A stretch of DNA of 64,000 bases from Paeniglutamicibacter sp. Y32M11 (GTDB lineage: Bacteria > Actinomycetota > Actinomycetes > Actinomycetales > Micrococcaceae), in assembly GCF_019285735.1 (NCBI RefSeq), contig NZ_CP079107.1, positions 1,984,001-2,048,000 of the forward strand, read 5' to 3'. A program made the position numbers and the translations under genes. Positions 1-64,000 of the stretch are shown in pieces (positions within the stretch are counted from its first letter, which is position 1; every line of letters begins with the position of its first letter). A model generated the notes under the pieces. That model saw only the letters and a program-made list of their open reading frames with translations, did no database searches and was not told the DNA's origin.

Positions 1-102
1 GACGCTGCGCGGACCGGAGGCAGATACGAGTACTTCCACTTCTCAGCCGCGCACCAGGACGCCCGGACCATGCAGTGCCCCTCTATCTGGCACGATGACT
101 GA
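1..102 (+). CDS. C-terminal end of an unidentified protein (partial)
   Basis: Frame 1 is open from the window edge to a TGA at 100-102 and encodes 33 residues ending in IWHDD. The start lies outside the window. The stretch has aromatic and charged residues typical of coding DNA, but I do not recognise a family and cannot exclude a chance open frame. It would converge on the qcr operon, with the hairpin at 312-345 between them. Confidence 0.35.
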   Translation, partial: DAARTGGRYEYFHFSAAHQDARTMQCPSIWHDD

Positions 103-311
103 CATTCACCGATCCGGGGGAGTGCGGCCGCCGCGTACCCCATGCCAAACGCCCCACAATGGCCGCTGAGCGCCGGAACGAGTCCGCAGGGGCTCCGCTC
201 GCTTACTGCCAGACGGCGCCCTCCTGGAGCGAAAAACGCTGAAGCTTTGTGTACCGGCGCCCGCACCATCCAAGAACGGTACGAGCGAAATTTCCCAGTG
301 GGCCTTAAACG

Positions 312-345
312 CCGCTGGGGCCCACCAAATGGTGAGCCCCAGCGG
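312..345 (-). terminator. Terminator of the ctaE-qcrCAB operon
   Basis: A 15-bp stem (arms 312-326 and 331-345, one mismatch) with a 4-nt loop lies 24 bases beyond the qcrB stop. There is only a weak T-run on the minus strand. The hairpin could also serve the converging gene at the window start. No gene is seen between 103 and 368. Confidence 0.65.
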
Positions 346-368
346 TCAGGAAAAGATCCTGGTAGTTA

Positions 369-2045
369 CTACTTCTCGATGGATTCCGTGGAGGAATCTT
401 CGATTTCTGCCGGGCCGTGTCCGTGTGCTGCATGCTGAGCAGCCAACTCGGAAGGCGTCACCGGAGCAACGCGATCCTCGAAGAAGAACCTGGACAAGGC
501 ACCGCGGCGCTTTTCATCCGCCGAGATGTGGCCAGCCGCATCGGGCTGTGCCGGGATGTACTGGCGATCCTCGTAGTTGACCAACTGGTGCAACTTGTAC
601 GCATCCAGCGGTTCGTGGCGTTCGGTGAAGGTGCCCTCGGGGGACATCTGGATCACGCCAGTTTCGCGGCCGTGCAAGACGATCTCGCGGTCCTTGCGCT
701 GCAGCGAAAGTGCAATGCGGCGTGCCACGATGAATCCAACAATCGGGCCAATGAAGAACAGAGCGCGCAACCAGTACGTGACATCGTTCAGCGACACATG
801 GAAGTGTGTAGCGATCAAGTCAGAGGAAGCGGCAGCCCACATCACGCAGTACGAGACGACGCCCGCAACACCCATACCCGTACGGAACGGAGCGTTACGC
901 GGACGATCGAGCAGGTGGTGCTCGCGCTCGTCCTTGGTGACCCAGCGTTCGATCCACGGCCAGGTAAACATGATCGTGAACATGATGCCGGCCGGAACCA
1001 GCGCCGGAAGCAGCACGTTGAGCACCAGGGAGTTATCTCCCCAAGGCAACGGGATGTTCCAGTCGAGGGAGAAGTTGCCCAAAGTACCGGGCATCAAACG
1101 CAGAGCACCATCAACAAAACCGATGTACCAGTCAGGCTGGGTACCGGCGGAAACCGGTGACGGGTCATACGGACCGTAGTTCCAGATCGGGTTGATCGTG
1201 AACAAGCCGGAGATCAAGGCAACGATGCCGAAGACGATGAAGAAGAATCCACCGGCCTTTGCAGCGTAAACCGGACCAACGGGGAAACCAACAACGTTGT
1301 CGTTGGTGCGACCCGGGCCGGGGTACTGGGTGTGCTTGTGCACAACAACCATGAAGAGGTGGACGGCAACCAGAAGGAGGATGACGGCCGGGACGATCAT
1401 GATGTGCAGTGAGTACAAGCGAGCAATAACCACGGTACCGGGGAATTCGCCGCCAAAGAGGAACAGCGAAATGTAGGTGCCAACCAGCGGGATCGACTTG
1501 ATCACGCCGTCAATGATGCGCAGACCGTTGCCGGAGAGCAGATCATCGGGGAGCGAGTAGCCGGTGAAGCCTGCAGCCATTGCCATGATGAGCAAGAGAC
1601 CGCCGACAACCCAGTTCAGTTCGCGCGGCTTGCGGAAGGCGCCGGTGAAGAACACGCGGAGCATGTGCACCGAAACGGAAGCAACAAACAGCAGTGCCGA
1701 CCAGTGGTGTACCTGTCGCATGAACAGACCGCCACGGACATCAAAGGAGATATCCATGGTCGAAGACATTGCGGCGGACATGCCGATGCCCTTAAGCGGG
1801 TTGTATGAACCATCGTAGACAACGTGCGTCATCGATGGGTCGAAGAAGAACGTCAGGAACGTTCCGGAGATCAGCAGCAGTACGAAGGTGTACAGCGCCA
1901 CCTCACCAAACATGAAGGACCAGTGGTCGGGGAAGATCTTGCGACCAAATTCCTTGACCATGGCCGAACCGCCAACGCGTGAGTCAACAAAGTTGGCAAT
2001 GCGACCGGTGGAAGTCTTCGGAGTGTACTCAGTAGTGGTGCTCAT
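369..2045 (-). CDS. qcrB: Cytochrome bc1 complex cytochrome b subunit
   Basis: 558 residues. This is the di-haem membrane subunit that oxidises menaquinol and passes electrons to QcrA and across the membrane, in the actinobacterial bc1-aa3 supercomplex. The core is cytochrome b-like: a QVHHWSALLF helix and an HMLRVFFTGAFRKPRE stretch near the N-terminus, an SLHIMIVPAVILL helix near 215, and a C-terminal extension after the core that is usual in actinobacteria. Its ATG overlaps the qcrA stop by one base (TAATG), so translation is probably coupled. It is the last gene of the operon. Confidence 0.97.
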   Translation of the reverse strand: MSTTTEYTPKTSTGRIANFVDSRVGGSAMVKEFGRKIFPDHWSFMFGEVALYTFVLLLISGTFLTFFFDPSMTHVVYDGSYNPLKGIGMSAAMSSTMDISFDVRGGLFMRQVHHWSALLFVASVSVHMLRVFFTGAFRKPRELNWVVGGLLLIMAMAAGFTGYSLPDDLLSGNGLRIIDGVIKSIPLVGTYISLFLFGGEFPGTVVIARLYSLHIMIVPAVILLLVAVHLFMVVVHKHTQYPGPGRTNDNVVGFPVGPVYAAKAGGFFFIVFGIVALISGLFTINPIWNYGPYDPSPVSAGTQPDWYIGFVDGALRLMPGTLGNFSLDWNIPLPWGDNSLVLNVLLPALVPAGIMFTIMFTWPWIERWVTKDEREHHLLDRPRNAPFRTGMGVAGVVSYCVMWAAASSDLIATHFHVSLNDVTYWLRALFFIGPIVGFIVARRIALSLQRKDREIVLHGRETGVIQMSPEGTFTERHEPLDAYKLHQLVNYEDRQYIPAQPDAAGHISADEKRRGALSRFFFEDRVAPVTPSELAAQHAAHGHGPAEIEDSSTESIEK

Positions 2046-3094
2046 TAGTTTGAACCACGCTCCCAGTAGCTAGGTCCGACTGGCTCGTGGAAGTCGCTCT
2101 GAGCGACCAAGAAGCCATCGGAGTCAACCGTGATCGGCAGCTGCGGCAACGGGCGACCGGCCGGACCAAAGATGACCTTGCACTCTTGAGTGAGGTCGAA
2201 GGTCGACTGGTGGCACGGGCACAGCAGGTGGTGCGTCTGCTGCTCGTACAGAGCAACGGGGCAACCAACGTGGGTGCAGATCTTCGAGTAAGCAACGATT
2301 CCGTCGTGGTGCCAATCCTTGCGCTCTTCGGAAACGTGCATCAATGCCGGGTCCAGGCGCATCAACAGAACAACGGCCTTGGCCTTTTCGTTCAGCGGAT
2401 CTTCGAGATCGTTCAAACCCTCGGGAATGACGTGGAAGACCGAACCGAGCTGCACATCCGCAGCCTTGATCGGGGTGCCCGAAGGGTCCCTGGTCAGTCG
2501 AACATTTGTGTCCCACATGGTGTGGCGAAGCTGTTCAACCATGGCACCGGCATTCTTGCCGGAACGGTCCAGATCTCGGAACATGAAGATGGCCGGGATC
2601 GGGGCCAAAGCGATGGCACCGATGAGGGTGTTACGGATCAATGGGCGGCGCTTGATGCCCATTTCCTCGACCACCTGGTTGATGATCTGCTCGGCGTCCT
2701 GACGATCCGCTTCGGGGCGGATCTCGTGGCGCAGCTCCGAGATTTCGTGGTCCGGCATCAGGGTTTTAGCCCAGTGAACGATGCCGATACCAATGCCAAG
2801 CATGGCAAAGGTGGTGCCAAGGCCGAGCATCGCGTTCTGTACACGGATTTCCGAAATATCTTCCGGACGTCCGAGAACGAAGTAAGCAATAAAGAACGAC
2901 AGCGTTCCGATGATGGAGATGATAAACAGCAGCGCTACCTGACGCTCTGCTCGCTTCTCTGCATGCGGGTCGGTATCTGCCAAGCGCTTCCGATGCGGCG
3001 GAAGGCCGGGATCCTGGAACTTGTCCAGGTCTCCCGCGCCAGCCTTAGCAACGGTGCCCGAGTCGTCCGGACTGCCGTGACTATGGTCGCCCAT
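2045..3094 (-). CDS. qcrA: Cytochrome bc1 complex Rieske iron-sulfur subunit
   Basis: 349 residues from the ATG at 3094; the frame is open upstream to an ATG at 3124. I prefer 3094 because an AAGGA sequence precedes it, while nothing precedes 3124. The Rieske cluster motifs CTHVGC (273-278) and CPCH (292-295) supply two Cys and two His. Three hydrophobic helices at about 52-73, 87-107 and 156-172 give the three-helix anchor typical of actinobacteria, instead of the single anchor elsewhere. It carries electrons from menaquinol to QcrC. It lies 69 bases after qcrC and overlaps qcrB by one base. Confidence 0.96.
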   Translation of the reverse strand: MGDHSHGSPDDSGTVAKAGAGDLDKFQDPGLPPHRKRLADTDPHAEKRAERQVALLFIISIIGTLSFFIAYFVLGRPEDISEIRVQNAMLGLGTTFAMLGIGIGIVHWAKTLMPDHEISELRHEIRPEADRQDAEQIINQVVEEMGIKRRPLIRNTLIGAIALAPIPAIFMFRDLDRSGKNAGAMVEQLRHTMWDTNVRLTRDPSGTPIKAADVQLGSVFHVIPEGLNDLEDPLNEKAKAVVLLMRLDPALMHVSEERKDWHHDGIVAYSKICTHVGCPVALYEQQTHHLLCPCHQSTFDLTQECKVIFGPAGRPLPQLPITVDSDGFLVAQSDFHEPVGPSYWERGSN

Positions 3095-3163
3095 GTTGTC
3101 TCTCATCCTTTTCTCAAGATTCATTAGTACGTAGTGATGATGGCGGTCTGGACCGCCAGCAGA

Positions 3164-3952
3164 TTAAGAAGGACGCGAAGTGAGCCAGATGGTGAAGGCG
3201 ATGATGATGCCCAAACCAGCCGTCCAGATGAACAGGCCTTCAGAGACCGGACCCAGCGAGCCAAGCTTGGCTCCACCCGGGGAACCCTGAGCTTCGATTT
3301 CCTTCAAGAAGGTGATGACGTCGCGCTTCTCGTCGGCGGTGACGTTGGAGTCATTGAAGACGGGCATGTTCTGCGGGCCAGTAACCATGGCTTCGTAGAT
3401 GTGCTTCTCCGAGACACCGGCCAGGGATGGGGCGAACTTACCGCGCGTAAGAGCACCGCCGGCAGCGGCGGCGTTGTGACACATTGCGCAGTTCACGCGG
3501 AATACCGTACCGCCGGCGGCGGCGTTGCCCTGGGATGTGTCAAGCATGTCTTCGGATGGAATGGACGGTCCGGCACCCAAGCTGGAGACATACGCAGCGA
3601 GCTGCGAGATCTGGGCGTCGTCGAACTGTACCGGCTTGGCCTGAGCCTGGGGCCCCTGCATCTGCATCGGCATACGACCGGTTCCGACCTGGAAGTCGAC
3701 TGCAGCGGCACCGACACCAATGAGCGAAGGCCCATCTGCGGAGCCTTCTGCATTCATACCGTGGCAGGTAGCGCAGTTGGCCACGAAGAGCTTGTTGCCC
3801 TCCTCGATATCGCTTGCGCTATATCCGGTGGCCGCCTTGGCCTCGTTGACGCTGCCGGCTGCCATGTATAGGCCTCCGGTGATGAGCAGGCCCATCAGCA
3901 GCAGTGCGACGGCGGCGAGTGGATGGCGACGCCTTTGCGAAAGAGCCTTCAC
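3164..3952 (-). CDS. qcrC: Di-haem cytochrome c subunit of the bc1 complex
   Basis: 262 residues. Two c-type haem motifs, CATCH (60-64) and CAMCH (155-159), match the fused di-haem QcrC that replaces soluble cytochrome c in actinobacteria and feeds the aa3 oxidase directly. There is an N-terminal hydrophobic anchor (about 13-34) and a C-terminal hydrophobic helix before a short basic tail. The frame extends to a GTG at 3967, but an AGGA sits eight bases before the GTG at 3952, so that start is chosen. The gene lies about 60 bases after ctaE. Confidence 0.95.
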   Translation of the reverse strand: MKALSQRRRHPLAAVALLLMGLLITGGLYMAAGSVNEAKAATGYSASDIEEGNKLFVANCATCHGMNAEGSADGPSLIGVGAAAVDFQVGTGRMPMQMQGPQAQAKPVQFDDAQISQLAAYVSSLGAGPSIPSEDMLDTSQGNAAAGGTVFRVNCAMCHNAAAAGGALTRGKFAPSLAGVSEKHIYEAMVTGPQNMPVFNDSNVTADEKRDVITFLKEIEAQGSPGGAKLGSLGPVSEGLFIWTAGLGIIIAFTIWLTSRPS

Positions 3953-3985
3953 TTGCTGGTTCCTCACTTATTTCTTAGAACGGGG

Positions 3986-4019
3986 GTTGCCTTTGGTAGG
4001 CAACTTAGGGGTTGCCTAC
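3986..4019 (-). promoter_or_regulatory. Two mutually exclusive hairpins between ctaE and qcrC
   Basis: On the minus strand, GTAGGCAAC (4019-4011) pairs perfectly with GTTGCCTAC (4004-3996). That second arm can instead pair with AGGCAAC at 3992-3986 (7 bp). The first hairpin contains the ctaE stop codon. A processing or stability element that sets ctaE versus qcrCAB levels is plausible but is inference. Confidence 0.45.
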
Positions 4020-4654
4020 TTCAGGAAGTAGATGATCGCGAACAACGCGATCCACACGACGTCGACGAAGTGCCAGTAGTAAGACACAACAATCGCACTG
4101 GTTGCTTCGAAGTGACCGAACTTACGTGCAATCAAGGCACGTCCGATGATCAGCAGGAAAGCGATGAGGCCGCCAGCCACGTGCAAGCCGTGGAAGCCGG
4201 TGGTCATGTAGAAGACCGAGCCGTAGGCGTTGGAGTTCAAGGCAATGCCGTGAGCAACCAATTCGGTGTACTCAAAGGCCTGCACGGAAACGAAGATGGC
4301 ACCGAGGATGAAGGTCACAACGAACCACTCGACCATTCCCCATTCCTTCAAGTTGAACAGTCCGCCGGTACGGCGAGGCTTAAGATCCTCGGCACGGAAG
4401 ACACCCAACTGGCAGGAGAATGAGCTCGACACCAGGATGATCGTGTTGATAAGTGCGAACGGAACGTTGAGTTTCTCGGTTTCGCTCGCCCACATCTCCG
4501 GCGATGCAGCGCGGAGCGTGAAATACATGGCGAAAAGCGCGGCAAAGAACATGAGCTCGCTGGCAAGCCAGACGACAGTTCCTACCGACACCATGTTGGG
4601 ACGGTTCGGCGCAGCTTGCGCCGGGGCATTTAGGGCATGAGTCGCAGTTGTCAC
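4016..4654 (-). CDS. ctaE: Cytochrome c oxidase subunit III (aa3 type)
   Basis: 212 residues from the GTG at 4654. The frame is open upstream to 4696, but family members begin near this GTG (TTATHAL), and a -10 element six bases before it fits a leaderless start. The protein has the five-helix layout of the short actinobacterial subunit III, with the conserved [20 protein letters not shown] helix near the N-terminus and FHGLHVAGG and [14 protein letters not shown] segments later. It is part of the terminal oxidase that accepts electrons from QcrC. It heads the operon with qcrCAB. Confidence 0.96.
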
Positions 4655-4660
4655 AGAGCC

Positions 4661-4690
4661 ATTATGTCTATAAAAGTGCCTCTGACACCA
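4661..4690 (-). promoter_or_regulatory. Probable leaderless promoter of ctaE
   Basis: A -10 like CATAAT (minus strand, 4666-4661) is followed by exactly six bases and then the GTG start of ctaE, so the first transcribed base would be the start codon. A weak -35 candidate, TTGGTG, lies 19 bases upstream at 4691-4686. There is no Shine-Dalgarno sequence. Confidence 0.4.
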
Positions 4691-4773
4691 ATGCATTGAC
4701 CCCCGCGTGGCGCGATTTTTGGCAGCTTCAGGCCTACAGCCGCGGAAACACGCGGGATTAACATTTCAGACTT

Positions 4774-4792
4774 TCTACGATTCGTAGATAAC
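4774..4792 (+). promoter_or_regulatory. trpD promoter region with a palindrome
   Basis: The palindrome TCTACGATTCGTAGA (4774-4788) overlaps a -10 like TAGATA/GATAAC (4785-4792) placed 8-10 bases before the trpD GTG. No properly spaced ribosome site is present, so trpD may be near-leaderless. The palindrome could be an operator; the protein is unknown. Confidence 0.35.
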
Positions 4793-4800
4793 CTTGAGGT

Positions 4801-5853
4801 GTGTCAACGAATCGAACGAACCAAAAGTTCCCCACATGGCCAACAATTCTCTCTACGCTGATCGCTGGAAGCGACCTCGATAGGGACCAAGCGTATTGGG
4901 CCATGGGCGAGGTGATGACGGGTAATGCCAGCGACGCTCAGGTGGCTGGTTTCCTTGTTGCGCTCCGCTGTAAAGGTGAGACGGTCGACGAACTGACCGG
5001 CCTGGTTGAGGCGATGATCGCTAATGCTCGACCGCTGGCCATCGAGGGTGACCACCTGGATATCGTGGGTACCGGTGGTGACCGACAGAACACTGTGAAT
5101 ATTTCCACTATGTCCTCACTTGTCTGCGCCGGTGCCGGCGCGCTGATCGTAAAGCACGGCAACCGGGCCTCATCCTCGTCTTCGGGCTCCGCCGACGTTC
5201 TGGAGGCCTTAGGCGTGCGCCTAGATGTTCCCATCGAGCGGTTGAACGATGTCTTGGATGCGGCACATATCACCTTCTGCTTTGCCAATATCTTCCACCC
5301 CTCCATGCGCAATGCCGCCGTCCCGCGACGCGAACTCGGTGTTCCCACCGCCTTCAATTTCATGGGTCCGCTGACTAACCCCGCGGAACCCAGCGCTTCG
5401 GCCATCGGCTGCTCGGACCTACGCATGGCGCCGCTGATGGCGGGAGTGCTGGCCGCCAGGGGAGTTCGCGCACTAGTATTCCGCGGCGAAGATGGCCTGG
5501 ATGAGCTGACCACAACGGCAGATAACAAGGTTTGGGAGGTGCGCGACGGGAAAGTTATCGAGTCGCTCTTTGATGCTCGTGAGCTCGGGATGGCCCGCGT
5601 GACGCTTGATGATCTGCGTGGGGGAGACGCAGAACATAATGCGCAGGTAGTTCGCGATGTACTAGATGGTGTCCATGGTCCGGTGCGCGATGCCGTGTTG
5701 CTCAATGCTGCTGCCGGCCTGGTCGCTTACGACGAATCTGCCGAGGGCTCGCTTAACGACCGTCTGGGCGCGGCAGTAGCTCGCGCCGCTGAATCCATCG
5801 ATTCCGGGGCTGCGCGCCTGGTGCTGGAGAAATGGATCGCCGCCACGGCCTAG
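4801..5853 (+). CDS. trpD: Anthranilate phosphoribosyltransferase
   Basis: 350 residues from a GTG. The enzyme transfers the phosphoribosyl group of PRPP to anthranilate in tryptophan synthesis. The PRPP-binding GTGGD is at 90-94, followed by the glycine/serine-rich loop beginning [16 protein letters not shown] (118-133) that binds anthranilate and PRPP, and the N-terminal helical domain ([10 protein letters not shown]) is intact. It stands alone, divergent from ctaE, as is common in actinobacteria where trpD is separate from the other trp genes. Confidence 0.96.
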
Positions 5854-5880
5854 TTTTACGATATTTGTTGAACTTGGACT

Positions 5881-5917
5881 GGCGCGTCGGCGCATCTCAC
5901 GGGATGTGCGGCGCGCC
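5881..5917 (+). terminator. Hairpin downstream of trpD
   Basis: An imperfect GC-rich inverted repeat (outer arms GGCGCG and CGCGCC) starts 27 bases after the trpD stop. No strong T-run follows, so it is a likely but unproven terminator. Confidence 0.45.
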
Positions 5918-6215
5918 AGCGCTGTTTCTACGCCCCTGCGGTCGATTTGTTGGGAACTGGCGCACCGGGGTGCTTCGGGTGCGGCAGGCCTCTCTGTGCC
6001 GCCTCCGCACTGCTGAAGAATCTGCCTGAACACGAGGGCAGTGATGTCCGAATTGGCGGCGAAATGCTGATGGGCGCGTAACAAAGGGCCGGAAACGAAA
6101 AAAGTTTTCACTCACTGGGTGCAGAGAATTTCCACGCAGCCTCGGATGTCGTTCGTCTCTGGACGAGTTCACACCAAGTAGCGCGGCGGTAGGGCTTTTA
6201 AGCGACAAAGCGATC
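5918..6215. other. Intergenic, no gene seen
   Basis: This lies between the trpD hairpin and the lrp terminator. Open frames here lack ribosome sites and family resemblance. I see nothing else in it. Confidence 0.5.
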
Positions 6216-6246
6216 GCGTGTCCGCCCCCACAAGGGGCGGACACGC
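6216..6246 (-). terminator. Terminator of the Lrp/AsnC-domain gene
   Basis: A perfect 13-bp stem (arms 6216-6228 and 6234-6246, core GTGTCCGCCCC) with a CACAA loop lies 37 bases after the stop of the minus-strand gene that ends at 6284. Confidence 0.7.
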
Positions 6247-6283
6247 AACCGCAGGCACATCGGCACGAAGCCGAGCTAAATTT

Positions 6284-6562
6284 TTACTCGAGACCCAGCG
6301 AAAAAGCAGCATCCAGATCGTGGCTGGAATATGCCCTAAACGCAATATGTGTCTGTGTGCCCGTAATTCCGGGGACCTTGGACAGTTTATTGGCGATGAC
6401 TTCGGCCAGATCTTCGTGGTGACGAACCCGTGCGATAGCGATCAGGTCCCAATCGCCGGCAACCGAGTAAACCTCGGAAATGCCTTCGATGTCCGAAATC
6501 TTTTCGGCGCACTCGGGAATGCTGTCAGAAGCCGTTTGGATCATGACGAATGCTGTGACCAC
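6284..6562 (-). CDS. Stand-alone Lrp/AsnC ligand-binding (RAM) domain protein
   Basis: 92 residues from a GTG with GGAGG seven bases upstream. The whole protein is the alpha-beta RAM domain that senses amino acids in Lrp/AsnC regulators: an AFVMIQTASD first strand and a YSVAGDWDLIAIARV core. The N-terminal helix-turn-helix is absent and no such domain is encoded upstream. Such single-domain proteins are known in actinobacteria and may pair with full-length regulators. Its placement near trpD suggests, but does not show, a link to amino-acid sensing. Confidence 0.9.
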   Translation of the reverse strand: MVTAFVMIQTASDSIPECAEKISDIEGISEVYSVAGDWDLIAIARVRHHEDLAEVIANKLSKVPGITGTQTHIAFRAYSSHDLDAAFSLGLE

Positions 6563-6621
6563 GTTTATACCTCCAGATGGTTATTGGGTGATGACTCCAG
6601 GAAACTTGCCTTGAGCCTAGT

Positions 6622-7005
6622 TCAGGATGCTGCGGTGCGCGCTTGGCGACGCACGATGAAAGTGGTGATCAAGCGGCGACCGATCAAGAAGATGCCGAGG
6701 ACGATGGCCGCCACGATGATAAACGGCACGGCAGCGGTGGCACCAAAGAGCACCCGCAGGGCGAGACCCAAGGCGACTGTTCCGATCCAAACGAGCACGC
6801 CGGTGGGCCAGATTCGAGAGTGATTTTCCCAGGGCCGTGAAATCAGCGTCATCGCCGCCAGTGCAATAAGGAATGGTGCTGCAGTTTGGAGCACGCCCAG
6901 GAGGGTCAGGGATTCCTCGTGGGATCTCCTACCGCTCAAGGCAAACAGCACAACGAGTACTAGATCGATCGCAAAATAAGCGATCCACGTCTTACGAGAA
7001 GTCAT
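6622..7005 (-). CDS. DUF3054 family membrane protein
   Basis: 127 residues with four hydrophobic helices. The pattern LFALSGRRSHEE followed by LGVLQTAAPFL after helix one is characteristic of DUF3054, a small actinobacterial membrane family of unknown function. The basic tail (RRQARTAAS) should be cytoplasmic. Six bases upstream of the ATG is a TAGAAT -10 and no Shine-Dalgarno, so translation is probably leaderless. It is separated from the lrp-like gene by 59 bases on the same strand. Confidence 0.88.
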   Translation of the reverse strand: MTSRKTWIAYFAIDLVLVVLFALSGRRSHEESLTLLGVLQTAAPFLIALAAMTLISRPWENHSRIWPTGVLVWIGTVALGLALRVLFGATAAVPFIIVAAIVLGIFLIGRRLITTFIVRRQARTAAS

Positions 7006-7011
7006 GTTGCT

Positions 7012-7017
7012 ATTCTA
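7012..7017 (-). promoter_or_regulatory. -10 element giving a leaderless DUF3054 mRNA
   Basis: TAGAAT on the minus strand is followed by six bases (AGCAAC) and the ATG at 7005. The inverted repeat CTACT-N6-AGTAG (7016-7031) overlaps it. No convincing -35 was found. Confidence 0.4.
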
Positions 7018-7138
7018 CTTCTCGTAGTAGCAGGCGTTGTCACGAGTCCCGTTTGCTGGACTGAATGATGTCCCACCCGGCGTGAGACATGATGGATAGA
7101 CAACCGGGGGAATTCGGTGGTCGAGGATGGGAACCAAC

Positions 7139-7285
7139 ATGAACAAGACACTCAAGCACGCATCGCGTGGTGCTTTTCTACGAACTCGCGTCCCAGTAAC
7201 CGATGGATCCGCGGCCGATGGACCTCGCTGGAATGTGAGCATTCGCCCCAAGCCGCGGTCAGTCCACCAGAAGAGCGGCGAGTGA
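7139..7285 (+). CDS. Small basic hypothetical protein
   Basis: 48 residues beginning MNKTLKHASRGAFLRTRV and ending KPRSVHQKSGE, rich in Arg and Lys. Its TGA lies seven bases before the ATG of the alkylation-repair gene, so the two may be co-translated. The ribosome site is weak (GGATGGGAACC). I do not recognise a family; it could be a leader peptide or a chance frame. Confidence 0.35.
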   Translation: MNKTLKHASRGAFLRTRVPVTDGSAADGPRWNVSIRPKPRSVHQKSGE

Positions 7286-7292
7286 TCCGCCG

Positions 7293-8396
7293 ATGCCATT
7301 CGCCGATCAACTGATTAATGAATCTACCGCGCGCAGCCTCGTGACGGCTCTGGAACTGGTGCTGCCACAGGTGGAGCTGCCCACATTAAAGACTGCCGCA
7401 ACACAGATGGACAGGCTGAGCTTACGGGAGCGCGCCGACCTCCTCCGAGATGCGTTGGTCGAAGACCTTCCGGGGAACTATGCCACATTTGCTCAGAGCA
7501 TCCGTTTGGCGAGCCAGAACGACACTTTCCGAGGATGGCTAATTTGGCCAGTTACCTCGGCGATTGCAACTAAGGCCGTGGCGCAAGGCACTGCCGAGGC
7601 TTTTGACGACGCGATGGCGCTGCTTGCCGAGCTGACCGGACGGCTGAGTGCCGAATTCGCCATCCGGACCTTATTGAGGCACGACCTGTCTCGTGCCCTT
7701 CAAATCATTGGCGGGTGGACGACATCCGAAGATCTGGATGTGCGACGTCTGGCCACCGAGGGCACTCGACCGTACCTACCGTGGGCAACCAGAGTTCCGG
7801 AAATCACCGAACAGCCCGGAGTGACGATCGCTGTCTTGGACGCCCTGTACCGAGACCCGGAAGAATATGTGCGTCGATCGGTGGCCAACCACCTCAACGA
7901 CCTGAGCCGTGATGAGCCCGAACTGGTCGTTGACACTGCGCGAGGCTGGCTTTCGGATCCCGATGAGAACACGGCGCGTTTAGTGCGACACGCCCTGCGG
8001 ACGTTGGTCAAAAAGGGGAATGCTCAGGCGCTTGAACTGCTGGGATTCGGCCCCGTTTCGGTGGAGATTAGCGGTCCCGTGCTGGGCCGTGCCAGCATCG
8101 GTTTCGGGCAGACGATCGGTTTCAGTGCGACACTTCGCAACCTCGCGGATGAACCGGCGCGCGTGGCCATCGACTACACGGTCTACCACCGCAAGGCCAA
8201 CGGGGGACAGACGGGCAAGACCTTTAAGCTCGCCACTCGTACTCTCGAATCGGGAGAAAGTTTCGAGGTTCAACGCGATCATTCGTTCCGGGCGATCACC
8301 ACCCGGCGTTATCACCCGGGAACACACGCGATCTCTGTGCAGGTAAACGGTGTTGAGTCCGAGCGGGCCGAGTTCGAGCTGCTGCCCGAAGAGTAG
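7293..8396 (+). CDS. DNA alkylation repair protein, AlkC/AlkD-like
   Basis: 367 residues. Residues about 1-250 are helical HEAT-like repeats (for example RDPEEYVRRSVANHLNDLS and PDENTARLVRHALRTLVK), the fold of AlkD/AlkC DNA glycosylases that remove positively charged alkylated bases. Residues about 255-367 look like a beta-rich Ig-like domain (VSVEISGPVLGR, FSATLRNLADEPARVAIDYTVY, HAISVQVNG), the arrangement described for the AlkC-beta branch. The C-terminal domain is the main reason to choose AlkC over plain AlkD. Substrate specificity cannot be read from the sequence. Confidence 0.85.
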   Translation: MPFADQLINESTARSLVTALELVLPQVELPTLKTAATQMDRLSLRERADLLRDALVEDLPGNYATFAQSIRLASQNDTFRGWLIWPVTSAIATKAVAQGTAEAFDDAMALLAELTGRLSAEFAIRTLLRHDLSRALQIIGGWTTSEDLDVRRLATEGTRPYLPWATRVPEITEQPGVTIAVLDALYRDPEEYVRRSVANHLNDLSRDEPELVVDTARGWLSDPDENTARLVRHALRTLVKKGNAQALELLGFGPVSVEISGPVLGRASIGFGQTIGFSATLRNLADEPARVAIDYTVYHRKANGGQTGKTFKLATRTLESGESFEVQRDHSFRAITTRRYHPGTHAISVQVNGVESERAEFELLPEE

Positions 8397-8525
8397 GTCG
8401 GCGTCCTCAATCGTGATCACGGGGCTCGGGGTGGCGTTCGATTCAACGTCTGTCCTTAGATAACCCGTGGTCCGGCGAGATTTTTGCCGCAGGAACCATC
8501 ACGAACCAAGTAGGAAGTTGAATTC

Positions 8526-9023
8526 ATGATCGCCGAAACCCTCGTTATATCCGGAAGCCAATTCAAGCTGCGTCGGGCCGTCGAATCAGATGTTGAGCAC
8601 ATTGTTGAGCTGCTGGCCAACGATGCGGTGCGACGAGCGGAAAACTCGACCGCACCCGAGCATCAAGGACAATATCTTCGGGCCTTCCGTGCGATCCAAG
8701 CGGATCCGGCACACCTGCTGATTGTGGTGACTGATGATCGGGATGCCGTTGTTGCCACCATGCAATTAACTGTCATTCCGGGGCTGGCCAGATTCGGTGC
8801 CACACGGTTGTTGGTGGAGGCCGTCCGGGTCGAGAATAACTTGCGTGGCAACGGACTTGGATCGGCGATGATGCGCTGGGCCATTGCTGAAGGTAAGCGT
8901 CGTGGCGTCGGCCTGGTGCAACTCATCAGCGACCAGTCCCGCACCGCGGCTCACAGGTTTTATGAACGATTGGGCTTCACCGCCTCCCACGTGGGGTTCA
9001 AGCTGTTCATCAAAGAGCAATGA
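8526..9023 (+). CDS. GNAT family N-acetyltransferase
   Basis: 165 residues. It has the acetyl-CoA-binding motif VENNLRGNGLGSAMMRWA (R/Q-x-x-G-x-G/A) and a C-terminal AAHRFYERLGFTASHVGFKLF, as in typical GNAT domains. AGGAAG precedes the ATG at a suitable distance. The acceptor is unknown. The gene stands alone and is followed by a strong bidirectional hairpin. Confidence 0.9.
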   Translation: MIAETLVISGSQFKLRRAVESDVEHIVELLANDAVRRAENSTAPEHQGQYLRAFRAIQADPAHLLIVVTDDRDAVVATMQLTVIPGLARFGATRLLVEAVRVENNLRGNGLGSAMMRWAIAEGKRRGVGLVQLISDQSRTAAHRFYERLGFTASHVGFKLFIKEQ

Positions 9024-9090
9024 TCCCGCGGCGGCTTTGTTCCCTCGGTGTTACTGAATCGCAAAACCAGCAATAGGTAACATGACAAAG

Positions 9091-9124
9091 TATCGGCCCG
9101 CCACATCAACGTGGCGGGCCGATA
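9091..9124. terminator. Bidirectional terminator
   Basis: A perfect 14-bp stem (arms 9091-9104 and 9111-9124, core CGGCCCGCCAC) with a 6-nt loop lies between the converging acetyltransferase and matC-like genes. Confidence 0.75.
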
Positions 9125-9160
9125 GTCTGTGAATTCTGTTGGTGCAGAAGGCGGAACGGT

Positions 9161-10609
9161 TTACATGATGCCGGTGGGTACGAGCAGGCCCCAAGCGAGT
9201 ACCGGAGCGACCAGGACCACGGCCCCGGCGTACATCATCAGCTGACGGTAGACGCGCTGGCGATCATCTTCCCTGGCGTTGGCCACTACTAAGGCGCCGG
9301 CGGTGGAGAAGGGCGAAACGTCTACGACGGTGGCGGCGATGGCAATGGCCGCAACGGTGCCGGAGGCACTCAGGGAACTGACGGCCAACAGTGGGCCGGC
9401 AAGGGGGATGAAAGCTGCCAGCAAGGCGGTGGAGGAAGCAAAGGCCGAGCCGACACCAATCACGTAGCACAACACCAGTGCGATCAGGATGGGTGCACCC
9501 AAGGCAAGCGCCTTGTGGGCAAGGGTGTCGATGACACCAACATGCTCGAGCAATGAGACGTAGGTGATCATGCCCGCCACCAGCAGGACCGTTGACCAGG
9601 AGATGCCGGCGACGAAGGACTGCTGCTTCTTGATATTGACCAGTGCCAACAGCAGCCCGGCAGAGAGAGCAACAAATCCGATGGGAAGGTGGAAGCCCAA
9701 GGTGCTCACGAGCATCGCGGCAATCAGTACCAACGTGAAGATCTGTTGTCCTCGGGGACGGACGCTGTCGGATGCGTTTGGGTCGATGTGTTTGATGCCG
9801 TCACCCTCCCGCAACTTGCCCAGAAGCGCGAAGACCACCACGGTGAGCACGGAAAGAATCAGGTTGATCACGAAGCTAGCGATAAAGAGTGCACCGGGGG
9901 AGACGGGGAAGCCGTTTTCCAGGGCGATGTCGTGCACCAAGACGCCGGCGACGGACAATGGCGAGAATCCGCCGGCGTGAGCGCCATTGATAATGAAGGC
10001 ACCCATGAGTACCGGATGAATGCGCGATTCGTAGGCAAAGCCGATGGCAGCTGGAGCCAGTAATGCAACGGCGGCCGGTGAGAAGGTACCCAGCGAGGTC
10101 AGTGCCGCAGCGACGAGGAAGAAGACCCAAGGCAACAGCATCGTCTTACCGCGGACGGCCCGCACACAATTTCTGACGATGATGTCGATGGTCCCGTTGT
10201 GCTGGGCCATGCTGAAGAAGTAGGTGACGCCGACGATGGTCAGCACGATGCTGGCCGGGAAGTCCGCCAGGATCTCCTTATCGCTCATTCCGAGCATAAA
10301 GTAGCCGATGCCGAAGGATGCGACCAGTCCCATCACTCCGATGTTCACCGGCCATTTGGTGGCGATCACAAACATCACAACAAGAACGATCAGGGGGATG
10401 ACCTGCGTGGCCGTCATGGGCGTCTCCGTATCAGAAGCAGCCGCTGGGTCGAATATGGCCCGTCCGATGATCAGGGCGAGCAGAGCGATGAAGGCGATCG
10501 AGGCTACGGCAATAATCATGACACGGCGTTTGCTGGTCGGTCGTGCGGAAGCGGTTTCGTGAACTTCCTGCTCGGCAGGTGGAGCAGGTTTTACGGCTGT
10601 ATTGGTCAT
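9161..10609 (-). CDS. SLC13/MatC-type carboxylate permease
   Basis: 482 residues with about 12 hydrophobic helices and a short basic cytoplasmic N-terminus. The layout matches the dicarboxylate/malonate carrier MatC group of the ion transporter superfamily, with an inverted two-fold repeat and small-residue loops such as INGAHAGGFSPLSVAG and a matching VGSAFASSTALLAAF in the second half. It lies 11 bases after the prpF-like gene, so the pair probably imports and processes one tricarboxylic or unsaturated acid. The substrate is not known. Confidence 0.88.
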   Translation of the reverse strand: MTNTAVKPAPPAEQEVHETASARPTSKRRVMIIAVASIAFIALLALIIGRAIFDPAAASDTETPMTATQVIPLIVLVVMFVIATKWPVNIGVMGLVASFGIGYFMLGMSDKEILADFPASIVLTIVGVTYFFSMAQHNGTIDIIVRNCVRAVRGKTMLLPWVFFLVAAALTSLGTFSPAAVALLAPAAIGFAYESRIHPVLMGAFIINGAHAGGFSPLSVAGVLVHDIALENGFPVSPGALFIASFVINLILSVLTVVVFALLGKLREGDGIKHIDPNASDSVRPRGQQIFTLVLIAAMLVSTLGFHLPIGFVALSAGLLLALVNIKKQQSFVAGISWSTVLLVAGMITYVSLLEHVGVIDTLAHKALALGAPILIALVLCYVIGVGSAFASSTALLAAFIPLAGPLLAVSSLSASGTVAAIAIAATVVDVSPFSTAGALVVANAREDDRQRVYRQLMMYAGAVVLVAPVLAWGLLVPTGIM

Positions 10610-10620
10610 GGTGTGTCTCC

Positions 10621-11736
10621 TCAGTAACTTGCGCTTGCTAGGGAGGCTTCGGCGACGCTGCCGATGGCCTCGGAGAGGTAGATGGTGGTGCTGGCGATGG
10701 TGCGGGCCGTTCGGTCGACGCCGACCACTAGTGACCCGTCGTGTTCCTCGCTCCAGGTCTCGATCACTCCGGCTGGTGTGCGTAAGCGCAACGTGCTTCG
10801 CGCAGTGTTGCCGGTGATGTTGCTCAGTACCGTGTTGGGTGTTCGTGCAGCCAGAGTCAGAGCGATGCTGCCGGTGATGGCCAGTGCCGGGTGGGGCCTG
10901 CCCATCGAGAGCATCATGACGTTGACATCGGCATCGGGGTCCGCTGCCGGGGCGCCAACGATGGCGAGTTTAGGGATGGCCCGGGCGGCCTCGGCGGCGG
11001 TGGCCGCGAGACCCATGAGCACGGCTGCCTGCCGGCGGATCTTGTCCAAGGTGTCCAACTGCAGTTCGACTCCGCCGACCCAGGTGTCGTATCGGGCGAC
11101 GTCCAAGCCAAGGTCCTCGGCGCGGACGATGACAACCGGAGCGCCAGCATCGACCATGGATACGGTCCAGTTGGTTCCGTCGGCGGTGAGTACGTCGTTG
11201 GCCGCGCCCGAGGGCAGCAGGCTGCCGGTGGTCATTCCCGCCGGATTCTGAAAACCGAGCCCGACCTTGTACCCGGGGAACGCAACGCCGGGCATATTCG
11301 CCTCCGGAACGATGGGTAGGGCCCCTCCGGGGGTCGGCACGCGCTGAACAATGATCTGCCCGGTGTTTGTGTTGCGGGTGGTGATCCGGGTGGTCTCTGC
11401 GTGTGGGAGGACCCAGCCCTTCTCGATGGCATATAGCCCCACGACCGCGGAGCAATTTCCGCAGTTGCTTCCCCAGTCCACCGTGGCTTCTTCGATGCCG
11501 ACCTGAGCGAAGGTGAATTCGACGTCGATACCTGGCTGGGTCGAGGGGTGAAGAATTATTGCCTTGCTGGTGGTCGACGTGGCTCCGCCGACACCATCAA
11601 TTTGCCTCTGGTCGGGGCTTCCGAAAAGTCGGGGAAGCAATTCATCGAGACTGGTTTGTGTCTCGTTGAGCTGCTCGGTTTCGAATACCCAGCATTTGCT
11701 GGTGCCGCCGCGCATCCATTCAGATTCAATCTTCAT
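10621..11736 (-). CDS. PrpF-family isomerase (aconitate / methylaconitate / oxalomesaconate type)
   Basis: 371 residues. It has the family start MRGGTSK (8-14) and the NCGNC segment (91-95) with the catalytic-type Cys, plus a second-half repeat DVNVMMLSMGRPHPALAITGSIAL. PrpF-like enzymes (diaminopimelate-epimerase fold) shift double bonds in 2-methylaconitate or 4-oxalomesaconate. No acnD or prpC homologue is nearby, so methylcitrate metabolism is not supported by context. The coupling to a MatC-like permease suggests uptake and isomerisation of an unsaturated tricarboxylate (inference). Confidence 0.88.
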   Translation of the reverse strand: MKIESEWMRGGTSKCWVFETEQLNETQTSLDELLPRLFGSPDQRQIDGVGGATSTTSKAIILHPSTQPGIDVEFTFAQVGIEEATVDWGSNCGNCSAVVGLYAIEKGWVLPHAETTRITTRNTNTGQIIVQRVPTPGGALPIVPEANMPGVAFPGYKVGLGFQNPAGMTTGSLLPSGAANDVLTADGTNWTVSMVDAGAPVVIVRAEDLGLDVARYDTWVGGVELQLDTLDKIRRQAAVLMGLAATAAEAARAIPKLAIVGAPAADPDADVNVMMLSMGRPHPALAITGSIALTLAARTPNTVLSNITGNTARSTLRLRTPAGVIETWSEEHDGSLVVGVDRTARTIASTTIYLSEAIGSVAEASLASASY

Positions 11737-11855
11737 TGCCTTTTCTGCATCTCCTCGTGCCGCTTGTGTGTTCAGGGCTTGGTATCAGAATGAGGTGGAT
11801 CACAGATGAAGACAATGTTCGATTTCTTTCGAGGTATGTAGACTTGCTTAAGTCG
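11737..11855. promoter_or_regulatory. Divergent promoter region between prpF-like and lysR-like genes
   Basis: The two units start back to back, the usual setting for LysR auto- and target regulation. AT-rich segments around 11815-11845 could hold promoters. I could not assign a single convincing T-N11-A site. Confidence 0.4.
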
Positions 11856-11945
11856 CAGTCAGGTGGGGCGAAAATCCCCGTCTGTTCACCGGTGGTTAGT
11901 GAAATGCGTGATTGAGATCAGACTGGTTTTGATCTGTTTTTATTC
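11856..11945 (+). promoter_or_regulatory. Structured leader with terminator-like hairpin upstream of the LysR gene
   Basis: A hairpin GGGG-N7-CCCC (11865-11879) is followed by ACCGGTGGTTA (11888-11898), a string like one half of the FMN aptamer. Then comes AGATCA-N9-TGATCT (11915-11935) and a T-rich run, shaped like an intrinsic terminator. CAGTC at 11856-11860 can pair with GACTG at 11921-11925 in the loop of that terminator, giving an alternative closing helix. The second conserved half of the FMN riboswitch is missing, so it is not a standard FMN element. Confidence 0.4.
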
Positions 11946-11975
11946 AATGAACTAAACAGACAGCAGGGTGAAGTG

Positions 11976-12914
11976 ATGCTTAACGACGACAACCAAGATT
12001 TATTTGATATTCGAAGGTTGGCGCTGCTGGTGGAGGTGGTCGAGCAGGGTTCCATCACCGCCGCGGCGGATCTCATGATGTACACGCCGTCTGCTGTTTC
12101 GCAGCAGATGCGCAAACTTGAGCAAGAAGTGGGGCAACCCTTGTTGAACCGCCGCTCTCGTGGCGTGGCACCCACGGAGGCAGGCCAGCTCTTAGCCGGG
12201 CATGCCAGGAAGATTATTGGTCAGATGCGTGCGGCTCAGTCCGACCTCGATCAGATCGCCGGTCTGGGTCGTGGTTCCTTGACCGTGGGTACATTTCCCA
12301 CGCTGGCCGGTTCGTTCTTGCCGGTGGTGATCCGTGCCTTCAAAAAGCGATATCCGGCCATTGGGTTATCGGTGCGCAGCGCGCGCTTTGATGAACTGGT
12401 GTCCGACCTCGAGGCCGGCGTCACCGGGCTGTGTTTGCTCTGGGACTACCCATGGAATCGCTTTAGTGACGATTCCATCCGGGTCACGGAAGTTTTCCAG
12501 GAAAGCACCGTCATCCTCGTGGCCCGCGGGCATCGCCTAGCCGACAGGGACGAGGTGCGAATGGAAGAACTGCGTACAGAATCCTGGATCGTCCGTGCCG
12601 AAGCCCACCCCGTGGTCGAGGTGTTGCAGAGATCGGCTCATGATGCCGGATTTGAACCGACCATTGGGTTTTTGGCCAACGACTACCAAGAGGCCCAAGC
12701 CATGGTGAGCGTCGGGATGGGTGTGGCCATGGTGCCGAAGACTGCCGTTGCCCTCCAACATCCGGACGTACGAGTCATCAGCTTGGGAGATGCAGCGCCC
12801 ATGCGGAGAGTTTTTCTCGCACAACGCCAAGACAAGATCTATGCACCGGCCGAGGTGGCATTTCAGTCCACACTTCTAGAAATTGCTCGTGATCATCACG
12901 AGGACTATCTCTAA
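11976..12914 (+). CDS. LysR family transcriptional regulator
   Basis: 312 residues from the ATG; a GTG one codon earlier is also possible. The N-terminal winged helix-turn-helix is clear (GSITAAADLMMYTPSAVSQQ, then RKLEQEVGQPLLNR, residues about 25-65). A LysR substrate domain follows (GSLTVGTFPTLAGSFLPVVI). It is divergent from the prpF-matC pair, which it most likely controls in response to the imported acid. AGGG precedes the ATG by seven bases. A structured leader with a possible attenuator lies in its 5' region. Confidence 0.93.
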   Translation: MLNDDNQDLFDIRRLALLVEVVEQGSITAAADLMMYTPSAVSQQMRKLEQEVGQPLLNRRSRGVAPTEAGQLLAGHARKIIGQMRAAQSDLDQIAGLGRGSLTVGTFPTLAGSFLPVVIRAFKKRYPAIGLSVRSARFDELVSDLEAGVTGLCLLWDYPWNRFSDDSIRVTEVFQESTVILVARGHRLADRDEVRMEELRTESWIVRAEAHPVVEVLQRSAHDAGFEPTIGFLANDYQEAQAMVSVGMGVAMVPKTAVALQHPDVRVISLGDAAPMRRVFLAQRQDKIYAPAEVAFQSTLLEIARDHHEDYL

Positions 12915-13106
12915 AGTGACTTCGCGTTTGTTTGGGTGCTAGGCAGCGGGCCATGAGTTGCCTCTGCCCAGTGTCCAAGACCCAGAGGACCGGCCCCGAA
13001 CCACAGGGTCGCGGCCCGGGGCGGTAACATCAAAGATGCGATTCTGCGCCCCCACGGAAAAGCCATGTTCTAGCCCCACCGTTATTATTCAAGGATTCCG
13101 ATACCG

Positions 13107-13601
13107 TTGAACAAAAAATCACTCAAAGACGACGGGTTCACCGGATTTCGGCCCATCGCGACGCTCGAGATCAACCGGATTCCCCAGCACCAAGGAATCT
13201 TCGCCGTCCTACGACCGGCGGACTTCGAACCCAACTTCCTGCCCAAAAGCACCGCCGGAGTCTTCAAAAAGAAGAATCCTTCACTGCCGGCCGCCAGTCT
13301 CACCGCCGAGTGGGTCGAAGAAGCCGATGTCCTGTTCATTGGCAAGGCCAGTACCGGGAGCAAGGGCAACCGCGGCCTACGTCGCCAGATTCAGGAATTT
13401 GTTGACTTCGGAAACGGTAAACCGCCCGGACATTGGGACGGTCGCCTCATCTGGCAATTGGTCGACGCGGGCAAGCTCCTCGTGGCGTGGAAGGAATTGC
13501 CCGCCGAATCGCTGAACGCCGCACAGGCCAACTATCACGCACAGTTCCACCACACCTATGGTCGGCTGCCGTTCGCGAATCTTGTCCAGGCCCGCGCCTA
13601 G
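13107..13601 (+). CDS. GIY-YIG-like hypothetical protein
   Basis: 164 residues from a TTG with AAGGA eleven bases upstream. The order GIFAVLR (35-41), VLFIGKAS (near 75-82), a basic helix GLRRQIQEFVDFG and HWDGRLIWQL resembles GIY-YIG-type proteins of unknown function, in which the YIG triad appears here as FIG. A nuclease role is not established for this branch. The gene is isolated; its neighbours give no hint. Confidence 0.65.
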   Translation: MNKKSLKDDGFTGFRPIATLEINRIPQHQGIFAVLRPADFEPNFLPKSTAGVFKKKNPSLPAASLTAEWVEEADVLFIGKASTGSKGNRGLRRQIQEFVDFGNGKPPGHWDGRLIWQLVDAGKLLVAWKELPAESLNAAQANYHAQFHHTYGRLPFANLVQARA

Positions 13602-13653
13602 GGAGCAATACACTTCGTGTCACTGCGAGGTGGCCCGGGAAGCGATAGCTCTA

Positions 13654-14586
13654 TCAAGCCATTTCCGTGGATAACAACCAGCGGACTTCGTCGGTGATCA
13701 GGTCAACGGCATTTCCAACGGGACGGTACCCCATCTTGAGCGCAGCCGTAGTATCTAGCGTCATGGCCGTCTGCCACGGGTGGCGAAAGAGCTTAGCACC
13801 GTCGATAGCCCGTTCGATGTGCCCGTTCCAGGACAGCTCGGCAGCAATGATCCGCACGATGTCCTCGGCCGTCGGAGCGTCAGGATCTGCAGCGTTGAGG
13901 ATTCGTCTGCCCGGAAGCGGCGCCACCGTGTGAATGAGAGCGGCAACATTTTTGGCGGCGCTCAGGTGGTCAATCGTGTTGGCCTGAGCCAGCTCAATAC
14001 GTTCAACTCCGGAACGCAGCAGCTGTATAACACTGCTGGTTCGGGCATTTCGGGCCCACCGACCGTGCACCTTTGAAGGTCTAATCACTGTGACCGGAAA
14101 CCCCGATTCAAGGGCGGCTAGCTCGGCCGCAACCTTTCCCGGCGCATAACCCTCGCGGGTATCCGGATCAACATCATCGGCAGCCGGTGGGACGGTGGGA
14201 GCCGTTTCACTAAGTGGCGAGGTAAAGCGTGGTGGGGCATCGCCGTTGAGGTGCCGCCCCGCATCATCGGTGTAAACGGCCCTGCTGGAAATCAGGACCA
14301 TGTTGGTGACGTCGGGCAGCGCGGGCAGCAGCGCACGAACGTGGGGAGCAGAGTAGGCGAGGAGGTCCACCAGCAGGTCGGCGCCGTGACTGATAAGGTG
14401 TTGAACCTCGCGGATGTCGTGTCGATCGATCTGATGAAAGTTTACGCCCGCCTCGGTGAGAGCCTTCGGCATCCTGGAAGGATCACGACCCGTCACGTCG
14501 ACGCTCCAGCCCGCCTCGGACAGCATCATAGCGGTGGCCCCGCCCATGGCACCGGTCCCACCCAAAAGTACTGCGCGCACACTCAC
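13654..14586 (-). CDS. NAD-dependent epimerase/dehydratase-like (extended SDR) protein
   Basis: 310 residues. A Rossmann nucleotide motif GGTGAMGG (9-16) follows the first strand, with SRAVY and YAPGK (the YxxxK pair) further on, and a C-terminal substrate domain. This is an extended or atypical SDR; the substrate is unknown. The first GTG at 14586 directly abuts GGAG, so the GTG two codons later (14580), with GGAGG at five bases, may be the true start. It is convergent with the GIY-YIG-like gene. Confidence 0.85.
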   Translation of the reverse strand: MSVRAVLLGGTGAMGGATAMMLSEAGWSVDVTGRDPSRMPKALTEAGVNFHQIDRHDIREVQHLISHGADLLVDLLAYSAPHVRALLPALPDVTNMVLISSRAVYTDDAGRHLNGDAPPRFTSPLSETAPTVPPAADDVDPDTREGYAPGKVAAELAALESGFPVTVIRPSKVHGRWARNARTSSVIQLLRSGVERIELAQANTIDHLSAAKNVAALIHTVAPLPGRRILNAADPDAPTAEDIVRIIAAELSWNGHIERAIDGAKLFRHPWQTAMTLDTTAALKMGYRPVGNAVDLITDEVRWLLSTEMA

Positions 14587-14766
14587 CTCCAGTTTCTTTA
14601 CGCTGGCTTTGCACTCTACTGGATCTGGCCTTGGAGCTGGGTCTCGGCCATGACCTGATGAGAAGGTGATCGATGGCTAGCCGCAGGGTGACCGGCAGGA
14701 TGTTGAATACGGCAAGATCCAACAATCGACCGGCAAAAAACTACGCCGTATGGCCCCGACAAGCCA

Positions 14767-15093
14767 TCAAATCTGGAAGTACAGCTCGAGGTGGAGCTTG
14801 CATCCGGGATTAAACTCCGCGGCGCACTCGGGGCAGCTTCCGAGCCCAAGATACGTAGAGATCCTCAGCTGACACCCGCAGACGCCGCAGAGCACTGCCC
14901 GCTCGGCACGGCGACCCACCGGCCACTGCTCTGCGGCATGATCCGCGGCCACGCCATGGCAGAGATGGCATGGATAAAAATCACCGCAGCACACGAACTT
15001 GATAGCAATTACGTCTAGCGGCGTCCGATAGTGAATGCAACGCGTCTGGTCATCAACCACCGGGCCCAAGACCTGCGGCCGCTGCCGGCTCAT
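14767..15093 (-). CDS. CHY-type zinc finger protein
   Basis: 108 residues. The CHY zinc-finger pattern is complete: RCIHYRTPLDVIAIKFVC near the N-terminus, FYPCHLCH, then CGVCGCQL, SCPECAAEFNPGCKLH and a YF end, giving about nine Cys plus several His for zinc. Bacterial CHY proteins of this size have no settled function; the eukaryotic relative Hot13 acts in redox and metal handling. Its ATG overlaps the bioN stop (ATGA), so it is translationally coupled to the biotin-transport operon. That placement is unusual. Confidence 0.88.
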   Translation of the reverse strand: MSRQRPQVLGPVVDDQTRCIHYRTPLDVIAIKFVCCGDFYPCHLCHGVAADHAAEQWPVGRRAERAVLCGVCGCQLRISTYLGLGSCPECAAEFNPGCKLHLELYFQI

Positions 15094-15701
15094 CGCACAC
15101 CACGCGCGGTTAGTGCATCTCCAAGTTCATCGGCGTGTTTAAGCGCGACGATCAGAAAGGGGATCACGAAGGTTCGCGGGTTGTTCCGCGCCCCACGGTC
15201 CCGCTGCGCATCACGTACCTCGGCCGCCCGGCGTCCGAGCACCGGGATGGTGCTGATGGTGACCGTCAGCAAGAGGGCGCATCGCGCCGCGTCCAGGCCC
15301 AACCGTTCCAGGGGGCGCAGCCCGCGCTCGATAGCATCCAGCAGCGCCGTCACCCGGGTGGTGAGGGACAGCAGCGCGGCGAGTACGATCGCCGCGGTGA
15401 CCCGGACGGTATTGGCCACCGCGGGCTCAGGACCCATAAAAATCAGCTGACTGACCAGGGTGATCACCATGATCCAGCGAAGCGAAAAGACCTGGTGTCC
15501 CAGCTCCCGGATCCCACTGAGACCCGGTCCCAGACCTGTCACCGTGTAGCCCGCCACGGCCACGAGTGCTGCAATGGCGGCCGTGGACCAGTGGACCGGC
15601 AGCAAGGACACGACCAGCACCACCGCCAAAATCAGCAGCAGCTTTGGACCGGCGGGCAGCCGATGCAGCCAGCCGGTCCCCGGGCGGTACAGCGTCAGCA
15701 T
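15090..15701 (-). CDS. bioN: ECF transporter T component, biotin type
   Basis: 203 residues with about five hydrophobic helices in the N-terminal half. A cytoplasmic helical region follows (ERGLRPLERLGLD and RRAAEVRDAQRDRGARNN) that resembles the coupling helices of EcfT, which contact the ATPase. It joins BioM and BioY in the tripartite energy-coupling-factor biotin importer. It overlaps bioM by seven bases upstream and the CHY gene by four bases downstream. Confidence 0.92.
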   Translation of the reverse strand: MLTLYRPGTGWLHRLPAGPKLLLILAVVLVVSLLPVHWSTAAIAALVAVAGYTVTGLGPGLSGIRELGHQVFSLRWIMVITLVSQLIFMGPEPAVANTVRVTAAIVLAALLSLTTRVTALLDAIERGLRPLERLGLDAARCALLLTVTISTIPVLGRRAAEVRDAQRDRGARNNPRTFVIPFLIVALKHADELGDALTARGVR

Positions 15702-16387
15702 GCCAGCACCGCCTCATATTGGGAGATGATCTCCTCCGGTTCCCCGAGGCCCACCAGCGCTCCATCGGCAAAAAGTGCGACCTGTTCGCACCGTGCCGCC
15801 AGCGCAAGGTCGTGGGTGACAAGCACCAGGCGGTGTCCGGCGTCCGCTAAGAGGTGTTCGGCGACGCGGCGGGCGTTGCGGGCATCAAGGTACGCGGTTG
15901 GTTCATCGGCAATGACCAGTTCCGGGTTGCGGACCATGGCACCACAGAGCGCGAGCAGCTGTTTCTGGCCACCGGAAAGATCGTGTGAGGGGCGTTGTGC
16001 CAGCTCCGTGAGCCCGAAGTGTTCCATGGCTGCACCCACCCGTCGGGTGAGCTCCGCCGGTGGGAGGCGCTCTGTGCGCAGCGAGAAGGCCACGTCCTCG
16101 GCAACGGTCGGCATGATGATTTGTGCGTCGGGGTTGCTGAAGACGATCGCGATGCGACGGCGCAACTCGGCAGCCCGGCGTGCAGGATCTATGCCCATGA
16201 TGCTCAGTTCACCCGAGGTTCGATTGATCAAGCCACCGAGCACTCGAGCAAAGGTAGATTTACCCGAACCGTTCTCCCCAATGACCGCGACGGTGCGCGC
16301 TTGAAGATCCAGGGACAGATTTTGCAGCACGTCCACCTCGCCCAGGCGCACCCCGACGTCCCGAAGTCGAATAGCCGCCGCGCTCAT
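15695..16387 (-). CDS. bioM: ECF transporter ATP-binding component, biotin type
   Basis: 230 residues from the ATG at 16387. The frame is open much further upstream, but that ATG overlaps the thiolase stop (ATGA), and the protein begins as the family does. Walker A GENGSGKST (37-45), a LSGGQKQ signature and the Walker B region LVIADEPTAYLD are intact, and the switch His follows in LVTHD. It is the only ATPase in the operon, so it probably works as a homodimer, as in known BioMNY systems. Confidence 0.94.
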   Translation of the reverse strand: MSAAAIRLRDVGVRLGEVDVLQNLSLDLQARTVAVIGENGSGKSTFARVLGGLINRTSGELSIMGIDPARRAAELRRRIAIVFSNPDAQIIMPTVAEDVAFSLRTERLPPAELTRRVGAAMEHFGLTELAQRPSHDLSGGQKQLLALCGAMVRNPELVIADEPTAYLDARNARRVAEHLLADAGHRLVLVTHDLALAARCEQVALFADGALVGLGEPEEIISQYEAVLAC

Positions 16388-17508
16388 CGAACCACCTCCA
16401 CGACGACGGCGATCCCCATGCCGCCACCAATCGATGCAGCTGCCACTCCAAAGGTCCCGGCCGGGGCACCGGAGCGCACGAGCCGACTGAAGAGTCGGAC
16501 CACCGCGATGGCACCACTGGCGCCCCACGGATGACCGAGTGCCAGCGCACCTCCATCGGCGGACAGTCGCGGGTCATCGTCCTTGAGTCCGAGCCGATCG
16601 AGCACCGCGAGGCTCTGGGCGGCAAAGGCCTCCACAATTTCGAACGCAGCAATGTCCCCCATCTTCAAACCCGCCGAGTCGAGGGCGGCCCGGATGGCTC
16701 CGGCGGCGCCGATGCCAGGTAGTGCCGGATCGCAGCCCGTAACTGCCGAGGCTCTCAGGCCAAGCCCGGGTCCGGAGCCGGGCCCGGCTAGCACCAGGGC
16801 AGCCGCGCCATCCCCGATGCGCGTTGCCGTGCCGGCGGTGAGCGTGCCACCGGGAAAAAGTGGTGGCAGGCGGGTGAGCAGTCGTTCCGCGCCGCCGATC
16901 GCGTCGTCATGCTCCAGCCCGGCCAGCGGCACCAGCTCGGCGGTGAAGCGCCCGGCCGACAGTGCCGCCCGGGCGCGCGCATGACTGCGGGCCGCATGGG
17001 CATCCTGACGTGGGCGTGACAGCTGATCGTGCACCGCTAAGTCCTCGGCGGCCCGGGTCATTTCCGGGTCGCTGAAGCCGGAAGGAGCAAAGGGTGCCTT
17101 GTCGTAGCCTTTGCCGTTGATCGAACGCACCGGTGCCGTGGAGGCACTCTCAACACCTCCGGCGATACGCATCCGAGGATCGCCGGCGCGGATCGCTGCC
17201 GCGGCATCAAGTAGTGCGGCCAGCCCGCTACCGCACTGTCGATCCACCGTGGCACCGGGCACCGCGTGGCCCAGACCGGCCGCCAGCGCGGAAACCCGGC
17301 CGGGGTTTCCACCCGGGCCCATGCAGTTGCCCAGAATCACATCGGCCACGTTGATCGGAGCACCGTGGATAGCCTCGGCATCGTTGAGGGCAGCCCGGAT
17401 CACCGGCGCGGCCAGTTCCTCCACGCGTAAGTGGGCCAGGGCGCGGCCGCGGGTACCAATCGGTGATCGTCGGGCGGCGATGATCACCGGATCATTCTTA
17501 GCGGCCAA
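16384..17508 (-). CDS. Thiolase family protein with altered active site
   Basis: 374 residues from a TTG with GGAGG nine bases upstream. The nucleophile Cys92 (VDRQCGSGL) and the GHP histidine His326 (ALALGHPWGASGA) are present. The usual NEAF motif reads VEAF (292-295), and the usual second cysteine of the CIGGG motif is Ser359 (AAASIGGGMG). Loss of both the oxyanion-hole Asn and the acid/base Cys suggests it is not an ordinary acetyl-CoA acyltransferase. It sits between an acyl-CoA ligase-like gene (11-base overlap) and bioM. A role in an acyl-CoA step linked to biotin or a precursor is inference. Confidence 0.88.
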   Translation of the reverse strand: MAAKNDPVIIAARRSPIGTRGRALAHLRVEELAAPVIRAALNDAEAIHGAPINVADVILGNCMGPGGNPGRVSALAAGLGHAVPGATVDRQCGSGLAALLDAAAAIRAGDPRMRIAGGVESASTAPVRSINGKGYDKAPFAPSGFSDPEMTRAAEDLAVHDQLSRPRQDAHAARSHARARAALSAGRFTAELVPLAGLEHDDAIGGAERLLTRLPPLFPGGTLTAGTATRIGDGAAALVLAGPGSGPGLGLRASAVTGCDPALPGIGAAGAIRAALDSAGLKMGDIAAFEIVEAFAAQSLAVLDRLGLKDDDPRLSADGGALALGHPWGASGAIAVVRLFSRLVRSGAPAGTFGVAAASIGGGMGIAVVVEVVR

Positions 17509-18583
17509 GAGGCTGCACCTCCCCGGCCAGTACCAAACGCAGGGCTTCGACCCGCGCGGGTTTGCCCGACGCGGTGCGTGGAATGTTCCCGGTGAACCAA
17601 CGTCGTGGCCGGTGAGCCGGCAGTAGCTGGGCGCGGCTGAGGTCTGGCACAGTTACCTGCACATCGTCTTCGAGCTCCAGCAGGGCGGAGACCAAGGAAC
17701 CAATGTGCTCCCGCGGATATCCGAACACCAGCGCGTCGCGAACCCCCGGGATTAAGCGCAGTGCCGCCTCGACTTCCTCGGGCACGATCGTGGCCGAGGC
17801 ACTGAGAATCGCGTCATCTGCCCGGCCCAGTAGGCGCAGGTAACCGTCATTGAGTTCGGCGCGGTCACCGACGGTGGCCCAGTCGCCGTCGCGGCGCAGG
17901 GGACCGGTGGCACCGGCATATCCGGAGGCGATGAACGGTGAGCGCACCCACAGCTCGCCGTCGCGGATCTCCAGCTCGGCACCCGGGAAGGCGCGCAATC
18001 CCTCACCGGTATCGCACGCAACAAAGGACAGCTCTGCCGCACCGTAGTAGGCGGTGACGCGGATCCCCGCGGCTTCGGCGCGCTGGCGTAGCGCCGGATC
18101 CAGGTGGGAGCCGCCGATCAAGGCCGTACGCAATCGTGGTGAAACTCCCGCGTCGAGCAGGGCGCGCAATGACTGTGGGGTGCCGTGCAGGGCGTCGGCA
18201 TCCACGGTGCCGCCCAGCAGTGGCTTCGGGCCACCGGACAAGGAATGGGCGAGTGAAAATAGGGTGAGTGAGGATGCCGGCGGGACCGGAAGAGCCACCT
18301 GGCTCTCCGGTCCAGCATCCAAGAATTCGCTAGCGGCTGCGAAGGAGTCTGCCCAGGATGCGGCGCTGCGCAGCACGATCCGCGGCGCCCCACTGCTTCC
18401 GGAGGTCAGTGTCGCCCAAGCGGTTGCCTCGGGCACCTGAGCACAACGCGCTTTCGCGGTGATGGCGTCCCAATCGCTGGTGCTCCACCGGCGGTCACCG
18501 ACCAGGGGGATGTCGCCGGCCGCGCGGATCCGTCCAAGGCGCTGAGGCAGATCGGGTTCGGCATCGGTGAGGGGAATGATCAT
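17498..18583 (-). CDS. AMP-binding (acyl-CoA ligase-like) enzyme
   Basis: 361 residues from the ATG at 18583, which overlaps the bioY stop by one base (TAATG). An adenylate-forming core is evident: TLTSGSSGAPR phosphate loop (about 90-100), YYGAAELSFV, the GDRAELNDGYLRLLGRADD hinge region, and a C-terminal TASGKPAR with the catalytic-type Lys. At 361 residues it is shorter than most members (450-550), close to compact MenE-like ligases, and lacks much of the usual N-terminal subdomain. Operon context suggests it activates a carboxylate that enters through BioY, possibly biotin, a breakdown product or a pimelate-like precursor (inference). Confidence 0.86.
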   Translation of the reverse strand: MIIPLTDAEPDLPQRLGRIRAAGDIPLVGDRRWSTSDWDAITAKARCAQVPEATAWATLTSGSSGAPRIVLRSAASWADSFAAASEFLDAGPESQVALPVPPASSLTLFSLAHSLSGGPKPLLGGTVDADALHGTPQSLRALLDAGVSPRLRTALIGGSHLDPALRQRAEAAGIRVTAYYGAAELSFVACDTGEGLRAFPGAELEIRDGELWVRSPFIASGYAGATGPLRRDGDWATVGDRAELNDGYLRLLGRADDAILSASATIVPEEVEAALRLIPGVRDALVFGYPREHIGSLVSALLELEDDVQVTVPDLSRAQLLPAHRPRRWFTGNIPRTASGKPARVEALRLVLAGEVQPLGR

Positions 18584-19209
18584 TAGACCCGGTCCAAGGC
18601 TCGGGTTGGTGTGGCCGCCCACACGCGGGCGAAGGCTCGAGGATACGCCCGGAGAAGAGTCGTCACGATGAACGTCGCGGTGACGACCTTGAACAGGTCA
18701 CCCGGCAGGAAGGCCGAGCTCATCAGGAGGGTCTGGCCGAGCGGCAGTCCGGTGATCATGCTCTGCACCGGGACCCCCACGGCGTAGATGACCGGGATTC
18801 CCCCCACAAAAATGCCGAGCGCGGTCCGCCAAACCACCGGCTTGCGCCCTGCGGCATGCACGATCAGACCGATCACCAATGCGCCAAGAATCCAGCCGAT
18901 GAGGTATCCGGCCGATGGACCGAAGAAAACGCCGATGCCACCGCGTCCGCCGGCCAGCAGCGGTAGACCAATCGCTACCAGTGCCAGCAGCACCGTCATC
19001 GACAGTGCGCCTAACCATGGACCCAGAATGGCTCCGGCGAGCATCACGCCGAGCGTTTGGACGGTGATCGGAACGCCGCCCGCGAGGGTGAAGCCGCCCG
19101 GCAGGCCAAGGACGGCAACGATGGCGGCGAACACGGCGACCCGGGCTAGGCCTTTGGCGTCGAGTCCTCGTCGGTCGTGACGATTTGGCAGGAGTTCTGG
19201 AGGGGCCAT
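18583..19209 (-). CDS. bioY: Biotin transporter substrate-binding subunit
   Basis: 208 residues from the ATG at 19209, chosen because AAGGAA lies seven bases upstream and the longer frame adds an implausible tail. Six hydrophobic helices with the BioY signatures GGVPITVQTLGVMLAGA, GGRGGIGVFFGPSAGYLIG and a PGDLFKVV end identify the S component that binds biotin. It is the first gene of the operon and lies just behind a BioQ-like operator. Confidence 0.95.
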   Translation of the reverse strand: MAPPELLPNRHDRRGLDAKGLARVAVFAAIVAVLGLPGGFTLAGGVPITVQTLGVMLAGAILGPWLGALSMTVLLALVAIGLPLLAGGRGGIGVFFGPSAGYLIGWILGALVIGLIVHAAGRKPVVWRTALGIFVGGIPVIYAVGVPVQSMITGLPLGQTLLMSSAFLPGDLFKVVTATFIVTTLLRAYPRAFARVWAATPTRALDRV

Positions 19210-19263
19210 GGGAAGATTCCTTTTGATTAATGGTGAACGAGGCGAACCTGAACACTGCTCAAT

Positions 19264-19276
19264 TGAACGCCGTTCA
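19264..19276. promoter_or_regulatory. BioQ-like operator
   Basis: TGAAC-GCC-GTTCA is a perfect 5-3-5 palindrome. The actinobacterial TetR-type repressor BioQ is known to bind a 13-bp palindrome of the form TGAAC-N3-GTTAC or similar. The site lies 55 bases before the bioY ATG and just downstream of the -10, where binding would block transcription when biotin is ample. No bioQ gene is in the window. Confidence 0.8.
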
Positions 19277-19290
19277 GGAGGTTGGTGTTC

Positions 19291-19320
19291 ACTATAGTGA
19301 TACCGCGGCAAAAGAAACAA
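19291..19320 (-). promoter_or_regulatory. Promoter of the bioY operon
   Basis: On the minus strand TTGTTT (19320-19315), an 18-base spacer and TATAGT (19296-19291) form a good housekeeping promoter. The transcript would start near the operator. Confidence 0.6.
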
Positions 19321-19826
19321 AAACCGCGGTCATACTTCGGCGTGGAGTGTCCCGGCGCCGCCGAAGCTGGTTGCATCACCTCGAGTCAAAGTCGCTATGA
19401 TGCACGTTGTTGGCGCCGTACGTTAGCTATTCGTGGCTGTTGGCATTCTTCACGAACACGGGTTGTGTGATCTCTAGTTCTTGCGGTTGCAGGGTGAAAC
19501 GGTCCGGATCGTCGCCAGGGGAGTGATAGTGGCAGGCAGCTTTTGAGTGGGGGAGTGCCGGCAACTTTGCGCCCCGTAGCAAGAAACAGATGAATTACCG
19601 ATTGCGGCTGGCGAATGATTTGGGACGGGTGCGACATCAGCAGATTTCCGGCTCAAAATCTGTTTCGGGGGGACGTGTTTACGGCAGCGTTGGGGGGTCC
19701 ACGGCAGAGAATATCTTGGCCCTGATGGACTCTCGTGGCGCGCAGCCCGAGCCTTTCGCACCTACTCGGTCCGCCGTAGAATCGGCCATGGACAGGCTAG
19801 ATCCACCAATTTTGGAGGCTGTAATC
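19321..19826. other. Intergenic between bioY and the VOC gene, no gene seen
   Basis: The VOC reading frame extends back to 19590 but lacks a ribosome site or family similarity there. I see no other gene; the region should hold the VOC promoter. Confidence 0.5.
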
Positions 19827-20267
19827 ATGACGCACGTCATTCGGTTTGACCACGTTGGTGTCACAGTTCGAGACCTCGATAAGGTAACGGCATTCTTCGT
19901 CGAACTTGGTCTGGAAATCGATGGCAGAACGTTCGTGGAGGGAGAGTTCATCGACACCGTCACAGCGATCCCGAATTCTCGAACGGAAATCGTCATGTTG
20001 CGAACGCCCGGCGGTGAGAGCGCCGTGGAGCTTTCAAGTTTCGTTCGGCCGGATCCCGAACCGGGGTCACCCGATGCCATGGCCAATGAGCTGGGGCTGC
20101 GAAGTTTGTCGTTTGAAGTAGACGATATTCAAGCGCACGTTGATCGGATGGCCGCTCAGGGTTACGGGCTAGTCGGTGGCATTGGCGAGTATGAAGGTAG
20201 CTGGCGCATGGCCTACGTGCGTGGGCCGGAAGGCATTCTCGTGGCCCTGGCCGAGCGAATCCGGTGA
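19827..20267 (+). CDS. VOC / glyoxalase-fold protein
   Basis: 146 residues from the ATG at 19827, preceded by TGGAGG. Paired beta-alpha-beta-beta-beta units begin FDHVGVTVRDLDKVTAFFVE and LRSLSFEVDDIQAHVDRM. His and Glu residues at the usual metal positions (FDHVG, SAVELSSF, and Glu near the end in GPEGI) support a metal-binding VOC enzyme. The substrate is unknown. The upstream in-frame extension is not used. Confidence 0.9.
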   Translation: MTHVIRFDHVGVTVRDLDKVTAFFVELGLEIDGRTFVEGEFIDTVTAIPNSRTEIVMLRTPGGESAVELSSFVRPDPEPGSPDAMANELGLRSLSFEVDDIQAHVDRMAAQGYGLVGGIGEYEGSWRMAYVRGPEGILVALAERIR

Positions 20268-20315
20268 CCGCTCGGGCTGGTCTTCAACGGTACGACGGCT
20301 CCCGGAATTCCGTCC

Positions 20316-21113
20316 TTAGCGAGTCAATTTCTTCAGCCCTTTTCTCGGAGGCACACGTACCGGCTCCGGCCAGCGCGGACTGAGGGCATCACCCAAGGTG
20401 GTGCCCCGCAGCTTGCGGCCGAAGAGGGGTAGAACCCACTCGGTGATCCACACCCGATGTTCTTTCGCTCGTTGTCGAACGCTGAGCTCGGCCGTCCGTT
20501 TGTTCTTGTGTGTGATGCCGTGCGGAACCGCAAGAACATCTAGAACCCTCGCTGCCAAGTATTTGTGCCCCGCCTTAGACATATGCAGACGGTCGGGTCC
20601 CCACATGCGAGAAGTGGCATAGGCGCTGAAGTTCGCGTAGTCCACGAGGATCGCACCGTATTTGGCAGCGATGAGCCGGACCCCGTCGTTGTAGGCATGG
20701 TTCTTACGGCGTAATGGTCCCAAAATCGGCGAGACTTCAACGTCGTACCCGGTAAATAGCACCAGCGTTGCGCCAGTCTCGGCTAGACGCTGAACCATAA
20801 ATTCATACTCGGCCAAAATATCGGCAATTTTGGTCCCGAAATCCATGACGTCATTGCCGCCGGCATATAGCGTGATGAGGGTTGGCTCCATCTTGATGGC
20901 GGGTTCCAGCTGCTCCGCAATGATGTGCCGAAGGCGCTTGCTGCGGATGGCCAGATTTGCGTATTCCCAGCCCGGGCTATCGCTAGCGAGTGTTTCGGCA
21001 ACTCTGTCGGCCCAGCCGCGAACTCCATTGGGGCGCCGCTTGCTGAAATCCCCGACACCCTCGGTAAAGGAGTCGCCCAGGGCAACGTAGCGGCCTGGTC
21101 CGTGATCCATCAT
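20316..21113 (-). CDS. SGNH/GDSL hydrolase
   Basis: 265 residues. Block I is YVALGDSFTEGVGD (catalytic Ser near 15), the GND block is LYAGGNDVMDF, and block V is PDRLHMSKAGHKYLA with the catalytic Asp-x-x-His. It is an intracellular-type esterase or lipase of unknown substrate, since no signal peptide is seen. The C-terminal 50 residues are basic and proline-rich. It is convergent with the VOC gene. Confidence 0.92.
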   Translation of the reverse strand: MMDHGPGRYVALGDSFTEGVGDFSKRRPNGVRGWADRVAETLASDSPGWEYANLAIRSKRLRHIIAEQLEPAIKMEPTLITLYAGGNDVMDFGTKIADILAEYEFMVQRLAETGATLVLFTGYDVEVSPILGPLRRKNHAYNDGVRLIAAKYGAILVDYANFSAYATSRMWGPDRLHMSKAGHKYLAARVLDVLAVPHGITHKNKRTAELSVRQRAKEHRVWITEWVLPLFGRKLRGTTLGDALSPRWPEPVRVPPRKGLKKLTR

Positions 21114-21379
21114 GCGAAGCTAAACGGTTGTTCGTCGAGGAGCCAAGCATCGGCATGGCGCTAGAGCAGCGGTAGACCCCGGCCCGAGCGATAATTCCGT
21201 TTCGTTGGTGGGACTGGACCGCTGTGTCCCAGCTTTCGACCATGGTGCATCTGCCTCGGTCGGCTTCAGCTGAAGGACCCCTACGGAATCCGCATAGCGA
21301 CCGTCAACCGGATAAACCTCTGACATCAGTGTGGGCACCCACGTGGAGCGGCTGTGACGTACACCAATTTTTGAAGCAA

Positions 21380-22525
21380 TCATTTGCTTGCTCGGAGTGT
21401 GGCCGGAACCCGAGGACGTTCGTTGATGGCCTGAGCGTAGATACCCATCAACTGCTCGCATACAACATGCCAGCTGCGACCCTGGACTTGTTGGAATGCA
21501 GCAGTAGCAAAGGCCGCTCGTTTGGCGTCGTCACCTATCAGGTCCATCACGTATTCACGCAATTGAGTCAGGTCCCCCGGTTCATAGAGCCATCCCGTGC
21601 GGGAAGAATCCACAAGATCCACGGGTCCTCCGCGTCCGGTTGCTACAACGGGGACTCCCGAGGCCATGGCTTCCTGGATGGTCTGGCAAAAAGTTTCGAG
21701 TTCGCCCGGATGCACAAACAGATCAAAGGAGGCCATGGCAGTGGCCAGTTCATCGCCTCCCAAGAAGCCCGCGAAACAGGCCTCCGGAAGAATCGATTCG
21801 AGCACCTCGCGCTGCGGTCCATCACCGACGATAACTAGCCGGGTATTGGGGATCGCTGCTAATGCTGCAAGATCCTCCACCTGCTTTTCGAGAGCAAGGC
21901 GCCCCACGTATCCAATGATTTTCTGCCCTTGAGGGGCAACCATCTGACGGAATTCGGCGCTACGTTTCTCCGGATGGAACCGTTCGATATCTACACCGCG
22001 GCGCCACAATTCCATTCGCGGGATGCCATGAGCCTCGAGTTTTTGAAAGGAGTCACTTGAGGGAACCAGGGTTGTTGTCGCCGCACAGTGGATCCGTTTC
22101 ACACGCTGCCAGGCCCAATTTTCTAGAAATGGCATGCCATATCTGGCCGCATACCCGGGAATGTCGGTTTGGTAGACCGCTACCGAGGGAATATTCAAGG
22201 CCGCTGCCGCCCGGACTGCACGCCAACCCAGCACAAAGGGTGATGCCAAGTGGACAACGTCGGGATTGAATTCAGCCAACAGGGCTTTTACTCGCACCAC
22301 CCCGCCCATGGCTACCCGGATGTTCCGGTAACCGGCAAGAGGAATGGCCGGTAACCGCCGGATAACGGCGCCTTCCAGCGTGGGAGGCGCATTTTCCAGT
22401 GTCGATGGAGCGATGACCAAGACTTGGTCACCGCGCGCATCCAGATGCTGCAAGATTTTCAGCAGCGAATGGGTAACCCCATTCATCTCGGGAAAGAACG
22501 ATTCAGCAACTATGGCAACTTTCAC
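21380..22525 (-). CDS. GT4 family glycosyltransferase (mannosyltransferase-like)
   Basis: 381 residues with a GT-B fold: an N-terminal FFPEMNGVTHSLLKILQHLD acceptor domain, IIGYVGRLALEKQVEDLAAL at the start of the donor domain, and the E-x7-E motif in ELETFCQTIQEAMASG followed by VVATGRGGPVDLV. It resembles GDP-mannose-dependent enzymes of the MgtA/PimB type, which build glycolipids at the membrane. Activity and donor are inferred from the family. The gap 21114-21379 downstream holds nothing I can identify. Confidence 0.9.
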   Translation of the reverse strand: MKVAIVAESFFPEMNGVTHSLLKILQHLDARGDQVLVIAPSTLENAPPTLEGAVIRRLPAIPLAGYRNIRVAMGGVVRVKALLAEFNPDVVHLASPFVLGWRAVRAAAALNIPSVAVYQTDIPGYAARYGMPFLENWAWQRVKRIHCAATTTLVPSSDSFQKLEAHGIPRMELWRRGVDIERFHPEKRSAEFRQMVAPQGQKIIGYVGRLALEKQVEDLAALAAIPNTRLVIVGDGPQREVLESILPEACFAGFLGGDELATAMASFDLFVHPGELETFCQTIQEAMASGVPVVATGRGGPVDLVDSSRTGWLYEPGDLTQLREYVMDLIGDDAKRAAFATAAFQQVQGRSWHVVCEQLMGIYAQAINERPRVPATLRASK

Positions 22526-22671
22526 GCCTCAACCATCACCCCTACAGGTTGCCACCGTGCGCAGCTACTGGAACGTGACGGTGAAGAGTGGGTGAACGAC
22601 TTTACTGATGCTACATTTTGGGCTGACGAAACGACGCTTAATTCTATGTAAGTGCAGAGCCCGCAGAACTC

Positions 22672-22824
22672 TTACACCAGAGAGAAAATCCCCTGTAGAG
22701 ATGCCTCGGGCTCGGGGTCTAATGCAGACGCCAAGACACCAGAAGTGAGCACCACCATGACCGCAACAAAAAGCACAAACACTACACCAGCAATGAGCAT
22801 GAGCTTCCGATCATCATTCATCAT
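22672..22824 (-). CDS. Small single-helix membrane protein
   Basis: 50 residues starting MMNDDRKLMLIAGVVFVLF, with one hydrophobic helix at about 8-28 and a short acidic exterior tail (DPEPEAS). Composition and codon use look like a real small membrane protein. No clear Shine-Dalgarno precedes either ATG. The function is unknown. Confidence 0.4.
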   Translation of the reverse strand: MMNDDRKLMLIAGVVFVLFVAVMVVLTSGVLASALDPEPEASLQGIFSLV

Positions 22825-22971
22825 TTGAGGGTATCGCGGGTGAGGCGTCGCTCTGGAATTCCTGAAGCGTTTCGCCCAGCTTCGCCAGATTCACACTCTG
22901 CAAAGGTCGGCTCGCCGAGGGGCAGTCGTCCGGAGCGACCCATCGCGGCAAGGGTCCGCACCTAAGGTGGA

Positions 22972-24015
22972 ATGATGACTGCACGTACGGAACGAGCCCT
23001 CAGTATCTCCCGGGTAATCGCTGGGCTGGATGAAGCCGGAATAAGGTCGATCATTGATGCTGCCGAGCAGGTTGGCGTGGGAATTGGCGGAACAACCAGG
23101 AAAGCCACCATCGGGGGAGTAACTGTTTTTGTGAAGCAGCTACCGCTGACCAGCAGTGAAGAGGCGGATCCAATATCAACCGCCAATCGAATTCATCTCC
23201 CCTTTGTCAGCCACTACGGGATAGGAAGCCCCTCCCACGGTGCCGGAAGGGAACTCGCCGCACATCGGGTGACCTCGACGTGGGTACAACAAGGTGCCAC
23301 GGATTTCTTCCCCCTTTTGCTGGGATGGCGAGTGATAGACCGGAAGTGCGATACGGACCTTAGCGAATTTGAGGGCGACGTTCCCCAACGCCAATGGGGG
23401 AGTCATTGGCCTCAGATTCAGAAAAAGCTTGCTGCCATGAAGAACGCCTCCAAGAGCGTGGTGCTTTTCCTTGAATACGTTCCCGAGACGCTGGGATCAT
23501 GGGTGCGCAGCAGTCTAGCTGCTGGCACAGGCGGGACCGACTTTATCAACGTCGTCGCCCAGATTATTGAAGCCACGGACTGGATGAAGGCGCAGGGATT
23601 TCAACACTTTGATGTGCACCCGGGAAACATCCTCGTGGATGAGGGCAGGCTGCTTTTCACGGACTTCGGACTGGCGCTTTACCGCGGCTTTGAACTCACT
23701 GCCGAAGAAGAATTATCCATGCTCTCCCATGAAGACTACGACCGCGATACCGCACTTATGCATCTGTTCCACTGGGTCTTGTTCGAACTCGGCTATACCT
23801 CGGCGCCGCAGCGCCTGGCACTGTTGCGAGCCGCAGCCGTTGACCCCATAACGCCTGCTCTGGAGCCGGTGCGCGCGGCGTTGGGCGACGGTGCCGATCT
23901 GATGGCTCGACATGCGGGTGTTGTCGTCTATATAACTGAGATGTTCGGTGCCCTTCTGCAGGATGCCTCCGCCACCCAGTACGTGGCCACTCCCGATAGA
24001 GACCCTCGGCTGTAG
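22972..24015 (+). CDS. Protein-kinase-fold protein
   Basis: 347 residues. Kinase-like elements appear in order: VFVKQL (Lys55), RELAAH (Glu94), the catalytic loop HFDVHPGN (212-219; Asp214 and Asn219) and DFG (231-233). The HxDxHPGN form is closer to small-molecule and lipopolysaccharide/ABC1-like kinases than to Hanks-type protein kinases. Residues 70-160 form a long N-lobe with no family I recognise. The start is one of two tandem ATGs behind AAGGTGGA. The substrate is unknown. Confidence 0.75.
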   Translation: MMTARTERALSISRVIAGLDEAGIRSIIDAAEQVGVGIGGTTRKATIGGVTVFVKQLPLTSSEEADPISTANRIHLPFVSHYGIGSPSHGAGRELAAHRVTSTWVQQGATDFFPLLLGWRVIDRKCDTDLSEFEGDVPQRQWGSHWPQIQKKLAAMKNASKSVVLFLEYVPETLGSWVRSSLAAGTGGTDFINVVAQIIEATDWMKAQGFQHFDVHPGNILVDEGRLLFTDFGLALYRGFELTAEEELSMLSHEDYDRDTALMHLFHWVLFELGYTSAPQRLALLRAAAVDPITPALEPVRAALGDGADLMARHAGVVVYITEMFGALLQDASATQYVATPDRDPRL

Positions 24016-24050
24016 CTAAGGGTCGATGGCGCGGAAGGTAAAGTTGCCAT

Positions 24051-24659
24051 ATGACTAGGATCTCTCCAGTGACACTCCGCGGAAAATATGTCACCCTGCA
24101 ACCCTTGAGCCCGGATCACCACGATGGTCTTGTCGAGGCTGCATCCGATGGTGAATTGTGGAATCTGTGGTACACGTCGGTACCGCGTCCCGAAGCAATG
24201 CGCGGCGAAATTCAGCGCCGGCTGGCCATGCAGGAGGACGGTTCCATGGTTCCGTTCACGACTCGTTTGAACGACCCAGTTACTGGTGAACCGGGCAAGA
24301 TAATTGGCATGACCACGTATTGCGACATCAACGCGGAACTGCCGCGCGTGGAAATCGGCTACACCTGGAACGCAGCGAGTGCGCAGGGAACCGGAACGAA
24401 TCCGGACAGTAAAAGGCTCCTGCTTGCCCATGCGTTTGAAACGCTCAATTGTGTCGCCGTGGAGTTCAGCACGCATTGGATGAACATGCAGTCCCGGGAG
24501 GCCATCGCACGTTTGGGTGCGAAGCAAGACGGAGTTCTTCGCGCAACAAAGCGCATGCCCGATGGCTCGCTCCGCGACACTGTCATCTTCTCGATCATTG
24601 CCGCCGAATGGCCACAAGTTCGAAGTGGGCTGGACTTGCGCCTCGCGAGAAAACGCTGA
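24051..24659 (+). CDS. GNAT family N-acetyltransferase (RimJ/RimL-like)
   Basis: 202 residues. It opens like RimJ/RimL enzymes (VTLRGKYVTLQPLSPDHH) with the core VEIGYTWNAASAQGTGTN and VAVEFSTHWMNMQSREAIAR followed by LGAKQDGVLR. The Q-x-x-G-x-G loop reads QGTGTN, slightly degenerate. It probably acetylates a small molecule or protein N-terminus. It follows the kinase-like gene by 35 bases on the same strand, so co-transcription is likely. Confidence 0.9.
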   Translation: MTRISPVTLRGKYVTLQPLSPDHHDGLVEAASDGELWNLWYTSVPRPEAMRGEIQRRLAMQEDGSMVPFTTRLNDPVTGEPGKIIGMTTYCDINAELPRVEIGYTWNAASAQGTGTNPDSKRLLLAHAFETLNCVAVEFSTHWMNMQSREAIARLGAKQDGVLRATKRMPDGSLRDTVIFSIIAAEWPQVRSGLDLRLARKR

Positions 24660-24781
24660 ATCTTTGAGTTCAATTTGAAGTAGCAAGGGCCAAGATTGGG
24701 TGACCGTCAGTGAACCGCCAATCTGTCATCCGGTGGCGCCAAAGATCACGCTCGTTTGGGAGATAGCGCCAACCCTACTGA

Positions 24782-24820
24782 TCGCCCATGATGACCTCGT
24801 TGACCGGTCATCATGGGCGA
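24782..24820 (+). terminator. Long perfect hairpin after the GNAT gene
   Basis: A perfect 15-bp stem (arms 24782-24796 and 24806-24820, core CGCCCATGATGACC) with a 9-nt loop lies 123 bases downstream of the GNAT stop. There is no T-run. Confidence 0.5.
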
Positions 24821-24965
24821 AGGTGACTTCACGTTCTCTCGACGCAAAATGCCAGTTGGTAACTTCGTCAAGGCGGCGAAAAATTGACTCGGGAGCGCCC
24901 GCCGGTCATTCTCACCACGTTGTCCCATGGCGAAGTGGCCCTAGCACCTCATGGGCTAGGCTCGG

Positions 24966-25531
24966 GTGGTGGAAAAATATGCCAAGGTCATTAGCAACAT
25001 CACATCACCACCTCACATAGTCATTCTGGTATTGCTCAGCACGCCATTGAGGCATCCAAACGTAGCGTGGCCAGAAACCTTGGTGGCGACGCTGTTTGTC
25101 GGCTTGATTCCCTGGACAGCCCTCATCTGGATGCGGGTCAGAGGCCGTGTTACCGACCTGCATGTGACTCAACGTCACCAACGTTGGCCAATTTTGCTCA
25201 TCACCCTTATTTCAATCCTCGGTGGAATCGGTGTGCTGCTGGCTATTTCCGCACCAATCCAAATCATGGCTGAAGTGCTGTTCATGCTCGTGGGCCTGGT
25301 CATCGTCGGTGTGGTCAATCTCGTGTGGAAGCTGTCGGTTCACGCGGCACTGATCACCTTGCAGCTCTTCATTGTCTCGCCTTTTTGCCTGGTGGCGTTC
25401 AACTGACCGTTGCCCTCATCGCGCTCGTTGGATGGGCCAGAATTCGGATAGGGCACCATACTCCGACCCAAGTCGCCGCTGGGACTCTGGTAGGCGTTCT
25501 AGTGAGCCTAGGCGATCTTCTGCCCATGTAA
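24966..25531 (+). pseudogene. Frameshifted PAP2-type membrane phosphatase homologue
   Basis: The first frame (24966-25406, GTG start) gives 146 residues with four or five helices and WKLSVHAALI, the His-containing PAP2-like motif. It then runs out of frame near 25380-25390, next to a T5 run. The second frame, to 25531, continues the same protein with ALVGWARIRIGHHTPTQVAAG, the GHH/QV motif that completes the active site. Joined, the product would be about 188 residues, the normal size. Either a sequencing error or a real inactivating indel explains it. Confidence 0.7.
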
Positions 25532-25939
25532 CCACTCGACAAGCCAGGTGGAACAAGCAGCACAATTCGTTATTGAAAAGACTCGGCAGAAACCACCTGC
25601 CCCCAACTTTCTCAAGCTGTACGAATCGCCGTCAACAGAGTTGGACGCAGGAGCAGGAGCGGATTGCCCGCAATGCCGAAATCATGGCGCCGTATAGGTA
25701 AATAGTGCCGGTCAGGCGGGCAATGTGGCCTTTTCCTTCCGCCCGAGAGCTTTCAAACTGTCGGCTCCGTCGTTAAGGGAACACTTCGTGGTCCCTCAGC
25801 TTGCTGTGCATGATGAACTTCTGGGGAAATGATTATCAGCCAGCCGACAAGTTCCATATTCGCTACGTGATTGCTTGCCTGCGTGAAATGGGACATTTTC
25901 CGTGGTGACTACGCCACGTCTTCCACACTTAACGCACTT
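25532..25939. other. No gene seen
   Basis: There are short frames only, with no ribosome sites or similarity that I can see. The stretch separates two frameshifted genes and may itself be decayed sequence. Confidence 0.45.
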
Positions 25940-26264
25940 CTAATTAGAGCCTGCCCCATACTTCCTTAAGGACTTGAGAAGTCGGTGAAATTCAGCTCTG
26001 CCCTCCTCTGAAGCTCGTACTACCGTTACCGAGTACCTCCCCGTACGCTCTTTTCGAACCTGGACCAGATTATTCTCGTCTAAGAAACCGACTGCCCGTG
26101 AGACATCAGGAAGTGACAATCCGGTGAACTCCTGGATGGAGGGGTAGTCCGACTCTTCGACGCGGTACCCACCCGAGCCGCACTTTCTGATTGGCTACGC
26201 ATTCGATGAAATAGGCATCCCTCATGCTCTGGTCGTCGTGAAGGTCCAGCGGGCGAATCTGCAT
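25940..26264 (-). pseudogene. Frameshifted winged-helix (MarR-like) regulator
   Basis: On the minus strand an open frame ending at a TAG (25942-25940) encodes a clear winged helix: DYPSIQEFTGLSLPDVSRAV, then GFLDENNLVQVRKERTGRYS (wing) and SEEGRAEFHRLLKSLRK. A stop closes that frame upstream at about 26198. The preceding residues (MQIRPLDLHDD, MRDAYFIECVANQK, ATG at 26264) lie in another frame, so an indel near 26185 is likely. DNA-binding specificity is unknown. Confidence 0.6.
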
Positions 26265-26613
26265 AACACCCAGACTACGTGGGCATCTTTGGACGGATCT
26301 TGCCGCGGCCCGATCTGCCACCTTGAATTGCCAGAAACTGTCCCAGCCCGCACAGTATTTGATAGTGCATAAGGACGCCCGCATCGAGAAGAGAAGCTGT
26401 AAGAAGTTCGAAGTCAGCTCTCTGATATCCGATCCCACCGAATCGAGATTGGGGAATCTACTCGATGGCCGCAGGTGCCATTACTTATGGTGCGCAAGCT
26501 CAGTCTGTCGTGGGCACACTCGTGGTTTGATAACCCAGTTGCTTGTCAGCGATATGGCCAGTGGAAGATGCTCAAAAACTCGCGCTACCGCTGCCTTGCT
26601 ACAAGCGAAGCGA
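26265..26613. other. No gene seen
   Basis: Open frames in both directions have unlikely composition (many Cys, Arg and Trp) and no ribosome site. Confidence 0.45.
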
Positions 26614-27213
26614 TTACCGGAGGATTGCGCAAATTGCCGCGTGGGGCCGGCTGCCCGGATCTTGGCGTGTTTCCACGTCGGTCACGTCGAACCCGGCATC
26701 ATTGAGCAGGCTACTCATGTGGTCGACGGCGACGTAGTAGGCAGTTGTGATGGCATGATCGAACCGCTCTCCGGGAACGCCGTCGAAAAACCCGACCAGC
26801 AGGTGCCCTTGCGGCGAAAGTACACGCGCGATCTCGGCGAGAACCTGCGGTAGTTCGCCGGGGTTCAGATGAATAAGTGAATACCAGGCGAGCACTCCAT
26901 CGAGGCTTTCATCGGCTTGGTGAAGGGCACGGAGTGAATTAACTTGAAACGAGACGTCGGGGAATCGACGACGGGCACTTTCGACAAACTCGGGCACAAG
27001 GTCAATGCCGGAGATATTTGCACCGCGCTGGTGAAGAAAGTCCGTCCAATGACCCGGTCCGCATCCGACATCTATGATTCGACCGCTGATCTGCTGAGCC
27101 CACAGCTCGACTCGGTTCCGATCCAGCACATGCATGTCATCGATGGAGCCGAGGATGGCCGTGTACTCGGAGGCTCTCGCCGCGTAGGCCTGTCGAACGC
27201 GAGCGTCAGTCAT
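26614..27213 (-). CDS. Class I SAM-dependent methyltransferase
   Basis: 199 residues. Motif I is IIDVGCGPGHWTDFL (about 45-59), followed by ISGIDLVPEFVESAR (motif II acidic residue) and LDGVLAWYSLIHLNPGELP, then EIARVLSPQGHLLVGFF. This is the small ubiE/methyltransf_11 type. It begins like the family (RQAYAARASEYTAIL). The target is unknown and neighbours give no pathway. Confidence 0.92.
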   Translation of the reverse strand: MTDARVRQAYAARASEYTAILGSIDDMHVLDRNRVELWAQQISGRIIDVGCGPGHWTDFLHQRGANISGIDLVPEFVESARRRFPDVSFQVNSLRALHQADESLDGVLAWYSLIHLNPGELPQVLAEIARVLSPQGHLLVGFFDGVPGERFDHAITTAYYVAVDHMSSLLNDAGFDVTDVETRQDPGSRPHAAICAILR

Positions 27214-27657
27214 GAAAGTAAGTCTAGGCCTCGGGGGGCTTAGCTCTTTGGGCGACGTCCTTCATCGGGCGTCCTGGGGAGAACTTCAGCGTTACGGTCG
27301 TCTATGCATCCCGAATCCCGGCTGCCTGAATTGCCACAATTGCTGATATTGCCACTTTGAATGTTAATCGCAGAGATAACGAACTAGATTCTCGCAACGT
27401 CTTGTATCTGACGACAGAGCCCAGCATGTAATTTCAGACTCAACGCTTCGGCATCTGGTCAGGAGCGGTTTCCTGTAGCCGACTGCTATTCCATGCCTCG
27501 GAGTCTAGGCGGTGCTTCCCGACCAGCCCGGGGCACTCGAATCGATCGCGAGCTCGCACGGCGCCCCTTGGCCCGCTACTTCAGAAAACGTCTTGATAGA
27601 AGATTCCGTTTAGGCGTAAGTAATTCATACTTTTGGAAGTTGCGATGGGACAGACGT
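27214..27657. other. No gene seen
   Basis: Lower-GC than its surroundings. The forward frame 27493-27909 runs antisense through the following acetyltransferase and is a shadow. Confidence 0.5.
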
Positions 27658-28200
27658 TTAGATCTTGAGGTCGTCCCACTCGAAACGGGTTACCGTTCCG
27701 GATTCCCAGTCTTGGCGGAGGATCGAGTATGCGATGGAAGCGATGTGCCCGCCGTCGTTGGTTGGCCATCCCAATCGATTATGCGCTTCCTTGAGGAATC
27801 CTGCGCGAAGGAAGGTCTTGCGCATCGCGATGTTGTCTTCTCGCGTTTGTCCTTCGAAGCGGAGCGTATGTGGCATGGCCTGAAAAACCATGTCACAGAG
27901 GGCGCGTAACACTTGAACTCCCAGCCCTTTGCCTCGCTGGCTCTCGTCAAGACGCAGGTCAAAGAGCGGGGAGTCACCTTCTTGCAAATCTTCCAGCGCG
28001 GCCATGCCGATACGATGTTCGTCCGCATGGACCCAATAGCTTTGCCTGTCCTCGTTCCAAAAATGTCCGTCATCAACCTTCGTCCGTATGTTTGCCGCCT
28101 GTGGAGCAGCCCGAACGTGGAATGGGAAATGATTTGAGGACAGGAAGTCGATGAGATCTTCGGTGTCGGCCGGTGTCATGGGAACGAAAGTGATGGACAT
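27658..28200 (-). CDS. GNAT family N-acetyltransferase
   Basis: 180 residues: the LFDLRLDESQRGKGLGVQVL acetyl-CoA loop, then TLRFEGQTREDNIAMRKTF and AGFLKEAHNRLGWPT, as in aminoglycoside/diamine-type GNATs. It is a single gene with no obvious partner. The acceptor is unknown. Confidence 0.9.
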   Translation of the reverse strand: MSITFVPMTPADTEDLIDFLSSNHFPFHVRAAPQAANIRTKVDDGHFWNEDRQSYWVHADEHRIGMAALEDLQEGDSPLFDLRLDESQRGKGLGVQVLRALCDMVFQAMPHTLRFEGQTREDNIAMRKTFLRAGFLKEAHNRLGWPTNDGGHIASIAYSILRQDWESGTVTRFEWDDLKI

Positions 28201-28732
28201 GCTCCGACCCTACCTGCGTCAATGCCGACTGTCCCGCACCAAATCTTAGCGAGCGGAACATGCCGTAAGCACTATTAGAATTCTCGTCTATCCATTGTCG
28301 GCAATTGCGCAATCCAGCGGTTGGGATAGGCGGGGGAAGAAACAGCGGAAGGCGATCAATTCACGTCGTGTCGGCGAATGTGAACTATCCATGGAATACC
28401 AATCAGGACGTACCGCGTTATCTGTTTCGCCGTCGTTGAACTCGATGTCAAGATCGGAAATTTCGAATTTTGGCCACTTCGTTCTGGCCGCACGAGGTCG
28501 TGGGCGAGTGAAGCAAGCGGGCGCGATCGTTCAGTTCAGGCTCCTGGTTTTCAAGGTTCGCCGACTGTCATTTGGCCACTACTATCCGTCGCAAAGTCAT
28601 GCGATAAATAACCACAGCCGGCAAAACAAGTTCGCGTCGGACATCTCGGGTGTCGACGAGCAGCAGGCGGTAAGTCCTGACGGAACTGAATAATCTGGCC
28701 GGCGTTCTGCTTGAGCGCCGACAGACATTCCG
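28201..28732. other. No convincing gene
   Basis: A minus-strand frame near 28310-28510 reads WPKFEISDLDIEFNDGET, which looks somewhat protein-like, but has no start or family. I record it only as a possible remnant. Confidence 0.35.
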
Positions 28733-29311
28733 TTAGGCACGGTCGTAAGTGAGAACTCGCATTCCTGACTCGAGAAGATTTTCATGGACAGGTTGGAACA
28801 TGTGAGCCTGAAAAGGGCCACTGAAGAGCGGGATACCAGATCCGATGATGGAACGGTGTTGTTTGAGTACGAGCCTGTCGATTTCTGGCAGCAGAGAGTG
28901 GGCGAGCGTTCCGCCTCCCACTAGCCACACGTCCTGGCCTGCCTCCGCCTTCAGCCGGCGTACTCGGGCTAGCGCGTCGCCGCGAACGATCTCGACGGCC
29001 GCGTTCTGACTTTCTAGAGTCGTTGAGAACACAAGATGGCGAAGATGAGGATATGCATCGCTCAGACCAGCTTCAAGGCCTATCTCGTAGGATGCCCGCC
29101 CCTCTAGAACGGTGTCGAATACCTTGCCGGGGCCATCAAGACCCCTGGCTTCCCGCGCAGGTCCGGGCAGAGTCTCGGGGTAGTGATCGATGATGAATTG
29201 GATGACATCGGGCGTGAGAGGGAAGTAATCCTCTGCGCTTGGATCACCACCGTCTGGACCAGCGATATAGCCGTCAAGGGTGGTGGCCACGTAGTACACG
29301 AGCTTCCGCAT
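28733..29311 (-). CDS. Dihydrofolate reductase / RibD C-terminal family protein
   Basis: 192 residues from the ATG at 29311; the open frame extends upstream but the family begins MRKLVYYVATTLDGYIAGP. It has the reductase features VWLVGGGTLAHSLL (cofactor loop) and an EIDRLVLKQHRSIIGSG end typical of the yyaP/RibD_C group, which differs from true folate DHFR. The likely role is NADPH-dependent reduction of an unknown heterocycle. Confidence 0.88.
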   Translation of the reverse strand: MRKLVYYVATTLDGYIAGPDGGDPSAEDYFPLTPDVIQFIIDHYPETLPGPAREARGLDGPGKVFDTVLEGRASYEIGLEAGLSDAYPHLRHLVFSTTLESQNAAVEIVRGDALARVRRLKAEAGQDVWLVGGGTLAHSLLPEIDRLVLKQHRSIIGSGIPLFSGPFQAHMFQPVHENLLESGMRVLTYDRA

Positions 29312-29563
29312 GGATCGCGCCTTCCTGAAGTGCCGAGAAAACACTAAGCATGCCAACAGCGCGGATCGCTGGTCAAGCAACAAATAGTACGGACGGCATC
29401 TCCGGCTCAACCGGCAATCGTTGCGACACCGCGGAGTGCCGACGGCTGGATACTGAATCGAGGATTGGGGTTTGCCGGGGATCCGCTCATGCTTCTTCTA
29501 TGAGGGGCAACTTATGCGGGACTGCAATACGTCACCGTGAAGACTCTCAGCTGGAGCCCGTCA

Positions 29564-30040
29564 CTACGCCTGAGTGTAGTAATCGAGTCCTTCACGCGTG
29601 GCTTCCAGCTGGAAGCCACCTCGGGTAAGTACCTTGGCGGAAGCGGCGTTGGCCGGATCCACGCGCGCGATAAGTTTTCGAGTTCCATAGATCTCGGGAA
29701 CTGTCGTGAGGGCTTTATCGAGAATGACTCCGGCGATCCCTCGGCCCCAATGATCCGGGGATACCCAGTATCCGATCTCGATCCCGTCGTCCTTACGCGT
29801 GGAGACCACGATGCCAACAGGTGTATTTTCCTCGGTGGCCAGAAACCAGCGAGAAGCTCCGACGGTCTTTATCGGGTCCTGCTGAAGGGCTGTCCGAATG
29901 CGGCCGTGGATGAACTCTTGGCTCCACGGTTGGCCGTCGCCAACGTAACGTGTCACCCGCTCGTCGGAGGCCAAGCGGGTAAAGAATTCCGTATCTGTCT
30001 GGTGAAATGGGCGCAGGACGATCTGGGGACGACGCAGCAT
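29564..30040 (-). CDS. GNAT family N-acetyltransferase (RimJ/RimL-like)
   Basis: 158 residues from the ATG at 30040 (MLRRPQIVLRPFHQTDTEFF), chosen over the upstream in-frame ATG because it matches family starts. The motif IEIGYWVSPDHWGRGIAGVI is followed by RKLIARVDPANAASAKVLTR and GGFQLEATREG. It is one of several GNATs in this 10-kb stretch, none alike enough to suggest recent duplication. Confidence 0.9.
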   Translation of the reverse strand: MLRRPQIVLRPFHQTDTEFFTRLASDERVTRYVGDGQPWSQEFIHGRIRTALQQDPIKTVGASRWFLATEENTPVGIVVSTRKDDGIEIGYWVSPDHWGRGIAGVILDKALTTVPEIYGTRKLIARVDPANAASAKVLTRGGFQLEATREGLDYYTQA

Positions 30041-30273
30041 TGGGGGCCTTTCAAGTCGGTGGCACTTTGGACAACGTATCAAACCAATTCTTCGGTGTTG
30101 AATCTGTAAGCCAGCACGGATTCAATGCGTCGCAGCGGTCCTCTACTCGGCGAACTCTCTGCCGGGCGGATTTTCAAATCTTCATTGGTAGCAGGAGGCC
30201 CCTGAGAATTGCCAGGGAGCAACCTGCATCGACGATCCTCGCTGACACGATTCAATGCCAAGTGCTCACATGC

Positions 30274-30966
30274 TCACACCTCGATGACACCCAGCAGCAC
30301 GATGAGTGGGTTACGCGCCCGGACATGATCGGCTATTTGCGATGCAAGCAGGCTGAAGGATTCAGCGCTCATTGGAAGCCTGAGATCAAAGTTCGCCTTG
30401 CGACCGTCTGTCAGCTCGATCCCCATCCATCGGGTGCCGTCACGCATGCCGAGTCCCAAGCCTGCCGTTCGGTCAAGTCTTTTCTTCGTCGCCATTCTGA
30501 GTCGGTGATTGACGTCGAGATTGGCGAGCCCTCTGGAACGCTTTACCCGTGGCTCTGAGCTTTCGAGCCGGACCACTTTGATGTTGCTCCAGGGGATAGG
30601 TACGTCGCTGTCAACTGGTCCGCGACCGCCGACGAACGCGAAGCCGGAGATCCCCTCGGCCTCGATGGATATCAGCGGAGCGGTTTGTCGTGACCATCGG
30701 ATGATGCGGGTCAGGATCTCGGCGCAGCTCACGAGCGATACGAGCGACACGAGAATGAAAAAGATCCCGAAAGCGACGCCGATGAAAGTGCCTACAGCTT
30801 GCACCTGTCTAAAGCTGGCCACGATCACGAAGACACCCAGCGCGGCGAGTCCGATCATGATTGCCGTGGCTGCGCCAAAGCCGATGAGTTGCCGAGTCGC
30901 TCGCCCGGGGTCATACCGAATACTCAGGGATGCTGGCGTCGCGCGTGGCTGGTTGCTGGCAGACAT
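30274..30966 (-). CDS. Membrane protein with a cytoplasmic PH-like domain
   Basis: 230 residues from the ATG at 30966, which GGAGG precedes; the frame upstream is not used. Two hydrophobic helices at about 27-52 and 58-82 are followed by a soluble beta-rich domain containing PLISIEAEGISGFAFVG, IPWSNIKVVRLES and a DVNHRLRM segment, like bacterial PH-type membrane proteins. The function is unknown. Confidence 0.75.
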   Translation of the reverse strand: MSASNQPRATPASLSIRYDPGRATRQLIGFGAATAIMIGLAALGVFVIVASFRQVQAVGTFIGVAFGIFFILVSLVSLVSCAEILTRIIRWSRQTAPLISIEAEGISGFAFVGGRGPVDSDVPIPWSNIKVVRLESSEPRVKRSRGLANLDVNHRLRMATKKRLDRTAGLGLGMRDGTRWMGIELTDGRKANFDLRLPMSAESFSLLASQIADHVRARNPLIVLLGVIEV

Positions 30967-31149
30967 CGGCTCCCCTCCGTGAAGTTTGTTGAAGTGCATG
31001 CTGTCCGCAGCGGCCTCGAATGCGACAGGGCACAGCCCTAGTGTAGGCATCCCCGCGATGCTCGTGAGCTGGTGGTCACGAGCGCGGTCGATGAGGGAAT
31101 CGATGAAGGACTACGGGAGGGAGCCCCCAAGAGCATCTCTTGCTCGTGC

Positions 31150-31315
31150 TCAGCCACGTGACGGCACACTCGGCCGAGCTCCTACAAATGATCTTCGGGG
31201 CTGGGTATTAAGTCATGAGAACTGGATCATCAAGTAGCGAAGCCATGCTGGCAATGTCTGCTGTTGTCACCCGCCTGAATCGAAGCCGAGCCGTTTCTTG
31301 AGGAATTGCGCTCAA
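31150..31315 (-). pseudogene. GNAT remnant with in-frame stop
   Basis: Minus-strand translation gives TARLRFRRVTTADIASMASL and LDDPVLMT, then TAA, then YPAPKI in the same frame. This matches the N-terminus of RimJ/RimL acetyltransferases, in which a Tyr-Pro-x-Pro segment follows at that point. Beyond about 31150 similarity fades. It is a broken gene. Confidence 0.5.
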
Positions 31316-31457
31316 GGTATGCTGACGCTCCGTAATCCGAAAGCCTCTACGGGACGGGTGCCGAAGCAAATACCGGATACCGCAGTGCCTCATCTAACGT
31401 GCCCGAGAAAATGGTCCTAAGTGTGCAGCCGCGAATTCTTCGTGCAACACTGGGCCA

Positions 31458-31883
31458 ATGTCACCATTTACCATGTCTACTTCACCAGCCATACCCGATG
31501 GCGACATCTTGTCGCTGTACAACTCGGTTGGCTGGACGGCCTATACGGACAGCCCAGATGTGCTCTTTCACGCGATCAAGAATTCTTCGTTTGTCGTATC
31601 TGCGTGGAACGAGGATGGCAAGCTTGTTGGTCTCGCTCGGGCGATTTCTGACGATGCAACCATCTGTTATCTCCAGGACATTCTGGTTCACCCGGACCGT
31701 CACCGAATTGGCGTAGGGCGCGCGCTCTTTGAGCAGGTATTAGCGCGATATGAACATGTGCGCCAGACGGTACTCATCACTGACGATCAGCCCTGGCAAC
31801 GAGCCTTCTACGAATCCATGGGGCTAACCGAGGGTGCTGATTTCAGCGGCGGACCGGTGCGCGTCTTCGCTAAATTTCGGTAG
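31458..31883 (+). CDS. GNAT family N-acetyltransferase
   Basis: 141 residues, a compact GNAT: SLYNSVGWTAYTDSPDVLFH (the GW.AY opening of small YjcF/PhnO-like members), YLQDILVHPDRHRIGVGRAL acetyl-CoA loop, then QRAFYESMGLTEGADF. A second possible start (MSTSPAIPDGD) lies five codons in. The acceptor is unknown. Confidence 0.9.
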   Translation: MSPFTMSTSPAIPDGDILSLYNSVGWTAYTDSPDVLFHAIKNSSFVVSAWNEDGKLVGLARAISDDATICYLQDILVHPDRHRIGVGRALFEQVLARYEHVRQTVLITDDQPWQRAFYESMGLTEGADFSGGPVRVFAKFR

Positions 31884-31966
31884 TAGGGGCTCGCTGCCGG
31901 CGCCGTTCGAAGCTCGTGGCTGCGGCAACAGCATGGGTGTGAGCCAACGTGTCGGGACAACTCGTA

Positions 31967-32536
31967 TTAAACCGTGACTCGTGCCGGCCGGTATCGCAAG
32001 GCGATCGCCCCCGAGCGGAACTCATGACGATGCACGAGTTCGAGCTGGACGCGTTCGTGCAGACCGACGAGCAACGTCGGCCCATGTCCGGCAAGGACCG
32101 GGTGAATGACAAACTCGTACTCGTCGATCAGCCGCAGATCTGCCAAAGCACGGGGGAGGGTCACGCCCCCAACCCACAGACCCTCACCTGACTCACGCTT
32201 GAGTTGTTGAACCGTTTGCCCCACGTTGTCTTGAACCAGCTCAGCATTCCAATCGACCCCGCTAAGCGTGTTTGACACGACGTATTTTTTCGCCCGGTCA
32301 ATGGCCTCGGCAAACGGGAGCTGCCACCCAGTCACCCATCCGGGCCACGTGCCGGTGGCCGGCTTCCGCCAGGTCGACTCCATCATTTCGTAGGTCACGC
32401 GGCCAAACAGTAAAGCATCGGCTCGCTCCAGCTGAGCGGTCCAGTAGTTCATCGATTCTTCATCCGGAGCGAGCCCTGCCTCGTGATGGCAACATCCGTC
32501 TAGCGTGACGTTGATCGAGTATCGGAGTGGTCTCAT
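31967..32536 (-). CDS. Dihydrofolate reductase / RibD C-terminal family protein
   Basis: 189 residues: LRYSINVTLDGCCHHEAG opening, LLFGRVTYEMMESTW, KYVVSNTLSGVDWNAELV and LWVGGVTLPRALADLRLIDE. It is the same broad family as the protein at 28733-29311 but of the longer subgroup. The GG of the cofactor loop is present. It is convergent with the GNAT at 31458. Confidence 0.88.
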   Translation of the reverse strand: MRPLRYSINVTLDGCCHHEAGLAPDEESMNYWTAQLERADALLFGRVTYEMMESTWRKPATGTWPGWVTGWQLPFAEAIDRAKKYVVSNTLSGVDWNAELVQDNVGQTVQQLKRESGEGLWVGGVTLPRALADLRLIDEYEFVIHPVLAGHGPTLLVGLHERVQLELVHRHEFRSGAIALRYRPARVTV

Positions 32537-32940
32537 CGCCTAGCCCTCCCTTGATGCGCGCAGTGCGCCTTCGCCGAACCGACCGTCGGCCAGACCGCCG
32601 CTTCGTTTGCACTCCTCGTGGTCTGAGGGTAGGTAACTTCGCCGTCTAAAGGAAGTCCCATTACCCGAATCTGTCGCGGATATGCCAGCGGGAGATGATG
32701 CGCTATGACTCATCTATATTTATAATGTAGGTGACCTGTCGCGAGTGTAGGGTGCCGCTCCGATAGCGGTATTCGACCCAGATCACTGTCTGGCAACCAT
32801 GCCATTTGGCTTCTGCCCACGCAAAACGGCTCTTGTTAATTGGCCATCGATCCTTAGCCGCGCGCGGCCTCGACCGAATCGGCAGTCACGCGACAAGGAC
32901 CCGCGGCTGTAGAGACGAGACGTCACTGTGGAAGAATGGT
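32537..32940. other. No gene seen
   Basis: Contains an AT-rich patch near 32700-32725 that could be a promoter for the DUF1801 gene. Nothing else is recognisable. Confidence 0.45.
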
Positions 32941-32943
32941 GTG

Positions 32944-33297
32944 ATGACGATCTCCGATCACGACTCGTACATCGCGGCTGCTTCGGAACAGTTCCGCCCA
33001 CTGCTGGCAACGTTGCGCGCACAGCTGGCGCGTACCTTGCCGGAGGCGGAGGAGGTCTTCAAATACAACATGCCGGGGTTCCAGATCGAAGGAACGATCG
33101 TCGCCAGTTACGCCGCATTCACTAGGCAATGCGGCCTCTACCTTTCCCCAGGCGCCATCTCAACCCATGCCGAAGGCATTGCCGCCGCCGGACTAAAGGC
33201 CACCAAGACCGGCATTACGTTTTCCCTGAACAACCCCCTCCCAGAGGATCTCGTCCACCGGCTCGCGCTCACTTCACGGAAGGACGTCGGGCTTTAA
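32944..33297 (+). CDS. DUF1801 family protein
   Basis: 117 residues from the ATG at 32944; the preceding codon is GTG and could also be used. It has the DUF1801 pattern LLATLRAQLARTLPEAEEVF and KYNMPGFQIEGTIVASYAAF, then CGLYLSPGA and GITFSLNNPLPEDLV. These YdhG-like proteins share an iron-chaperone-like fold; the biochemical role is not settled. Confidence 0.9.
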   Translation: MTISDHDSYIAAASEQFRPLLATLRAQLARTLPEAEEVFKYNMPGFQIEGTIVASYAAFTRQCGLYLSPGAISTHAEGIAAAGLKATKTGITFSLNNPLPEDLVHRLALTSRKDVGL

Positions 33298-33462
33298 CGG
33301 AGGGAGGCTTTGTCGCCAAAATTGTGTAGCGCGACATCGGCCTTCTACGGCCGGGCGGGCAGCGGAGCCCGATGGATCATGCGCGACGTATCGTTGGGAC
33401 GTTTCTTCTCCTTGTATCAACACACGTAGACCGGGGGTTTCCGTGTATGGCGCTGGTGCGTC

Positions 33463-34437
33463 TCAATGGTCCTCTACGGACGTGCCTGAGACAACGTTGT
33501 CCGGCAGGCTGGCAATCGGGATGACCACCACGTCCTGGAGTTTCCAATCAAGCTCAATGACCGTCCTGGTTAAGTCTCCCAATGCCGTTGCTGCAACGAG
33601 GCCTTCGTGGGGGACGACGAAGGCTTCAACGTGGAAGACGTGGCCTTGGTCTCGCATCCGTATTCCCGCGGATTTCACCCACGGCGCGGCCATGATTACT
33701 TCGAGGACTTGCCCAATCAGGGGATGGGGTTTGCGTTGATCGTAGGTCGTCGCGCGTTCATCCATCAGATCCATCACTGCGAATTTCGTGTTACGCGCTC
33801 CGTCTCGGAGAATTCCTGCGGAGATAAAAAGTGCGGCTGCCCCGTCCATCCACCACCACCCGATGCCAATACCCAGTACGCCCACGATGGAGCCGGCGTT
33901 CGTGCTCCAGTCAGCCTTGCTCATGTCGGCATCGGCAAAGAGCAACTTGTTGTGCAGCTTACGAGCCACCTTTGTCTTTGCCCGTGCCAAAAAGACCGGG
34001 GGAATGGCTATCAAGGCCATGACACCCACCATCAACCAGCCCAGCCACACGGTGTGCCCCAGCACTTGCATCGTGCCGATGGAAGCGTGTTCTCCCTTGA
34101 CCAGGCCGGAAGCCGCTTCATAGGCCAGCATCGACCCGACCACCACTAGAGCGACGGACCCGACCAAGTGTCCAATGTTCATGGAGCGGTGGTATCCATA
34201 GGGATGTTTTTGTGTAGAAGCCTTGCCGATGAATACGGCAGCCACGAGAAAGGCAATCTGCGGCAGTGTCGAAAGCATGTCCTCGACCCAGGCGGTCTTC
34301 ATGGCCTGCGAGTTGCCGAGCACGAAAGCCACCAGCGTCACTGTGCCGGCGGTGTAGCCAAGACTCATCCATTCGAGCCGTTTGGCCCGCCTGAAAGCGT
34401 CCCGTTGTTCCTGGGGTAATTCCACGCGATCCTGCAT
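33463..34437 (-). CDS. Cation diffusion facilitator family transporter
   Basis: 324 residues from the ATG at 34437, preceded by GGAGG; the longer frame to 34551 is not used. Six helices, HPYGYHR after helix two and DADMSKADW in helix five give the metal-site Asp pairs of CDF proteins, which export Zn, Fe, Mn or similar in exchange for protons. A cytoplasmic C-terminal domain (residues about 225-324) with VHPLIGQ-like helix and HVEAFVVPHEG strand is present. Metal specificity cannot be told. Confidence 0.92.
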   Translation of the reverse strand: MQDRVELPQEQRDAFRRAKRLEWMSLGYTAGTVTLVAFVLGNSQAMKTAWVEDMLSTLPQIAFLVAAVFIGKASTQKHPYGYHRSMNIGHLVGSVALVVVGSMLAYEAASGLVKGEHASIGTMQVLGHTVWLGWLMVGVMALIAIPPVFLARAKTKVARKLHNKLLFADADMSKADWSTNAGSIVGVLGIGIGWWWMDGAAALFISAGILRDGARNTKFAVMDLMDERATTYDQRKPHPLIGQVLEVIMAAPWVKSAGIRMRDQGHVFHVEAFVVPHEGLVAATALGDLTRTVIELDWKLQDVVVIPIASLPDNVVSGTSVEDH

Positions 34438-34610
34438 AGCGATCGATCCTCCTTGCCGATAGCTTTGGAGCACCTCACGCTGAAAGGCCTTTTCAACGGA
34501 CGATGCTCCGCACAATAAACGCTTGAAACCCACCGGAACCCAGCGTGGCATTCTGCTGGATTGAGGCCACCATCAAGCGTCGAGCCGATAGTTGCGAAAG
34601 ATCATGCTGC

Positions 34611-35084
34611 CTACGATCGCCCATCAAGGAATTTTTCCAGTTCACTGAGGAAGGCGTTTTCTCCCATGCGAACCAGCAAGACATGCTTCAGCGTGACACC
34701 CTCCGGGTCCGTGCTTTCACTGTAGGGACGCGTCGTCGCCGCCTTTTCAGTCCAAGGTGTTTCATCGGTCAGGCCGCCTGCAATGATATCCAGCTCGCCT
34801 CGTTCCATGGCTGCCACCAGAGATTCTTCGCCCCCATGGACCCAGCGGATTTGGCTGTTGACCGATGCGGCAAAACTCCTGACTAAGTCGATTTCCGAGC
34901 CCTGAAGGACGCCCTCCCGGCTGATTGTCACCCAAGGTTCATTGGTGGATACCCCGATTCGCAGGTGCCCGTCACGGACACGCTCCAAGGTGTGAAGCGG
35001 ATCAGTGGGGATGGATATTCCGCAGCCGCACAGGGATAGAACCACCGCCAGCATCAAAGGAAGTAGCTTCAAATAGCGTCCCAT
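34611..35084 (-). CDS. Half-size solute-binding lipoprotein (SBP_bac_3-like)
   Basis: 157 residues. A signal peptide with a lipobox (LCGC, Cys21) is followed by RVRDGHLRIGVSTNEPWVTI, GVLQGSEIDLVRSFAASVNS and ERGELDIIAGGLTDETPW, the first lobe of amino-acid-type binding proteins. Typical members have 250-280 residues and two lobes; here the protein stops after TLKHVLLVRMGENAFLSE. No ABC permease or ATPase is nearby. It is on the same strand 173 bases ahead of the CDF gene. It may be a lone sensor or a truncated relic. Confidence 0.8.
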   Translation of the reverse strand: MGRYLKLLPLMLAVVLSLCGCGISIPTDPLHTLERVRDGHLRIGVSTNEPWVTISREGVLQGSEIDLVRSFAASVNSQIRWVHGGEESLVAAMERGELDIIAGGLTDETPWTEKAATTRPYSESTDPEGVTLKHVLLVRMGENAFLSELEKFLDGRS

Positions 35085-36389
35085 GCCAATGATCCTAACC
35101 CGTCATCTGAGATGTTCAAGGGTTTTATCGACGGATCGAGCCGCGCACTCACCGTGCTTCGGGGCTACTCCGGTAGCATCACGAAATCCATTAGAGTCAC
35201 CCTCAGTTTAACGCCCTACAGATTTGGACCTAAGAGTTTTTGCCCTTTAAAAAGGTTTTGCGGGTGAGGTCATGAATGTGAAGAGATTCGGGAGGCGGGG
35301 ACCAATTTTGTTTGGGTACGTATCACGACAATTGTCGTGAGGTGGCCGGTGCTGCCGGTGGGATTAGGGAGATACCCGACAACTTCCAGAAGGAAAGGCA
35401 CTTTGGCTGGCGCTCAAGCTTTTCGCTTTCGCCACCGGTACGATGCTGCATGACCTCACAGCGAGAAAGTGGGACCCTTGACCTAAATTTTCCACCGACC
35501 AGCTCCGTTCCCGAATTGCGCAAGCACTCTGGACGCCAAGACGTCGGAGGCAGGATCAGGACGTCAAACGCGGGGATTCCGGTCCCAGGCTATTTCGAGC
35601 CCCCTGTTCTGGTATCGAAAATCAACCGACCTTTTTGCTGGGTGGGACTCAGGGTTCTCGACTGCTGGGAGAGCTCATGCAGTGCGCACCGGATACCGCA
35701 GCCCTCACTGCGCCATGAACGGAGCTTAACAGATCTAATTTCTCCGTGTTGTGTTCGTTGATATTTCCCATCTCCGAAATGCAGGAACCACTAAACTCTG
35801 GGTTGGTAGTTCCGGGACTGTCGGCTACGACGGGATGGACTTTTGGACCAGTAACTGAAGACACAAGATCGGTGGTTCGGAAACGCATGAATCCATAACC
35901 CGGGAGTGTTGCCCTGCCAAAGAATTGGAACTAGTCCTCTTGATTCCGCGCCAAGCAATGCTGTGCAAGTCGACGGGCTCTGCAATTCGCTGTAATGAGT
36001 TCGTTCCCAAAGGACATAGATTTTTCATCTCGGTCCATCCAAACATCCAAAATGGGAATACCACGGTATTCCTGCGCCGGGTTCGGATCTGGTCATGAAG
36101 ATAAGCATCGCAGAGCTCAAACATCAGCCGTTGCCGGCGATTGCCATTCCGTGAACGCTCGTGCCCGAAATATTCGATACAAGGACTCCAAACCAAAGCT
36201 CTTGGTGGAAAGCATGGGCCGATACGGCCTATCAGTTCAGGGAACATGCAGCTGGAAACCCAACTATTCGGACGTGGAGGCGACTGATTCGATGGCCTTG
36301 CTAAACGGCATTGATACCAACATCCTGGGCATATTTGACTATGGATTCTAGGGAAGGTGCCCAACCACGGCGAATCTGGCGAGGTGTAC
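35085..36389. other. Gene-poor region of about 1.3 kb
   Basis: Frames on both strands (for example 35312-35761 + and 35825-36478 -) have unlikely composition, no ribosome sites and no family similarity. I call no gene. The region carries one perfect 18-bp palindrome, listed separately. Confidence 0.5.
35323..35340. promoter_or_regulatory. Perfect 18-bp palindrome, operator-like
   Basis: TCACGACAATTGTCGTGA is fully self-complementary with no spacer, a form typical of TetR- or MarR-type operators. TTGTTT lies 13 bases upstream at 35309. No recognisable gene follows within 1 kb on the plus strand; the nearest gene on the other side is the lipoprotein starting at 35084. Confidence 0.4.
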
Positions 36390-36509
36390 ATGTCGAGTCC
36401 ACATGAAACAAACCCAGAAGATGGATCCTCGGCCGAAACAGCCGACAGATACCGAATTGCCCCGGCGCCAAACACCAAGAAAGGTCTCCGTTTCTACGGA
36501 CCTTCTTGA
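36390..36509 (+). CDS. Possible 39-residue hydrophilic protein
   Basis: It begins MSSPHETNPEDGSSAETADR and ends KKGLRFYGPS, with GAGGTG five bases before the ATG. The hydrophilic, Glu/Ser-rich composition resembles the other small stress-region proteins (37093 and 61445). No family is known. A chance frame is possible. Confidence 0.3.
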   Translation: MSSPHETNPEDGSSAETADRYRIAPAPNTKKGLRFYGPS

Positions 36510-36799
36510 TACCCCCGTCGATTTACCTTCCCAACGGTTCCTTTTCCACCGGCAAGCACCCTGCCATCCGCATCCGGTCGGAGCGGAGTGCGCCTGCCGC
36601 GCCTGCCAGTAGAAAAGGTTGTACTTTTGCGGTTTACTGGTCCCATCCAATTACCATCTCAAACGGGATCATGCTCACGTCTCGCGGGTAGCTGCTGGTT
36701 TATCGGATGGGATCACTTGGATAGAGGGCTGCGTTCTTTGGGGAGATCACCCGATGGGCATCCCGGATCGAGGGCAATATCGGAAATTGGAGGTCACAT

Positions 36800-37066
36800 A
36801 TGCCTGGGAAGGATAATCCGCAGATCAAAGACGAAGAACTCTACGAGAAATTGCGTGAGGAAGGAAACTCAAAGCAGAAATCCGCGCGTATCGCCAACGC
36901 GGCGGCCCGGGACGGTCGCAAGAAAGTGGCGCAACGAGGGGGTGAATCTGGAGATTACGAGGACTGGACCGTGCCCCAACTCAGGGCTAGGGCCCGGGAA
37001 ATTGGATTGAGCGGATATTCAAAAAAGCGCAAGAGCCAGTTAATCCATGCACTTCGACATTCGTAG
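36800..37066 (+). CDS. Small protein with DUF7218-like and Rho N-terminal-like domains
   Basis: 88 residues behind GGAGG. The first half (QIKDEELYEKLREEGNSKQK, then SARIANAAARDGRKKVAQRG) is the short helical DUF7218-type module; the second (WTVPQLRARAREIGLSGYSK, then KRKSQLIHALR) is a SAP/Rho-N helix-extension-helix that binds nucleic acid in related proteins. It is probably a small DNA- or RNA-binding protein. It is followed by an acidic protein 26 bases later, likely in the same transcript. Confidence 0.85.
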   Translation: MPGKDNPQIKDEELYEKLREEGNSKQKSARIANAAARDGRKKVAQRGGESGDYEDWTVPQLRARAREIGLSGYSKKRKSQLIHALRHS

Positions 37067-37092
37067 TGCAGCGCCGAACATGGGAGGCCACG

Positions 37093-37353
37093 ATGCCAAC
37101 GAACACGCACGAATTCGAATCTGAACACGACGATGAAATCATGGATGCGCCCGTCGATGGAAGAGACGGTCAACCCGTAGCCGAAGGGTCATCGGATGAC
37201 CCTCGCACGCTGGAAGCCCTAGACCCCTTACGGGATGCAGAGCTGTTGGCTGCAGATGCCTCGGATAGCGGATCCACCTCTTTTGCGGGAAACTCTGAAG
37301 AGGACGACGACAATTCCACTGCTGGGGCTGCACGCTCCGATGATCCCGGGTAG
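37093..37353 (+). CDS. Acidic disordered small protein
   Basis: 86 residues from the ATG at 37093 with GGGAGG upstream. Strongly acidic and low-complexity (EFESEHDDEIMDAPVDGRDG, GNSEEDDDNSTAGAARSDDP), so probably disordered. I recognise no family. Co-location with a basic nucleic-acid-binding protein suggests a partner role, which is only a guess. A hairpin 70 bases downstream may end the transcript. Confidence 0.65.
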   Translation: MPTNTHEFESEHDDEIMDAPVDGRDGQPVAEGSSDDPRTLEALDPLRDAELLAADASDSGSTSFAGNSEEDDDNSTAGAARSDDPG

Positions 37354-37422
37354 GACTGCGATCATAGATTCCCGCCAACCAACGGAAGCCATAACGTGTC
37401 GTTCCCTGAACAATGGCACGGT

Positions 37423-37460
37423 CAGCGTTTTTACGGCCTACCGGTAATCCGTAAACGCTG
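37423..37460. terminator. Hairpin between converging genes
   Basis: CAGCGTTT-TT-ACGG (37423-37436) pairs with CCGTAAACGCTG (37449-37460), a 12-bp stem with a 2-base bulge. It lies between the acidic-protein gene and the end of the DUF6766 gene. Confidence 0.55.
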
Positions 37461-37542
37461 CTCCGTGACTTTGCCCTAACCGGCAACTCGGGGGCTTTAT
37501 GTATAGAGTGCAACGCCGAACATCGACGAAGTCCGCTGAGGC

Positions 37543-38220
37543 CTACTGGCCTTCGGTGGCGGTTTCTTCATGTGGGGTTCCGACGGGTTTAGATTCGGCA
37601 GAGCCGCGCTGCCGCAAATAGATCGACAGGGCGACCATGCTGCCCACAGCCAGGAACTCGGACTGCCAATTCTGCAGGGTGCGGTCCCAAAAGTCGGCAG
37701 AAGTGATGTACTGGGCATAAGCGAGCGCCGGTTGGTCATGTTCCAGTTGACCCGCGTTGTATACCACGGTCCCGGCGACTGATTGCAACCACCACGAGGC
37801 TAGAAAGACCCCGCCCATGACCAACAGCAGGGAATTGGAGTATAGGGTCAGGCGCCATCCGCGGGCCTTGGCCCAGGCCGGCGAGTTGTCCTTGGCATAT
37901 GGGCCGACCAGTTGATTCTCGTCACTATTAACCCCGGCATCCTCGGGTTTCTTCGATTCAGGTGAACCACGTTGGACCAGCCATATGGTGGCCAAGATGA
38001 ACAGGAAGAACTGGAGGTATTCGGATTGCCAGTTCTCGGCCACATCGACCACGAAGTCGCTGGACGTGACGAAATCCCAGTACCCGATGGGATTCGAGCC
38101 GTGGGCCACCTGCTCCTCGTTGTAGACGCCCAGCCCCGCAAATGACTGGCCAACCAGCGCCAGCACAAAAAGCAGCGCAAAACCGATGCTCAGCCCCTGA
38201 TCACGAATCCTTCTTTTCAC
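37543..38220 (-). CDS. DUF6766 family membrane protein with internal duplication
   Basis: 225 residues from a GTG with GGGAGG upstream. Two similar halves: residues about 10-91 and 126-212 each have a hydrophobic helix, YN-x-x-Q-x-x-H, TS-x-DF, NWQSE(Y/F)L, a second helix and QRGS-x-ESK. So there are four helices in a two-fold repeat. It is a membrane protein of unknown function found with stress genes in actinobacteria. A 27-residue membrane peptide is encoded just upstream, and a decayed copy of the second half lies at 60993-61140. Confidence 0.85.
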   Translation of the reverse strand: MKRRIRDQGLSIGFALLFVLALVGQSFAGLGVYNEEQVAHGSNPIGYWDFVTSSDFVVDVAENWQSEYLQFFLFILATIWLVQRGSPESKKPEDAGVNSDENQLVGPYAKDNSPAWAKARGWRLTLYSNSLLLVMGGVFLASWWLQSVAGTVVYNAGQLEHDQPALAYAQYITSADFWDRTLQNWQSEFLAVGSMVALSIYLRQRGSAESKPVGTPHEETATEGQ

Positions 38221-38226
38221 AATCGG

Positions 38227-38310
38227 TCACCTCCCGGAGAAGCTGATAACGGTCATATAGATCAAACCCGCAACTATCATGCCAAGCCACAATACAAACT
38301 GAGTCTTCAT
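38227..38310 (-). CDS. Possible 27-residue membrane peptide
   Basis: MKTQFVLWLGMIVAGLIYMT followed by VISFSGR: one hydrophobic helix with a basic N-end. Its stop codon is seven bases before the DUF6766 GTG, and its last codons contain the DUF6766 ribosome site, so coupling is likely. No good ribosome site precedes its own ATG. Confidence 0.45.
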   Translation of the reverse strand: MKTQFVLWLGMIVAGLIYMTVISFSGR

Positions 38311-38873
38311 ATGGTGAGCCTAAGACTATTTCCCGGGGCGCGTAAAGCCCTCGCTTGTTCATCAACCGGGTCCCCAAGACCCAAGTCAGATTCGGAACCT
38401 GAGACCCACGGGAAGGCCCGGGATTTTCCCAACGTGATTCGCTTCCCCGGTGGCCATCGAAGTGGGCACGTCGATGGGAACGACGGTGGAAAGCGTGGGG
38501 TCCGCCGCAGCCAGGATCACCGGAAGCTGTTCCGCGCCTGAGGCCACCTCGTTGCGGCTTGTGGGACGAGCACCGAGTGGTTTCGCCGCATTTTGCGACT
38601 ACTGGACACCGCGAGGCCGCCGCAGATGGTGCCGTCGGATCCGAGTGCTTTGCGGCGGGGAATGGGTCTTGCGCCGGAGAAACGCTGCTCGCCTCGCGAA
38701 GAGGTCACCGGCCCCCACGAAGCAACAATTTTCCGCCCGCCCAGCGCCCACCAGCGACTTGAAATCCGCAGTATGACAAGGGCCGACCGGATGGAGGTGC
38801 GGCACGGTGTGGACGTTTCCTTGGGTCCGGGACGGGATATTCGGGAACCGCCTGCCCCGGCTATCCGTGGACC
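38311..38873. other. No clear gene; possible minus-strand remnant
   Basis: A minus-strand frame about 38390-38620 reads GARPTSRNEVASGAEQLPVI then LAAADPTLSTVVPIDVPTSM, with coding-like composition but no start before an upstream stop and no known family. It may be a relic. Confidence 0.35.
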
Positions 38874-39980
38874 TCAGCCCTCGCGCTCCTTACCCGGCGC
38901 CAAGGTAATCTGTCGCCGTTCAAATTCGCGCCGGCTGAAGGTCGCCCTGCGCACCGATTCCTCGTCGTCCAAGCTCGAGCCGACGGCACCGGCCACGGTT
39001 CCCAGTGATGCTGCCAGCCAGGATAGGTTCACATATTCGGCGAGGCCTACCTCGTGGTCAAGCTGCATCGCCAAATACTGATTATCGATAATGATCAGGG
39101 AGCCGGCGAGGATTACCAGAAACAGGGCAAGATACATCAACAGGACTGCTGCGAATATGGTTACCAGCGTTGCCAAGTTGTAGATCACCCGTTTCTCTCT
39201 TTGAGGCCCTCCCGTCGGAAGTTCCCAAAGTCCGTTGTGAAGAACCAGCCAAGAGCCCATGATTAAAACGGACATGATGGAGATGAGAGCCAACCGCAAG
39301 GGCGGCAGGAAATCCGCCATGCTCCAGATGCTGGTGTAAAAGACACCGAAGGCCCCGGTCGCGACTGCCGCAGCCATGGCCGTGGAAAGGCTCGGTACTA
39401 AACGCCACGGCCGATTGCTGCGGACCATGCCCAGCAGGAGCAGTGCCCGCCCCCGCCATCCCTTGGCCGTTTCAAAGGCGTCGTCATTGACATCGGCAGC
39501 CTCGATCCGCCGTTCCACCTGAAGCGGATCCGTTCTAGGTGATACCCGGCCACCGCTGAGCAGATACGGATCCCGCACTCCGTGGAGGACGGCAAGTACC
39601 TGCAGTACCGCCCGAATCAGCCGTCTTTTCCGGAGGAACCCCAGAGACGGCAAAACTACCACGGCGGACCCGGAGGCTGCATTTACACTGGAAATGAGTG
39701 GTTCACCGTGCTCATACTTGGGCAGATCGGTCAGATAGACCACGTAGTCCCAGCCGTAGGAATCCTTGAGTTGACTCGCGTGAATTGTGAGCTCGACCTC
39801 CCCCTGCCTGTCGACGGGAAGCGAAAAATCTTCCGTTTCAACCACCCAGTTGGTGTCGTTGTCCAACTCCTGCCCCAGAAAATTCTCAAGTGCCACCTTA
39901 AGTCTCCGGGCGAGAGCCATGGGCAAACCGGGATCAGCGATCATACCGACCACGGTTTCCTTCCTCAACGCAGGGGACAT
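38874..39980 (-). CDS. Conserved-looking membrane protein of unknown function
   Basis: 368 residues, or about 356 if the later ATG (MIADPG) is used. The first 130 residues are soluble, with WVVETEDFSLPVDRQGEVEL and WDYVVYLTDLPKYEHGEPLI. Four hydrophobic helices at about 205-225, 230-250, 273-300 and 318-335 follow, then a charged, Arg-rich C-terminal tail. I do not recognise a family. It lies alone upstream of a broad gap. Confidence 0.75.
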   Translation of the reverse strand: MSPALRKETVVGMIADPGLPMALARRLKVALENFLGQELDNDTNWVVETEDFSLPVDRQGEVELTIHASQLKDSYGWDYVVYLTDLPKYEHGEPLISSVNAASGSAVVVLPSLGFLRKRRLIRAVLQVLAVLHGVRDPYLLSGGRVSPRTDPLQVERRIEAADVNDDAFETAKGWRGRALLLLGMVRSNRPWRLVPSLSTAMAAAVATGAFGVFYTSIWSMADFLPPLRLALISIMSVLIMGSWLVLHNGLWELPTGGPQREKRVIYNLATLVTIFAAVLLMYLALFLVILAGSLIIIDNQYLAMQLDHEVGLAEYVNLSWLAASLGTVAGAVGSSLDDEESVRRATFSRREFERRQITLAPGKEREG

Positions 39981-40788
39981 GTGGTGCCCTCAGAACGCTG
40001 CGCGGTTCGGTTTGACGTAGGAAGGCCACATCGCGTGGGACAGCACGCCAGCATGCACCCGTCTGTGGTGGCACGTCCATCAGCCCCGGCGCTTCGAACG
40101 ACTTCTGCTGGCTGTCGTTGAGTGGTGCACAAAAGAACCATGTGTTAATCATTTCCCTTCGGTACCGTACATAGCGGGCCAGCTGTTCGGCCTTGCGCGG
40201 ACAAGTCGCTGGCATCGTGGGTTTGTTTCCGGTCATGTCGTTGGGGTCCTTTACGTTCCTCTTGTCCCCATAAACCCCTGCCAAGCTCAGGGATCACCAC
40301 GATGGGACCGCAAGAAGCCCACGAACGCCATCCTCGCAGTGTTGGCGACCTCCCGCCATGTGCGCGCAGAACCAATCTTCCATCTTGCAAAAGGACAGAC
40401 ACGGACTGCGCCGAGGCCAGCATGTCGAACCAGAAGACGTAGCGAGGTGCCGAGAACGGGACTCAAGCTGTGCCGGGCATGGCGGAAGCCCGTGGCAAGG
40501 CCGAGGTCCGGGCGACCGGTGACACACCGAAGACGTGAAAGAAGCCGCCAATGCACCGGCTTGCCGGTCTATCGCCCAGCGTGGACACGAAAATAGGCTT
40601 GGGAGAGTTTGCGCGCTATCGGACAAAAGCGCCAACCCGTTGCACGATTCCCTTTGTCGTCGTTGTGCGTAGATGTCTAACCACCGCCTTCGCGCTTGTA
40701 AGGGGGCGGCGCCTGTTTGCTGGGCCTTTCCGAGACCCGGCAAACAGGCACCGTATCGAGGAGCTGTCGTATGGTCCGTCTGTCATTC
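39981..40788. other. Mostly non-coding, hairpin and one doubtful frame
   Basis: A minus-strand frame (40236-39934: MTGNKPTMPATCPRKAEQLA...) has an AAAGGA but overlaps the next gene by 46 bases and ends Arg-rich; I do not call it. The other long frames are shadows. A hairpin is listed at 40711-40749. Confidence 0.4.
40711..40749 (-). terminator. Terminator of the catalase operon
   Basis: GCCTGTTTGC pairs perfectly with GCAAACAGGC, extended by GGG/CCC across one mismatch, 40 bases beyond the catalase stop on the minus strand. Confidence 0.65.
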
Positions 40789-42903
40789 TTATGGTTGGGA
40801 GCCGAACCGTTCCCACACTCGGTGGGTGGACAGGAAGGAGGCCGTCGTGGCCACGGCATCTTCGATCGGTTCGCTCACCAGGCCGGCGCTTACCTGCGGG
40901 AGCCCTGCGGCCTCGAAGGGGGCCTGACCATTGCCGACCCACACCATGGCCTTGGATTGCCGATAGCATTCCTGGAGCAAGAGCGCGAATCGCGGATCCA
41001 GTCGGTCCGATCCTCGGACGGCAGGAGTTCCGGCCTTGGCGTCTAGGTCGACCTGCGCATCGGCCCCCTGTTGCAAGTTCTCGGCAATGATCAGTGCATC
41101 GAATTCGACGGATCGTGCCGTGAGCAACGTTCGGTCAACAGGCGAACCGTCCTTAAGAGTCCCTCCGACTGGCGACAGCAGCAAGGGCTTCATTCCCGCA
41201 CGGTTGACCCCGGCGACCAGGTTCTCAACCGTGGATGCGGCGGTGGCATGGGAGACCACGATCCCCAGCACACGCCCGTCCACGGGCCAACTGGCACCGA
41301 TTTGTGACACCGCAGGAGACACCACAGGGTCGTTGATCTCAAGACTAGCTTGGGGCGCTGGTAGGCCAAGGGCGTGGGCGACTCCTGCACAAAGCTCAGC
41401 ATCAATGTTGGCCAAGGCCTTGAGTTGCCGCGAGCGTATTTCATCACTCGCGCATTTGCCCAGTTCGAAGGAGTATGCCTGACGCACGTGAGCCTGTTCG
41501 GTTGGATTCAAACTCATGTAGAACATGCGAGCCTGGCTGAAGTGGTCCTCAAAGCTCACCGGATTCCCCCGCTGCTTCAGGGAGTCGGCGACGTGTTCGG
41601 GAACATCGATGAACGGCCGGGCCAGGGTTTGTGCCTCGCTAGCCATGAAGGGGCATCCACCATCCAATGAGTTCGGGTGGTACGGTGCAACTCCTTCATG
41701 GATGTAAGTCTGGTGCATCCCGTCGCGCAGCATGTCATTGACCGGTGCGTGGGGTTGGTTGACAGGGATCTGGGAAAAATTCGGCCCGCCCAGGCGCGTC
41801 AGTTGAGTATCGATGTAGGAGAAGAGACGGCCCTGCAATAGGGGATCGTTGGTAACGTCTATACCCGGAACCAAGTGGCCGGGGTGGAAGGCAACTTGTT
41901 CGGTCTCGGCGAAATAATTGGTGGGGTTCCTATTTAGGACCATCTTTCCGAGCATTTGGACCGGGGCGAGTTCTTCAGGCACGAACTTGGTGGGGTCCAG
42001 CAGGTCGATACCCTCAAACATTTGTTCCTCGTTGTCGGGAAAAACCTGCACACCCAGTTCCCACTCCGGAAATGTTCCGGCACTGATGGCGTCTGCTAGG
42101 TCACGCCTGTGAAAGTCGGGATCCACCCCGTTGGTGAGCATGGCTTCTTCCCAGACCAGGGAATGCACTCCGAGCTTTGGTTTCCAGTGGAACTTCACCA
42201 GTGACGTTGAGCCGTCTTCGGCGATCATCCGGAAGCTATGGACCCCGAAACCTTCCATCATCCTGTAGGAACGCGGGATGCCCCGGTCGCTCATGAACCA
42301 CATGGTGTGAGCTTGGGCTTGGGTGTGCAGAGAAACGAAATCCCAAAAGGTGTCGTGAGCCGATTGGGCCTGGGGTATTTCCAAGTCGGGGTGGGGCTTT
42401 ACGGCATGGACGACGTCGGGGAACTTGATTCCGTCTTGGATGAAGAAGACCGGAATATTGTTTCCCACGAGGTCAAAGATCCCTTGGTCGGTGTAGAACT
42501 TCGTAGCAAATCCACGGGTGTCGCGGACCGTGTCGGCTGAGCCGCGTGACCCGGCAACAGTGGAGAACCTGACAAAGACTGGGGTTTCTGCCCCTTCTTT
42601 CAGGAAGTTGGCACTCGAAATCTTCGCCCCCGTTCCATAGCTGGTGAAGTGCCCGTGGGCACCGGCCCCACGCGCGTGGACCACCCGTTCTGGAATGCGT
42701 TCGTGGTCGAAGTGGGTGATTTTTTCTCGCAGGTGGTGGTCTTGCAACAGCACCGGGCCGCGGGGGCCCGCCTTCAGCGAATGATCGGTGTCCCGAAGTT
42801 GTGTCCCCTGGCTGCTGGTGAGGGACTCGCCCTGCGGGTGGTGCGCAACGACATTCGGGTTCTTTTCTCCGGCGGCAGAGGCTTCGGACGGTGTATTTGT
42901 CAT
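40789..42903 (-). CDS. katE: Large-subunit (clade II, HPII-type) catalase
   Basis: 704 residues from the ATG at 42903; the earlier ATG at 42927 lacks support. The haem catalase core has the catalytic His76 ([12 protein letters not shown]), Asn149 (VGNNIPVFF) and the proximal Tyr in [15 protein letters not shown]. The C-terminal 160 residues from [16 protein letters not shown] to the end form the flavodoxin/GATase1-like domain that marks the large subunit. It destroys hydrogen peroxide in the cytoplasm. It follows the alcohol dehydrogenase by 38 bases, so the two are probably co-transcribed. Confidence 0.96.
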
Positions 42904-42941
42904 TTTCTTCTCACTTCCATTGGGCATTGGGCATTGGGGTG

Positions 42942-44114
42942 TTAAGGATTAAGCACAACCTTGATGCATCCGTCTTCTTTTTTCTGGAACTTTGCATAGA
43001 GCTCTGGGCCCTGGGACAGCGGCGCGGTGTGGGTCACCAGGTCATCAAGCCCAAGTGGGTCTGTGGGATCCTCGGTTAGAGGCAGCAGCGTCTCGGTCCA
43101 CCGGCGAACGTTGCACTGTCCCTGCCTGAGCTGGATCTGCTTGTCGAACATCTCCAGCATCGGCATGGGCGTTGCCGCCCCTGAATACACGCCGCTGAGT
43201 GAAATCGTGCCGCCGCGGCGCACGCTTGCGATGGCGGCATGTAGGACCGCGGTGCGGTCCATGGAGAGGTTCTCCAAGGCTTTTTGGGCGACTGCGTCGG
43301 GGAGTATCCCGGTGGCTTGTTGCATGAGCTTGGCACCTGGTGAGCCGTGGGCTTCCATTCCCACGGCATCAAGCACGGCATCCGGGCCCCGCATGGTTTC
43401 CTCCTGCAAACGGGCTGCGGTGTCCTTGTCGAAGTCCAGAGCTTCGATTCCATGTCTGCCTGCCATGGCGCGTCGCTCTGCCACCGGGTCCACCCCGATG
43501 ACCCGGTACCCGCGATGGACTCCGATGCGGGCGGCCAGCTGGCCCACCGGCCCGAGGCCGAACACGGCAAGGGTTCCTCCTTCGGGGACCGCTGCGTATT
43601 CAATGCCCTGCCAGGCCGTGGGCAGGATATCCGATAGAAAAAGGTATCTGTGGTCTGCCAGCTCATGGCCAACCACAACCGCCCCGTAGTCGGCATGTGG
43701 CACCCTAAGGTACTCCGCTTGGCCACCCGGCACGCTGCCATAGAGTTCAGAGTAGCCAAAGAGGGCCGCGCCTTTTTGCTGAGAACGGACCTGAGTGGTC
43801 TCGCATTGGGATTGGAGCCCCCGCTCGCACATCCAGCAGTGGCCGCACGCGATGTTGAAGGGGATGACTACCCGGTCGCCTACCTTGACCCTGACGACCG
43901 CAGGTCCTGTCTCCTCCACGATCCCCATGGGTTCATGACCCAGAATGTCTCCCGGGTGCATGTACGGGCCCATGAGTTCGTACAGGTGTAGATCTGATCC
44001 GCAGATGGCGCTGGAAGTCACTTTAATGATGATGTCGCCGGGTTCCTCGATCCGGGGATCGGGGACCTGAGAGTATTCGATCTTTCGCTTGCCCTGCCAA
44101 GTCAAGGCCTTCAT
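42942..44114 (-). CDS. Zinc-dependent alcohol dehydrogenase (formaldehyde dehydrogenase-like)
   Basis: 390 residues from the ATG at 44114, preceded by AAAAGGAG. It is a medium-chain dehydrogenase: ICGSDLH with catalytic Cys, GHEPMGIVEE with catalytic His and Glu, the structural zinc Cys cluster CGHCWMCERGLQSQC, and FGLGPVGQLAARIGV for NAD binding. The subgroup with long inserts near 245-300 is often annotated glutathione-independent or threonine-type formaldehyde dehydrogenase; the true substrate is unknown. It leads catalase in the operon. Confidence 0.92.
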   Translation of the reverse strand: MKALTWQGKRKIEYSQVPDPRIEEPGDIIIKVTSSAICGSDLHLYELMGPYMHPGDILGHEPMGIVEETGPAVVRVKVGDRVVIPFNIACGHCWMCERGLQSQCETTQVRSQQKGAALFGYSELYGSVPGGQAEYLRVPHADYGAVVVGHELADHRYLFLSDILPTAWQGIEYAAVPEGGTLAVFGLGPVGQLAARIGVHRGYRVIGVDPVAERRAMAGRHGIEALDFDKDTAARLQEETMRGPDAVLDAVGMEAHGSPGAKLMQQATGILPDAVAQKALENLSMDRTAVLHAAIASVRRGGTISLSGVYSGAATPMPMLEMFDKQIQLRQGQCNVRRWTETLLPLTEDPTDPLGLDDLVTHTAPLSQGPELYAKFQKKEDGCIKVVLNP

Positions 44115-44461
44115 GGTGTCTCCTTTTCGGCTCGGTCGGTGGTCTGGAGTTCTTATCAAGGTGTTGGTTCGCGTCCTTAGGCGAGGCTTTCGAGTGCCGC
44201 CAGGTTCTTCCGTTTAATGCTGGATCATCGCCCGCGGAGGGGGAGTAGGTGCGGGCCACCTCTCAGTCGATCTTTCCCAGCCGACAGCATCCCGGTCTTC
44301 CTATTCCGAGGGTGTAATTGCACTAAGAAAGCGTCGCTGCCGAGCCGGGAATCTGGTCTAAAGTGCCTGCAGTCGAGGCCGTCGCGTCGTTTGTCGAGGG
44401 TCAAAAGCGGGGCGAAGTAGTCCAAGGTGTGCGAGCAACTGGGTCCACGAGTGGCTGGCTA
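44115..44461. promoter_or_regulatory. Upstream region of the alcohol dehydrogenase-catalase operon
   Basis: Should hold the operon promoter. I could not find a convincing -35/-10 pair or a known stress-sigma motif. No gene is seen. Confidence 0.4.
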
Positions 44462-44956
44462 CTAGGGTCCAGAATGATCAGTGCGTTGAATTGGTCTGCC
44501 GGGGGTGGTCGCTTTACGACCGCCGCAGGCTTGCCTCGGCGCGGAATGCGGTTCTGACTGGGATATCTCGGGGCACGAGCCGGGATCGACGGCGGATCTG
44601 ACTGGATCGGCGTCGACCTTAGAGCGCGGATTCCTCGGGCGTGCGCGTGAATAGTAGCCGTAGAGGCATTGCACATCTTTTGGTTTAAGAACGCCGGCGG
44701 GATCGATCACGGGTGCGCGCTTCACGCAGTCCCGGGGAAATCTCACGTAAAGGTTCCCATTGGATACTTCCGCCTCGCGGAGCGGCACGAGACGTTCGGT
44801 GCTTCCGAGTAATCCCATACGCACTGTGGCGAATTGCGGGACATCGGTTCGATCATTGCGTGTGGTGCGGCTAAGGGTTCCGATTCTCTTGCCGTCAGAA
44901 CCAAAGACCTTAGCCCGGGCCTCTAGAAGGGATTTGAGCTCTTCAGGAACCAGCAT
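44462..44956 (-). CDS. PRC-barrel domain protein with divergent tail
   Basis: 164 residues. Residues 10-75 form a PRC barrel (AKVFGSDGKRIGTLSR, VPQFATVRMGLLGSTERLVP, REAEVSNGNLYVRFPRD), followed by LKPKDVQCLYGYY. After about residue 105 the sequence becomes Arg/Pro/Ser-rich and unlike known homologues, which suggests an old frameshift. PRC proteins of this size are common near stress genes; the role is unknown. Confidence 0.75.
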   Translation of the reverse strand: MLVPEELKSLLEARAKVFGSDGKRIGTLSRTTRNDRTDVPQFATVRMGLLGSTERLVPLREAEVSNGNLYVRFPRDCVKRAPVIDPAGVLKPKDVQCLYGYYSRARPRNPRSKVDADPVRSAVDPGSCPEISQSEPHSAPRQACGGRKATTPGRPIQRTDHSGP

Positions 44957-45659
44957 GACCTTGCCCTTTCAATAAACTCCTGAGCGCACCGAACCACGAC
45001 GGGGAATCGGGGAATCGGCGCGAAGCCTACTCGTCAATGAGAGCACGCGGTTCCGGACCATTCAAGAGTCTGTTGGACCGGATTTCTAAATTTCTTAGCT
45101 ACGACTGACGGGAGTATTGCGAGATGTCTAATGTCGTTTCCGCATTTTTTGGGGGCCTCCAATGCTCGAGACGGGTTCACCAGTCCGCGTTGCCGGAATT
45201 TGAAGTTCCTTGATTTCTAGGTACGCGCAAAGAGATCATTTCAGCACCTCCCCGAACTAACGAACACCGGGTACCGACGGTGCGTTGACGCCACCCAAGC
45301 GGTGAACGGCCTCTAAATACCTAGCCGCATAGCGTCCCATTTCCCGGGCGGCAACTTTTCCAGCGGAGGCACTCTTGGATTCGTGACGTCACTTTCTGCA
45401 AAACATCTCTTGGGGTACCCATGTGCACGCCATTCATGCCCGCGCGTGACTCCGGTCCCCGGGATGCGTTTCGAAAAAGTGCGCTTGCCCTGCGCCCCTT
45501 AGGGAAATCCACAGTCACCGTGATCCGGGAGCAAATTGCTACCCCAGAGTGACCCTAGCAAAGATTCATGTCCTGCCATTGCGGGGCGCTGGCGCGCCGG
45601 TTAGGGTGAAGAGTTCAAGCACTTGCCAAATTTTTCGTATCTGATTGGGCACGGTGGCC
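44957..45659. other. Intergenic with one possible remnant
   Basis: On the minus strand 45388-45257 is open and reads GKVAAREMGRYAARYLEAVH then RLGGVNAPSVPGVR, coding-like, but with no start codon in frame after the preceding stop. Nothing else is recognisable. The isochorismatase promoter should be at the right end. Confidence 0.35.
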
Positions 45660-46271
45660 ATGGCTACAATTTCTAGCGATTTCAAACGCACAGCATTGGT
45701 TCTAGTCGATATGCAGAACGCATTTTTTGAGGACCCAGAGCTGAAAATTCAACAGAAACGTCTGGTCGGCCACTGTAACGATCTGGTGGCCGCGGCTCGT
45801 GGGGGTTCCATGCCGGTGTTCAATGTCCGCACGATCCATAAGAGAGACAAATCGACGTGGACGTTGAGCATGCTCGATGACGACCAAGGGTTTCTGTTCG
45901 AAGGCACAATGCAGACTTACAACGTCTCCGGGCTTGATACCACAGATTCGATTGAAATTATCAAGCACAGAGACAGTTCGTTTTGGGGCACAGACCTTTT
46001 GAATCAACTGCATAGGCGCCATGTCGATTCAGTGGTTATTTCCGGTGTCTCCTCCCATACGTGCGTCGCGGCAACAGCCAGTGATGCCTATGCCGCTGAC
46101 ATCCGAGCGGCCTTAGCCATAGACGCTATCGCTTCCGCGGATCCTGACTTTGCGAACACCACGCTCGCGCTGCTCAAGAACGAATATCGGCAGAAACTCG
46201 AAACAACCGCAGCCCTACTGGAACAGATCCCTGCGTGGCGGCTTCAAGCGCACAGGCTAATTTCCGGTTGA
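45660..46271 (+). CDS. Isochorismatase-like cysteine hydrolase
   Basis: 203 residues from the ATG at 45660; a TTG five codons earlier is possible. LVLVDMQNAFF holds the catalytic Asp, SIEIIKHRDSSFWGTDL the Lys region, and ISGVSSHTCVAATASDAYA the nucleophile Cys, the Asp-Lys-Cys triad of the family. Members hydrolyse amides or related bonds of small molecules. The gene stands alone in the stress region. Confidence 0.92.
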   Translation: MATISSDFKRTALVLVDMQNAFFEDPELKIQQKRLVGHCNDLVAAARGGSMPVFNVRTIHKRDKSTWTLSMLDDDQGFLFEGTMQTYNVSGLDTTDSIEIIKHRDSSFWGTDLLNQLHRRHVDSVVISGVSSHTCVAATASDAYAADIRAALAIDAIASADPDFANTTLALLKNEYRQKLETTAALLEQIPAWRLQAHRLISG

Positions 46272-46299
46272 CACGGTTCATCTGACGAGATCGGAGCGA

Positions 46300-46569
46300 A
46301 TGAAGACTGTAGTCGGCAGATCGGACCACGAAAATGGTCCGGGTGGATCCGCGGCCGAGCCCGTCGCTCAGTGCCTTCGGAAAGATCTTTATGTTGCGGC
46401 AGCTCTAGGAGAAGATTCCGGACCAAACCCATCAGCCGCCGGATGGATCATTTTTCCCGGATTGTCCGACGAGGTCTGTGCGAGTACGGAGGCCTGCTCA
46501 AAACTGGGAAATGCCGAGAGGTGCCGATGCAGGGACCAACCTCGAATCGGCGCGGACAGACAAATGTGA
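46300..46569 (+). CDS. Doubtful small protein
   Basis: 89 residues with GGAG five bases before the ATG. The first 65 residues (GPGGSAAEPVAQCLRKDLYV, AAGWIIFPGLSDEVCASTEA) look plausible, the tail does not. No family is recognised. The rest of 46272-46785 shows no gene; the ribosome site for the next gene is GGAG near 46770. Confidence 0.25.
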   Translation: MKTVVGRSDHENGPGGSAAEPVAQCLRKDLYVAAALGEDSGPNPSAAGWIIFPGLSDEVCASTEACSKLGNAERCRCRDQPRIGADRQM

Positions 46570-46785
46570 ACAGGTGCACGAAAAGCAGGCAAGGCGCCCT
46601 GGACGAATGACGCCGGTGGTAGTGCCCATAACTTCGCACCAGTACTCGGTGAAAAGAACTCGGACCCTGACAGGCCGGGTTTGGCAGCTTACGGCAAATG
46701 GAATCCGGGCGTGTTGACACGGAATTATAGGATTTGAGAGCGGTAGCGGGACCCTCATAAGGGATCCCGGAGAAAGGGGCAAGAC

Positions 46786-48657
46786 ATGGCTGACCGACTG
46801 GTGGCAGACGCGATGGTCGATCGACTTCGGGCATGGGGAGTATCCCGGATTTTCGGATATAGCGGCGATGGCATCAACACCTTTCTTGGGGCTCTGCGAC
46901 GTAGCGAGGACGGGCCGGAATTCGTCCAGGCTCGCCATGAGGAAAACGCCGCCTTCATGGCGGTGGCGCATTCGAAGTATGCCCTGGGCCAATACGGTGT
47001 TGAATTCGACGGCAGTGGCTCGAGCGCTCGGAGGCAGGAAGGAAACAAGAGGAACATCGGCATCGGCGTCATGGTCGCGACTCAGGGGCCCGGTGCTGTA
47101 CACCTACTCAATGGCCTCTACGACGCGAAGTTGGACGGCATTCCCGTGGTGGCGATCGTCGGTCAGCAGAATCTCGCCGCTCTTGGCTCCGGCTATCAAC
47201 AGGAAATCGACTTGTTGGCCATGTTCAAAGACGTTGCTTCCGCGTATTGCGAGCAGATTTCGGCACCGGAACAGGTCCCGGGGGTGATCGACCGCGCATT
47301 CCGCACGGCGTTGGCCACCTCCTCGCCGTGCGTTGTCATCATCCCGCATGATGTGCAGCAAGAGCCCGAGGCTTCCCCGGGCGGAGGGCACGCGGAAATG
47401 CCCACTGCGCCCCAGTGGGAACCACCCCGCGTCCTTCCCAGAGACGAACGACTGGATGCGGCTGCTGCGTTACTTGATGAATCCGAGCGCATTGTGATGC
47501 TGGTGGGCCAGGGGGCGCGTCTGGCGCGTGCCGAGGTAGCGCAGATGGCGGAGACGCTGGGTGCTGCGGTGGTTACCAGCCTGCTGGGAAAGCCATATGT
47601 TGATGAATCCCTGCCGCACTCCGCCGGGGTCATGGGACACCTCGGCACCTCCGCAAGCGCGTCAGTGCTTAGCCGTTGTGATGCTCTGCTCATCGTCGGT
47701 TCCAATGACCCTTGGACCGAGTTCTACCCAGATCCTGGTACGGCGCGCGCTATCCAGATCGACATTTCGGCACAGCAAACCGGCAACCGGTACCCCGTTG
47801 AGGTGGCTCTGGTCGGCGACGCTGCCGAAACCCTCCGTGCGCTATGTCCGAGACTCGCGACAGTGCCGGAAGCGAGGGAATCTTGGAGACGGGAGGTCGG
47901 AGATCACGTTTCTGCCTGGCGTGAACTTAGCCGGCTGCGTGCACTGACACCCGCCCAACCCGTCAACCCCGAACGCGTCGTGCGTGAGCTCTGCACCGTT
48001 CTCCCCGAGGACGCGCAATTGGCCTTGGATGTGGGGAGTTGCGTGTATTGGTATGCCAGGCAACTGCTGCTTCCCGAGGGTGTTCCTGCCCAGCTATGTA
48101 GCACCCTAGCCAGCATGGGCTGCGGGGTCCCGTATGGCGTGGCGGCAAAATTGTTGCGTCCTGGGCGGCCCGTTGTGGTGCTGGCCGGCGATGGCGGTAT
48201 GCAGATGAGCGGGATAGCCGAGCTTATTACGGTCGCTGACCGATGGAAGCAGTGGAAGGATCCCAGATTCGTTGTTTGCGTTTTCAACAACGGCGATCTG
48301 GCCGAGGTTTCCTGGGAACAACGCGAAACCGAGGGTGATCCGAGATATGCCCCAACCCAGGGACTCCCACAATTTCCCTTTGCCGACTATGCCACTCTCC
48401 TAGGACTTAGAGGAATCGAGGTCGATGACCCGTCTGCTGTGGCAAGTGCGTGGGAACTAGCTTTTTCAGCAGATCGGCCTGTCGTCATTGATGTGCATAC
48501 TGACGCATCGGTCCCATTGCTTCCGCCTCTCCCTCACAAATCTGCAAAACTCGCAACGATGCGCAACGCCCTGCAAAAAGAAGGTATAGCGGGGGAGCGT
48601 GCCTTGAAGCTGCTCAATGAATACGCCAGCCAGGAGAAACGGCTGTTTCCCGGCTGA
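46786..48657 (+). CDS. ThDP-dependent enzyme, PoxB-like (pyruvate:quinone oxidoreductase type)
   Basis: 623 residues. The PYR domain has FGYSGDGINTFL and the HEENAAF glutamate (52-53); the central domain has LVGQGARLARAEV and HLGTSASASVLS; the ThDP site is GDGGMQMSGIAEL with the closing NNGD. It most resembles the thiamine-requiring proteins annotated as pyruvate dehydrogenase (quinone) or oxidase, which make acetate and CO2 at the membrane. The usual AYAKFTGEVGVCVAT stretch is expanded by about 25 residues (about 66-92, QYGVEFDGSGSSARRQEGNK) before GVMVATQGPGAVHL. The exact reaction is unproven. Confidence 0.88.
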   Translation: MADRLVADAMVDRLRAWGVSRIFGYSGDGINTFLGALRRSEDGPEFVQARHEENAAFMAVAHSKYALGQYGVEFDGSGSSARRQEGNKRNIGIGVMVATQGPGAVHLLNGLYDAKLDGIPVVAIVGQQNLAALGSGYQQEIDLLAMFKDVASAYCEQISAPEQVPGVIDRAFRTALATSSPCVVIIPHDVQQEPEASPGGGHAEMPTAPQWEPPRVLPRDERLDAAAALLDESERIVMLVGQGARLARAEVAQMAETLGAAVVTSLLGKPYVDESLPHSAGVMGHLGTSASASVLSRCDALLIVGSNDPWTEFYPDPGTARAIQIDISAQQTGNRYPVEVALVGDAAETLRALCPRLATVPEARESWRREVGDHVSAWRELSRLRALTPAQPVNPERVVRELCTVLPEDAQLALDVGSCVYWYARQLLLPEGVPAQLCSTLASMGCGVPYGVAAKLLRPGRPVVVLAGDGGMQMSGIAELITVADRWKQWKDPRFVVCVFNNGDLAEVSWEQRETEGDPRYAPTQGLPQFPFADYATLLGLRGIEVDDPSAVASAWELAFSADRPVVIDVHTDASVPLLPPLPHKSAKLATMRNALQKEGIAGERALKLLNEYASQEKRLFPG

Positions 48658-48866
48658 ACAGTTACTCCTCTTCACCGGTGAGATTCCTTGAGCAGCTTGT
48701 GTGAAGACAGGCAGCCCCGGACCCCTCGAACGTTTTTTGATTGCTTTGAGTAATTTAATGCCCGAAGAACCGAGCGTAGATCTGGTTTTCAGCTTGCCAG
48801 TGGCCTCTCCGTCGGACTAAGAAGGTGAAGCCTTATTCCGTTGCATTCGATGCGGTCCTCACGACT

Positions 48867-48888
48867 GCCGAACGGACTTACGTTCGGC
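48867..48888. terminator. Hairpin between converging genes
   Basis: GCCGAACG-GACTTA-CGTTCGGC, a perfect 8-bp stem, lies four bases beyond the stop of the minus-strand frame 48892-49212 and 210 bases after the PoxB-like gene. Confidence 0.5.
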
Positions 48889-48891
48889 GCA

Positions 48892-49212
48892 TCACGGAGT
48901 TGCCTTAACAGCGTGATGCTGGAAGCGCGCAGCGTTCCGGGCGGGGTGGGCTTTGTCTAGATTCAGGAACCGGGCACGGTTCTTGTTGGTGGACTCATCC
49001 TTGTCGAAATGTGGGATCGAAGCATCATCGGTGCCGGTCATCTCCCTGCCATTGCGCCGGATTTCCCGGTTCAAGAAAGTTGCACGTTCACTTTGCCGAG
49101 ACTCGTATCCCGCAATAAGGGGCAGTGAACCCCGGTGGCAGTCAATACGCAGACCTTGGTGTTCCGCCGATGAAAGGCTCAGGTAAACAACTCTACGGAT
49201 GCGACTGATCAC
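48892..49212 (-). CDS. Hypothetical protein, start uncertain
   Basis: The open frame gives up to 106 residues. The part from SERATFLNREIRRNGREMTG through DDASIPHFDKDESTNKNRAR to FLNLDKAHPARNAARF has coding-like, charged composition. A hairpin directly after the stop supports a real transcript end. No good ribosome site is seen, and the N-terminal portion is less convincing; it may be the end of a decayed gene. No family is recognised. Confidence 0.35.
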   Translation of the reverse strand: MISRIRRVVYLSLSSAEHQGLRIDCHRGSLPLIAGYESRQSERATFLNREIRRNGREMTGTDDASIPHFDKDESTNKNRARFLNLDKAHPARNAARFQHHAVKATP

Positions 49213-49379
49213 TCTGAGCCAGGGTGATAGAAGTACTGATGCTTACGGTCACGGGTAGACCACTCACCTTTGGGATGTGGAAACAAATCATGGATTCATC
49301 TATCTCAGTGGTACGCACTGTTGAAGCGGAGTTGCCTTCGGCCCGCTCGAATCGAACGAAGTAGCAGGAGTGGTGCCTT

Positions 49380-50804
49380 TCACGCCGCGCCGAGGTCACG
49401 AAGCGCCGCAGCGGCGGCATTCCAACCAGCCATGCCATGGACCCCTGCTCCGGGCGGCGTAGACGAGGAACAGACATACAGGCCAGGGACGCCGGTATTG
49501 TAGGGCCTGAGCGTGGGAGTGGGACGGAAAACTTGTTGCATCCCCCGCAGGGAACCGCCTCCGATGTCCCCGCCAACAAGATTCGGGTTCCAGCTCTCCA
49601 AGGCCTGCGGTGACATTTCCCGTCGTGCCAGGATGCGGTCGCGAAACCCGGGGGCAAAACGTTCAATCTGCGCGTCTATCAACGTACCCACTGGTGCCGT
49701 GCAGCCCACGGGAACATGCGCATAGGCCCAGATCATGTGCTGTCCTTTCGGTGCCCGGAGTGGGTCGACCGAGGATGGCTGGGCCAGCATCACAAACGGC
49801 GTGGACGATAATTTGCCGCGCCCCAGGTCCCTTTCCGATTCCACTACCTCGGCGAAGCTGCCTCCAACGTGGACCGTTCCGGCGTGAACGGTCCGCTCGT
49901 CTTGCCAAGGGATGGGGCCGTCAAGAAGATAGTCAACCTTGAAAACGCCGGGACCATACTTCCATCGCCGGAGAAAATACGCGTATCGGCGCGAAATATT
50001 GGTGCCCCGTAGGCGCAGGATCTGCGCCGGGGTCAGGTCGAGAAGAACAACGTCGGCAGCAGGCAGTTCCCGAAGATCGGTTACCGCGTTATTCGTGTGT
50101 ATCTGCACCCCCATGGCAGTCAACCGAAGCACCAGCGCATTAATGATTTCCCCGGTGCCACCGCGAGCCACCGGCCAGCCGAGAGATTGGCCGAGGCCAC
50201 CAAAAAGCGCCCCGAAGCCGCTGGTAAAGAGATGGCCCAAAGGCAACATCGAATGCGCCGCGGACCCGATGAACAGTGCTTTGGCACCCTCCGTCCTGAA
50301 CAGCAAACGTGCGGTCGTGGCTGCTGGCAACAGCGCCCTCGCGCCGAAGCGAGCCATGGAGAGGGGATGCGGCGGGATTCTGAGCAAGGGGCCGGTGACG
50401 TTCGAGAGGTCTTGGAGCGGGTGGGAACTAATGGGTCCATGTAGCCAGCGCCACGCCGCGGCATCAACACCGAATTGTTCGGCTGTTAGCTGTAGATCCT
50501 GATGTAGGAGGACTGAATCGCGACCGTCGAGTGGGTGCGCCAGCGGATAGCGGTGAAACACCCACTTCAAACCATGGCTTTCAAGGTCCAGTTCCCGAAA
50601 CGCCGGACTGCCCACGGCAAAGGGATGCGCGGCCGCTCCTACATCGGAGATGGTCCCAGCCCCGAATATAGTATCCGTCCGGGCACTGCCACCCACCTGG
50701 GAAGCTTGCTCATATACCGTTACGTTTACGCCACGTCGTGCCAGAAACGCGGCCGCGGTGAGGCCATTGGGGCCAGCTCCAATAACTATTGCAGAATGTG
50801 CCAC
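49380..50804 (-). CDS. CrtI-like FAD-dependent oxidoreductase
   Basis: 474 residues. It has the FAD dinucleotide motif VIGAGPNGLTAAAFLARRG with YEQASQVGGSARTD (phytoene-desaturase style) and a C-terminal GVPGLYVCSSSTPPGAGVHG and MAGWNAAAAALRD that closes the FAD site. Carotenoid genes are absent around it, so the substrate may be another isoprenoid or lipid. It is followed upstream (same strand, 44 bases) by the gene at 50849, suggesting a two-gene unit. Confidence 0.9.
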   Translation of the reverse strand: MAHSAIVIGAGPNGLTAAAFLARRGVNVTVYEQASQVGGSARTDTIFGAGTISDVGAAAHPFAVGSPAFRELDLESHGLKWVFHRYPLAHPLDGRDSVLLHQDLQLTAEQFGVDAAAWRWLHGPISSHPLQDLSNVTGPLLRIPPHPLSMARFGARALLPAATTARLLFRTEGAKALFIGSAAHSMLPLGHLFTSGFGALFGGLGQSLGWPVARGGTGEIINALVLRLTAMGVQIHTNNAVTDLRELPAADVVLLDLTPAQILRLRGTNISRRYAYFLRRWKYGPGVFKVDYLLDGPIPWQDERTVHAGTVHVGGSFAEVVESERDLGRGKLSSTPFVMLAQPSSVDPLRAPKGQHMIWAYAHVPVGCTAPVGTLIDAQIERFAPGFRDRILARREMSPQALESWNPNLVGGDIGGGSLRGMQQVFRPTPTLRPYNTGVPGLYVCSSSTPPGAGVHGMAGWNAAAAALRDLGAA

Positions 50805-50848
50805 GGTTGCCTTCCTTCGCTTAAAGGCGCATCAATCTTAGGAACTGA

Positions 50849-51364
50849 TTACTTGTCCTTGCCCAAAAGGAAGCGTTCCTCCCAAGTCATTTCGATGATT
50901 GATTGAACTTGTTCAATTTGATCGGTCGCTCGCGTATGCAGCTCGCGCAACAGCAGGGTATTCAAACGCGGATCCTTGGCTGAGACCAGCAACAGTGTTT
51001 CCCACATCGCCTGCTTGGCACGCAGCATTCCCGCCAACACCTCGAGCTCGACCTGCGACAACCCTGTGCGTCTTCTTCTCAAAATATTCACCGGGTTGAA
51101 TCGCCCCAACAAACGCACTAGGTGCGTGAGCAACTGCTTAAATGGTTGCGGTCGATATCCGAGGGCAGTCATGATTCGACGGAGGTCATCTCGGTCTGCC
51201 ATGACCTGTTGGCACAGTGAATTGAAGCCACTTTCGTGGGCAGTTCCCTGCCAGGTGTCAGCGGCCGCTTTGAACGCATTGACGCCTCCCTCGGAACCCA
51301 GATAATGCTCGTTCAGGTAGCTGGAATAGGTCTTATGATTGATGGCTCGGCTCTGGTCCACCAT
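50849..51364 (-). CDS. All-helical hypothetical protein
   Basis: 171 residues, predominantly helical: SSYLNEHYLGSEGGVNAFKA, LCQQVMADRDDLRRIMTALG, SQVELEVLAGMLRAKQAMWE and LLRELHTRATDQIEQVQSII. The pattern of a four-helix bundle with regular Glu/His is reminiscent of ferritin-like or DUF2383-type folds, but no metal motif is certain. It probably shares a transcript with the CrtI-like gene. Confidence 0.7.
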   Translation of the reverse strand: MVDQSRAINHKTYSSYLNEHYLGSEGGVNAFKAAADTWQGTAHESGFNSLCQQVMADRDDLRRIMTALGYRPQPFKQLLTHLVRLLGRFNPVNILRRRRTGLSQVELEVLAGMLRAKQAMWETLLLVSAKDPRLNTLLLRELHTRATDQIEQVQSIIEMTWEERFLLGKDK

Positions 51365-52115
51365 CTGCTCCTTGGATCGTTCGGGACAAAGAATGCTAGT
51401 CGATCATTCACTATGCAGGGAAGAGTCTGAAAGCATACGGCCCGCCGACGACAGTTGAGATCGACGTTTGCGATGCCTCTCTTCGGAGCTCTCGGCATTT
51501 CAAGGACGAATCTTGCAACTCGAACCTGCCAAGGACCACGTAGGCGGAGGGCGCCAGCGCTTGGATCATGGACATACCCTATGTGCAGGATCGGCTACGG
51601 GGAAGGCCATCCAACACCGACAAAGGGGGCGCGATGTTGGAATTCGCCCCGGATCAAGGCCGGAAAGCAACGGCCCAAGCCCGTAAGGCGGAATCCCACC
51701 CCCGGGCGAAAACCACCATGGTGTCCTGAAGTGTCTTCTGGTCGCAAAGGCAGTGGCAAAGTAGCGCCAACCGATGAGATATTGGATCAGCCCGGTGGGA
51801 GGGTTGCTCAAATATCCAAGGAAGCCACCCAGAGTGACGAGTGCAAAGGCGGTCATTGACCTTGTGCGCCGCCTCTCAGTTAAAGACGACGGGCTGGCCC
51901 GAAATTTTTCGCGAGGCTTATCATGGGCCGATGTCCAGAATCACTCAGCAACACCGGAATCCCAACAGCTTGACGACTAAGATTCTTCGGCACAATTACG
52001 ACGGCAGGCCGAACGCACGAAGCCCATTCCCGCTGCTTCGTGCGCCCGTTCCTGCATCTAGGTTTCTGATTTTCTGAACTACTATGCCGATCGCTGTTCA
52101 CCGATAGGCAGACGG
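51365..52115. other. No gene called
   Basis: A minus-strand frame at 51856-51566 starts with a hydrophobic segment (MTAFALVTLGGFLGYLSNPP) but soon turns Pro/Arg-rich; it may be a relic of a small membrane protein. Nothing else is recognisable. Confidence 0.35.
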
Positions 52116-52301
52116 CTACTGCCCTGTTACGTCCTTGGCAGCATCTTTCAGGTGCTCGCCAGCCTGCTTGGTCTTCGCCTCGACCTGGTCTTCGGTCCCC
52201 TCGGCCTGCAATTGTTCGTTGTCGGTCGCATCGCCGAGCTTTTCCTTGGCCTTGCCAGCTGTCTCTTGCGCTTTGTTGCTGATCTTGTCTCCGAGACCCA
52301 T
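52116..52301 (-). CDS. CsbD family stress protein
   Basis: 61 residues beginning MGLGDKISNKAQETAGKAKE, with GAEGTEDQ-like middle and KQAGEHLKDAAKDVTG end, the standard CsbD pattern. AAGGAGG precedes the ATG. In Bacillus csbD is under the general stress sigma factor; its mechanism is unknown. It is monocistronic here. Confidence 0.94.
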   Translation of the reverse strand: MGLGDKISNKAQETAGKAKEKLGDATDNEQLQAEGTEDQVEAKTKQAGEHLKDAAKDVTGQ

Positions 52302-52591
52302 GGGGTCCTCCTTCGAGTGAGTACAACAGGAACAAAACCTAATGTAGGACCTGAATCTTGATGTTTCCTGGGAATTTGTGTACCCACTGTCTGGCGTGCT
52401 GGCGGCGCTCTCGCCGGACTGTTCCCAAGCCCAGTTATGCCATTCAGTGCCGGTAGTTGTCGGGGCGGGCTCTAAGAACTACGGTAGTTTTCACCACCAT
52501 TTTCAGAACTCGGAAAGCTTCCTCACGGAATCCTGAACCCATAGTTCGGCTTGAGGACTTGGCCGGAAAAACGAATGTTGAAAGGGATATC

Positions 52592-53623
52592 ATGCAAGAT
52601 CTTCCCACCGCGCGTGGCCCGCTCAGCGAGATCCTTATCAAGATGCTGGCAAGCAACGAGTTGCCGCCGGAGCTGAACTATTTCGAGGACATAGTTCAGG
52701 AAGCATTGCGCATCGACACCGATATTTTCTACAGCGAGGATCTGCAGCTCGCCCTATTCGTGCTCTATGAACTGCACTATTCGGGATTCGATCAGGTCAC
52801 CGATGACTGGGAATGGCATCCGCCGCTTCTGGCGCTACGAAACCGGATCGAAAAAAGGTTCGAGACCCGTTTGCGAGACGCTTTGGGGAAACTTCCTCAA
52901 CCTTCCGCGAACGCCCAAACGGTCGCTGACGCGCTCTTTGCGATGAGTCAAGATGCAACGGGCCCTTCGGTGTCCTCCTATGTGGCGCGCAACGCGAGCT
53001 TGGAACAAGTTCGCGAATTTTTGGTCCACAAGTCCATTTACCAGCTTAAGGAAGCCGATCCACACACTTGGGCGATTCCTCGACTGTCCGGACGAGCCAA
53101 GTCTGCGCTGGTCGAGATCCAAACCGATGAATACGGGGGCGGTATCCCTGGTCGCACCCATGCCGAGTTGTTTGCCCGCACCATGCAAGGCGTGGATCTC
53201 GAGAGCGACTTCGGGGCCTACATCGATATGATCCCAGCGATCACGCTGGCATCGGTAAATGTCATTTCCCTCTTCGGTCTTCATCGTCGGCATCGCGGCG
53301 CTGCATGCGGGCATTTGGCGATTTACGAAATGACTTCTTCCATACCGAATGCAAAGTATGCTCGGGGGTTCCGACGACTGGGATTTGATACGGGGGTCAC
53401 GGCTTACTTCGATGAACACGTGGAAGCTGACGCTGTCCACGAGCAGATCGCCGGTCGAGACTTGGCGGGGGGACTCATCGAGGCAGACCCGACGCTGGTA
53501 GACAGTGTGTTTTTCGGAGCCGCCACGGTCGTCCTGCTCGATGGATTGGTGGGCCAATGGCAAATGGACGCTTGGCGCTCGGGCCACAGTTCCCTGCTCG
53601 CAGTTAGTCGAGCACTAACGTGA
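52592..53623 (+). CDS. Haem-oxygenase-like diiron protein (iron-containing redox enzyme family)
   Basis: 343 residues from the ATG at 52592 with AAAGGG upstream. The frame opens at 52457, but the extension lacks support. Candidate metal ligands follow the order of haem-oxygenase-like diiron oxidases: Glu60/His62 (LYELHYSG), Glu154 (QLKEADP) and His276-x3-Asp280-x2-His283 (DEHVEADAVHEQ), the HxxxDxxH motif seen in SznF/UndA-type enzymes. Such proteins oxidise diverse small molecules with O2. The stop overlaps the start of a CDGSH gene (GTGA), implying a functional pair. The substrate is unknown. Confidence 0.88.
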   Translation: MQDLPTARGPLSEILIKMLASNELPPELNYFEDIVQEALRIDTDIFYSEDLQLALFVLYELHYSGFDQVTDDWEWHPPLLALRNRIEKRFETRLRDALGKLPQPSANAQTVADALFAMSQDATGPSVSSYVARNASLEQVREFLVHKSIYQLKEADPHTWAIPRLSGRAKSALVEIQTDEYGGGIPGRTHAELFARTMQGVDLESDFGAYIDMIPAITLASVNVISLFGLHRRHRGAACGHLAIYEMTSSIPNAKYARGFRRLGFDTGVTAYFDEHVEADAVHEQIAGRDLAGGLIEADPTLVDSVFFGAATVVLLDGLVGQWQMDAWRSGHSSLLAVSRALT

Positions 53624-53844
53624 GTGCGGAATCCGCACGTGCCCAAATTACCGTTTGTCCCCAGGGTCCGTTGCTTCTCCGCGGGAACTTCGACATGGTC
53701 GATGGCGAGGGGGAACCGATCGATCCACACCGCGGAACCGTTGCACTGTGCCGCTGTGGAGGGTCAAAGATCAAGCCATTTTGCGATGGCACCCATAAGC
53801 TACTTCCGTTTGACGAACCCGAAAACACGAAACCCCCGCGATAA
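53620..53844 (+). CDS. CDGSH iron-sulfur domain protein
   Basis: 74 residues from a GTG. Cluster ligands are Cys44, Cys46, Cys55 and His59 (LCRCGGS then KPFCDGTH), binding a redox-active 2Fe-2S cluster through three Cys and one His. Translation is coupled to the upstream diiron protein by a 4-base overlap. It may supply electrons or iron-sulfur to it, which is an inference. Confidence 0.93.
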   Translation: MSAESARAQITVCPQGPLLLRGNFDMVDGEGEPIDPHRGTVALCRCGGSKIKPFCDGTHKLLPFDEPENTKPPR

Positions 53845-53895
53845 GCCGAACGTCATCCGTGCAGTCGCCCAAGCCATGAAATGCGGAGGGATACC

Positions 53896-54072
53896 ATGCC
53901 CAATCTGCTCAGCCCGTTTGGCGAACCCAGCAGCCGAAGTGGGAAACAGCAAGTCAAACGGGCAGATAATGTGGCCCATCCTATGCTGCTCATTGAAGCT
54001 GCAAGCGATCACCCAAGCGGTAGTGGAACGACCGAATCCGGTCGGGCAACCACCGTGGATACGGACGTGTAG
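53896..54072 (+). CDS. Possible small hydrophilic protein
   Basis: 58 residues (MPNLLSPFGEPSSRSGKQQV ... TTESGRATTVDTDV) with a strong GGAGGG before the ATG, 51 bases after the CDGSH gene, perhaps in the same transcript. No family is recognised. The rest of 53845-54270 shows no gene. Confidence 0.4.
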   Translation: MPNLLSPFGEPSSRSGKQQVKRADNVAHPMLLIEAASDHPSGSGTTESGRATTVDTDV

Positions 54073-54270
54073 TCCCTCCGCGCGACACAACGAGGGCGTG
54101 GTTCGCGACCCGGATCGCGCAGGCAGGACCAACAAGAGTCAATAGGCCGGTCAAGGGGCAATAGTTAGAATCGCGTACCTCGCCGGAGCGTCCCGAGACA
54201 GACAGTCTCACCGCAGTCAATAAGAGTCTCACCCACCGTTTTCCTGAATTCTACTTTTGGAGGGTTTCCG

Positions 54271-55353
54271 ATGAGCACCTTTGGCATTGAAGAAGAATTT
54301 TTCCTGCTTCACCCGGAAACGGGGTTGCCGGCGGTCCCTGATGCTGCTGCTTCCAACATGCTGATGTCCATCAATGCCGCAGGAAATGCCACCCAGCCTG
54401 AATTCCTGGCATGCCAAGTCGAATCCGCAACCCCGGTGTGCTCGGACGGTGCTGGAGCGTTGGCATTGTTGCGCGAATTCCGCAAGGAACTGGCACGCAC
54501 CGTGCAAGGCCTAGATCTTATGCCCGTGAGCTTGGGAACCGTCCCACTGATCCCTGCTCAGGCGGCGAGGATCGCCGATGAGCAACGCTACCTTCGGCTC
54601 CACGAGTTTCTTCCGGGGATCAGTAGCGATCAATACGTTTCTGGCCTGCACATCCATGTGTCCATACCCGATCCCGAATCCGGTGTCGTGGCGCTGAATG
54701 GGCTGCGCCCTTGGCTACCGCTGCTGATGGCGATTGGGGCGAACTCGCCGTTCTGGCGCGGTGCGGACACCGGTTTCGCCTCTTGGCGGAGCATCCATTA
54801 CCGGCGTTGGTCCGTGCAAGGCTTGCAACCTCATTTTGCAGATGCCCGTGACTATGAAAACAGGGTGGCTTCACTGCTTTCCTCGGATGTTGTCTTGGAT
54901 AACGGACACATCGGATGGGCGGCACGCTTGTCCACGCGGTATCCCACCGTTGAGATCCGGATCTCCGATGCCCAATTGCGTTCCGAGGACTCGGTATTGC
55001 TGGCGCTAATTGTGCGGGCGCTGGTTGACACCTGCCTACACACCAAACCATCGGACGAAAACCTGCTTCCAGAGGTGCTCGATCTCGCCTACTGGCAAGC
55101 GGCCAAACACGGAATGGAGGGCAACCAAGTACTCCCAGCTTCCGGGCACGCAATCACCACAGATCTCCTGCTCACGGAGTTACTGAACCATATTCAGGGT
55201 GCTTTGGCCCGCAATGGAGACAGCGACTTCGTCGTCTCCGGATTCGAACGCTTGGCGCGGGTCGGCAATGGTGCCCGTCGACAGCGGGAAAGCTTCGCTC
55301 AAGGTGGTCTCCGACAGGTGATTGACGACGCGAACCAGGAACTGACGGCCTAA
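54271..55353 (+). CDS. YbdK-type carboxylate-amine / glutamate-cysteine ligase
   Basis: 360 residues behind GGAGG. It starts FGIEEEFFLLHPETGLP, the GIEEE glutamates of the GCS2 family, with SGLHIHVSIPD metal/ATP-site residues, GANSPFWRGADTGFASWRS and PTVEIRISDAQ. The family makes weak gamma-glutamylcysteine ligase activity in E. coli YbdK; in a mycothiol-producing lineage the physiological product is uncertain. Confidence 0.94.
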   Translation: MSTFGIEEEFFLLHPETGLPAVPDAAASNMLMSINAAGNATQPEFLACQVESATPVCSDGAGALALLREFRKELARTVQGLDLMPVSLGTVPLIPAQAARIADEQRYLRLHEFLPGISSDQYVSGLHIHVSIPDPESGVVALNGLRPWLPLLMAIGANSPFWRGADTGFASWRSIHYRRWSVQGLQPHFADARDYENRVASLLSSDVVLDNGHIGWAARLSTRYPTVEIRISDAQLRSEDSVLLALIVRALVDTCLHTKPSDENLLPEVLDLAYWQAAKHGMEGNQVLPASGHAITTDLLLTELLNHIQGALARNGDSDFVVSGFERLARVGNGARRQRESFAQGGLRQVIDDANQELTA

Positions 55354-55714
55354 ACCTTCTGACGGTCGCTGGCATGCGTATCACCCCTTAACGCTACGCG
55401 CTGCCGCCTCGGCTGGGTACGTATGCCCGGCAACCTCTGGCCAGCACGCACCATCATTCGAGACCCCGAAAACGGACGTCGGGCAATGTCGGCGCGCCCA
55501 GCGTTCACCCGCAAGGGGCCGGCACGGCCTCTCGCGGCAGATCCATTCAGTTAAGGCGATAACCTTCAGGGGGCGTCGCCGATTCCTCACTGTTTGCCAG
55601 GCGAAGGAGGAGTGGCCCATGCGGAAAAAGTAGCGAATCTCAACTGCCGCAATATTCAAGCATGTGGGGAGCCTGCGCTCTGGCGCCAGCTAACCTGAGG
55701 GGCACACTGGAGTC
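55354..55714. other. No gene seen
   Basis: The long minus-strand frame 55659-55381 has poor composition (many Arg, Cys and Trp) and no ribosome site. Confidence 0.5.
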
Positions 55715-56329
55715 ATGCCCGATGCGTCCATGAATGCCCTCATCCTCGTATGCACGCTCTCGGCGTCGCCATGGCCGTCCAGCACCCACCTGCTGGCAAG
55801 CCAAGTCGCCGACGAATTTGCATCGCGAGGGGTACAAAGTGAGATACTGCGCCTCGCCGATCATGATGTTAAACCAGGGGTTCAGATCGATATGGGAGAT
55901 GGGGATGCCTGGCCCGCGATTCGGAAAAAACTGTTGGGCTCACAAATACTGGTGCTTGCCACCCCGATCTGGGTGGGTCACCCCTCCAGCTTGGCTCAGA
56001 GGGTGCTGGAGAGACTGGACGCCGAACTGTCCCAGACCGATGGACAGGGCCGACCCATCCTGTTTGACAAGGTCGCCATGGTTGCCGTCGTGGGAAACGA
56101 AGACGGTGCACACCATGTCATCGCGGATCTTTCCCAAGGGCTGGGCGAAGTCGGGTTCACAGTCCCCGCCCAAGGTGCAACTTATTGGGTGGGAGAAGCG
56201 ATGCACACCACCGATTACCAGGACTTGGACAGTACCCCCGAGGTGACTGCGAATGCAACGCGCATATCGGTTCGCAACACCGTACATCTGGCAGTCCTCC
56301 TAAACAACCAGCCTTACCCGCCTAGCTAA
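55715..56329 (+). CDS. Flavodoxin-fold NAD(P)H-dependent oxidoreductase
   Basis: 204 residues: a first strand NALILVCTLSASPWPSSTHL, AIRKKLLGSQILVLATPIWV with GHPSSLAQRVLERLDAEL (FMN-binding loop), and a VAMVAVVGNEDGAHHVIADL strand. This is the flavodoxin family NADPH:quinone or FMN reductase group. A second ATG five codons in is possible, as the first has GGAG only two bases away. It is followed by a hairpin that overlaps the stop. Confidence 0.9.
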   Translation: MPDASMNALILVCTLSASPWPSSTHLLASQVADEFASRGVQSEILRLADHDVKPGVQIDMGDGDAWPAIRKKLLGSQILVLATPIWVGHPSSLAQRVLERLDAELSQTDGQGRPILFDKVAMVAVVGNEDGAHHVIADLSQGLGEVGFTVPAQGATYWVGEAMHTTDYQDLDSTPEVTANATRISVRNTVHLAVLLNNQPYPPS

Positions 56330-56335
56330 GGCGGG
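56317..56335 (+). terminator. Hairpin overlapping the flavodoxin-fold gene stop
   Basis: CCCGCCT-AGCTA-AGGCGGG, a perfect 7-bp stem that includes the stop codon. No T-run follows. Confidence 0.45.
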
Positions 56336-56602
56336 GCCATCCACTCACTGGTGATGGTGGACCAGCGTTCGACAAGTTTTCCTGCCCACCAGGCCGCCTA
56401 CCAGAGCGCATGCGATCGCCTCGAAACCTTGGAGCGGCTCTGCGGCGAAACGAAGTCACTGACGCATGACCCATTCACAAGCTATGTCGACAGCGAGGAG
56501 ACCAGAGCGCGGCCTACGGATGCACTGTCGATGGGCGCGAAGAGGCTGAAGAGGCTGAAGAGCAACACTCCATGGGAAGGGGATCCCAATTGGGATGATA
56601 GG

Positions 56603-57907
56603 CTAAATGGAAGTTTTCGGGGCCTGATTCCCGTCTCCGAAACGCCGAAATGCCTCGTGCCGGCGAAGCTTGTCAAGCCTGTTAATGAGGGGCGAGGCCG
56701 TCGCCCCATGCAGCACAACGGACATCGCAACCACCAGTCCCAGCACGGCCCATAGGCGCTCCGCTTGGCCGACGAAGGCACCGGCTTCCAAGGCGTAGGC
56801 GAGATAGTAGAAGGAACCAATCCCGCGAATGCCGAAGAATGCGAGGGCGGTGCGCTCCCACGGGCCGGTCTTTCCGCCGCTCAGCGCGATCCAGCCGGAT
56901 AGTGGACGGACCAGGAGTAGGAAGGCCAAGGCAACGATGACATCGGGCCAGCCAATCCCGGCGAACAGTCCTCGCGCTATCGCGCCTCCGAATAGAACCA
57001 AGACGAAGACGGTCATCAGGCGTTCCAACTGCTTGATGTAGCCATGTAAGACCTGGTGGTAGCCATGGGTACGCTCGGCCGCCCGGATCGTTGCTGCGCA
57101 GATGAACACAGCGATGAAGCCGTAGCCCTCGAGCATTTCCGCAGTTCCATAGGCGAGAAACGTCGCGGCCAGAGCCACGAACCCCTCCGCGTGTTCGGCA
57201 AGTCTGGCGGCTTTGAGCCGTGAGCTGAAGAACACCGTAGCCAAAAGCTTGCCCGTGGCCCATCCCATTAGGACACCAACTCCGATCCGCCACAGTACGT
57301 CGATGGCGACCCACTCCGGAAACCAGGCCCCGGAGCTGTAGCCGGCCAAACTCAGGGCGATAGCCAAGTAAACAAACGGGAATGCGAGGCCATCATTGAG
57401 GCCGGCTTCGGAGGTGAGGCCAAACCGGATCTCGTCTTCTTGCCCCATCTTTTCTTCCTCGTCCGCGGGTTCACCGACTTGCACCTCTGCAGCCAGCACG
57501 GGGTCCGTGGGAGCTAGCGCGGAGGCAAGCAATAGGGCGCCTGCTAAACCTAGGCCGAGCAACCATAACCCCAGCAGTGTCAGGGCAATGATGCACAGTG
57601 GCATTGCCACACCGATCATGCGCCATGTTGTCGCCCACCGACGCAACCCCATCGGACGGTCTAGTGCAAGGCCGGCACCCATGAGCGAAACAATGACACA
57701 CACCTCGGTGAGGTGCATCGTGAATTGTTGGTGCTGGACGGGGTCGGGGGTAGGAAGTACATCCAAGAGGCCGAATGCCAGAGCTCCGGCAGCCAAAAAA
57801 ACCATCGGCATCGAGATTGGAGCGCGCTTCAGTATGCGGGGGAGTACCGCGGCGGCGAAGACAGCAGCACCTGCTGCCGCGTAAACGATGCTGGGTGCTT
57901 CGAACAC
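56603..57907 (-). CDS. CPA1-type cation:proton antiporter
   Basis: 434 residues from a GTG at 57907 with AAGGA upstream; the frame extends to 57976. About 12 helices, with LASALAPTDPVLAAEVQVG (discontinuous helix) and a FGLTSEAGLNDGLAFPFVYL segment carrying the SEAGLND signature of NhaP-like Na+(K+)/H+ antiporters. It exports monovalent cations in exchange for protons, supporting pH and salt tolerance. No C-terminal RCK domain follows. Confidence 0.93.
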   Translation of the reverse strand: MFEAPSIVYAAAGAAVFAAAVLPRILKRAPISMPMVFLAAGALAFGLLDVLPTPDPVQHQQFTMHLTEVCVIVSLMGAGLALDRPMGLRRWATTWRMIGVAMPLCIIALTLLGLWLLGLGLAGALLLASALAPTDPVLAAEVQVGEPADEEEKMGQEDEIRFGLTSEAGLNDGLAFPFVYLAIALSLAGYSSGAWFPEWVAIDVLWRIGVGVLMGWATGKLLATVFFSSRLKAARLAEHAEGFVALAATFLAYGTAEMLEGYGFIAVFICAATIRAAERTHGYHQVLHGYIKQLERLMTVFVLVLFGGAIARGLFAGIGWPDVIVALAFLLLVRPLSGWIALSGGKTGPWERTALAFFGIRGIGSFYYLAYALEAGAFVGQAERLWAVLGLVVAMSVVLHGATASPLINRLDKLRRHEAFRRFGDGNQAPKTSI

Positions 57908-58069
57908 TGGAGGTCCTTCCCAATCATGTCTGGTGCCGCTGAACAATGTGCCAAGACACCGAATCTGCCGCAGCAAACTCAGGTTGCCATCGGCCCCCTA
58001 AAAGCGAGGGCAAACCGGCTGCTGCGGATAATAAACCCCACGTAGTTTCGAGCGCACTAGCCTCAGACC

Positions 58070-58270
58070 TCAGTTAGGCCGTTGCGCTGGCTGGGCATTG
58101 GCTTCGGGCTTGGCAAAGGGACGGGGGTTTGGCGGTGGATCAGGAATGTGGTCTGGCCCCGGTGGCGGTGGAGGTAAAGGCCCCGGGCGCGGTCCTGGGC
58201 CAGGAAACGGTTGGGAAGGGAATCCGAAATGGCCAGTAATGCGGGTGGCGGTGCATGCGTCTTCTGCCAC
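58070..58270 (-). CDS. Proline-rich small protein
   Basis: 66 residues from a GTG; residues 17-50 are mostly Pro and Gly (FPSQPFPGPGPRPGPLPPPP). No ribosome site or family is seen. The complementary strand gives a Gly-rich frame that I take as its shadow. A real disordered protein or a chance low-complexity frame are both possible. Confidence 0.35.
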   Translation of the reverse strand: MAEDACTATRITGHFGFPSQPFPGPGPRPGPLPPPPPGPDHIPDPPPNPRPFAKPEANAQPAQRPN

Positions 58271-58459
58271 TGTGGCAGGGATTGCCCATTATCAACGATA
58301 TTGTGGGTTATTTTTCGAAATCTCGCCATGGAAACTGCTGCTCCTCGGTCAGGGGGGCTGGAAATATCTAGCTCGTTTCACGGTGCGTGAGAGAAAAGTG
58401 AAACGTACAGGTAGGCCCGGTGCCATCGTTCCACGTCGTCGTAATGCGCGTCTAGGTAT

Positions 58460-58648
58460 CTACCGGAGCCGTGGAACGTTCCGCGGATACAACGGAGCTT
58501 GCTGATTTAGGTAGGCGGCGCACTCAAAGTCTTGCCAATCCCGCCCACGTGGGAAGACTCGGATTCTGACCCAGTCTTTCTCGTCTGGGTCCATTTTCTT
58601 ACTCTCGGAGTACCAAGCGACACCATGCCTGTCGAGTAGGGGATTCAC
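58460..58648 (-). CDS. Small hypothetical protein
   Basis: 62 residues from a GTG (NPLLDRHGVAWYSESKKMDP, then DEKDWVRIRVFPRGRDWQDF and ECAAYLNQQ), with coding-like composition; the open frame extends upstream by 15 codons without a stop. No family is recognised and no strong ribosome site is seen. Confidence 0.4.
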   Translation of the reverse strand: MNPLLDRHGVAWYSESKKMDPDEKDWVRIRVFPRGRDWQDFECAAYLNQQAPLYPRNVPRLR

Positions 58649-59499
58649 GGCAGTCGGGGTGTCCGCCTGGTACTGCGGGGATCGCCTACCTGCTACATGA
58701 AAAATGTTGTGCTATTCCCATCTTGAACCGGGCTGCGACCGGTCGCCCAGTCATGGGTGATGCAGGCCGATACTTTATTCCTATCCGCAACGAGGCAGTT
58801 AATGGCCAACCTCCACCCGCTGACCCAAGGGTGTGCAAGCGTCTTGATCGAACGGTTTACGGCCCTCTATTTGTCATTTGTAGCTTCGCGGGGTCTGTAA
58901 GAGAAATGCTTGCTTCCATCGTGGCCGGAACGAGTCTCCACGTGAGTAGCATGCGCCGTAGCTTGGGATGTAGTCGATCATTTCTTCCTTCCGCGTTCCC
59001 GCAGCGGGAAAGGTTCCGTCCACTGGCCTGTTCCCTGCCGGATTATCCTGCGCGGGTCCGGGGTCTTAGCCCCGGCGCCCCGGTCGGCTTCAGGACGTGG
59101 TCGGTGTGCTCTCTCCAGAGGTCCGCGTTTTCACCCTCGAGGTCTCTCGCCCGTTGCGGGCCGATCGTGGCGGTCTGGCACCGTGTTCGTTCCACGAGCC
59201 GGTCGATACCAAGACAGGCCCTCGACAAGAAACGAAACAGTGTTGTTTATGGCCAGATATCCAAGAGACTCTGAGGCGGCAGGCTGTCATTTCGGGAAAC
59301 AACTGCGCTGTGTGTTGTCTTCACATCTACCGGAGATTTTTGGCTTCGGGACCGTCCGTAGGCGCTATGCGAAAACTTGAGGCAATCGGTAATCCCTAGG
59401 GCGATGCCCCAACAGCCCTTCGATTCCTATGTGCTGGATATGGGATGCGGAAGAGGAAGGTTCTCGGACGCCCCATGGTGGCAAGCCGGGGAAATGAGT
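58649..59499. other. Gene-poor stretch
   Basis: A minus-strand frame at 59228-59043 reads RARDLEGENADLWREHTDHV, somewhat like the coiled coil of an IS3-type OrfA, but is too short to call. The long plus frame 58723-59274 has poor composition and is rejected. Confidence 0.4.
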
Positions 59500-59530
59500 G
59501 GTGGCTCCAACCGAGAGGGTTGGAGCCACC
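59500..59530 (-). terminator. Terminator of the GlsB-like gene
   Basis: A perfect 13-bp stem GGTGGCTCCAACC / GGTTGGAGCCACC with a 5-base loop, 11 bases after the stop of the minus-strand gene. Confidence 0.75.
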
Positions 59531-59541
59531 ACCTGCGCAAT

Positions 59542-59802
59542 CTAGGCCCTTTTGCGCGTCAACAATCCCCAAATAACGAGGACGACTAACGAACCACCGA
59601 TTGCCAGTAGCCACGTCGACAGTGACCAGAACTCGTTGATATTCACGTGGAACAGCGCGGAGCCGATCCAGCCACCGACCACTGCACCAACAACTCCGAG
59701 TAACAGGGTGGCCAACCAGCCGCCACCCTGTTCCCCTGGCTTGATTGCTTTCGCAATCGCCCCGGCAATCAGGCCCAAAACAATCCAACCAATGAATCCC
59801 AT
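59542..59802 (-). CDS. GlsB/YeaQ/YmgE family stress membrane protein
   Basis: 86 residues from the ATG at 59802, preceded by CGGAGA; the frame upstream is not used. Three helices: FIGWIVLGLIAGAIAKAI, GGGWLATLLLGVVGAVVGGW and WLLAIGGSLVVLVIWGLL, with the KPG..GGG loop of the family. It is a general-stress-associated inner-membrane protein of unknown mechanism. Confidence 0.94.
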   Translation of the reverse strand: MGFIGWIVLGLIAGAIAKAIKPGEQGGGWLATLLLGVVGAVVGGWIGSALFHVNINEFWSLSTWLLAIGGSLVVLVIWGLLTRKRA

Positions 59803-59864
59803 GACTTTTCTCCGTTCGGATGAAGTGACGTCGTTCAGCATCTGGATGTGGATGCACGCCAAAC

Positions 59865-59895
59865 ATCATACAACTTTGCGGATTCTTCAGGTCAA
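59865..59895 (-). promoter_or_regulatory. Promoter of the GlsB-like gene
   Basis: On the minus strand TTGACC (59895-59890) is followed by 17 bases and TGTATG (59872-59867), or 19 bases and TATGAT (59870-59865). It is a housekeeping-type promoter 63 bases ahead of the ATG. Confidence 0.55.
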
Positions 59896-60182
59896 CTGCT
59901 CGATATCTCCTAACATTGATGCCCTGAGTGAAGCACCTTGCGAAGGGGAAAGATGCAGATGCCCGAGGAGTTCGCCGGTAGGTAGTACCTTGGCGCAGCG
60001 ACGACTGTGTTGGGCAGGGACCTGCGTGGGTGGGACGGGCACGATGGGCAGGTAGGCGAAGAATGAGGTGCCTATCGGAAGCGCTGAGACTGTGCGGCGA
60101 TCGGTGAGGCCTTCAGGTTGCGCTTGTAACGGTTCCAGCGCAAACCACATGGGTAAAGGTTTTCTTGACCTAGGAAAACTCT

Positions 60183-60401
60183 CTATTCCTGATGGCCCTG
60201 ATCTCCACTCATTGATCCTTCTGCGGGCGGCGTTTCACCGGGAGGTACTCCACCGCCCGGCTCCAAACCGGTGACGTTTCCCTGCAACGGATCGGGGTTG
60301 GGCCCTGCGAGCTCTTCCCGAGGATTCTCGTCCGACATCTCATTCTCGTGTTTTTCTTGGTCCTGCATCTCGCCATCTCGAGGTGCTGTCGAATCTCCCA
60401 C
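60183..60401 (-). CDS. DUF6480-like small protein
   Basis: 72 residues from a GTG with AGGAGA ten bases upstream. The second half ends [20 protein letters not shown] then SGDQ, the core of DUF6480 proteins (short, Pro/Gly-rich, usually with NPDP before it, also present here). The first half is charged and probably disordered. The function is unknown. Confidence 0.75.
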
Positions 60402-60446
60402 GATATTCTCCTAGCGTTCGATATGTTTCCGTGCGGGTATCGTAAA

Positions 60447-60780
60447 TCAGCCTTCGCTTTCGGGCAAGACTATGGCAGAGCAGTCCAAAATTTCTGCCAC
60501 TTGCTTCCGGACCATGTGCGGTATGGGATGAATAATCCGCTTAATCTCGAAGGGGCTCCAGGTTCCAGGTTCCGGGTTCAGGGCGTTGGGCTCCCAAGTC
60601 ACTGCGCCGACACCAGTGACGTCCTTGGCGGTGACGAGCCACTGATTCTTCGCCCGTCACGGCACTGGTCAGGGAGAGCCTGGACTCGCCCTGACCCTCT
60701 TGGTCCTCATGAACGAAACGATCGAGCCGCAAATCGTGCCAGTCTCCAGCTTCTGTGAAGGACGATGACTGAAATTCCAC
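60447..60780 (-). pseudogene. Frameshifted hypothetical gene
   Basis: The first frame (GTG at 60780) reads FTEAGDWHDLRLDRFVHEDQ and ESRLSLTSAVTGE. Then the coding character moves to another frame: QWLVTAKDVTGVGAVTWEPN, ALNPEPGTWSPFEIKRIIHP and MVRKQVAEILDCSAIV, ending at TGA 60449-60447. Both parts look strongly coding, so an indel near 60650 is likely. A joined product would be about 110 residues. The family is not recognised. Confidence 0.5.
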
Positions 60781-60992
60781 GGTTGATTTTTGAGACCGTG
60801 GCAGATCCCTGCACGCGGTGTGAAGCGCCGAATTTCCTGTGGCTACCAGTTGTCATCTTTGGCCTGACGGTCTATTCCGTCATCGGCTGCCGCCCGATCG
60901 GGGATCGGGCGGAAGGTACTGCCGAAGCACGGCCTAGGAGCCGTTCGTGACTTCGGGGCAGCCGGTTACTGGATCCGGGGTCTGGATCGGGA

Positions 60993-61140
60993 TACATGGG
61001 TTCAGTGGATTATTGGGATCGCTCCCTGCAGAATTGGCAATCCGAATTCTTGGCAGTGGGCTGCATGGTCATGCTCTCCATTTTCTTGAGACAGTGGTGA
61101 CCGGCAGAATCCAAGCCTGTCGGAGCGCTTCGGCGGAGAC
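60993..61140 (+). pseudogene. Decayed fragment of a DUF6766 gene
   Basis: Plus-strand translation from 60993 gives YMGSVDYWDRSLQNWQSEFL, AVGCMVMLSIFLRQW, then TGA, then PAESKPVGAL. This closely matches the C-terminal half of the DUF6766 protein at 37543-38220 (YITSADFWDRTLQNWQSEFL, AVGSMVALSIYLRQRGSAESKPVG). The start and first half are missing and there is an internal stop. It is a gene relic. Confidence 0.75.
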
Positions 61141-61444
61141 CTCCACGGAAGACAACTGACAAGCTTAGACAGCTTCTAGAGCCCAGCCCCGTTGACGGCC
61201 AGTGGCCCGGAGAAAGCCGCCGCCGGACCCAACGCGAGTACACCGATTGTCAAAAAGGAGCGCAGAATATTGACCTAAAGCACACTTCGCGACATGGTGG
61301 ATATCAGGCCTTGTTCATTGAGGATGATCGCAACAAAGCGACTATCCGGGCCTTGAGGTTCAGACCCGTCAGGGTTTCATACCTCTCCCACCGCACGTAT
61401 CCGACCTGTAAATCCGGATTTCCGGACGATGAAAGGAATACAAC

Positions 61445-61627
61445 ATGACTGATCCAACGCCTGAGGAAATCTCTGCTGCGAAGTCTGCAGAGAAGCAGAA
61501 AGCCCAAGAAACAGACAAAATTTCTGATCCCGCCCTCAATACCCAGAAGGGTCATGACTGGAGCGATGAAGGTGGAGCCACCGAGGACGGTCCCGCCACG
61601 GGAAACGAAGCCGCTCCGGGTCGTTAG
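61445..61627 (+). CDS. Small charged hypothetical protein
   Basis: 60 residues (MTDPTPEEISAAKSAEKQKA ... DEGGATEDGPATGNEAAPGR), hydrophilic and probably disordered, behind AAAGGAA. It resembles other short stress-region proteins in composition. A small hairpin (GGGAG-N8-CTCCC, 61640-61657) follows the stop. No family is recognised. Nothing is seen in 61141-61444 apart from its promoter region. Confidence 0.7.
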   Translation: MTDPTPEEISAAKSAEKQKAQETDKISDPALNTQKGHDWSDEGGATEDGPATGNEAAPGR

Positions 61628-61714
61628 TTCCGGCGTTTCGGGAGCCTTCGGACTCCCTGTCAGCAAAAACCGCTGATCTGAGATTCACTGTTTCGCCTAT
61701 TGAAGGAGCCGCAG

Positions 61715-62641
61715 ATGAGTACCGACAGTTCATTCAACACAACCCCTTCCGAGGGGAACCAGCAGCCAGCAGACCCGACCACCCGGTATCCCAGAATTAG
61801 CCCACCGCAGCAGCACCAGGCACAACCGGGACTCGATTCGAAGCTCGAACCGTTAGCTGACCTAGGTGAGGACTCCTATGTCGGTTCCGGGAAGCTTGCT
61901 GGCCGGCGAGCCCTCATCACCGGAGCCGACTCGGGCATCGGTGCGGCCGTCGCCATTGCTTTTGCCCGCGAAGGAGCCGATATTGCCATGGCCTATCTTC
62001 CAAGTGAAGAATCCGATGCGCAACGAGTTGCCGGGATCCTCAGGACGGAGGGAAGCACCGTGCATCTGCTCCCGGGAGATTTGCTTGAGGCGAACTACCG
62101 CAATGCCCTGGTTCGTGGTGCCGCCGAGGCCCTGGGTGGGCTGGACCTTCTGGTCAACAATGCTGGCAAGCAAGTGAGTGTGGAGAGCCTCGAGGAGTTG
62201 AGCGACGACCAACTCCTAGCGACCTATCAGGTGAACATCCTGTCGATGTTTACGCTGAGTCGGGAAGCGCTGAGCTACCTCCAGCCAGGGTCAAGCATCA
62301 TCAATACAACCTCGATCCAGGCCTATGATCCCTCACCCCACCTGCTTGACTATGCCTCCACGAAGGCTGCCATCAACAATTTCACTAAGGGGCTCGCCGC
62401 CCAACTAGCCCCGCGTGGTATCCGGGTTAATGCTGTGGCACCGGGCCCGATTTGGACCCCGCTTCAGCCCAGCAGTGGTCAACCCATCGAAGCTTTGCCG
62501 GAGTTTGGGCATGACACGCCATTGGGCCGTGCCGGCCAACCGGCCGAGCTCGCTCCCGCCTTTGTATTTTTGGCCTCAGACGAGTCAAGTTACGTTATCG
62601 GGGAAACGCTTAACGTTAACGGTGGGAAGGCCAGTCCCTAG
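61715..62641 (+). CDS. SDR family oxidoreductase
   Basis: 308 residues from the ATG at 61715, preceded by GAAGGAG. A 55-residue disordered N-terminal extension (PADPTTRYPRISPPQQHQAQ) precedes the Rossmann core: GADSGIGAAVAIAFAREGAD, LLVNNAGKQ, TTSIQAYDPSPHLLDYASTK (Ser-Tyr-Lys) and VNAVAPGPIWTPL. It is the classical SDR of the YhdF/YhxC group linked to general stress. The substrate is unknown. DUF4235 follows 46 bases later. Confidence 0.94.
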   Translation: MSTDSSFNTTPSEGNQQPADPTTRYPRISPPQQHQAQPGLDSKLEPLADLGEDSYVGSGKLAGRRALITGADSGIGAAVAIAFAREGADIAMAYLPSEESDAQRVAGILRTEGSTVHLLPGDLLEANYRNALVRGAAEALGGLDLLVNNAGKQVSVESLEELSDDQLLATYQVNILSMFTLSREALSYLQPGSSIINTTSIQAYDPSPHLLDYASTKAAINNFTKGLAAQLAPRGIRVNAVAPGPIWTPLQPSSGQPIEALPEFGHDTPLGRAGQPAELAPAFVFLASDESSYVIGETLNVNGGKASP

Positions 62642-62687
62642 ACGGGTTGATCAACGCACACACCGCAAAAGACAGGAGTTGAGAAAC

Positions 62688-62945
62688 ATGAACGTCATTG
62701 CCAAGGCAGTGGGAACCCTTGCTTCATTACTCGCGGGACTTCTGGGAGCTAAGCTCGTTAGCTCCCTGTGGAGACGAACCACGGGAGAAGAACCGCCCAC
62801 GCTGGCGAACCCCGAAGTGCAGCAGCGGGCCAACATTGGCAAAGTTCTAGTCTTTGCCGTGATCTCCGGTGCCAGCGCGTCGGTCATTCAGGCAGTGACC
62901 AAGCGATGGACTAAGAGAATCGGCCGATCTTCGACACCTGCCTGA
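62688..62945 (+). CDS. DUF4235 family membrane protein
   Basis: 85 residues behind ACAGGAG. A first helix (VGTLASLLAGLLGAKLVSSL) with WRRTTGEEPP and a second helix (IGKVLVFAVISGASASVIQA) followed by a KRWTKR basic tail, the DUF4235 layout. It is a membrane protein of unknown function, probably co-transcribed with the SDR. Confidence 0.9.
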   Translation: MNVIAKAVGTLASLLAGLLGAKLVSSLWRRTTGEEPPTLANPEVQQRANIGKVLVFAVISGASASVIQAVTKRWTKRIGRSSTPA

Positions 62946-63069
62946 AGCTTTTCAGAACAGAATCGGTTCTATGCTCATGAGGGAAAAACCGGCCGAAGGT
63001 AGGAAGCTCGCTGGAGGCGAGCCTGTCCCGGCCTCAATCTCTGGGTTAGGCCCGATGAGGGGATGAAGG

Positions 63070-63136
63070 GTGTTGTCGGCGGCAGATGACAAGTCAGTGG
63101 CAAGCCTTAGCGTGTCATCTGCCGCCGGCACGACAC
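63070..63136. repeat. Long inverted repeat
   Basis: A 15-bp perfect stem (63077-63091 with 63113-63127, CGGCGGCAGATGACA) extends outwards by GTGTTGT/ACGACAC with a 2-base bulge to about 22 bp, around a 21-base loop. It could be a terminator for the DUF4235 unit or the stem of a small RNA. Confidence 0.55.
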
Positions 63137-63237
63137 CGGTGTATCCAAGCGGGATGACCCCTTGTGGGTGAACCGGAACGCTTAGGGGAAATTGGTGTTG
63201 ATAAAGAAAACGGACACATCTTATTGAGGAGCTGTCA

Positions 63238-63504
63238 ATGGATGACAAAGAAGCACCCAGAAGCGGCAAACGATTCCTGGCCCGTCGAGGCGTCGGCCTG
63301 GCCATCTCCGGAGCGTTGATCGCTGCCTTGTTTGGAATTTTTCTGAACATCGACCAAATGACCGGTGAAGGTTGGAAGAGCCCGATGCTGGTCGGAGTTC
63401 TTTTGGGACTGATCATGCTGGTGTTCGGGGTCTATCGTCTGGTCAAGGGCAACAGCAGCCTGGATTATCCCCAAGGCGGAACCAACAACGAACCAGAAAA
63501 CTAG
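63238..63504 (+). CDS. Small two-helix membrane protein
   Basis: 88 residues behind GAGGAG. A basic N-terminus (APRSGKRFLARRG) precedes two helices (GLAISGALIAALFGIFLNID and MLVGVLLGLIMLVFGVYRLV) and an acidic tail. It is a hypothetical membrane protein that I cannot assign to a named family. Confidence 0.8.
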   Translation: MDDKEAPRSGKRFLARRGVGLAISGALIAALFGIFLNIDQMTGEGWKSPMLVGVLLGLIMLVFGVYRLVKGNSSLDYPQGGTNNEPEN

Positions 63505-63623
63505 CATCTCGAGGTGTCCCGTGTGCTCGATGTGCCTTGGCGCCCTTTGGTCGGAGTCGACAGGTTCTTGACGTTCGCGTCTCGAACGGCAAAACGTCCT
63601 AGACCTCGGCTGGGAACCGAAAG

Positions 63624-63662
63624 TCCGCCAGAGTGCCGACGCCGTGTTGTCACTCTGGCGGA
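63624..63662. terminator. Hairpin after the last gene
   Basis: TCCGCCAGAGTG pairs perfectly with CACTCTGGCGGA (12 bp, 15-base loop). It lies 120 bases after the stop of the 63238 gene and may end its transcript or that of a converging gene beyond the window. Confidence 0.5.
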
Positions 63663-64000
63663 GCCTGCTGGGAAGCTTCCATTGACCATTCAGCACGTTG
63701 AAGCGCTTCGGCAGTCGCCCGCACTTTGAGTAAATTGAGGTTATCGATGGTGTAGGCGCCGACCGCAAGCCGACGATCAACGAATTCATCCGCCAGGGTT
63801 TCTAGGTTCTTCCCAAAATTGAACACCACCTTGAAATACCAGAGTGCACTACATTTCTGAAGTGGCTCTTCAAGCTGAACGCTTTGCGGAACGCCTTAGT
63901 TAATTAATCATAATGCCGTCATCTGGAGGAACGACGGTACTCGGGTGTCGTGGATATCCCAGGCGAGAGCACTGCTCAAAAGATGGCCCATACTTCGGCC
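63663..64000. other. No gene seen to the window end
   Basis: The minus-strand frame 63789-63235 runs antisense through the membrane-protein gene and is a shadow. The last 300 bases contain no frame I can support. Confidence 0.45.

Follow-up and report, generated by a model that had tools for sequence, protein, structure and literature searches.

Six minus-strand genes of the soil actinobacterium Paeniglutamicibacter sp. Y32M11 (bioY, an acyl-activating ligase gene, a thiolase-like gene, bioM, bioN and a CHY zinc-finger gene) recur together behind a BioQ-type operator. The "thiolase" encoded among them lacks Cys378 of the canonical enzymes and retains the nucleophilic cysteine and the histidine. 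This residue loss in a bio-linked thiolase is new, while a comparable ligase–thiolase pair under biotin (BirA) control is already known from Bacillota. Our best explanation, held tentatively, is that of a BioQ-controlled biotin-acquisition operon, in which the pair would remodel, retain or release an imported biotin-type acid.

Organization of the operon and its operator

The window, i.e. the whole stretch of 64,000 nucleotides under analysis, contains all six open reading frames of the original prediction at their place on the minus strand, and the overlaps of 1, 11, 4, 7 and 4 bases claimed for them agree exactly with the ORF coordinates (Table 1). Pfam is in line with the assignment of each gene (BioY, AMP-binding, Thiolase_N/C, ABC_tran, CbiQ and zf-CHY), all scores lying above the curated cut-offs, and a complete BioMNY-type set of BioY S component, ABC ATPase and CbiQ-type T component is encoded together. 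The best NCBIfam match of bioM is ECF_ATPase_1, with a score below the curated cut-off of this model.

A perfect BioQ box, TGAACGCCGTTCA, is located 54 bp upstream of bioY and fits the predicted site TGAAC-N3-GTTCA (PMC3398298), as the claim of a BioQ-like palindrome had implied. The single promoter likewise proposed was not confirmed, as a sigma-70 pattern scan upstream of bioY gave no match. Three terminator-like hairpins were found versus a shuffle mean of 3.2, the weak one directly after the CHY gene thus representing no excess over shuffles. A scan for viral contigs found nothing.

Table 1. Features of the operon region (positions in the window).
Feature	Position	Strand	Remarks
bioY	18583..19209	-	biotin-specific S component of ECF importer; Pfam BioY 116.7 bits, cut-off 25; ATG at 19209
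ligase	17498..18583	-	short ANL-superfamily acyl-activating enzyme, 361 aa; Pfam AMP-binding and AMP-binding_C above cut-off
thiolase-fold enzyme	16384..17508	-	TTG start; Pfam Thiolase_N/C
bioM, ECF ATPase (A component)	15695..16387	-	Pfam ABC_tran 95.7 bits
bioN, ECF T component (CbiQ family)	15090..15701	-	Pfam CbiQ 48.4 bits, cut-off 25
CHY zinc-finger protein, 108 aa, optional sixth gene	14767..15093	-	Pfam zf-CHY 43.4 bits, cut-off 31.3
BioQ-type operator TGAACGCCGTTCA	19264..19276	.	exact match to TGAAC-N3-GTTCA
second BioQ-type operator TGAACACTGCTCA	19249..19261	.	one mismatch, 15 bp from first box
weak terminator-like hairpin directly after CHY	14744..14761	-	pattern scan

Conservation of gene order and BioQ boxes

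The order bioY, ligase, thiolase, bioM, bioN is preserved in 67 of 80 homologous loci; all six genes follow one another in 39 of the 80, and the five-gene form is present in 28. The coordinates behind these counts are those of tblastn-anchored ORFs; another ORF picker over-extended the starts. An exact BioQ box was detected in 70 of the 78 loci with enough upstream sequence, the shuffled half-site controls yielding 0, and in 65 of these 78 upstream regions it is accompanied by a partner with at most two mismatches exactly 15 bp apart. Order, overlaps and box thus recur far beyond chance, which supports the proposed single operon with a BioQ-type operator, and chance neighbours are ruled out by the conserved order, the overlaps and the operator controls.

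Moreover, a divergent TetR gene lies within 600 bp in 54 of the 80 loci. Its best PDB matches are 5xs9, 5yej and 5yek, which we take to be BioQ of M. smegmatis. The best BioQ homologue in the Y32M11 genome is weak and distant (34% identity), the candidate BioQ being located at genome positions 207952-208500; regulation of the operon by BioQ in Y32M11 is presumptive. In this genome, bioB and a second bioYMN are likewise preceded by exact BioQ boxes. Stand-alone ligase–thiolase units carry an exact box of their own before the ligase in four of six cases. Judged by gene order and BioQ boxes, the two genes appear to be a lasting part of a presumed biotin regulon.

The predicted link of ligase and thiolase to bioY holds in the homologous loci and likewise beside biotin ECF genes in alphaproteobacteria. 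The same gene set is found in plasmid records of Sinorhizobium and Azospirillum, and a convergent version in Marivivens. Several observations count against our best explanation. The four alphaproteobacterial loci yielded no BioR-like box, and the ligase of Sinorhizobium is unannotated, its frame being interrupted by stops upstream. One operon (L057) reads bioY-ligase-bioM-bioN without a thiolase-like gene, another locus (L031) has none within the 1.4 kb of sequence after the ligase, and the ligase matches of three genomes from the taxonomic order sampled (G016, G106 and G122) contain an in-frame stop. Three ligase ORFs (L026, L029 and L056) were dropped for the same reason, and a genome with a ligase match of 94.1 bits and no bioY or thiolase match nearby (G086) was not counted as a carrier. 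Clustering of the neighbours of 101 loci revealed no strong further partner among the first 45 clusters, which include antisense ORFs from GC-rich sequence. In the open-licence PMC literature we found no description of a link between such a pair and biotin in actinobacteria or alphaproteobacteria.

The CHY protein, regarded as unexpected in the original prediction, turned out to be a regular companion: of the 80 loci, 40 have it at the operon by tblastn and 39 have it as the sixth gene, and its Cys/His columns are conserved in 41 sequences. Among 41 genomes searched, exactly one CHY match was present in 15 of the 15 with CHY in the operon, compared with 2 of the 26 others. The 39 loci together with this distribution rule out a chance sixth gene. 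CHY thus belongs to the operon as a conserved, though optional, component, presumably an accessory zinc protein.

Biotin import and biotin synthesis genes

In the taxonomic order sampled, the ligase adjoins bioY in 25 genomes; bioB is absent from 23 of them, and 21 have neither bioB nor any bioY other than that of the operon. The protein families, and the position of this BioY as the sole copy in many genomes lacking bioB, suggest biotin or a close biotin-type acid as the cargo of BioY-BioM-BioN. A related actinobacterial biotin ECF importer, bioYMN of C. glutamicum, takes up biotin and is upregulated when biotin becomes limiting, and BioQ-type boxes have likewise been predicted upstream of bio genes (PMC3398298). 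It differs in comprising three genes; a ligase, thiolase or acyl-CoA gene is not named as an operon member in the available part of that report (PMC3398298).

The original prediction had considered a pimelate-like precursor as one option, whereby the pair would synthesize pimeloyl or another precursor feeding the biotin pathway. The annotations as ligase and thiolase and the biotin-type operator fit this proposal. Nevertheless, the lack of bioB in 23 of the 25 linked genomes renders a role in pimelate or biotin synthesis unlikely, and among the 28 ligase carriers (34 genomes searched) bioD was found in one only (G062). Y32M11 itself contains bioB and shows no bioD match. Its best bioF match adjoins a tdh-like gene (read by eye); since this gene precedes it, the match is probably kbl. 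The search for biotin synthesis genes covered bioB, bioD and bioF; the bioF cut-offs did not separate bioF from kbl, with 0 of 34 genomes passing. Given that the carriers of this taxonomic order mostly lack bioB and bioD, precursor synthesis was rejected as the main reading, and we rate it as highly improbable.

The ligase is predicted to activate a carboxylic acid

The ligase displays the signature YYGAAELSFV and an A10-type lysine (K341), and the residues E184, D240, R254 and K341 are invariant in 18 aligned ligase sequences. With these ANL motifs intact, the sequence predicts the acyl-activation step that had been anticipated. Its AlphaFold model (pLDDT 87.4) retrieves general ANL enzymes in a fold search, with MenE as the first PDB match. 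The top profile match is McbA, an amide bond synthetase, and by this likeness the ligase may act as an amide synthetase. MenE, other ANL ligases and McbA are the nearest solved relatives by profile and fold, with which the ligase shares about 20% identity and from which it differs in its genomic context. Identity with MenE, the o-succinylbenzoate-CoA ligase, was rejected, as the scores on the curated MenE models (99.8 bits versus a cut-off of 345, and 72.1 versus 330) are far too low.

The models PRK07638 and PRK06690 presumably stand for YhfT and YhfS, respectively. On PRK07638 the window ligase scores 91.8 bits (curated cut-off 518), slightly less than on the MenE model, and in contrast to YhfT-type ligases it is short, with much of the N-terminal domain missing. 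The ligases of two alphaproteobacteria and of locus L055 score best on PRK07638.

The thiolase-like protein lacks the catalytic base

The active-site survey covered 97 rows of the family, two of which (L159 and L177) break off early and give no residue for the later columns, and the nine thiolase paralogues of Y32M11. The nucleophilic Cys89 is kept in 96 of 96 resolved rows and His348 in 95 of 95. Cys378, the general acid/base of the CxG motif, is replaced by Ser in 78 and by Ala in 17 of 95 resolved rows and is retained in none; it is likewise absent from five plasmid homologues and conserved in all nine paralogues. Asn316 of the oxyanion hole (NEAF) persists in only 2 of 95 resolved rows (L054 and L055), the other 93 having Val, Thr or Gly. 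Correspondingly, the window protein has kept C92 (Cys89) and H326 (His348) and carries V292 in place of Asn316 and S359 in place of Cys378.

In the phylogenetic tree, actinobacterial and alphaproteobacterial thiolase-like proteins group in a single clade, separate from the Y32M11 paralogues (support 100/100). The AlphaFold model (pLDDT 88.5) retrieves ordinary thiolases in a fold search. The window protein scores 275.1 bits on PRK06690 (curated cut-off 498), and in five of five bio-linked thiolases scanned this model ranks best after the general model TIGR01930. A second plasmid search gave mostly ordinary thiolases.

The family thus shares with canonical β-ketothiolases of the Zoogloea type the fold, the Cys89 nucleophile and His348, whose roles in those enzymes have been described (PMC3406046), but differs in the replacement of Cys378 and usually of Asn316, and in a consensus Pro at Met288 of the VMG fingerprint. 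According to the accessible part of the same report, TLP1 of Mycobacterium smegmatis is likewise a thiolase-fold protein in which catalytic residues have been lost (PMC3406046). In TLP1, however, the nucleophilic Cys is lost as well and an extra domain is present (PMC3406046), whereas the bio-linked family keeps both Cys and His. Because the base Cys378 is missing, a carbon–carbon step of the thiolase type is not supported. From its residues, the protein is probably not a β-ketothiolase and acts instead as a Cys–His acyltransferase or a thioesterase that is supplied by the ligase. A Ser in place of Cys378 could still allow some activity.

It is conceivable, though improbable, that the pair repairs side chains: bisnorbiotin or other degradation products of biotin with a shortened chain would be imported, converted to CoA thioesters and re-extended by the Cys378-less thiolase fold, working on malonyl-CoA like a decarboxylating KAS enzyme, before general reductases complete the chain. 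The thiolase base is dispensable for KAS enzymes, alphaproteobacterial members read by eye retain Asn316 in three of four and His348 in four of four cases, and most carriers of the taxonomic order sampled lack bioB and have to rely on scavenging. Yet the replacement of Asn316 in nearly all actinobacterial rows argues against it, and the only reductase-like recurrent neighbour among those listed is of the SDR type (by eye), occurring in 7 of 101 loci and mostly on the other strand.

Still less probable is the use of the pair for biotin catabolism as a carbon source, or for the detoxification of antimetabolites that mimic biotin and enter through BioY. A ligase with a thiolase fold does resemble side-chain β-oxidation, and Streptomyces make biotin antivitamins. 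Nonetheless, the missing Cys378 speaks against both variants, and for catabolism the regulation would have the wrong sign, as BioQ-type operons are expected to be switched on at biotin scarcity, like bioYMN of C. glutamicum (PMC3398298).

Biotin-type acid or fatty acid as substrate

In Bacillus subtilis and Staphylococcus aureus, bioY, yhfT and yhfS belong to the BirA regulon, and in the accessible portions of these reports the pair has no settled role in biotin metabolism (PMC6391492, PMC7235819, PMC11089781, PMC6323116). An S component and genes resembling acyl-CoA ligase and acetyl-CoA acetyltransferase are there likewise under biotin control. By its biotin-type operator and its gene order, the operon studied here matches the YhfT/YhfS type of a ligase–thiolase pair associated with bioY, the Bacillota side of the comparison being drawn from literature and profile models. 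It differs in its presumptive control by BioQ instead of BirA, and in containing bioM, bioN and often CHY.

The main rival reading, which we consider doubtful, connects the pair to biotin via need, not via substrate. When the biotin-dependent acetyl-CoA carboxylase fails under biotin starvation, the ligase would trap fatty acids, whether taken up from outside or recycled, in the form of acyl-CoA, and the thiolase-like enzyme would pass them on, sparing malonyl-CoA. It is consistent with the ordinary ANL fold of the ligase near MenE and fatty-acid ligases, with the BioQ box that the pair has even when away from bioY, and with the control of the pair by BirA in Bacillota (PMC6391492, PMC6323116). 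The BirA-controlled YhfT of B. subtilis is described, in the part of the source available, as involved in surfactin production (PMC6323116), which suggests fatty acids and counts against a biotin-type substrate. Moreover, 31 of 32 carriers examined have acyl-CoA dehydrogenase matches and 31 of the 32 possess further thiolases, which leaves room for a general fatty-acid role. On the other side, the pair is interleaved within the transporter genes with conserved overlaps, the absence of Cys378 argues against β-oxidation or acetyl-CoA condensation, and one carrier, a MAG of which the completeness is not given (L150), has no acyl-CoA dehydrogenase match and a single thiolase match.

Our preferred reading is that of a biotin-type acid; biotin or a biotin-like acid is the most likely substrate. 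BioY, BioM and BioN would bring in biotin or a close biotin-type acid, and the ligase would activate its side-chain carboxylate with ATP, most likely to the CoA thioester, as the intact ANL motifs suggest. The thiolase-fold partner may then accept the acyl group on Cys92, aided by His326. As the base for Claisen or thiolysis chemistry is missing, the acyl group would most likely be passed to another nucleophile or to water. Acceptor and product, like the substrate, are what we infer; in this way the pair would remodel, retain or release the acid when biotin is scarce.

Significance

The recurrence of the gene set in distant bacteria points to an undescribed chemical step in the handling of imported biotin. 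In its boldest form, which we regard as possible but rather unlikely, this would be a biotin-handling step of several phyla, switched on when biotin is scarce, in which a dedicated ligase charges biotin or a vitamer and the acyl group is moved by a Cys–His thiolase-fold acyltransferase whose carbon–carbon chemistry is permanently lost. If true, the biotin carboxylate would have a third use, in addition to protein biotinylation and breakdown, and this use could serve, for instance, to trap or store the vitamin or to convert it between forms.

Such a pair, noted before in Bacillota, is shared by Actinobacteria and Alphaproteobacteria and, in the taxonomic order sampled, occurs mainly in genomes lacking bioB; thiolase chemistry should not be assumed for its thiolase. 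Together these findings turn a vague annotation into a question that can be tested on a small operon, with residues and substrates named. Should biotin prove to be the substrate, a gap in vitamin metabolism would be filled; should it be a fatty acid, the pair would show how cells bridge the loss of acetyl-CoA carboxylase.

Conservation of the operon and its operator

On the minus strand, the window carries bioY, a short AMP-binding ligase gene, a thiolase-fold gene, bioM, bioN and a CHY zinc-finger gene, each family scoring above its Pfam cut-off. The overlaps of 1, 11, 4, 7 and 4 bases, which the original prediction had taken to mark a six-gene operon, were obtained again when recomputed from the gene coordinates; in homologous loci the most frequent values are 4, 11 or 8, 4, 7 and 4 bases. 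The nearest named locus is that of Paeniglutamicibacter terrestris, with a ligase identity of 95%.

A scan of genome contigs for the ligase family yielded 225 confirmed relatives, of which the best 80 were kept, and the counts describe this nearest part of the family. Gene order, the conservation of which had been proposed as a check, is retained: the full six-gene set is present in 39 of the 80 loci, and the five genes without CHY in 28. In addition, we observed bioY-ligase-thiolase only (3 loci), the same with bioM (2), ligase-thiolase-bioM-bioN-CHY (1), bioY and bioN ahead of ligase-thiolase (1; locus L167, with bioM below the identity line used) and ligase-thiolase by themselves (6). Some shorter architectures may represent contig ends or ORF-calling gaps. 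Separately, locus L057 (genome G116) contains a bioY-ligase-bioM-bioN operon without the thiolase-like gene.

The palindrome TGAAC-N3-GTTCA is a predicted BioQ site according to PMC3398298, which also describes induction of C. glutamicum bioYMN expression by biotin limitation. We scanned from -250 bp to +50 bp around the bioY start, or the ligase start where bioY is missing, in the 78 loci with enough sequence. The exact box occurred in 70 of the 78 upstream regions, in agreement with the BioQ-type operator originally proposed; 46 regions contained a pair of exact boxes spaced by 15 bp, and in 65 a second copy with no more than two mismatches lay at precisely this distance from an exact box. 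Shuffled half-site palindromes gave 0 matches in the 78 upstream regions. The window operon and its BioQ-type operator are real and conserved.

In 54 of the 80 loci, a divergently encoded TetR regulator lies no more than 600 bp upstream. Its best solved relatives, 5xs9, 5yej and 5yek, are described as TetR family, and we take them to be M. smegmatis BioQ. This divergent neighbour is absent from the seven close relatives L108-L114. A CHY match, one each, was found in 17 of 41 genomes searched, and 15 of these 17 are those with CHY in the operon (in the source genome, in the window). The conserved Cys and His columns indicate that CHY is a zinc protein.

Coordinates of features in the window, the source genome (G000) and homologous loci
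Feature	Coordinates	Remark
Six-gene operon	window 19209 down to 14767	minus strand
Perfect TGAAC-N3-GTTCA box	window 19264-19276	54 bp before bioY start
One-mismatch copy of box	window 19249-19261	15 bp from perfect box
Genes resembling cytochrome bc1 complex and cytochrome c oxidase subunit	window 369-4696	minus strand; ORF translations, by eye
Best TetR-regulator homologue, source genome	207952	distant, 34% identity
Second, plain bioYMN (L039)	G000:C1:1741355-1743470	exact box
bioB (L041, L059)	G000:C1:3425383-3426297	two exact boxes upstream, 45 bp apart
Remaining two exact boxes	G000:C1:530800 and 2954412	inside or at start of called ORFs
Garicola koreensis locus (L167)	4217-10287	TetR gene, bioB-like gene (by eye), bioY, bioM, bioN, ligase, thiolase in order
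Sinorhizobium acyl-CoA thioesterase gene (L198)	7200-7601	next gene, opposite strand
Azospirillum MFS transporter (L199)	7408-8657	next gene
Azospirillum MFS transporter (L200)	7232-8467	next gene

The ligase-thiolase pair and biotin synthesis genes

An exact BioQ box precedes the ligase in four of the six stand-alone ligase-thiolase units (L115, L118, L119 and L165), which have no bioY match nearby, and none was found before the ligase of L145 and L162. These boxes suggest that the pair is a member of the biotin regulon in its own right. In the source genome, exact boxes occur in 6 places as compared with ~2.5 expected from base composition, among them those upstream of a second bioYMN and of bioB, the latter without recognised bio genes adjoining.

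Among 149 genomes of the order, 29 contain a ligase match of at least 84 bits. We left G086 (94.1 bits) out of the carriers, since no thiolase or bioY match surrounds its ligase and its own bioY is far off. Two genomes below the line, both with bioB, were likewise not counted: G085, at 79.9 bits, has bioY on the opposite strand at a distance of ~3 kb, and in G005, at 82.8 bits, 35 kb separate the match from bioY. In 25 of the 28 carriers bioY lies within ~4 kb of the ligase; contig ends preclude a verdict for G015 and G040, and in G122 the pair is separate from bioY.

Of the 25 linked genomes, 23 lack bioB above the cut-off, the source genome and G062 being the exceptions, and 21, several of them drafts, combine absence of bioB with the operon bioY as sole bioY. 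The carriers are thus mostly predicted biotin auxotrophs. However, they are not special in this within the order, where bioB is found in 18 of 149 genomes, because its frequency differs little between carriers (2/28) and the remaining genomes (16/121). A bioD match was obtained in 6 of 34 genomes searched, including all 28 carriers, of which only G062 was positive. As the source genome has bioB, no bioD match and a best bioF match adjoining a tdh-like gene, it is probably able only to finish dethiobiotin.

Occurrence in other phyla

The gene set extends outside its phylum. The order bioM-bioN-bioY-ligase-thiolase is found in plasmid sequences from Sinorhizobium meliloti and from two species of Azospirillum, and in Marivivens ligase-thiolase is convergent with bioY and T and A component genes. 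The Sinorhizobium ligase may be broken, since it is unannotated and stops occur in the upstream part of its frame. A BioR-like pattern was not found in these four alphaproteobacterial loci.

PRK06690 is the best model after the general TIGR01930 for all five bio-linked thiolases scanned, and PRK07638 scores best with three ligases, two of them alphaproteobacterial and the other from L055; these scores are under the curated cut-offs. For the window ligase, a MenE model scores slightly above PRK07638, and the L048 ligase had no model match at the threshold used. PRK06690 and PRK07638 are presumably the YhfS and YhfT models. The linkage in the window operon represents a variation on the known bioY-yhfT-yhfS arrangement. 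In Bacillota, yhfS-yhfT and bioY are both described as BirA-controlled (PMC6391492, PMC7235819, PMC11089781, PMC6323116).

Predicted activities of the ligase and the thiolase-like protein

Across an alignment of 18 ligase sequences, the key ANL positions do not vary. Formation of a CoA thioester is likely but not certain, because the structural model (pLDDT 87.4) resembles MenE, while the first profile match is the amide synthetase McbA. Three ligase matches of the order (G016, G106 and G122) each contain a single in-frame stop.

We aligned 97 family rows (94 distinct sequences) with nine thiolase paralogues of the source genome; the L159 and L177 rows were unresolved at the later active-site columns. 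In Zoogloea-type numbering, Cys89 is retained in 96/96 and His348 in 95/95 resolved rows. Position 378, in contrast, is Ser in 78, Ala in 17 and Cys in none of 95 resolved rows, and position 316 is Val (87), Thr (5), Gly (1) or Asn (2; L054 and L055), whereas the paralogues have Cys378 in 9/9 and Asn316 in 8/9. By eye, four alphaproteobacterial and one Nonomuraea proteins have Gly, Gly, Gly, Ala and Ala at position 378, and Asn316 is present in the Sinorhizobium and both Azospirillum proteins. The family forms one clade separate from the paralogues (support 100/100), with some long branches, including Marivivens.

According to PMC3406046, Cys378 is the base abstracting the substrate proton, and Asn316 and His348 form the oxyanion hole. 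Judged by these residues, the operon protein is no ordinary thiolase: the acyl-Cys half reaction should survive, but Claisen condensation and thiolysis should not. Of the acyl-CoA role given to both enzymes in the original prediction, acyl activation stands as likely, given the invariant ANL positions, and C-C chemistry by the thiolase is not supported, since Cys378 is missing.

The main rival explanation is fatty-acid rescue at low biotin. Acyl-CoA dehydrogenase matches were obtained in 31 of the 32 carriers examined; the genome of L150 (HGW-Actinobacteria-4 MAG, completeness not given) contains the operon, no acyl-CoA dehydrogenase match and one thiolase match. In the literature searched, we found no prior description of the thiolase-base loss in every resolved member examined, the multi-phylum spread or the CHY member. 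Most likely, the pair would activate an imported biotin-type acid and then transfer or release the acyl group without C-C chemistry.
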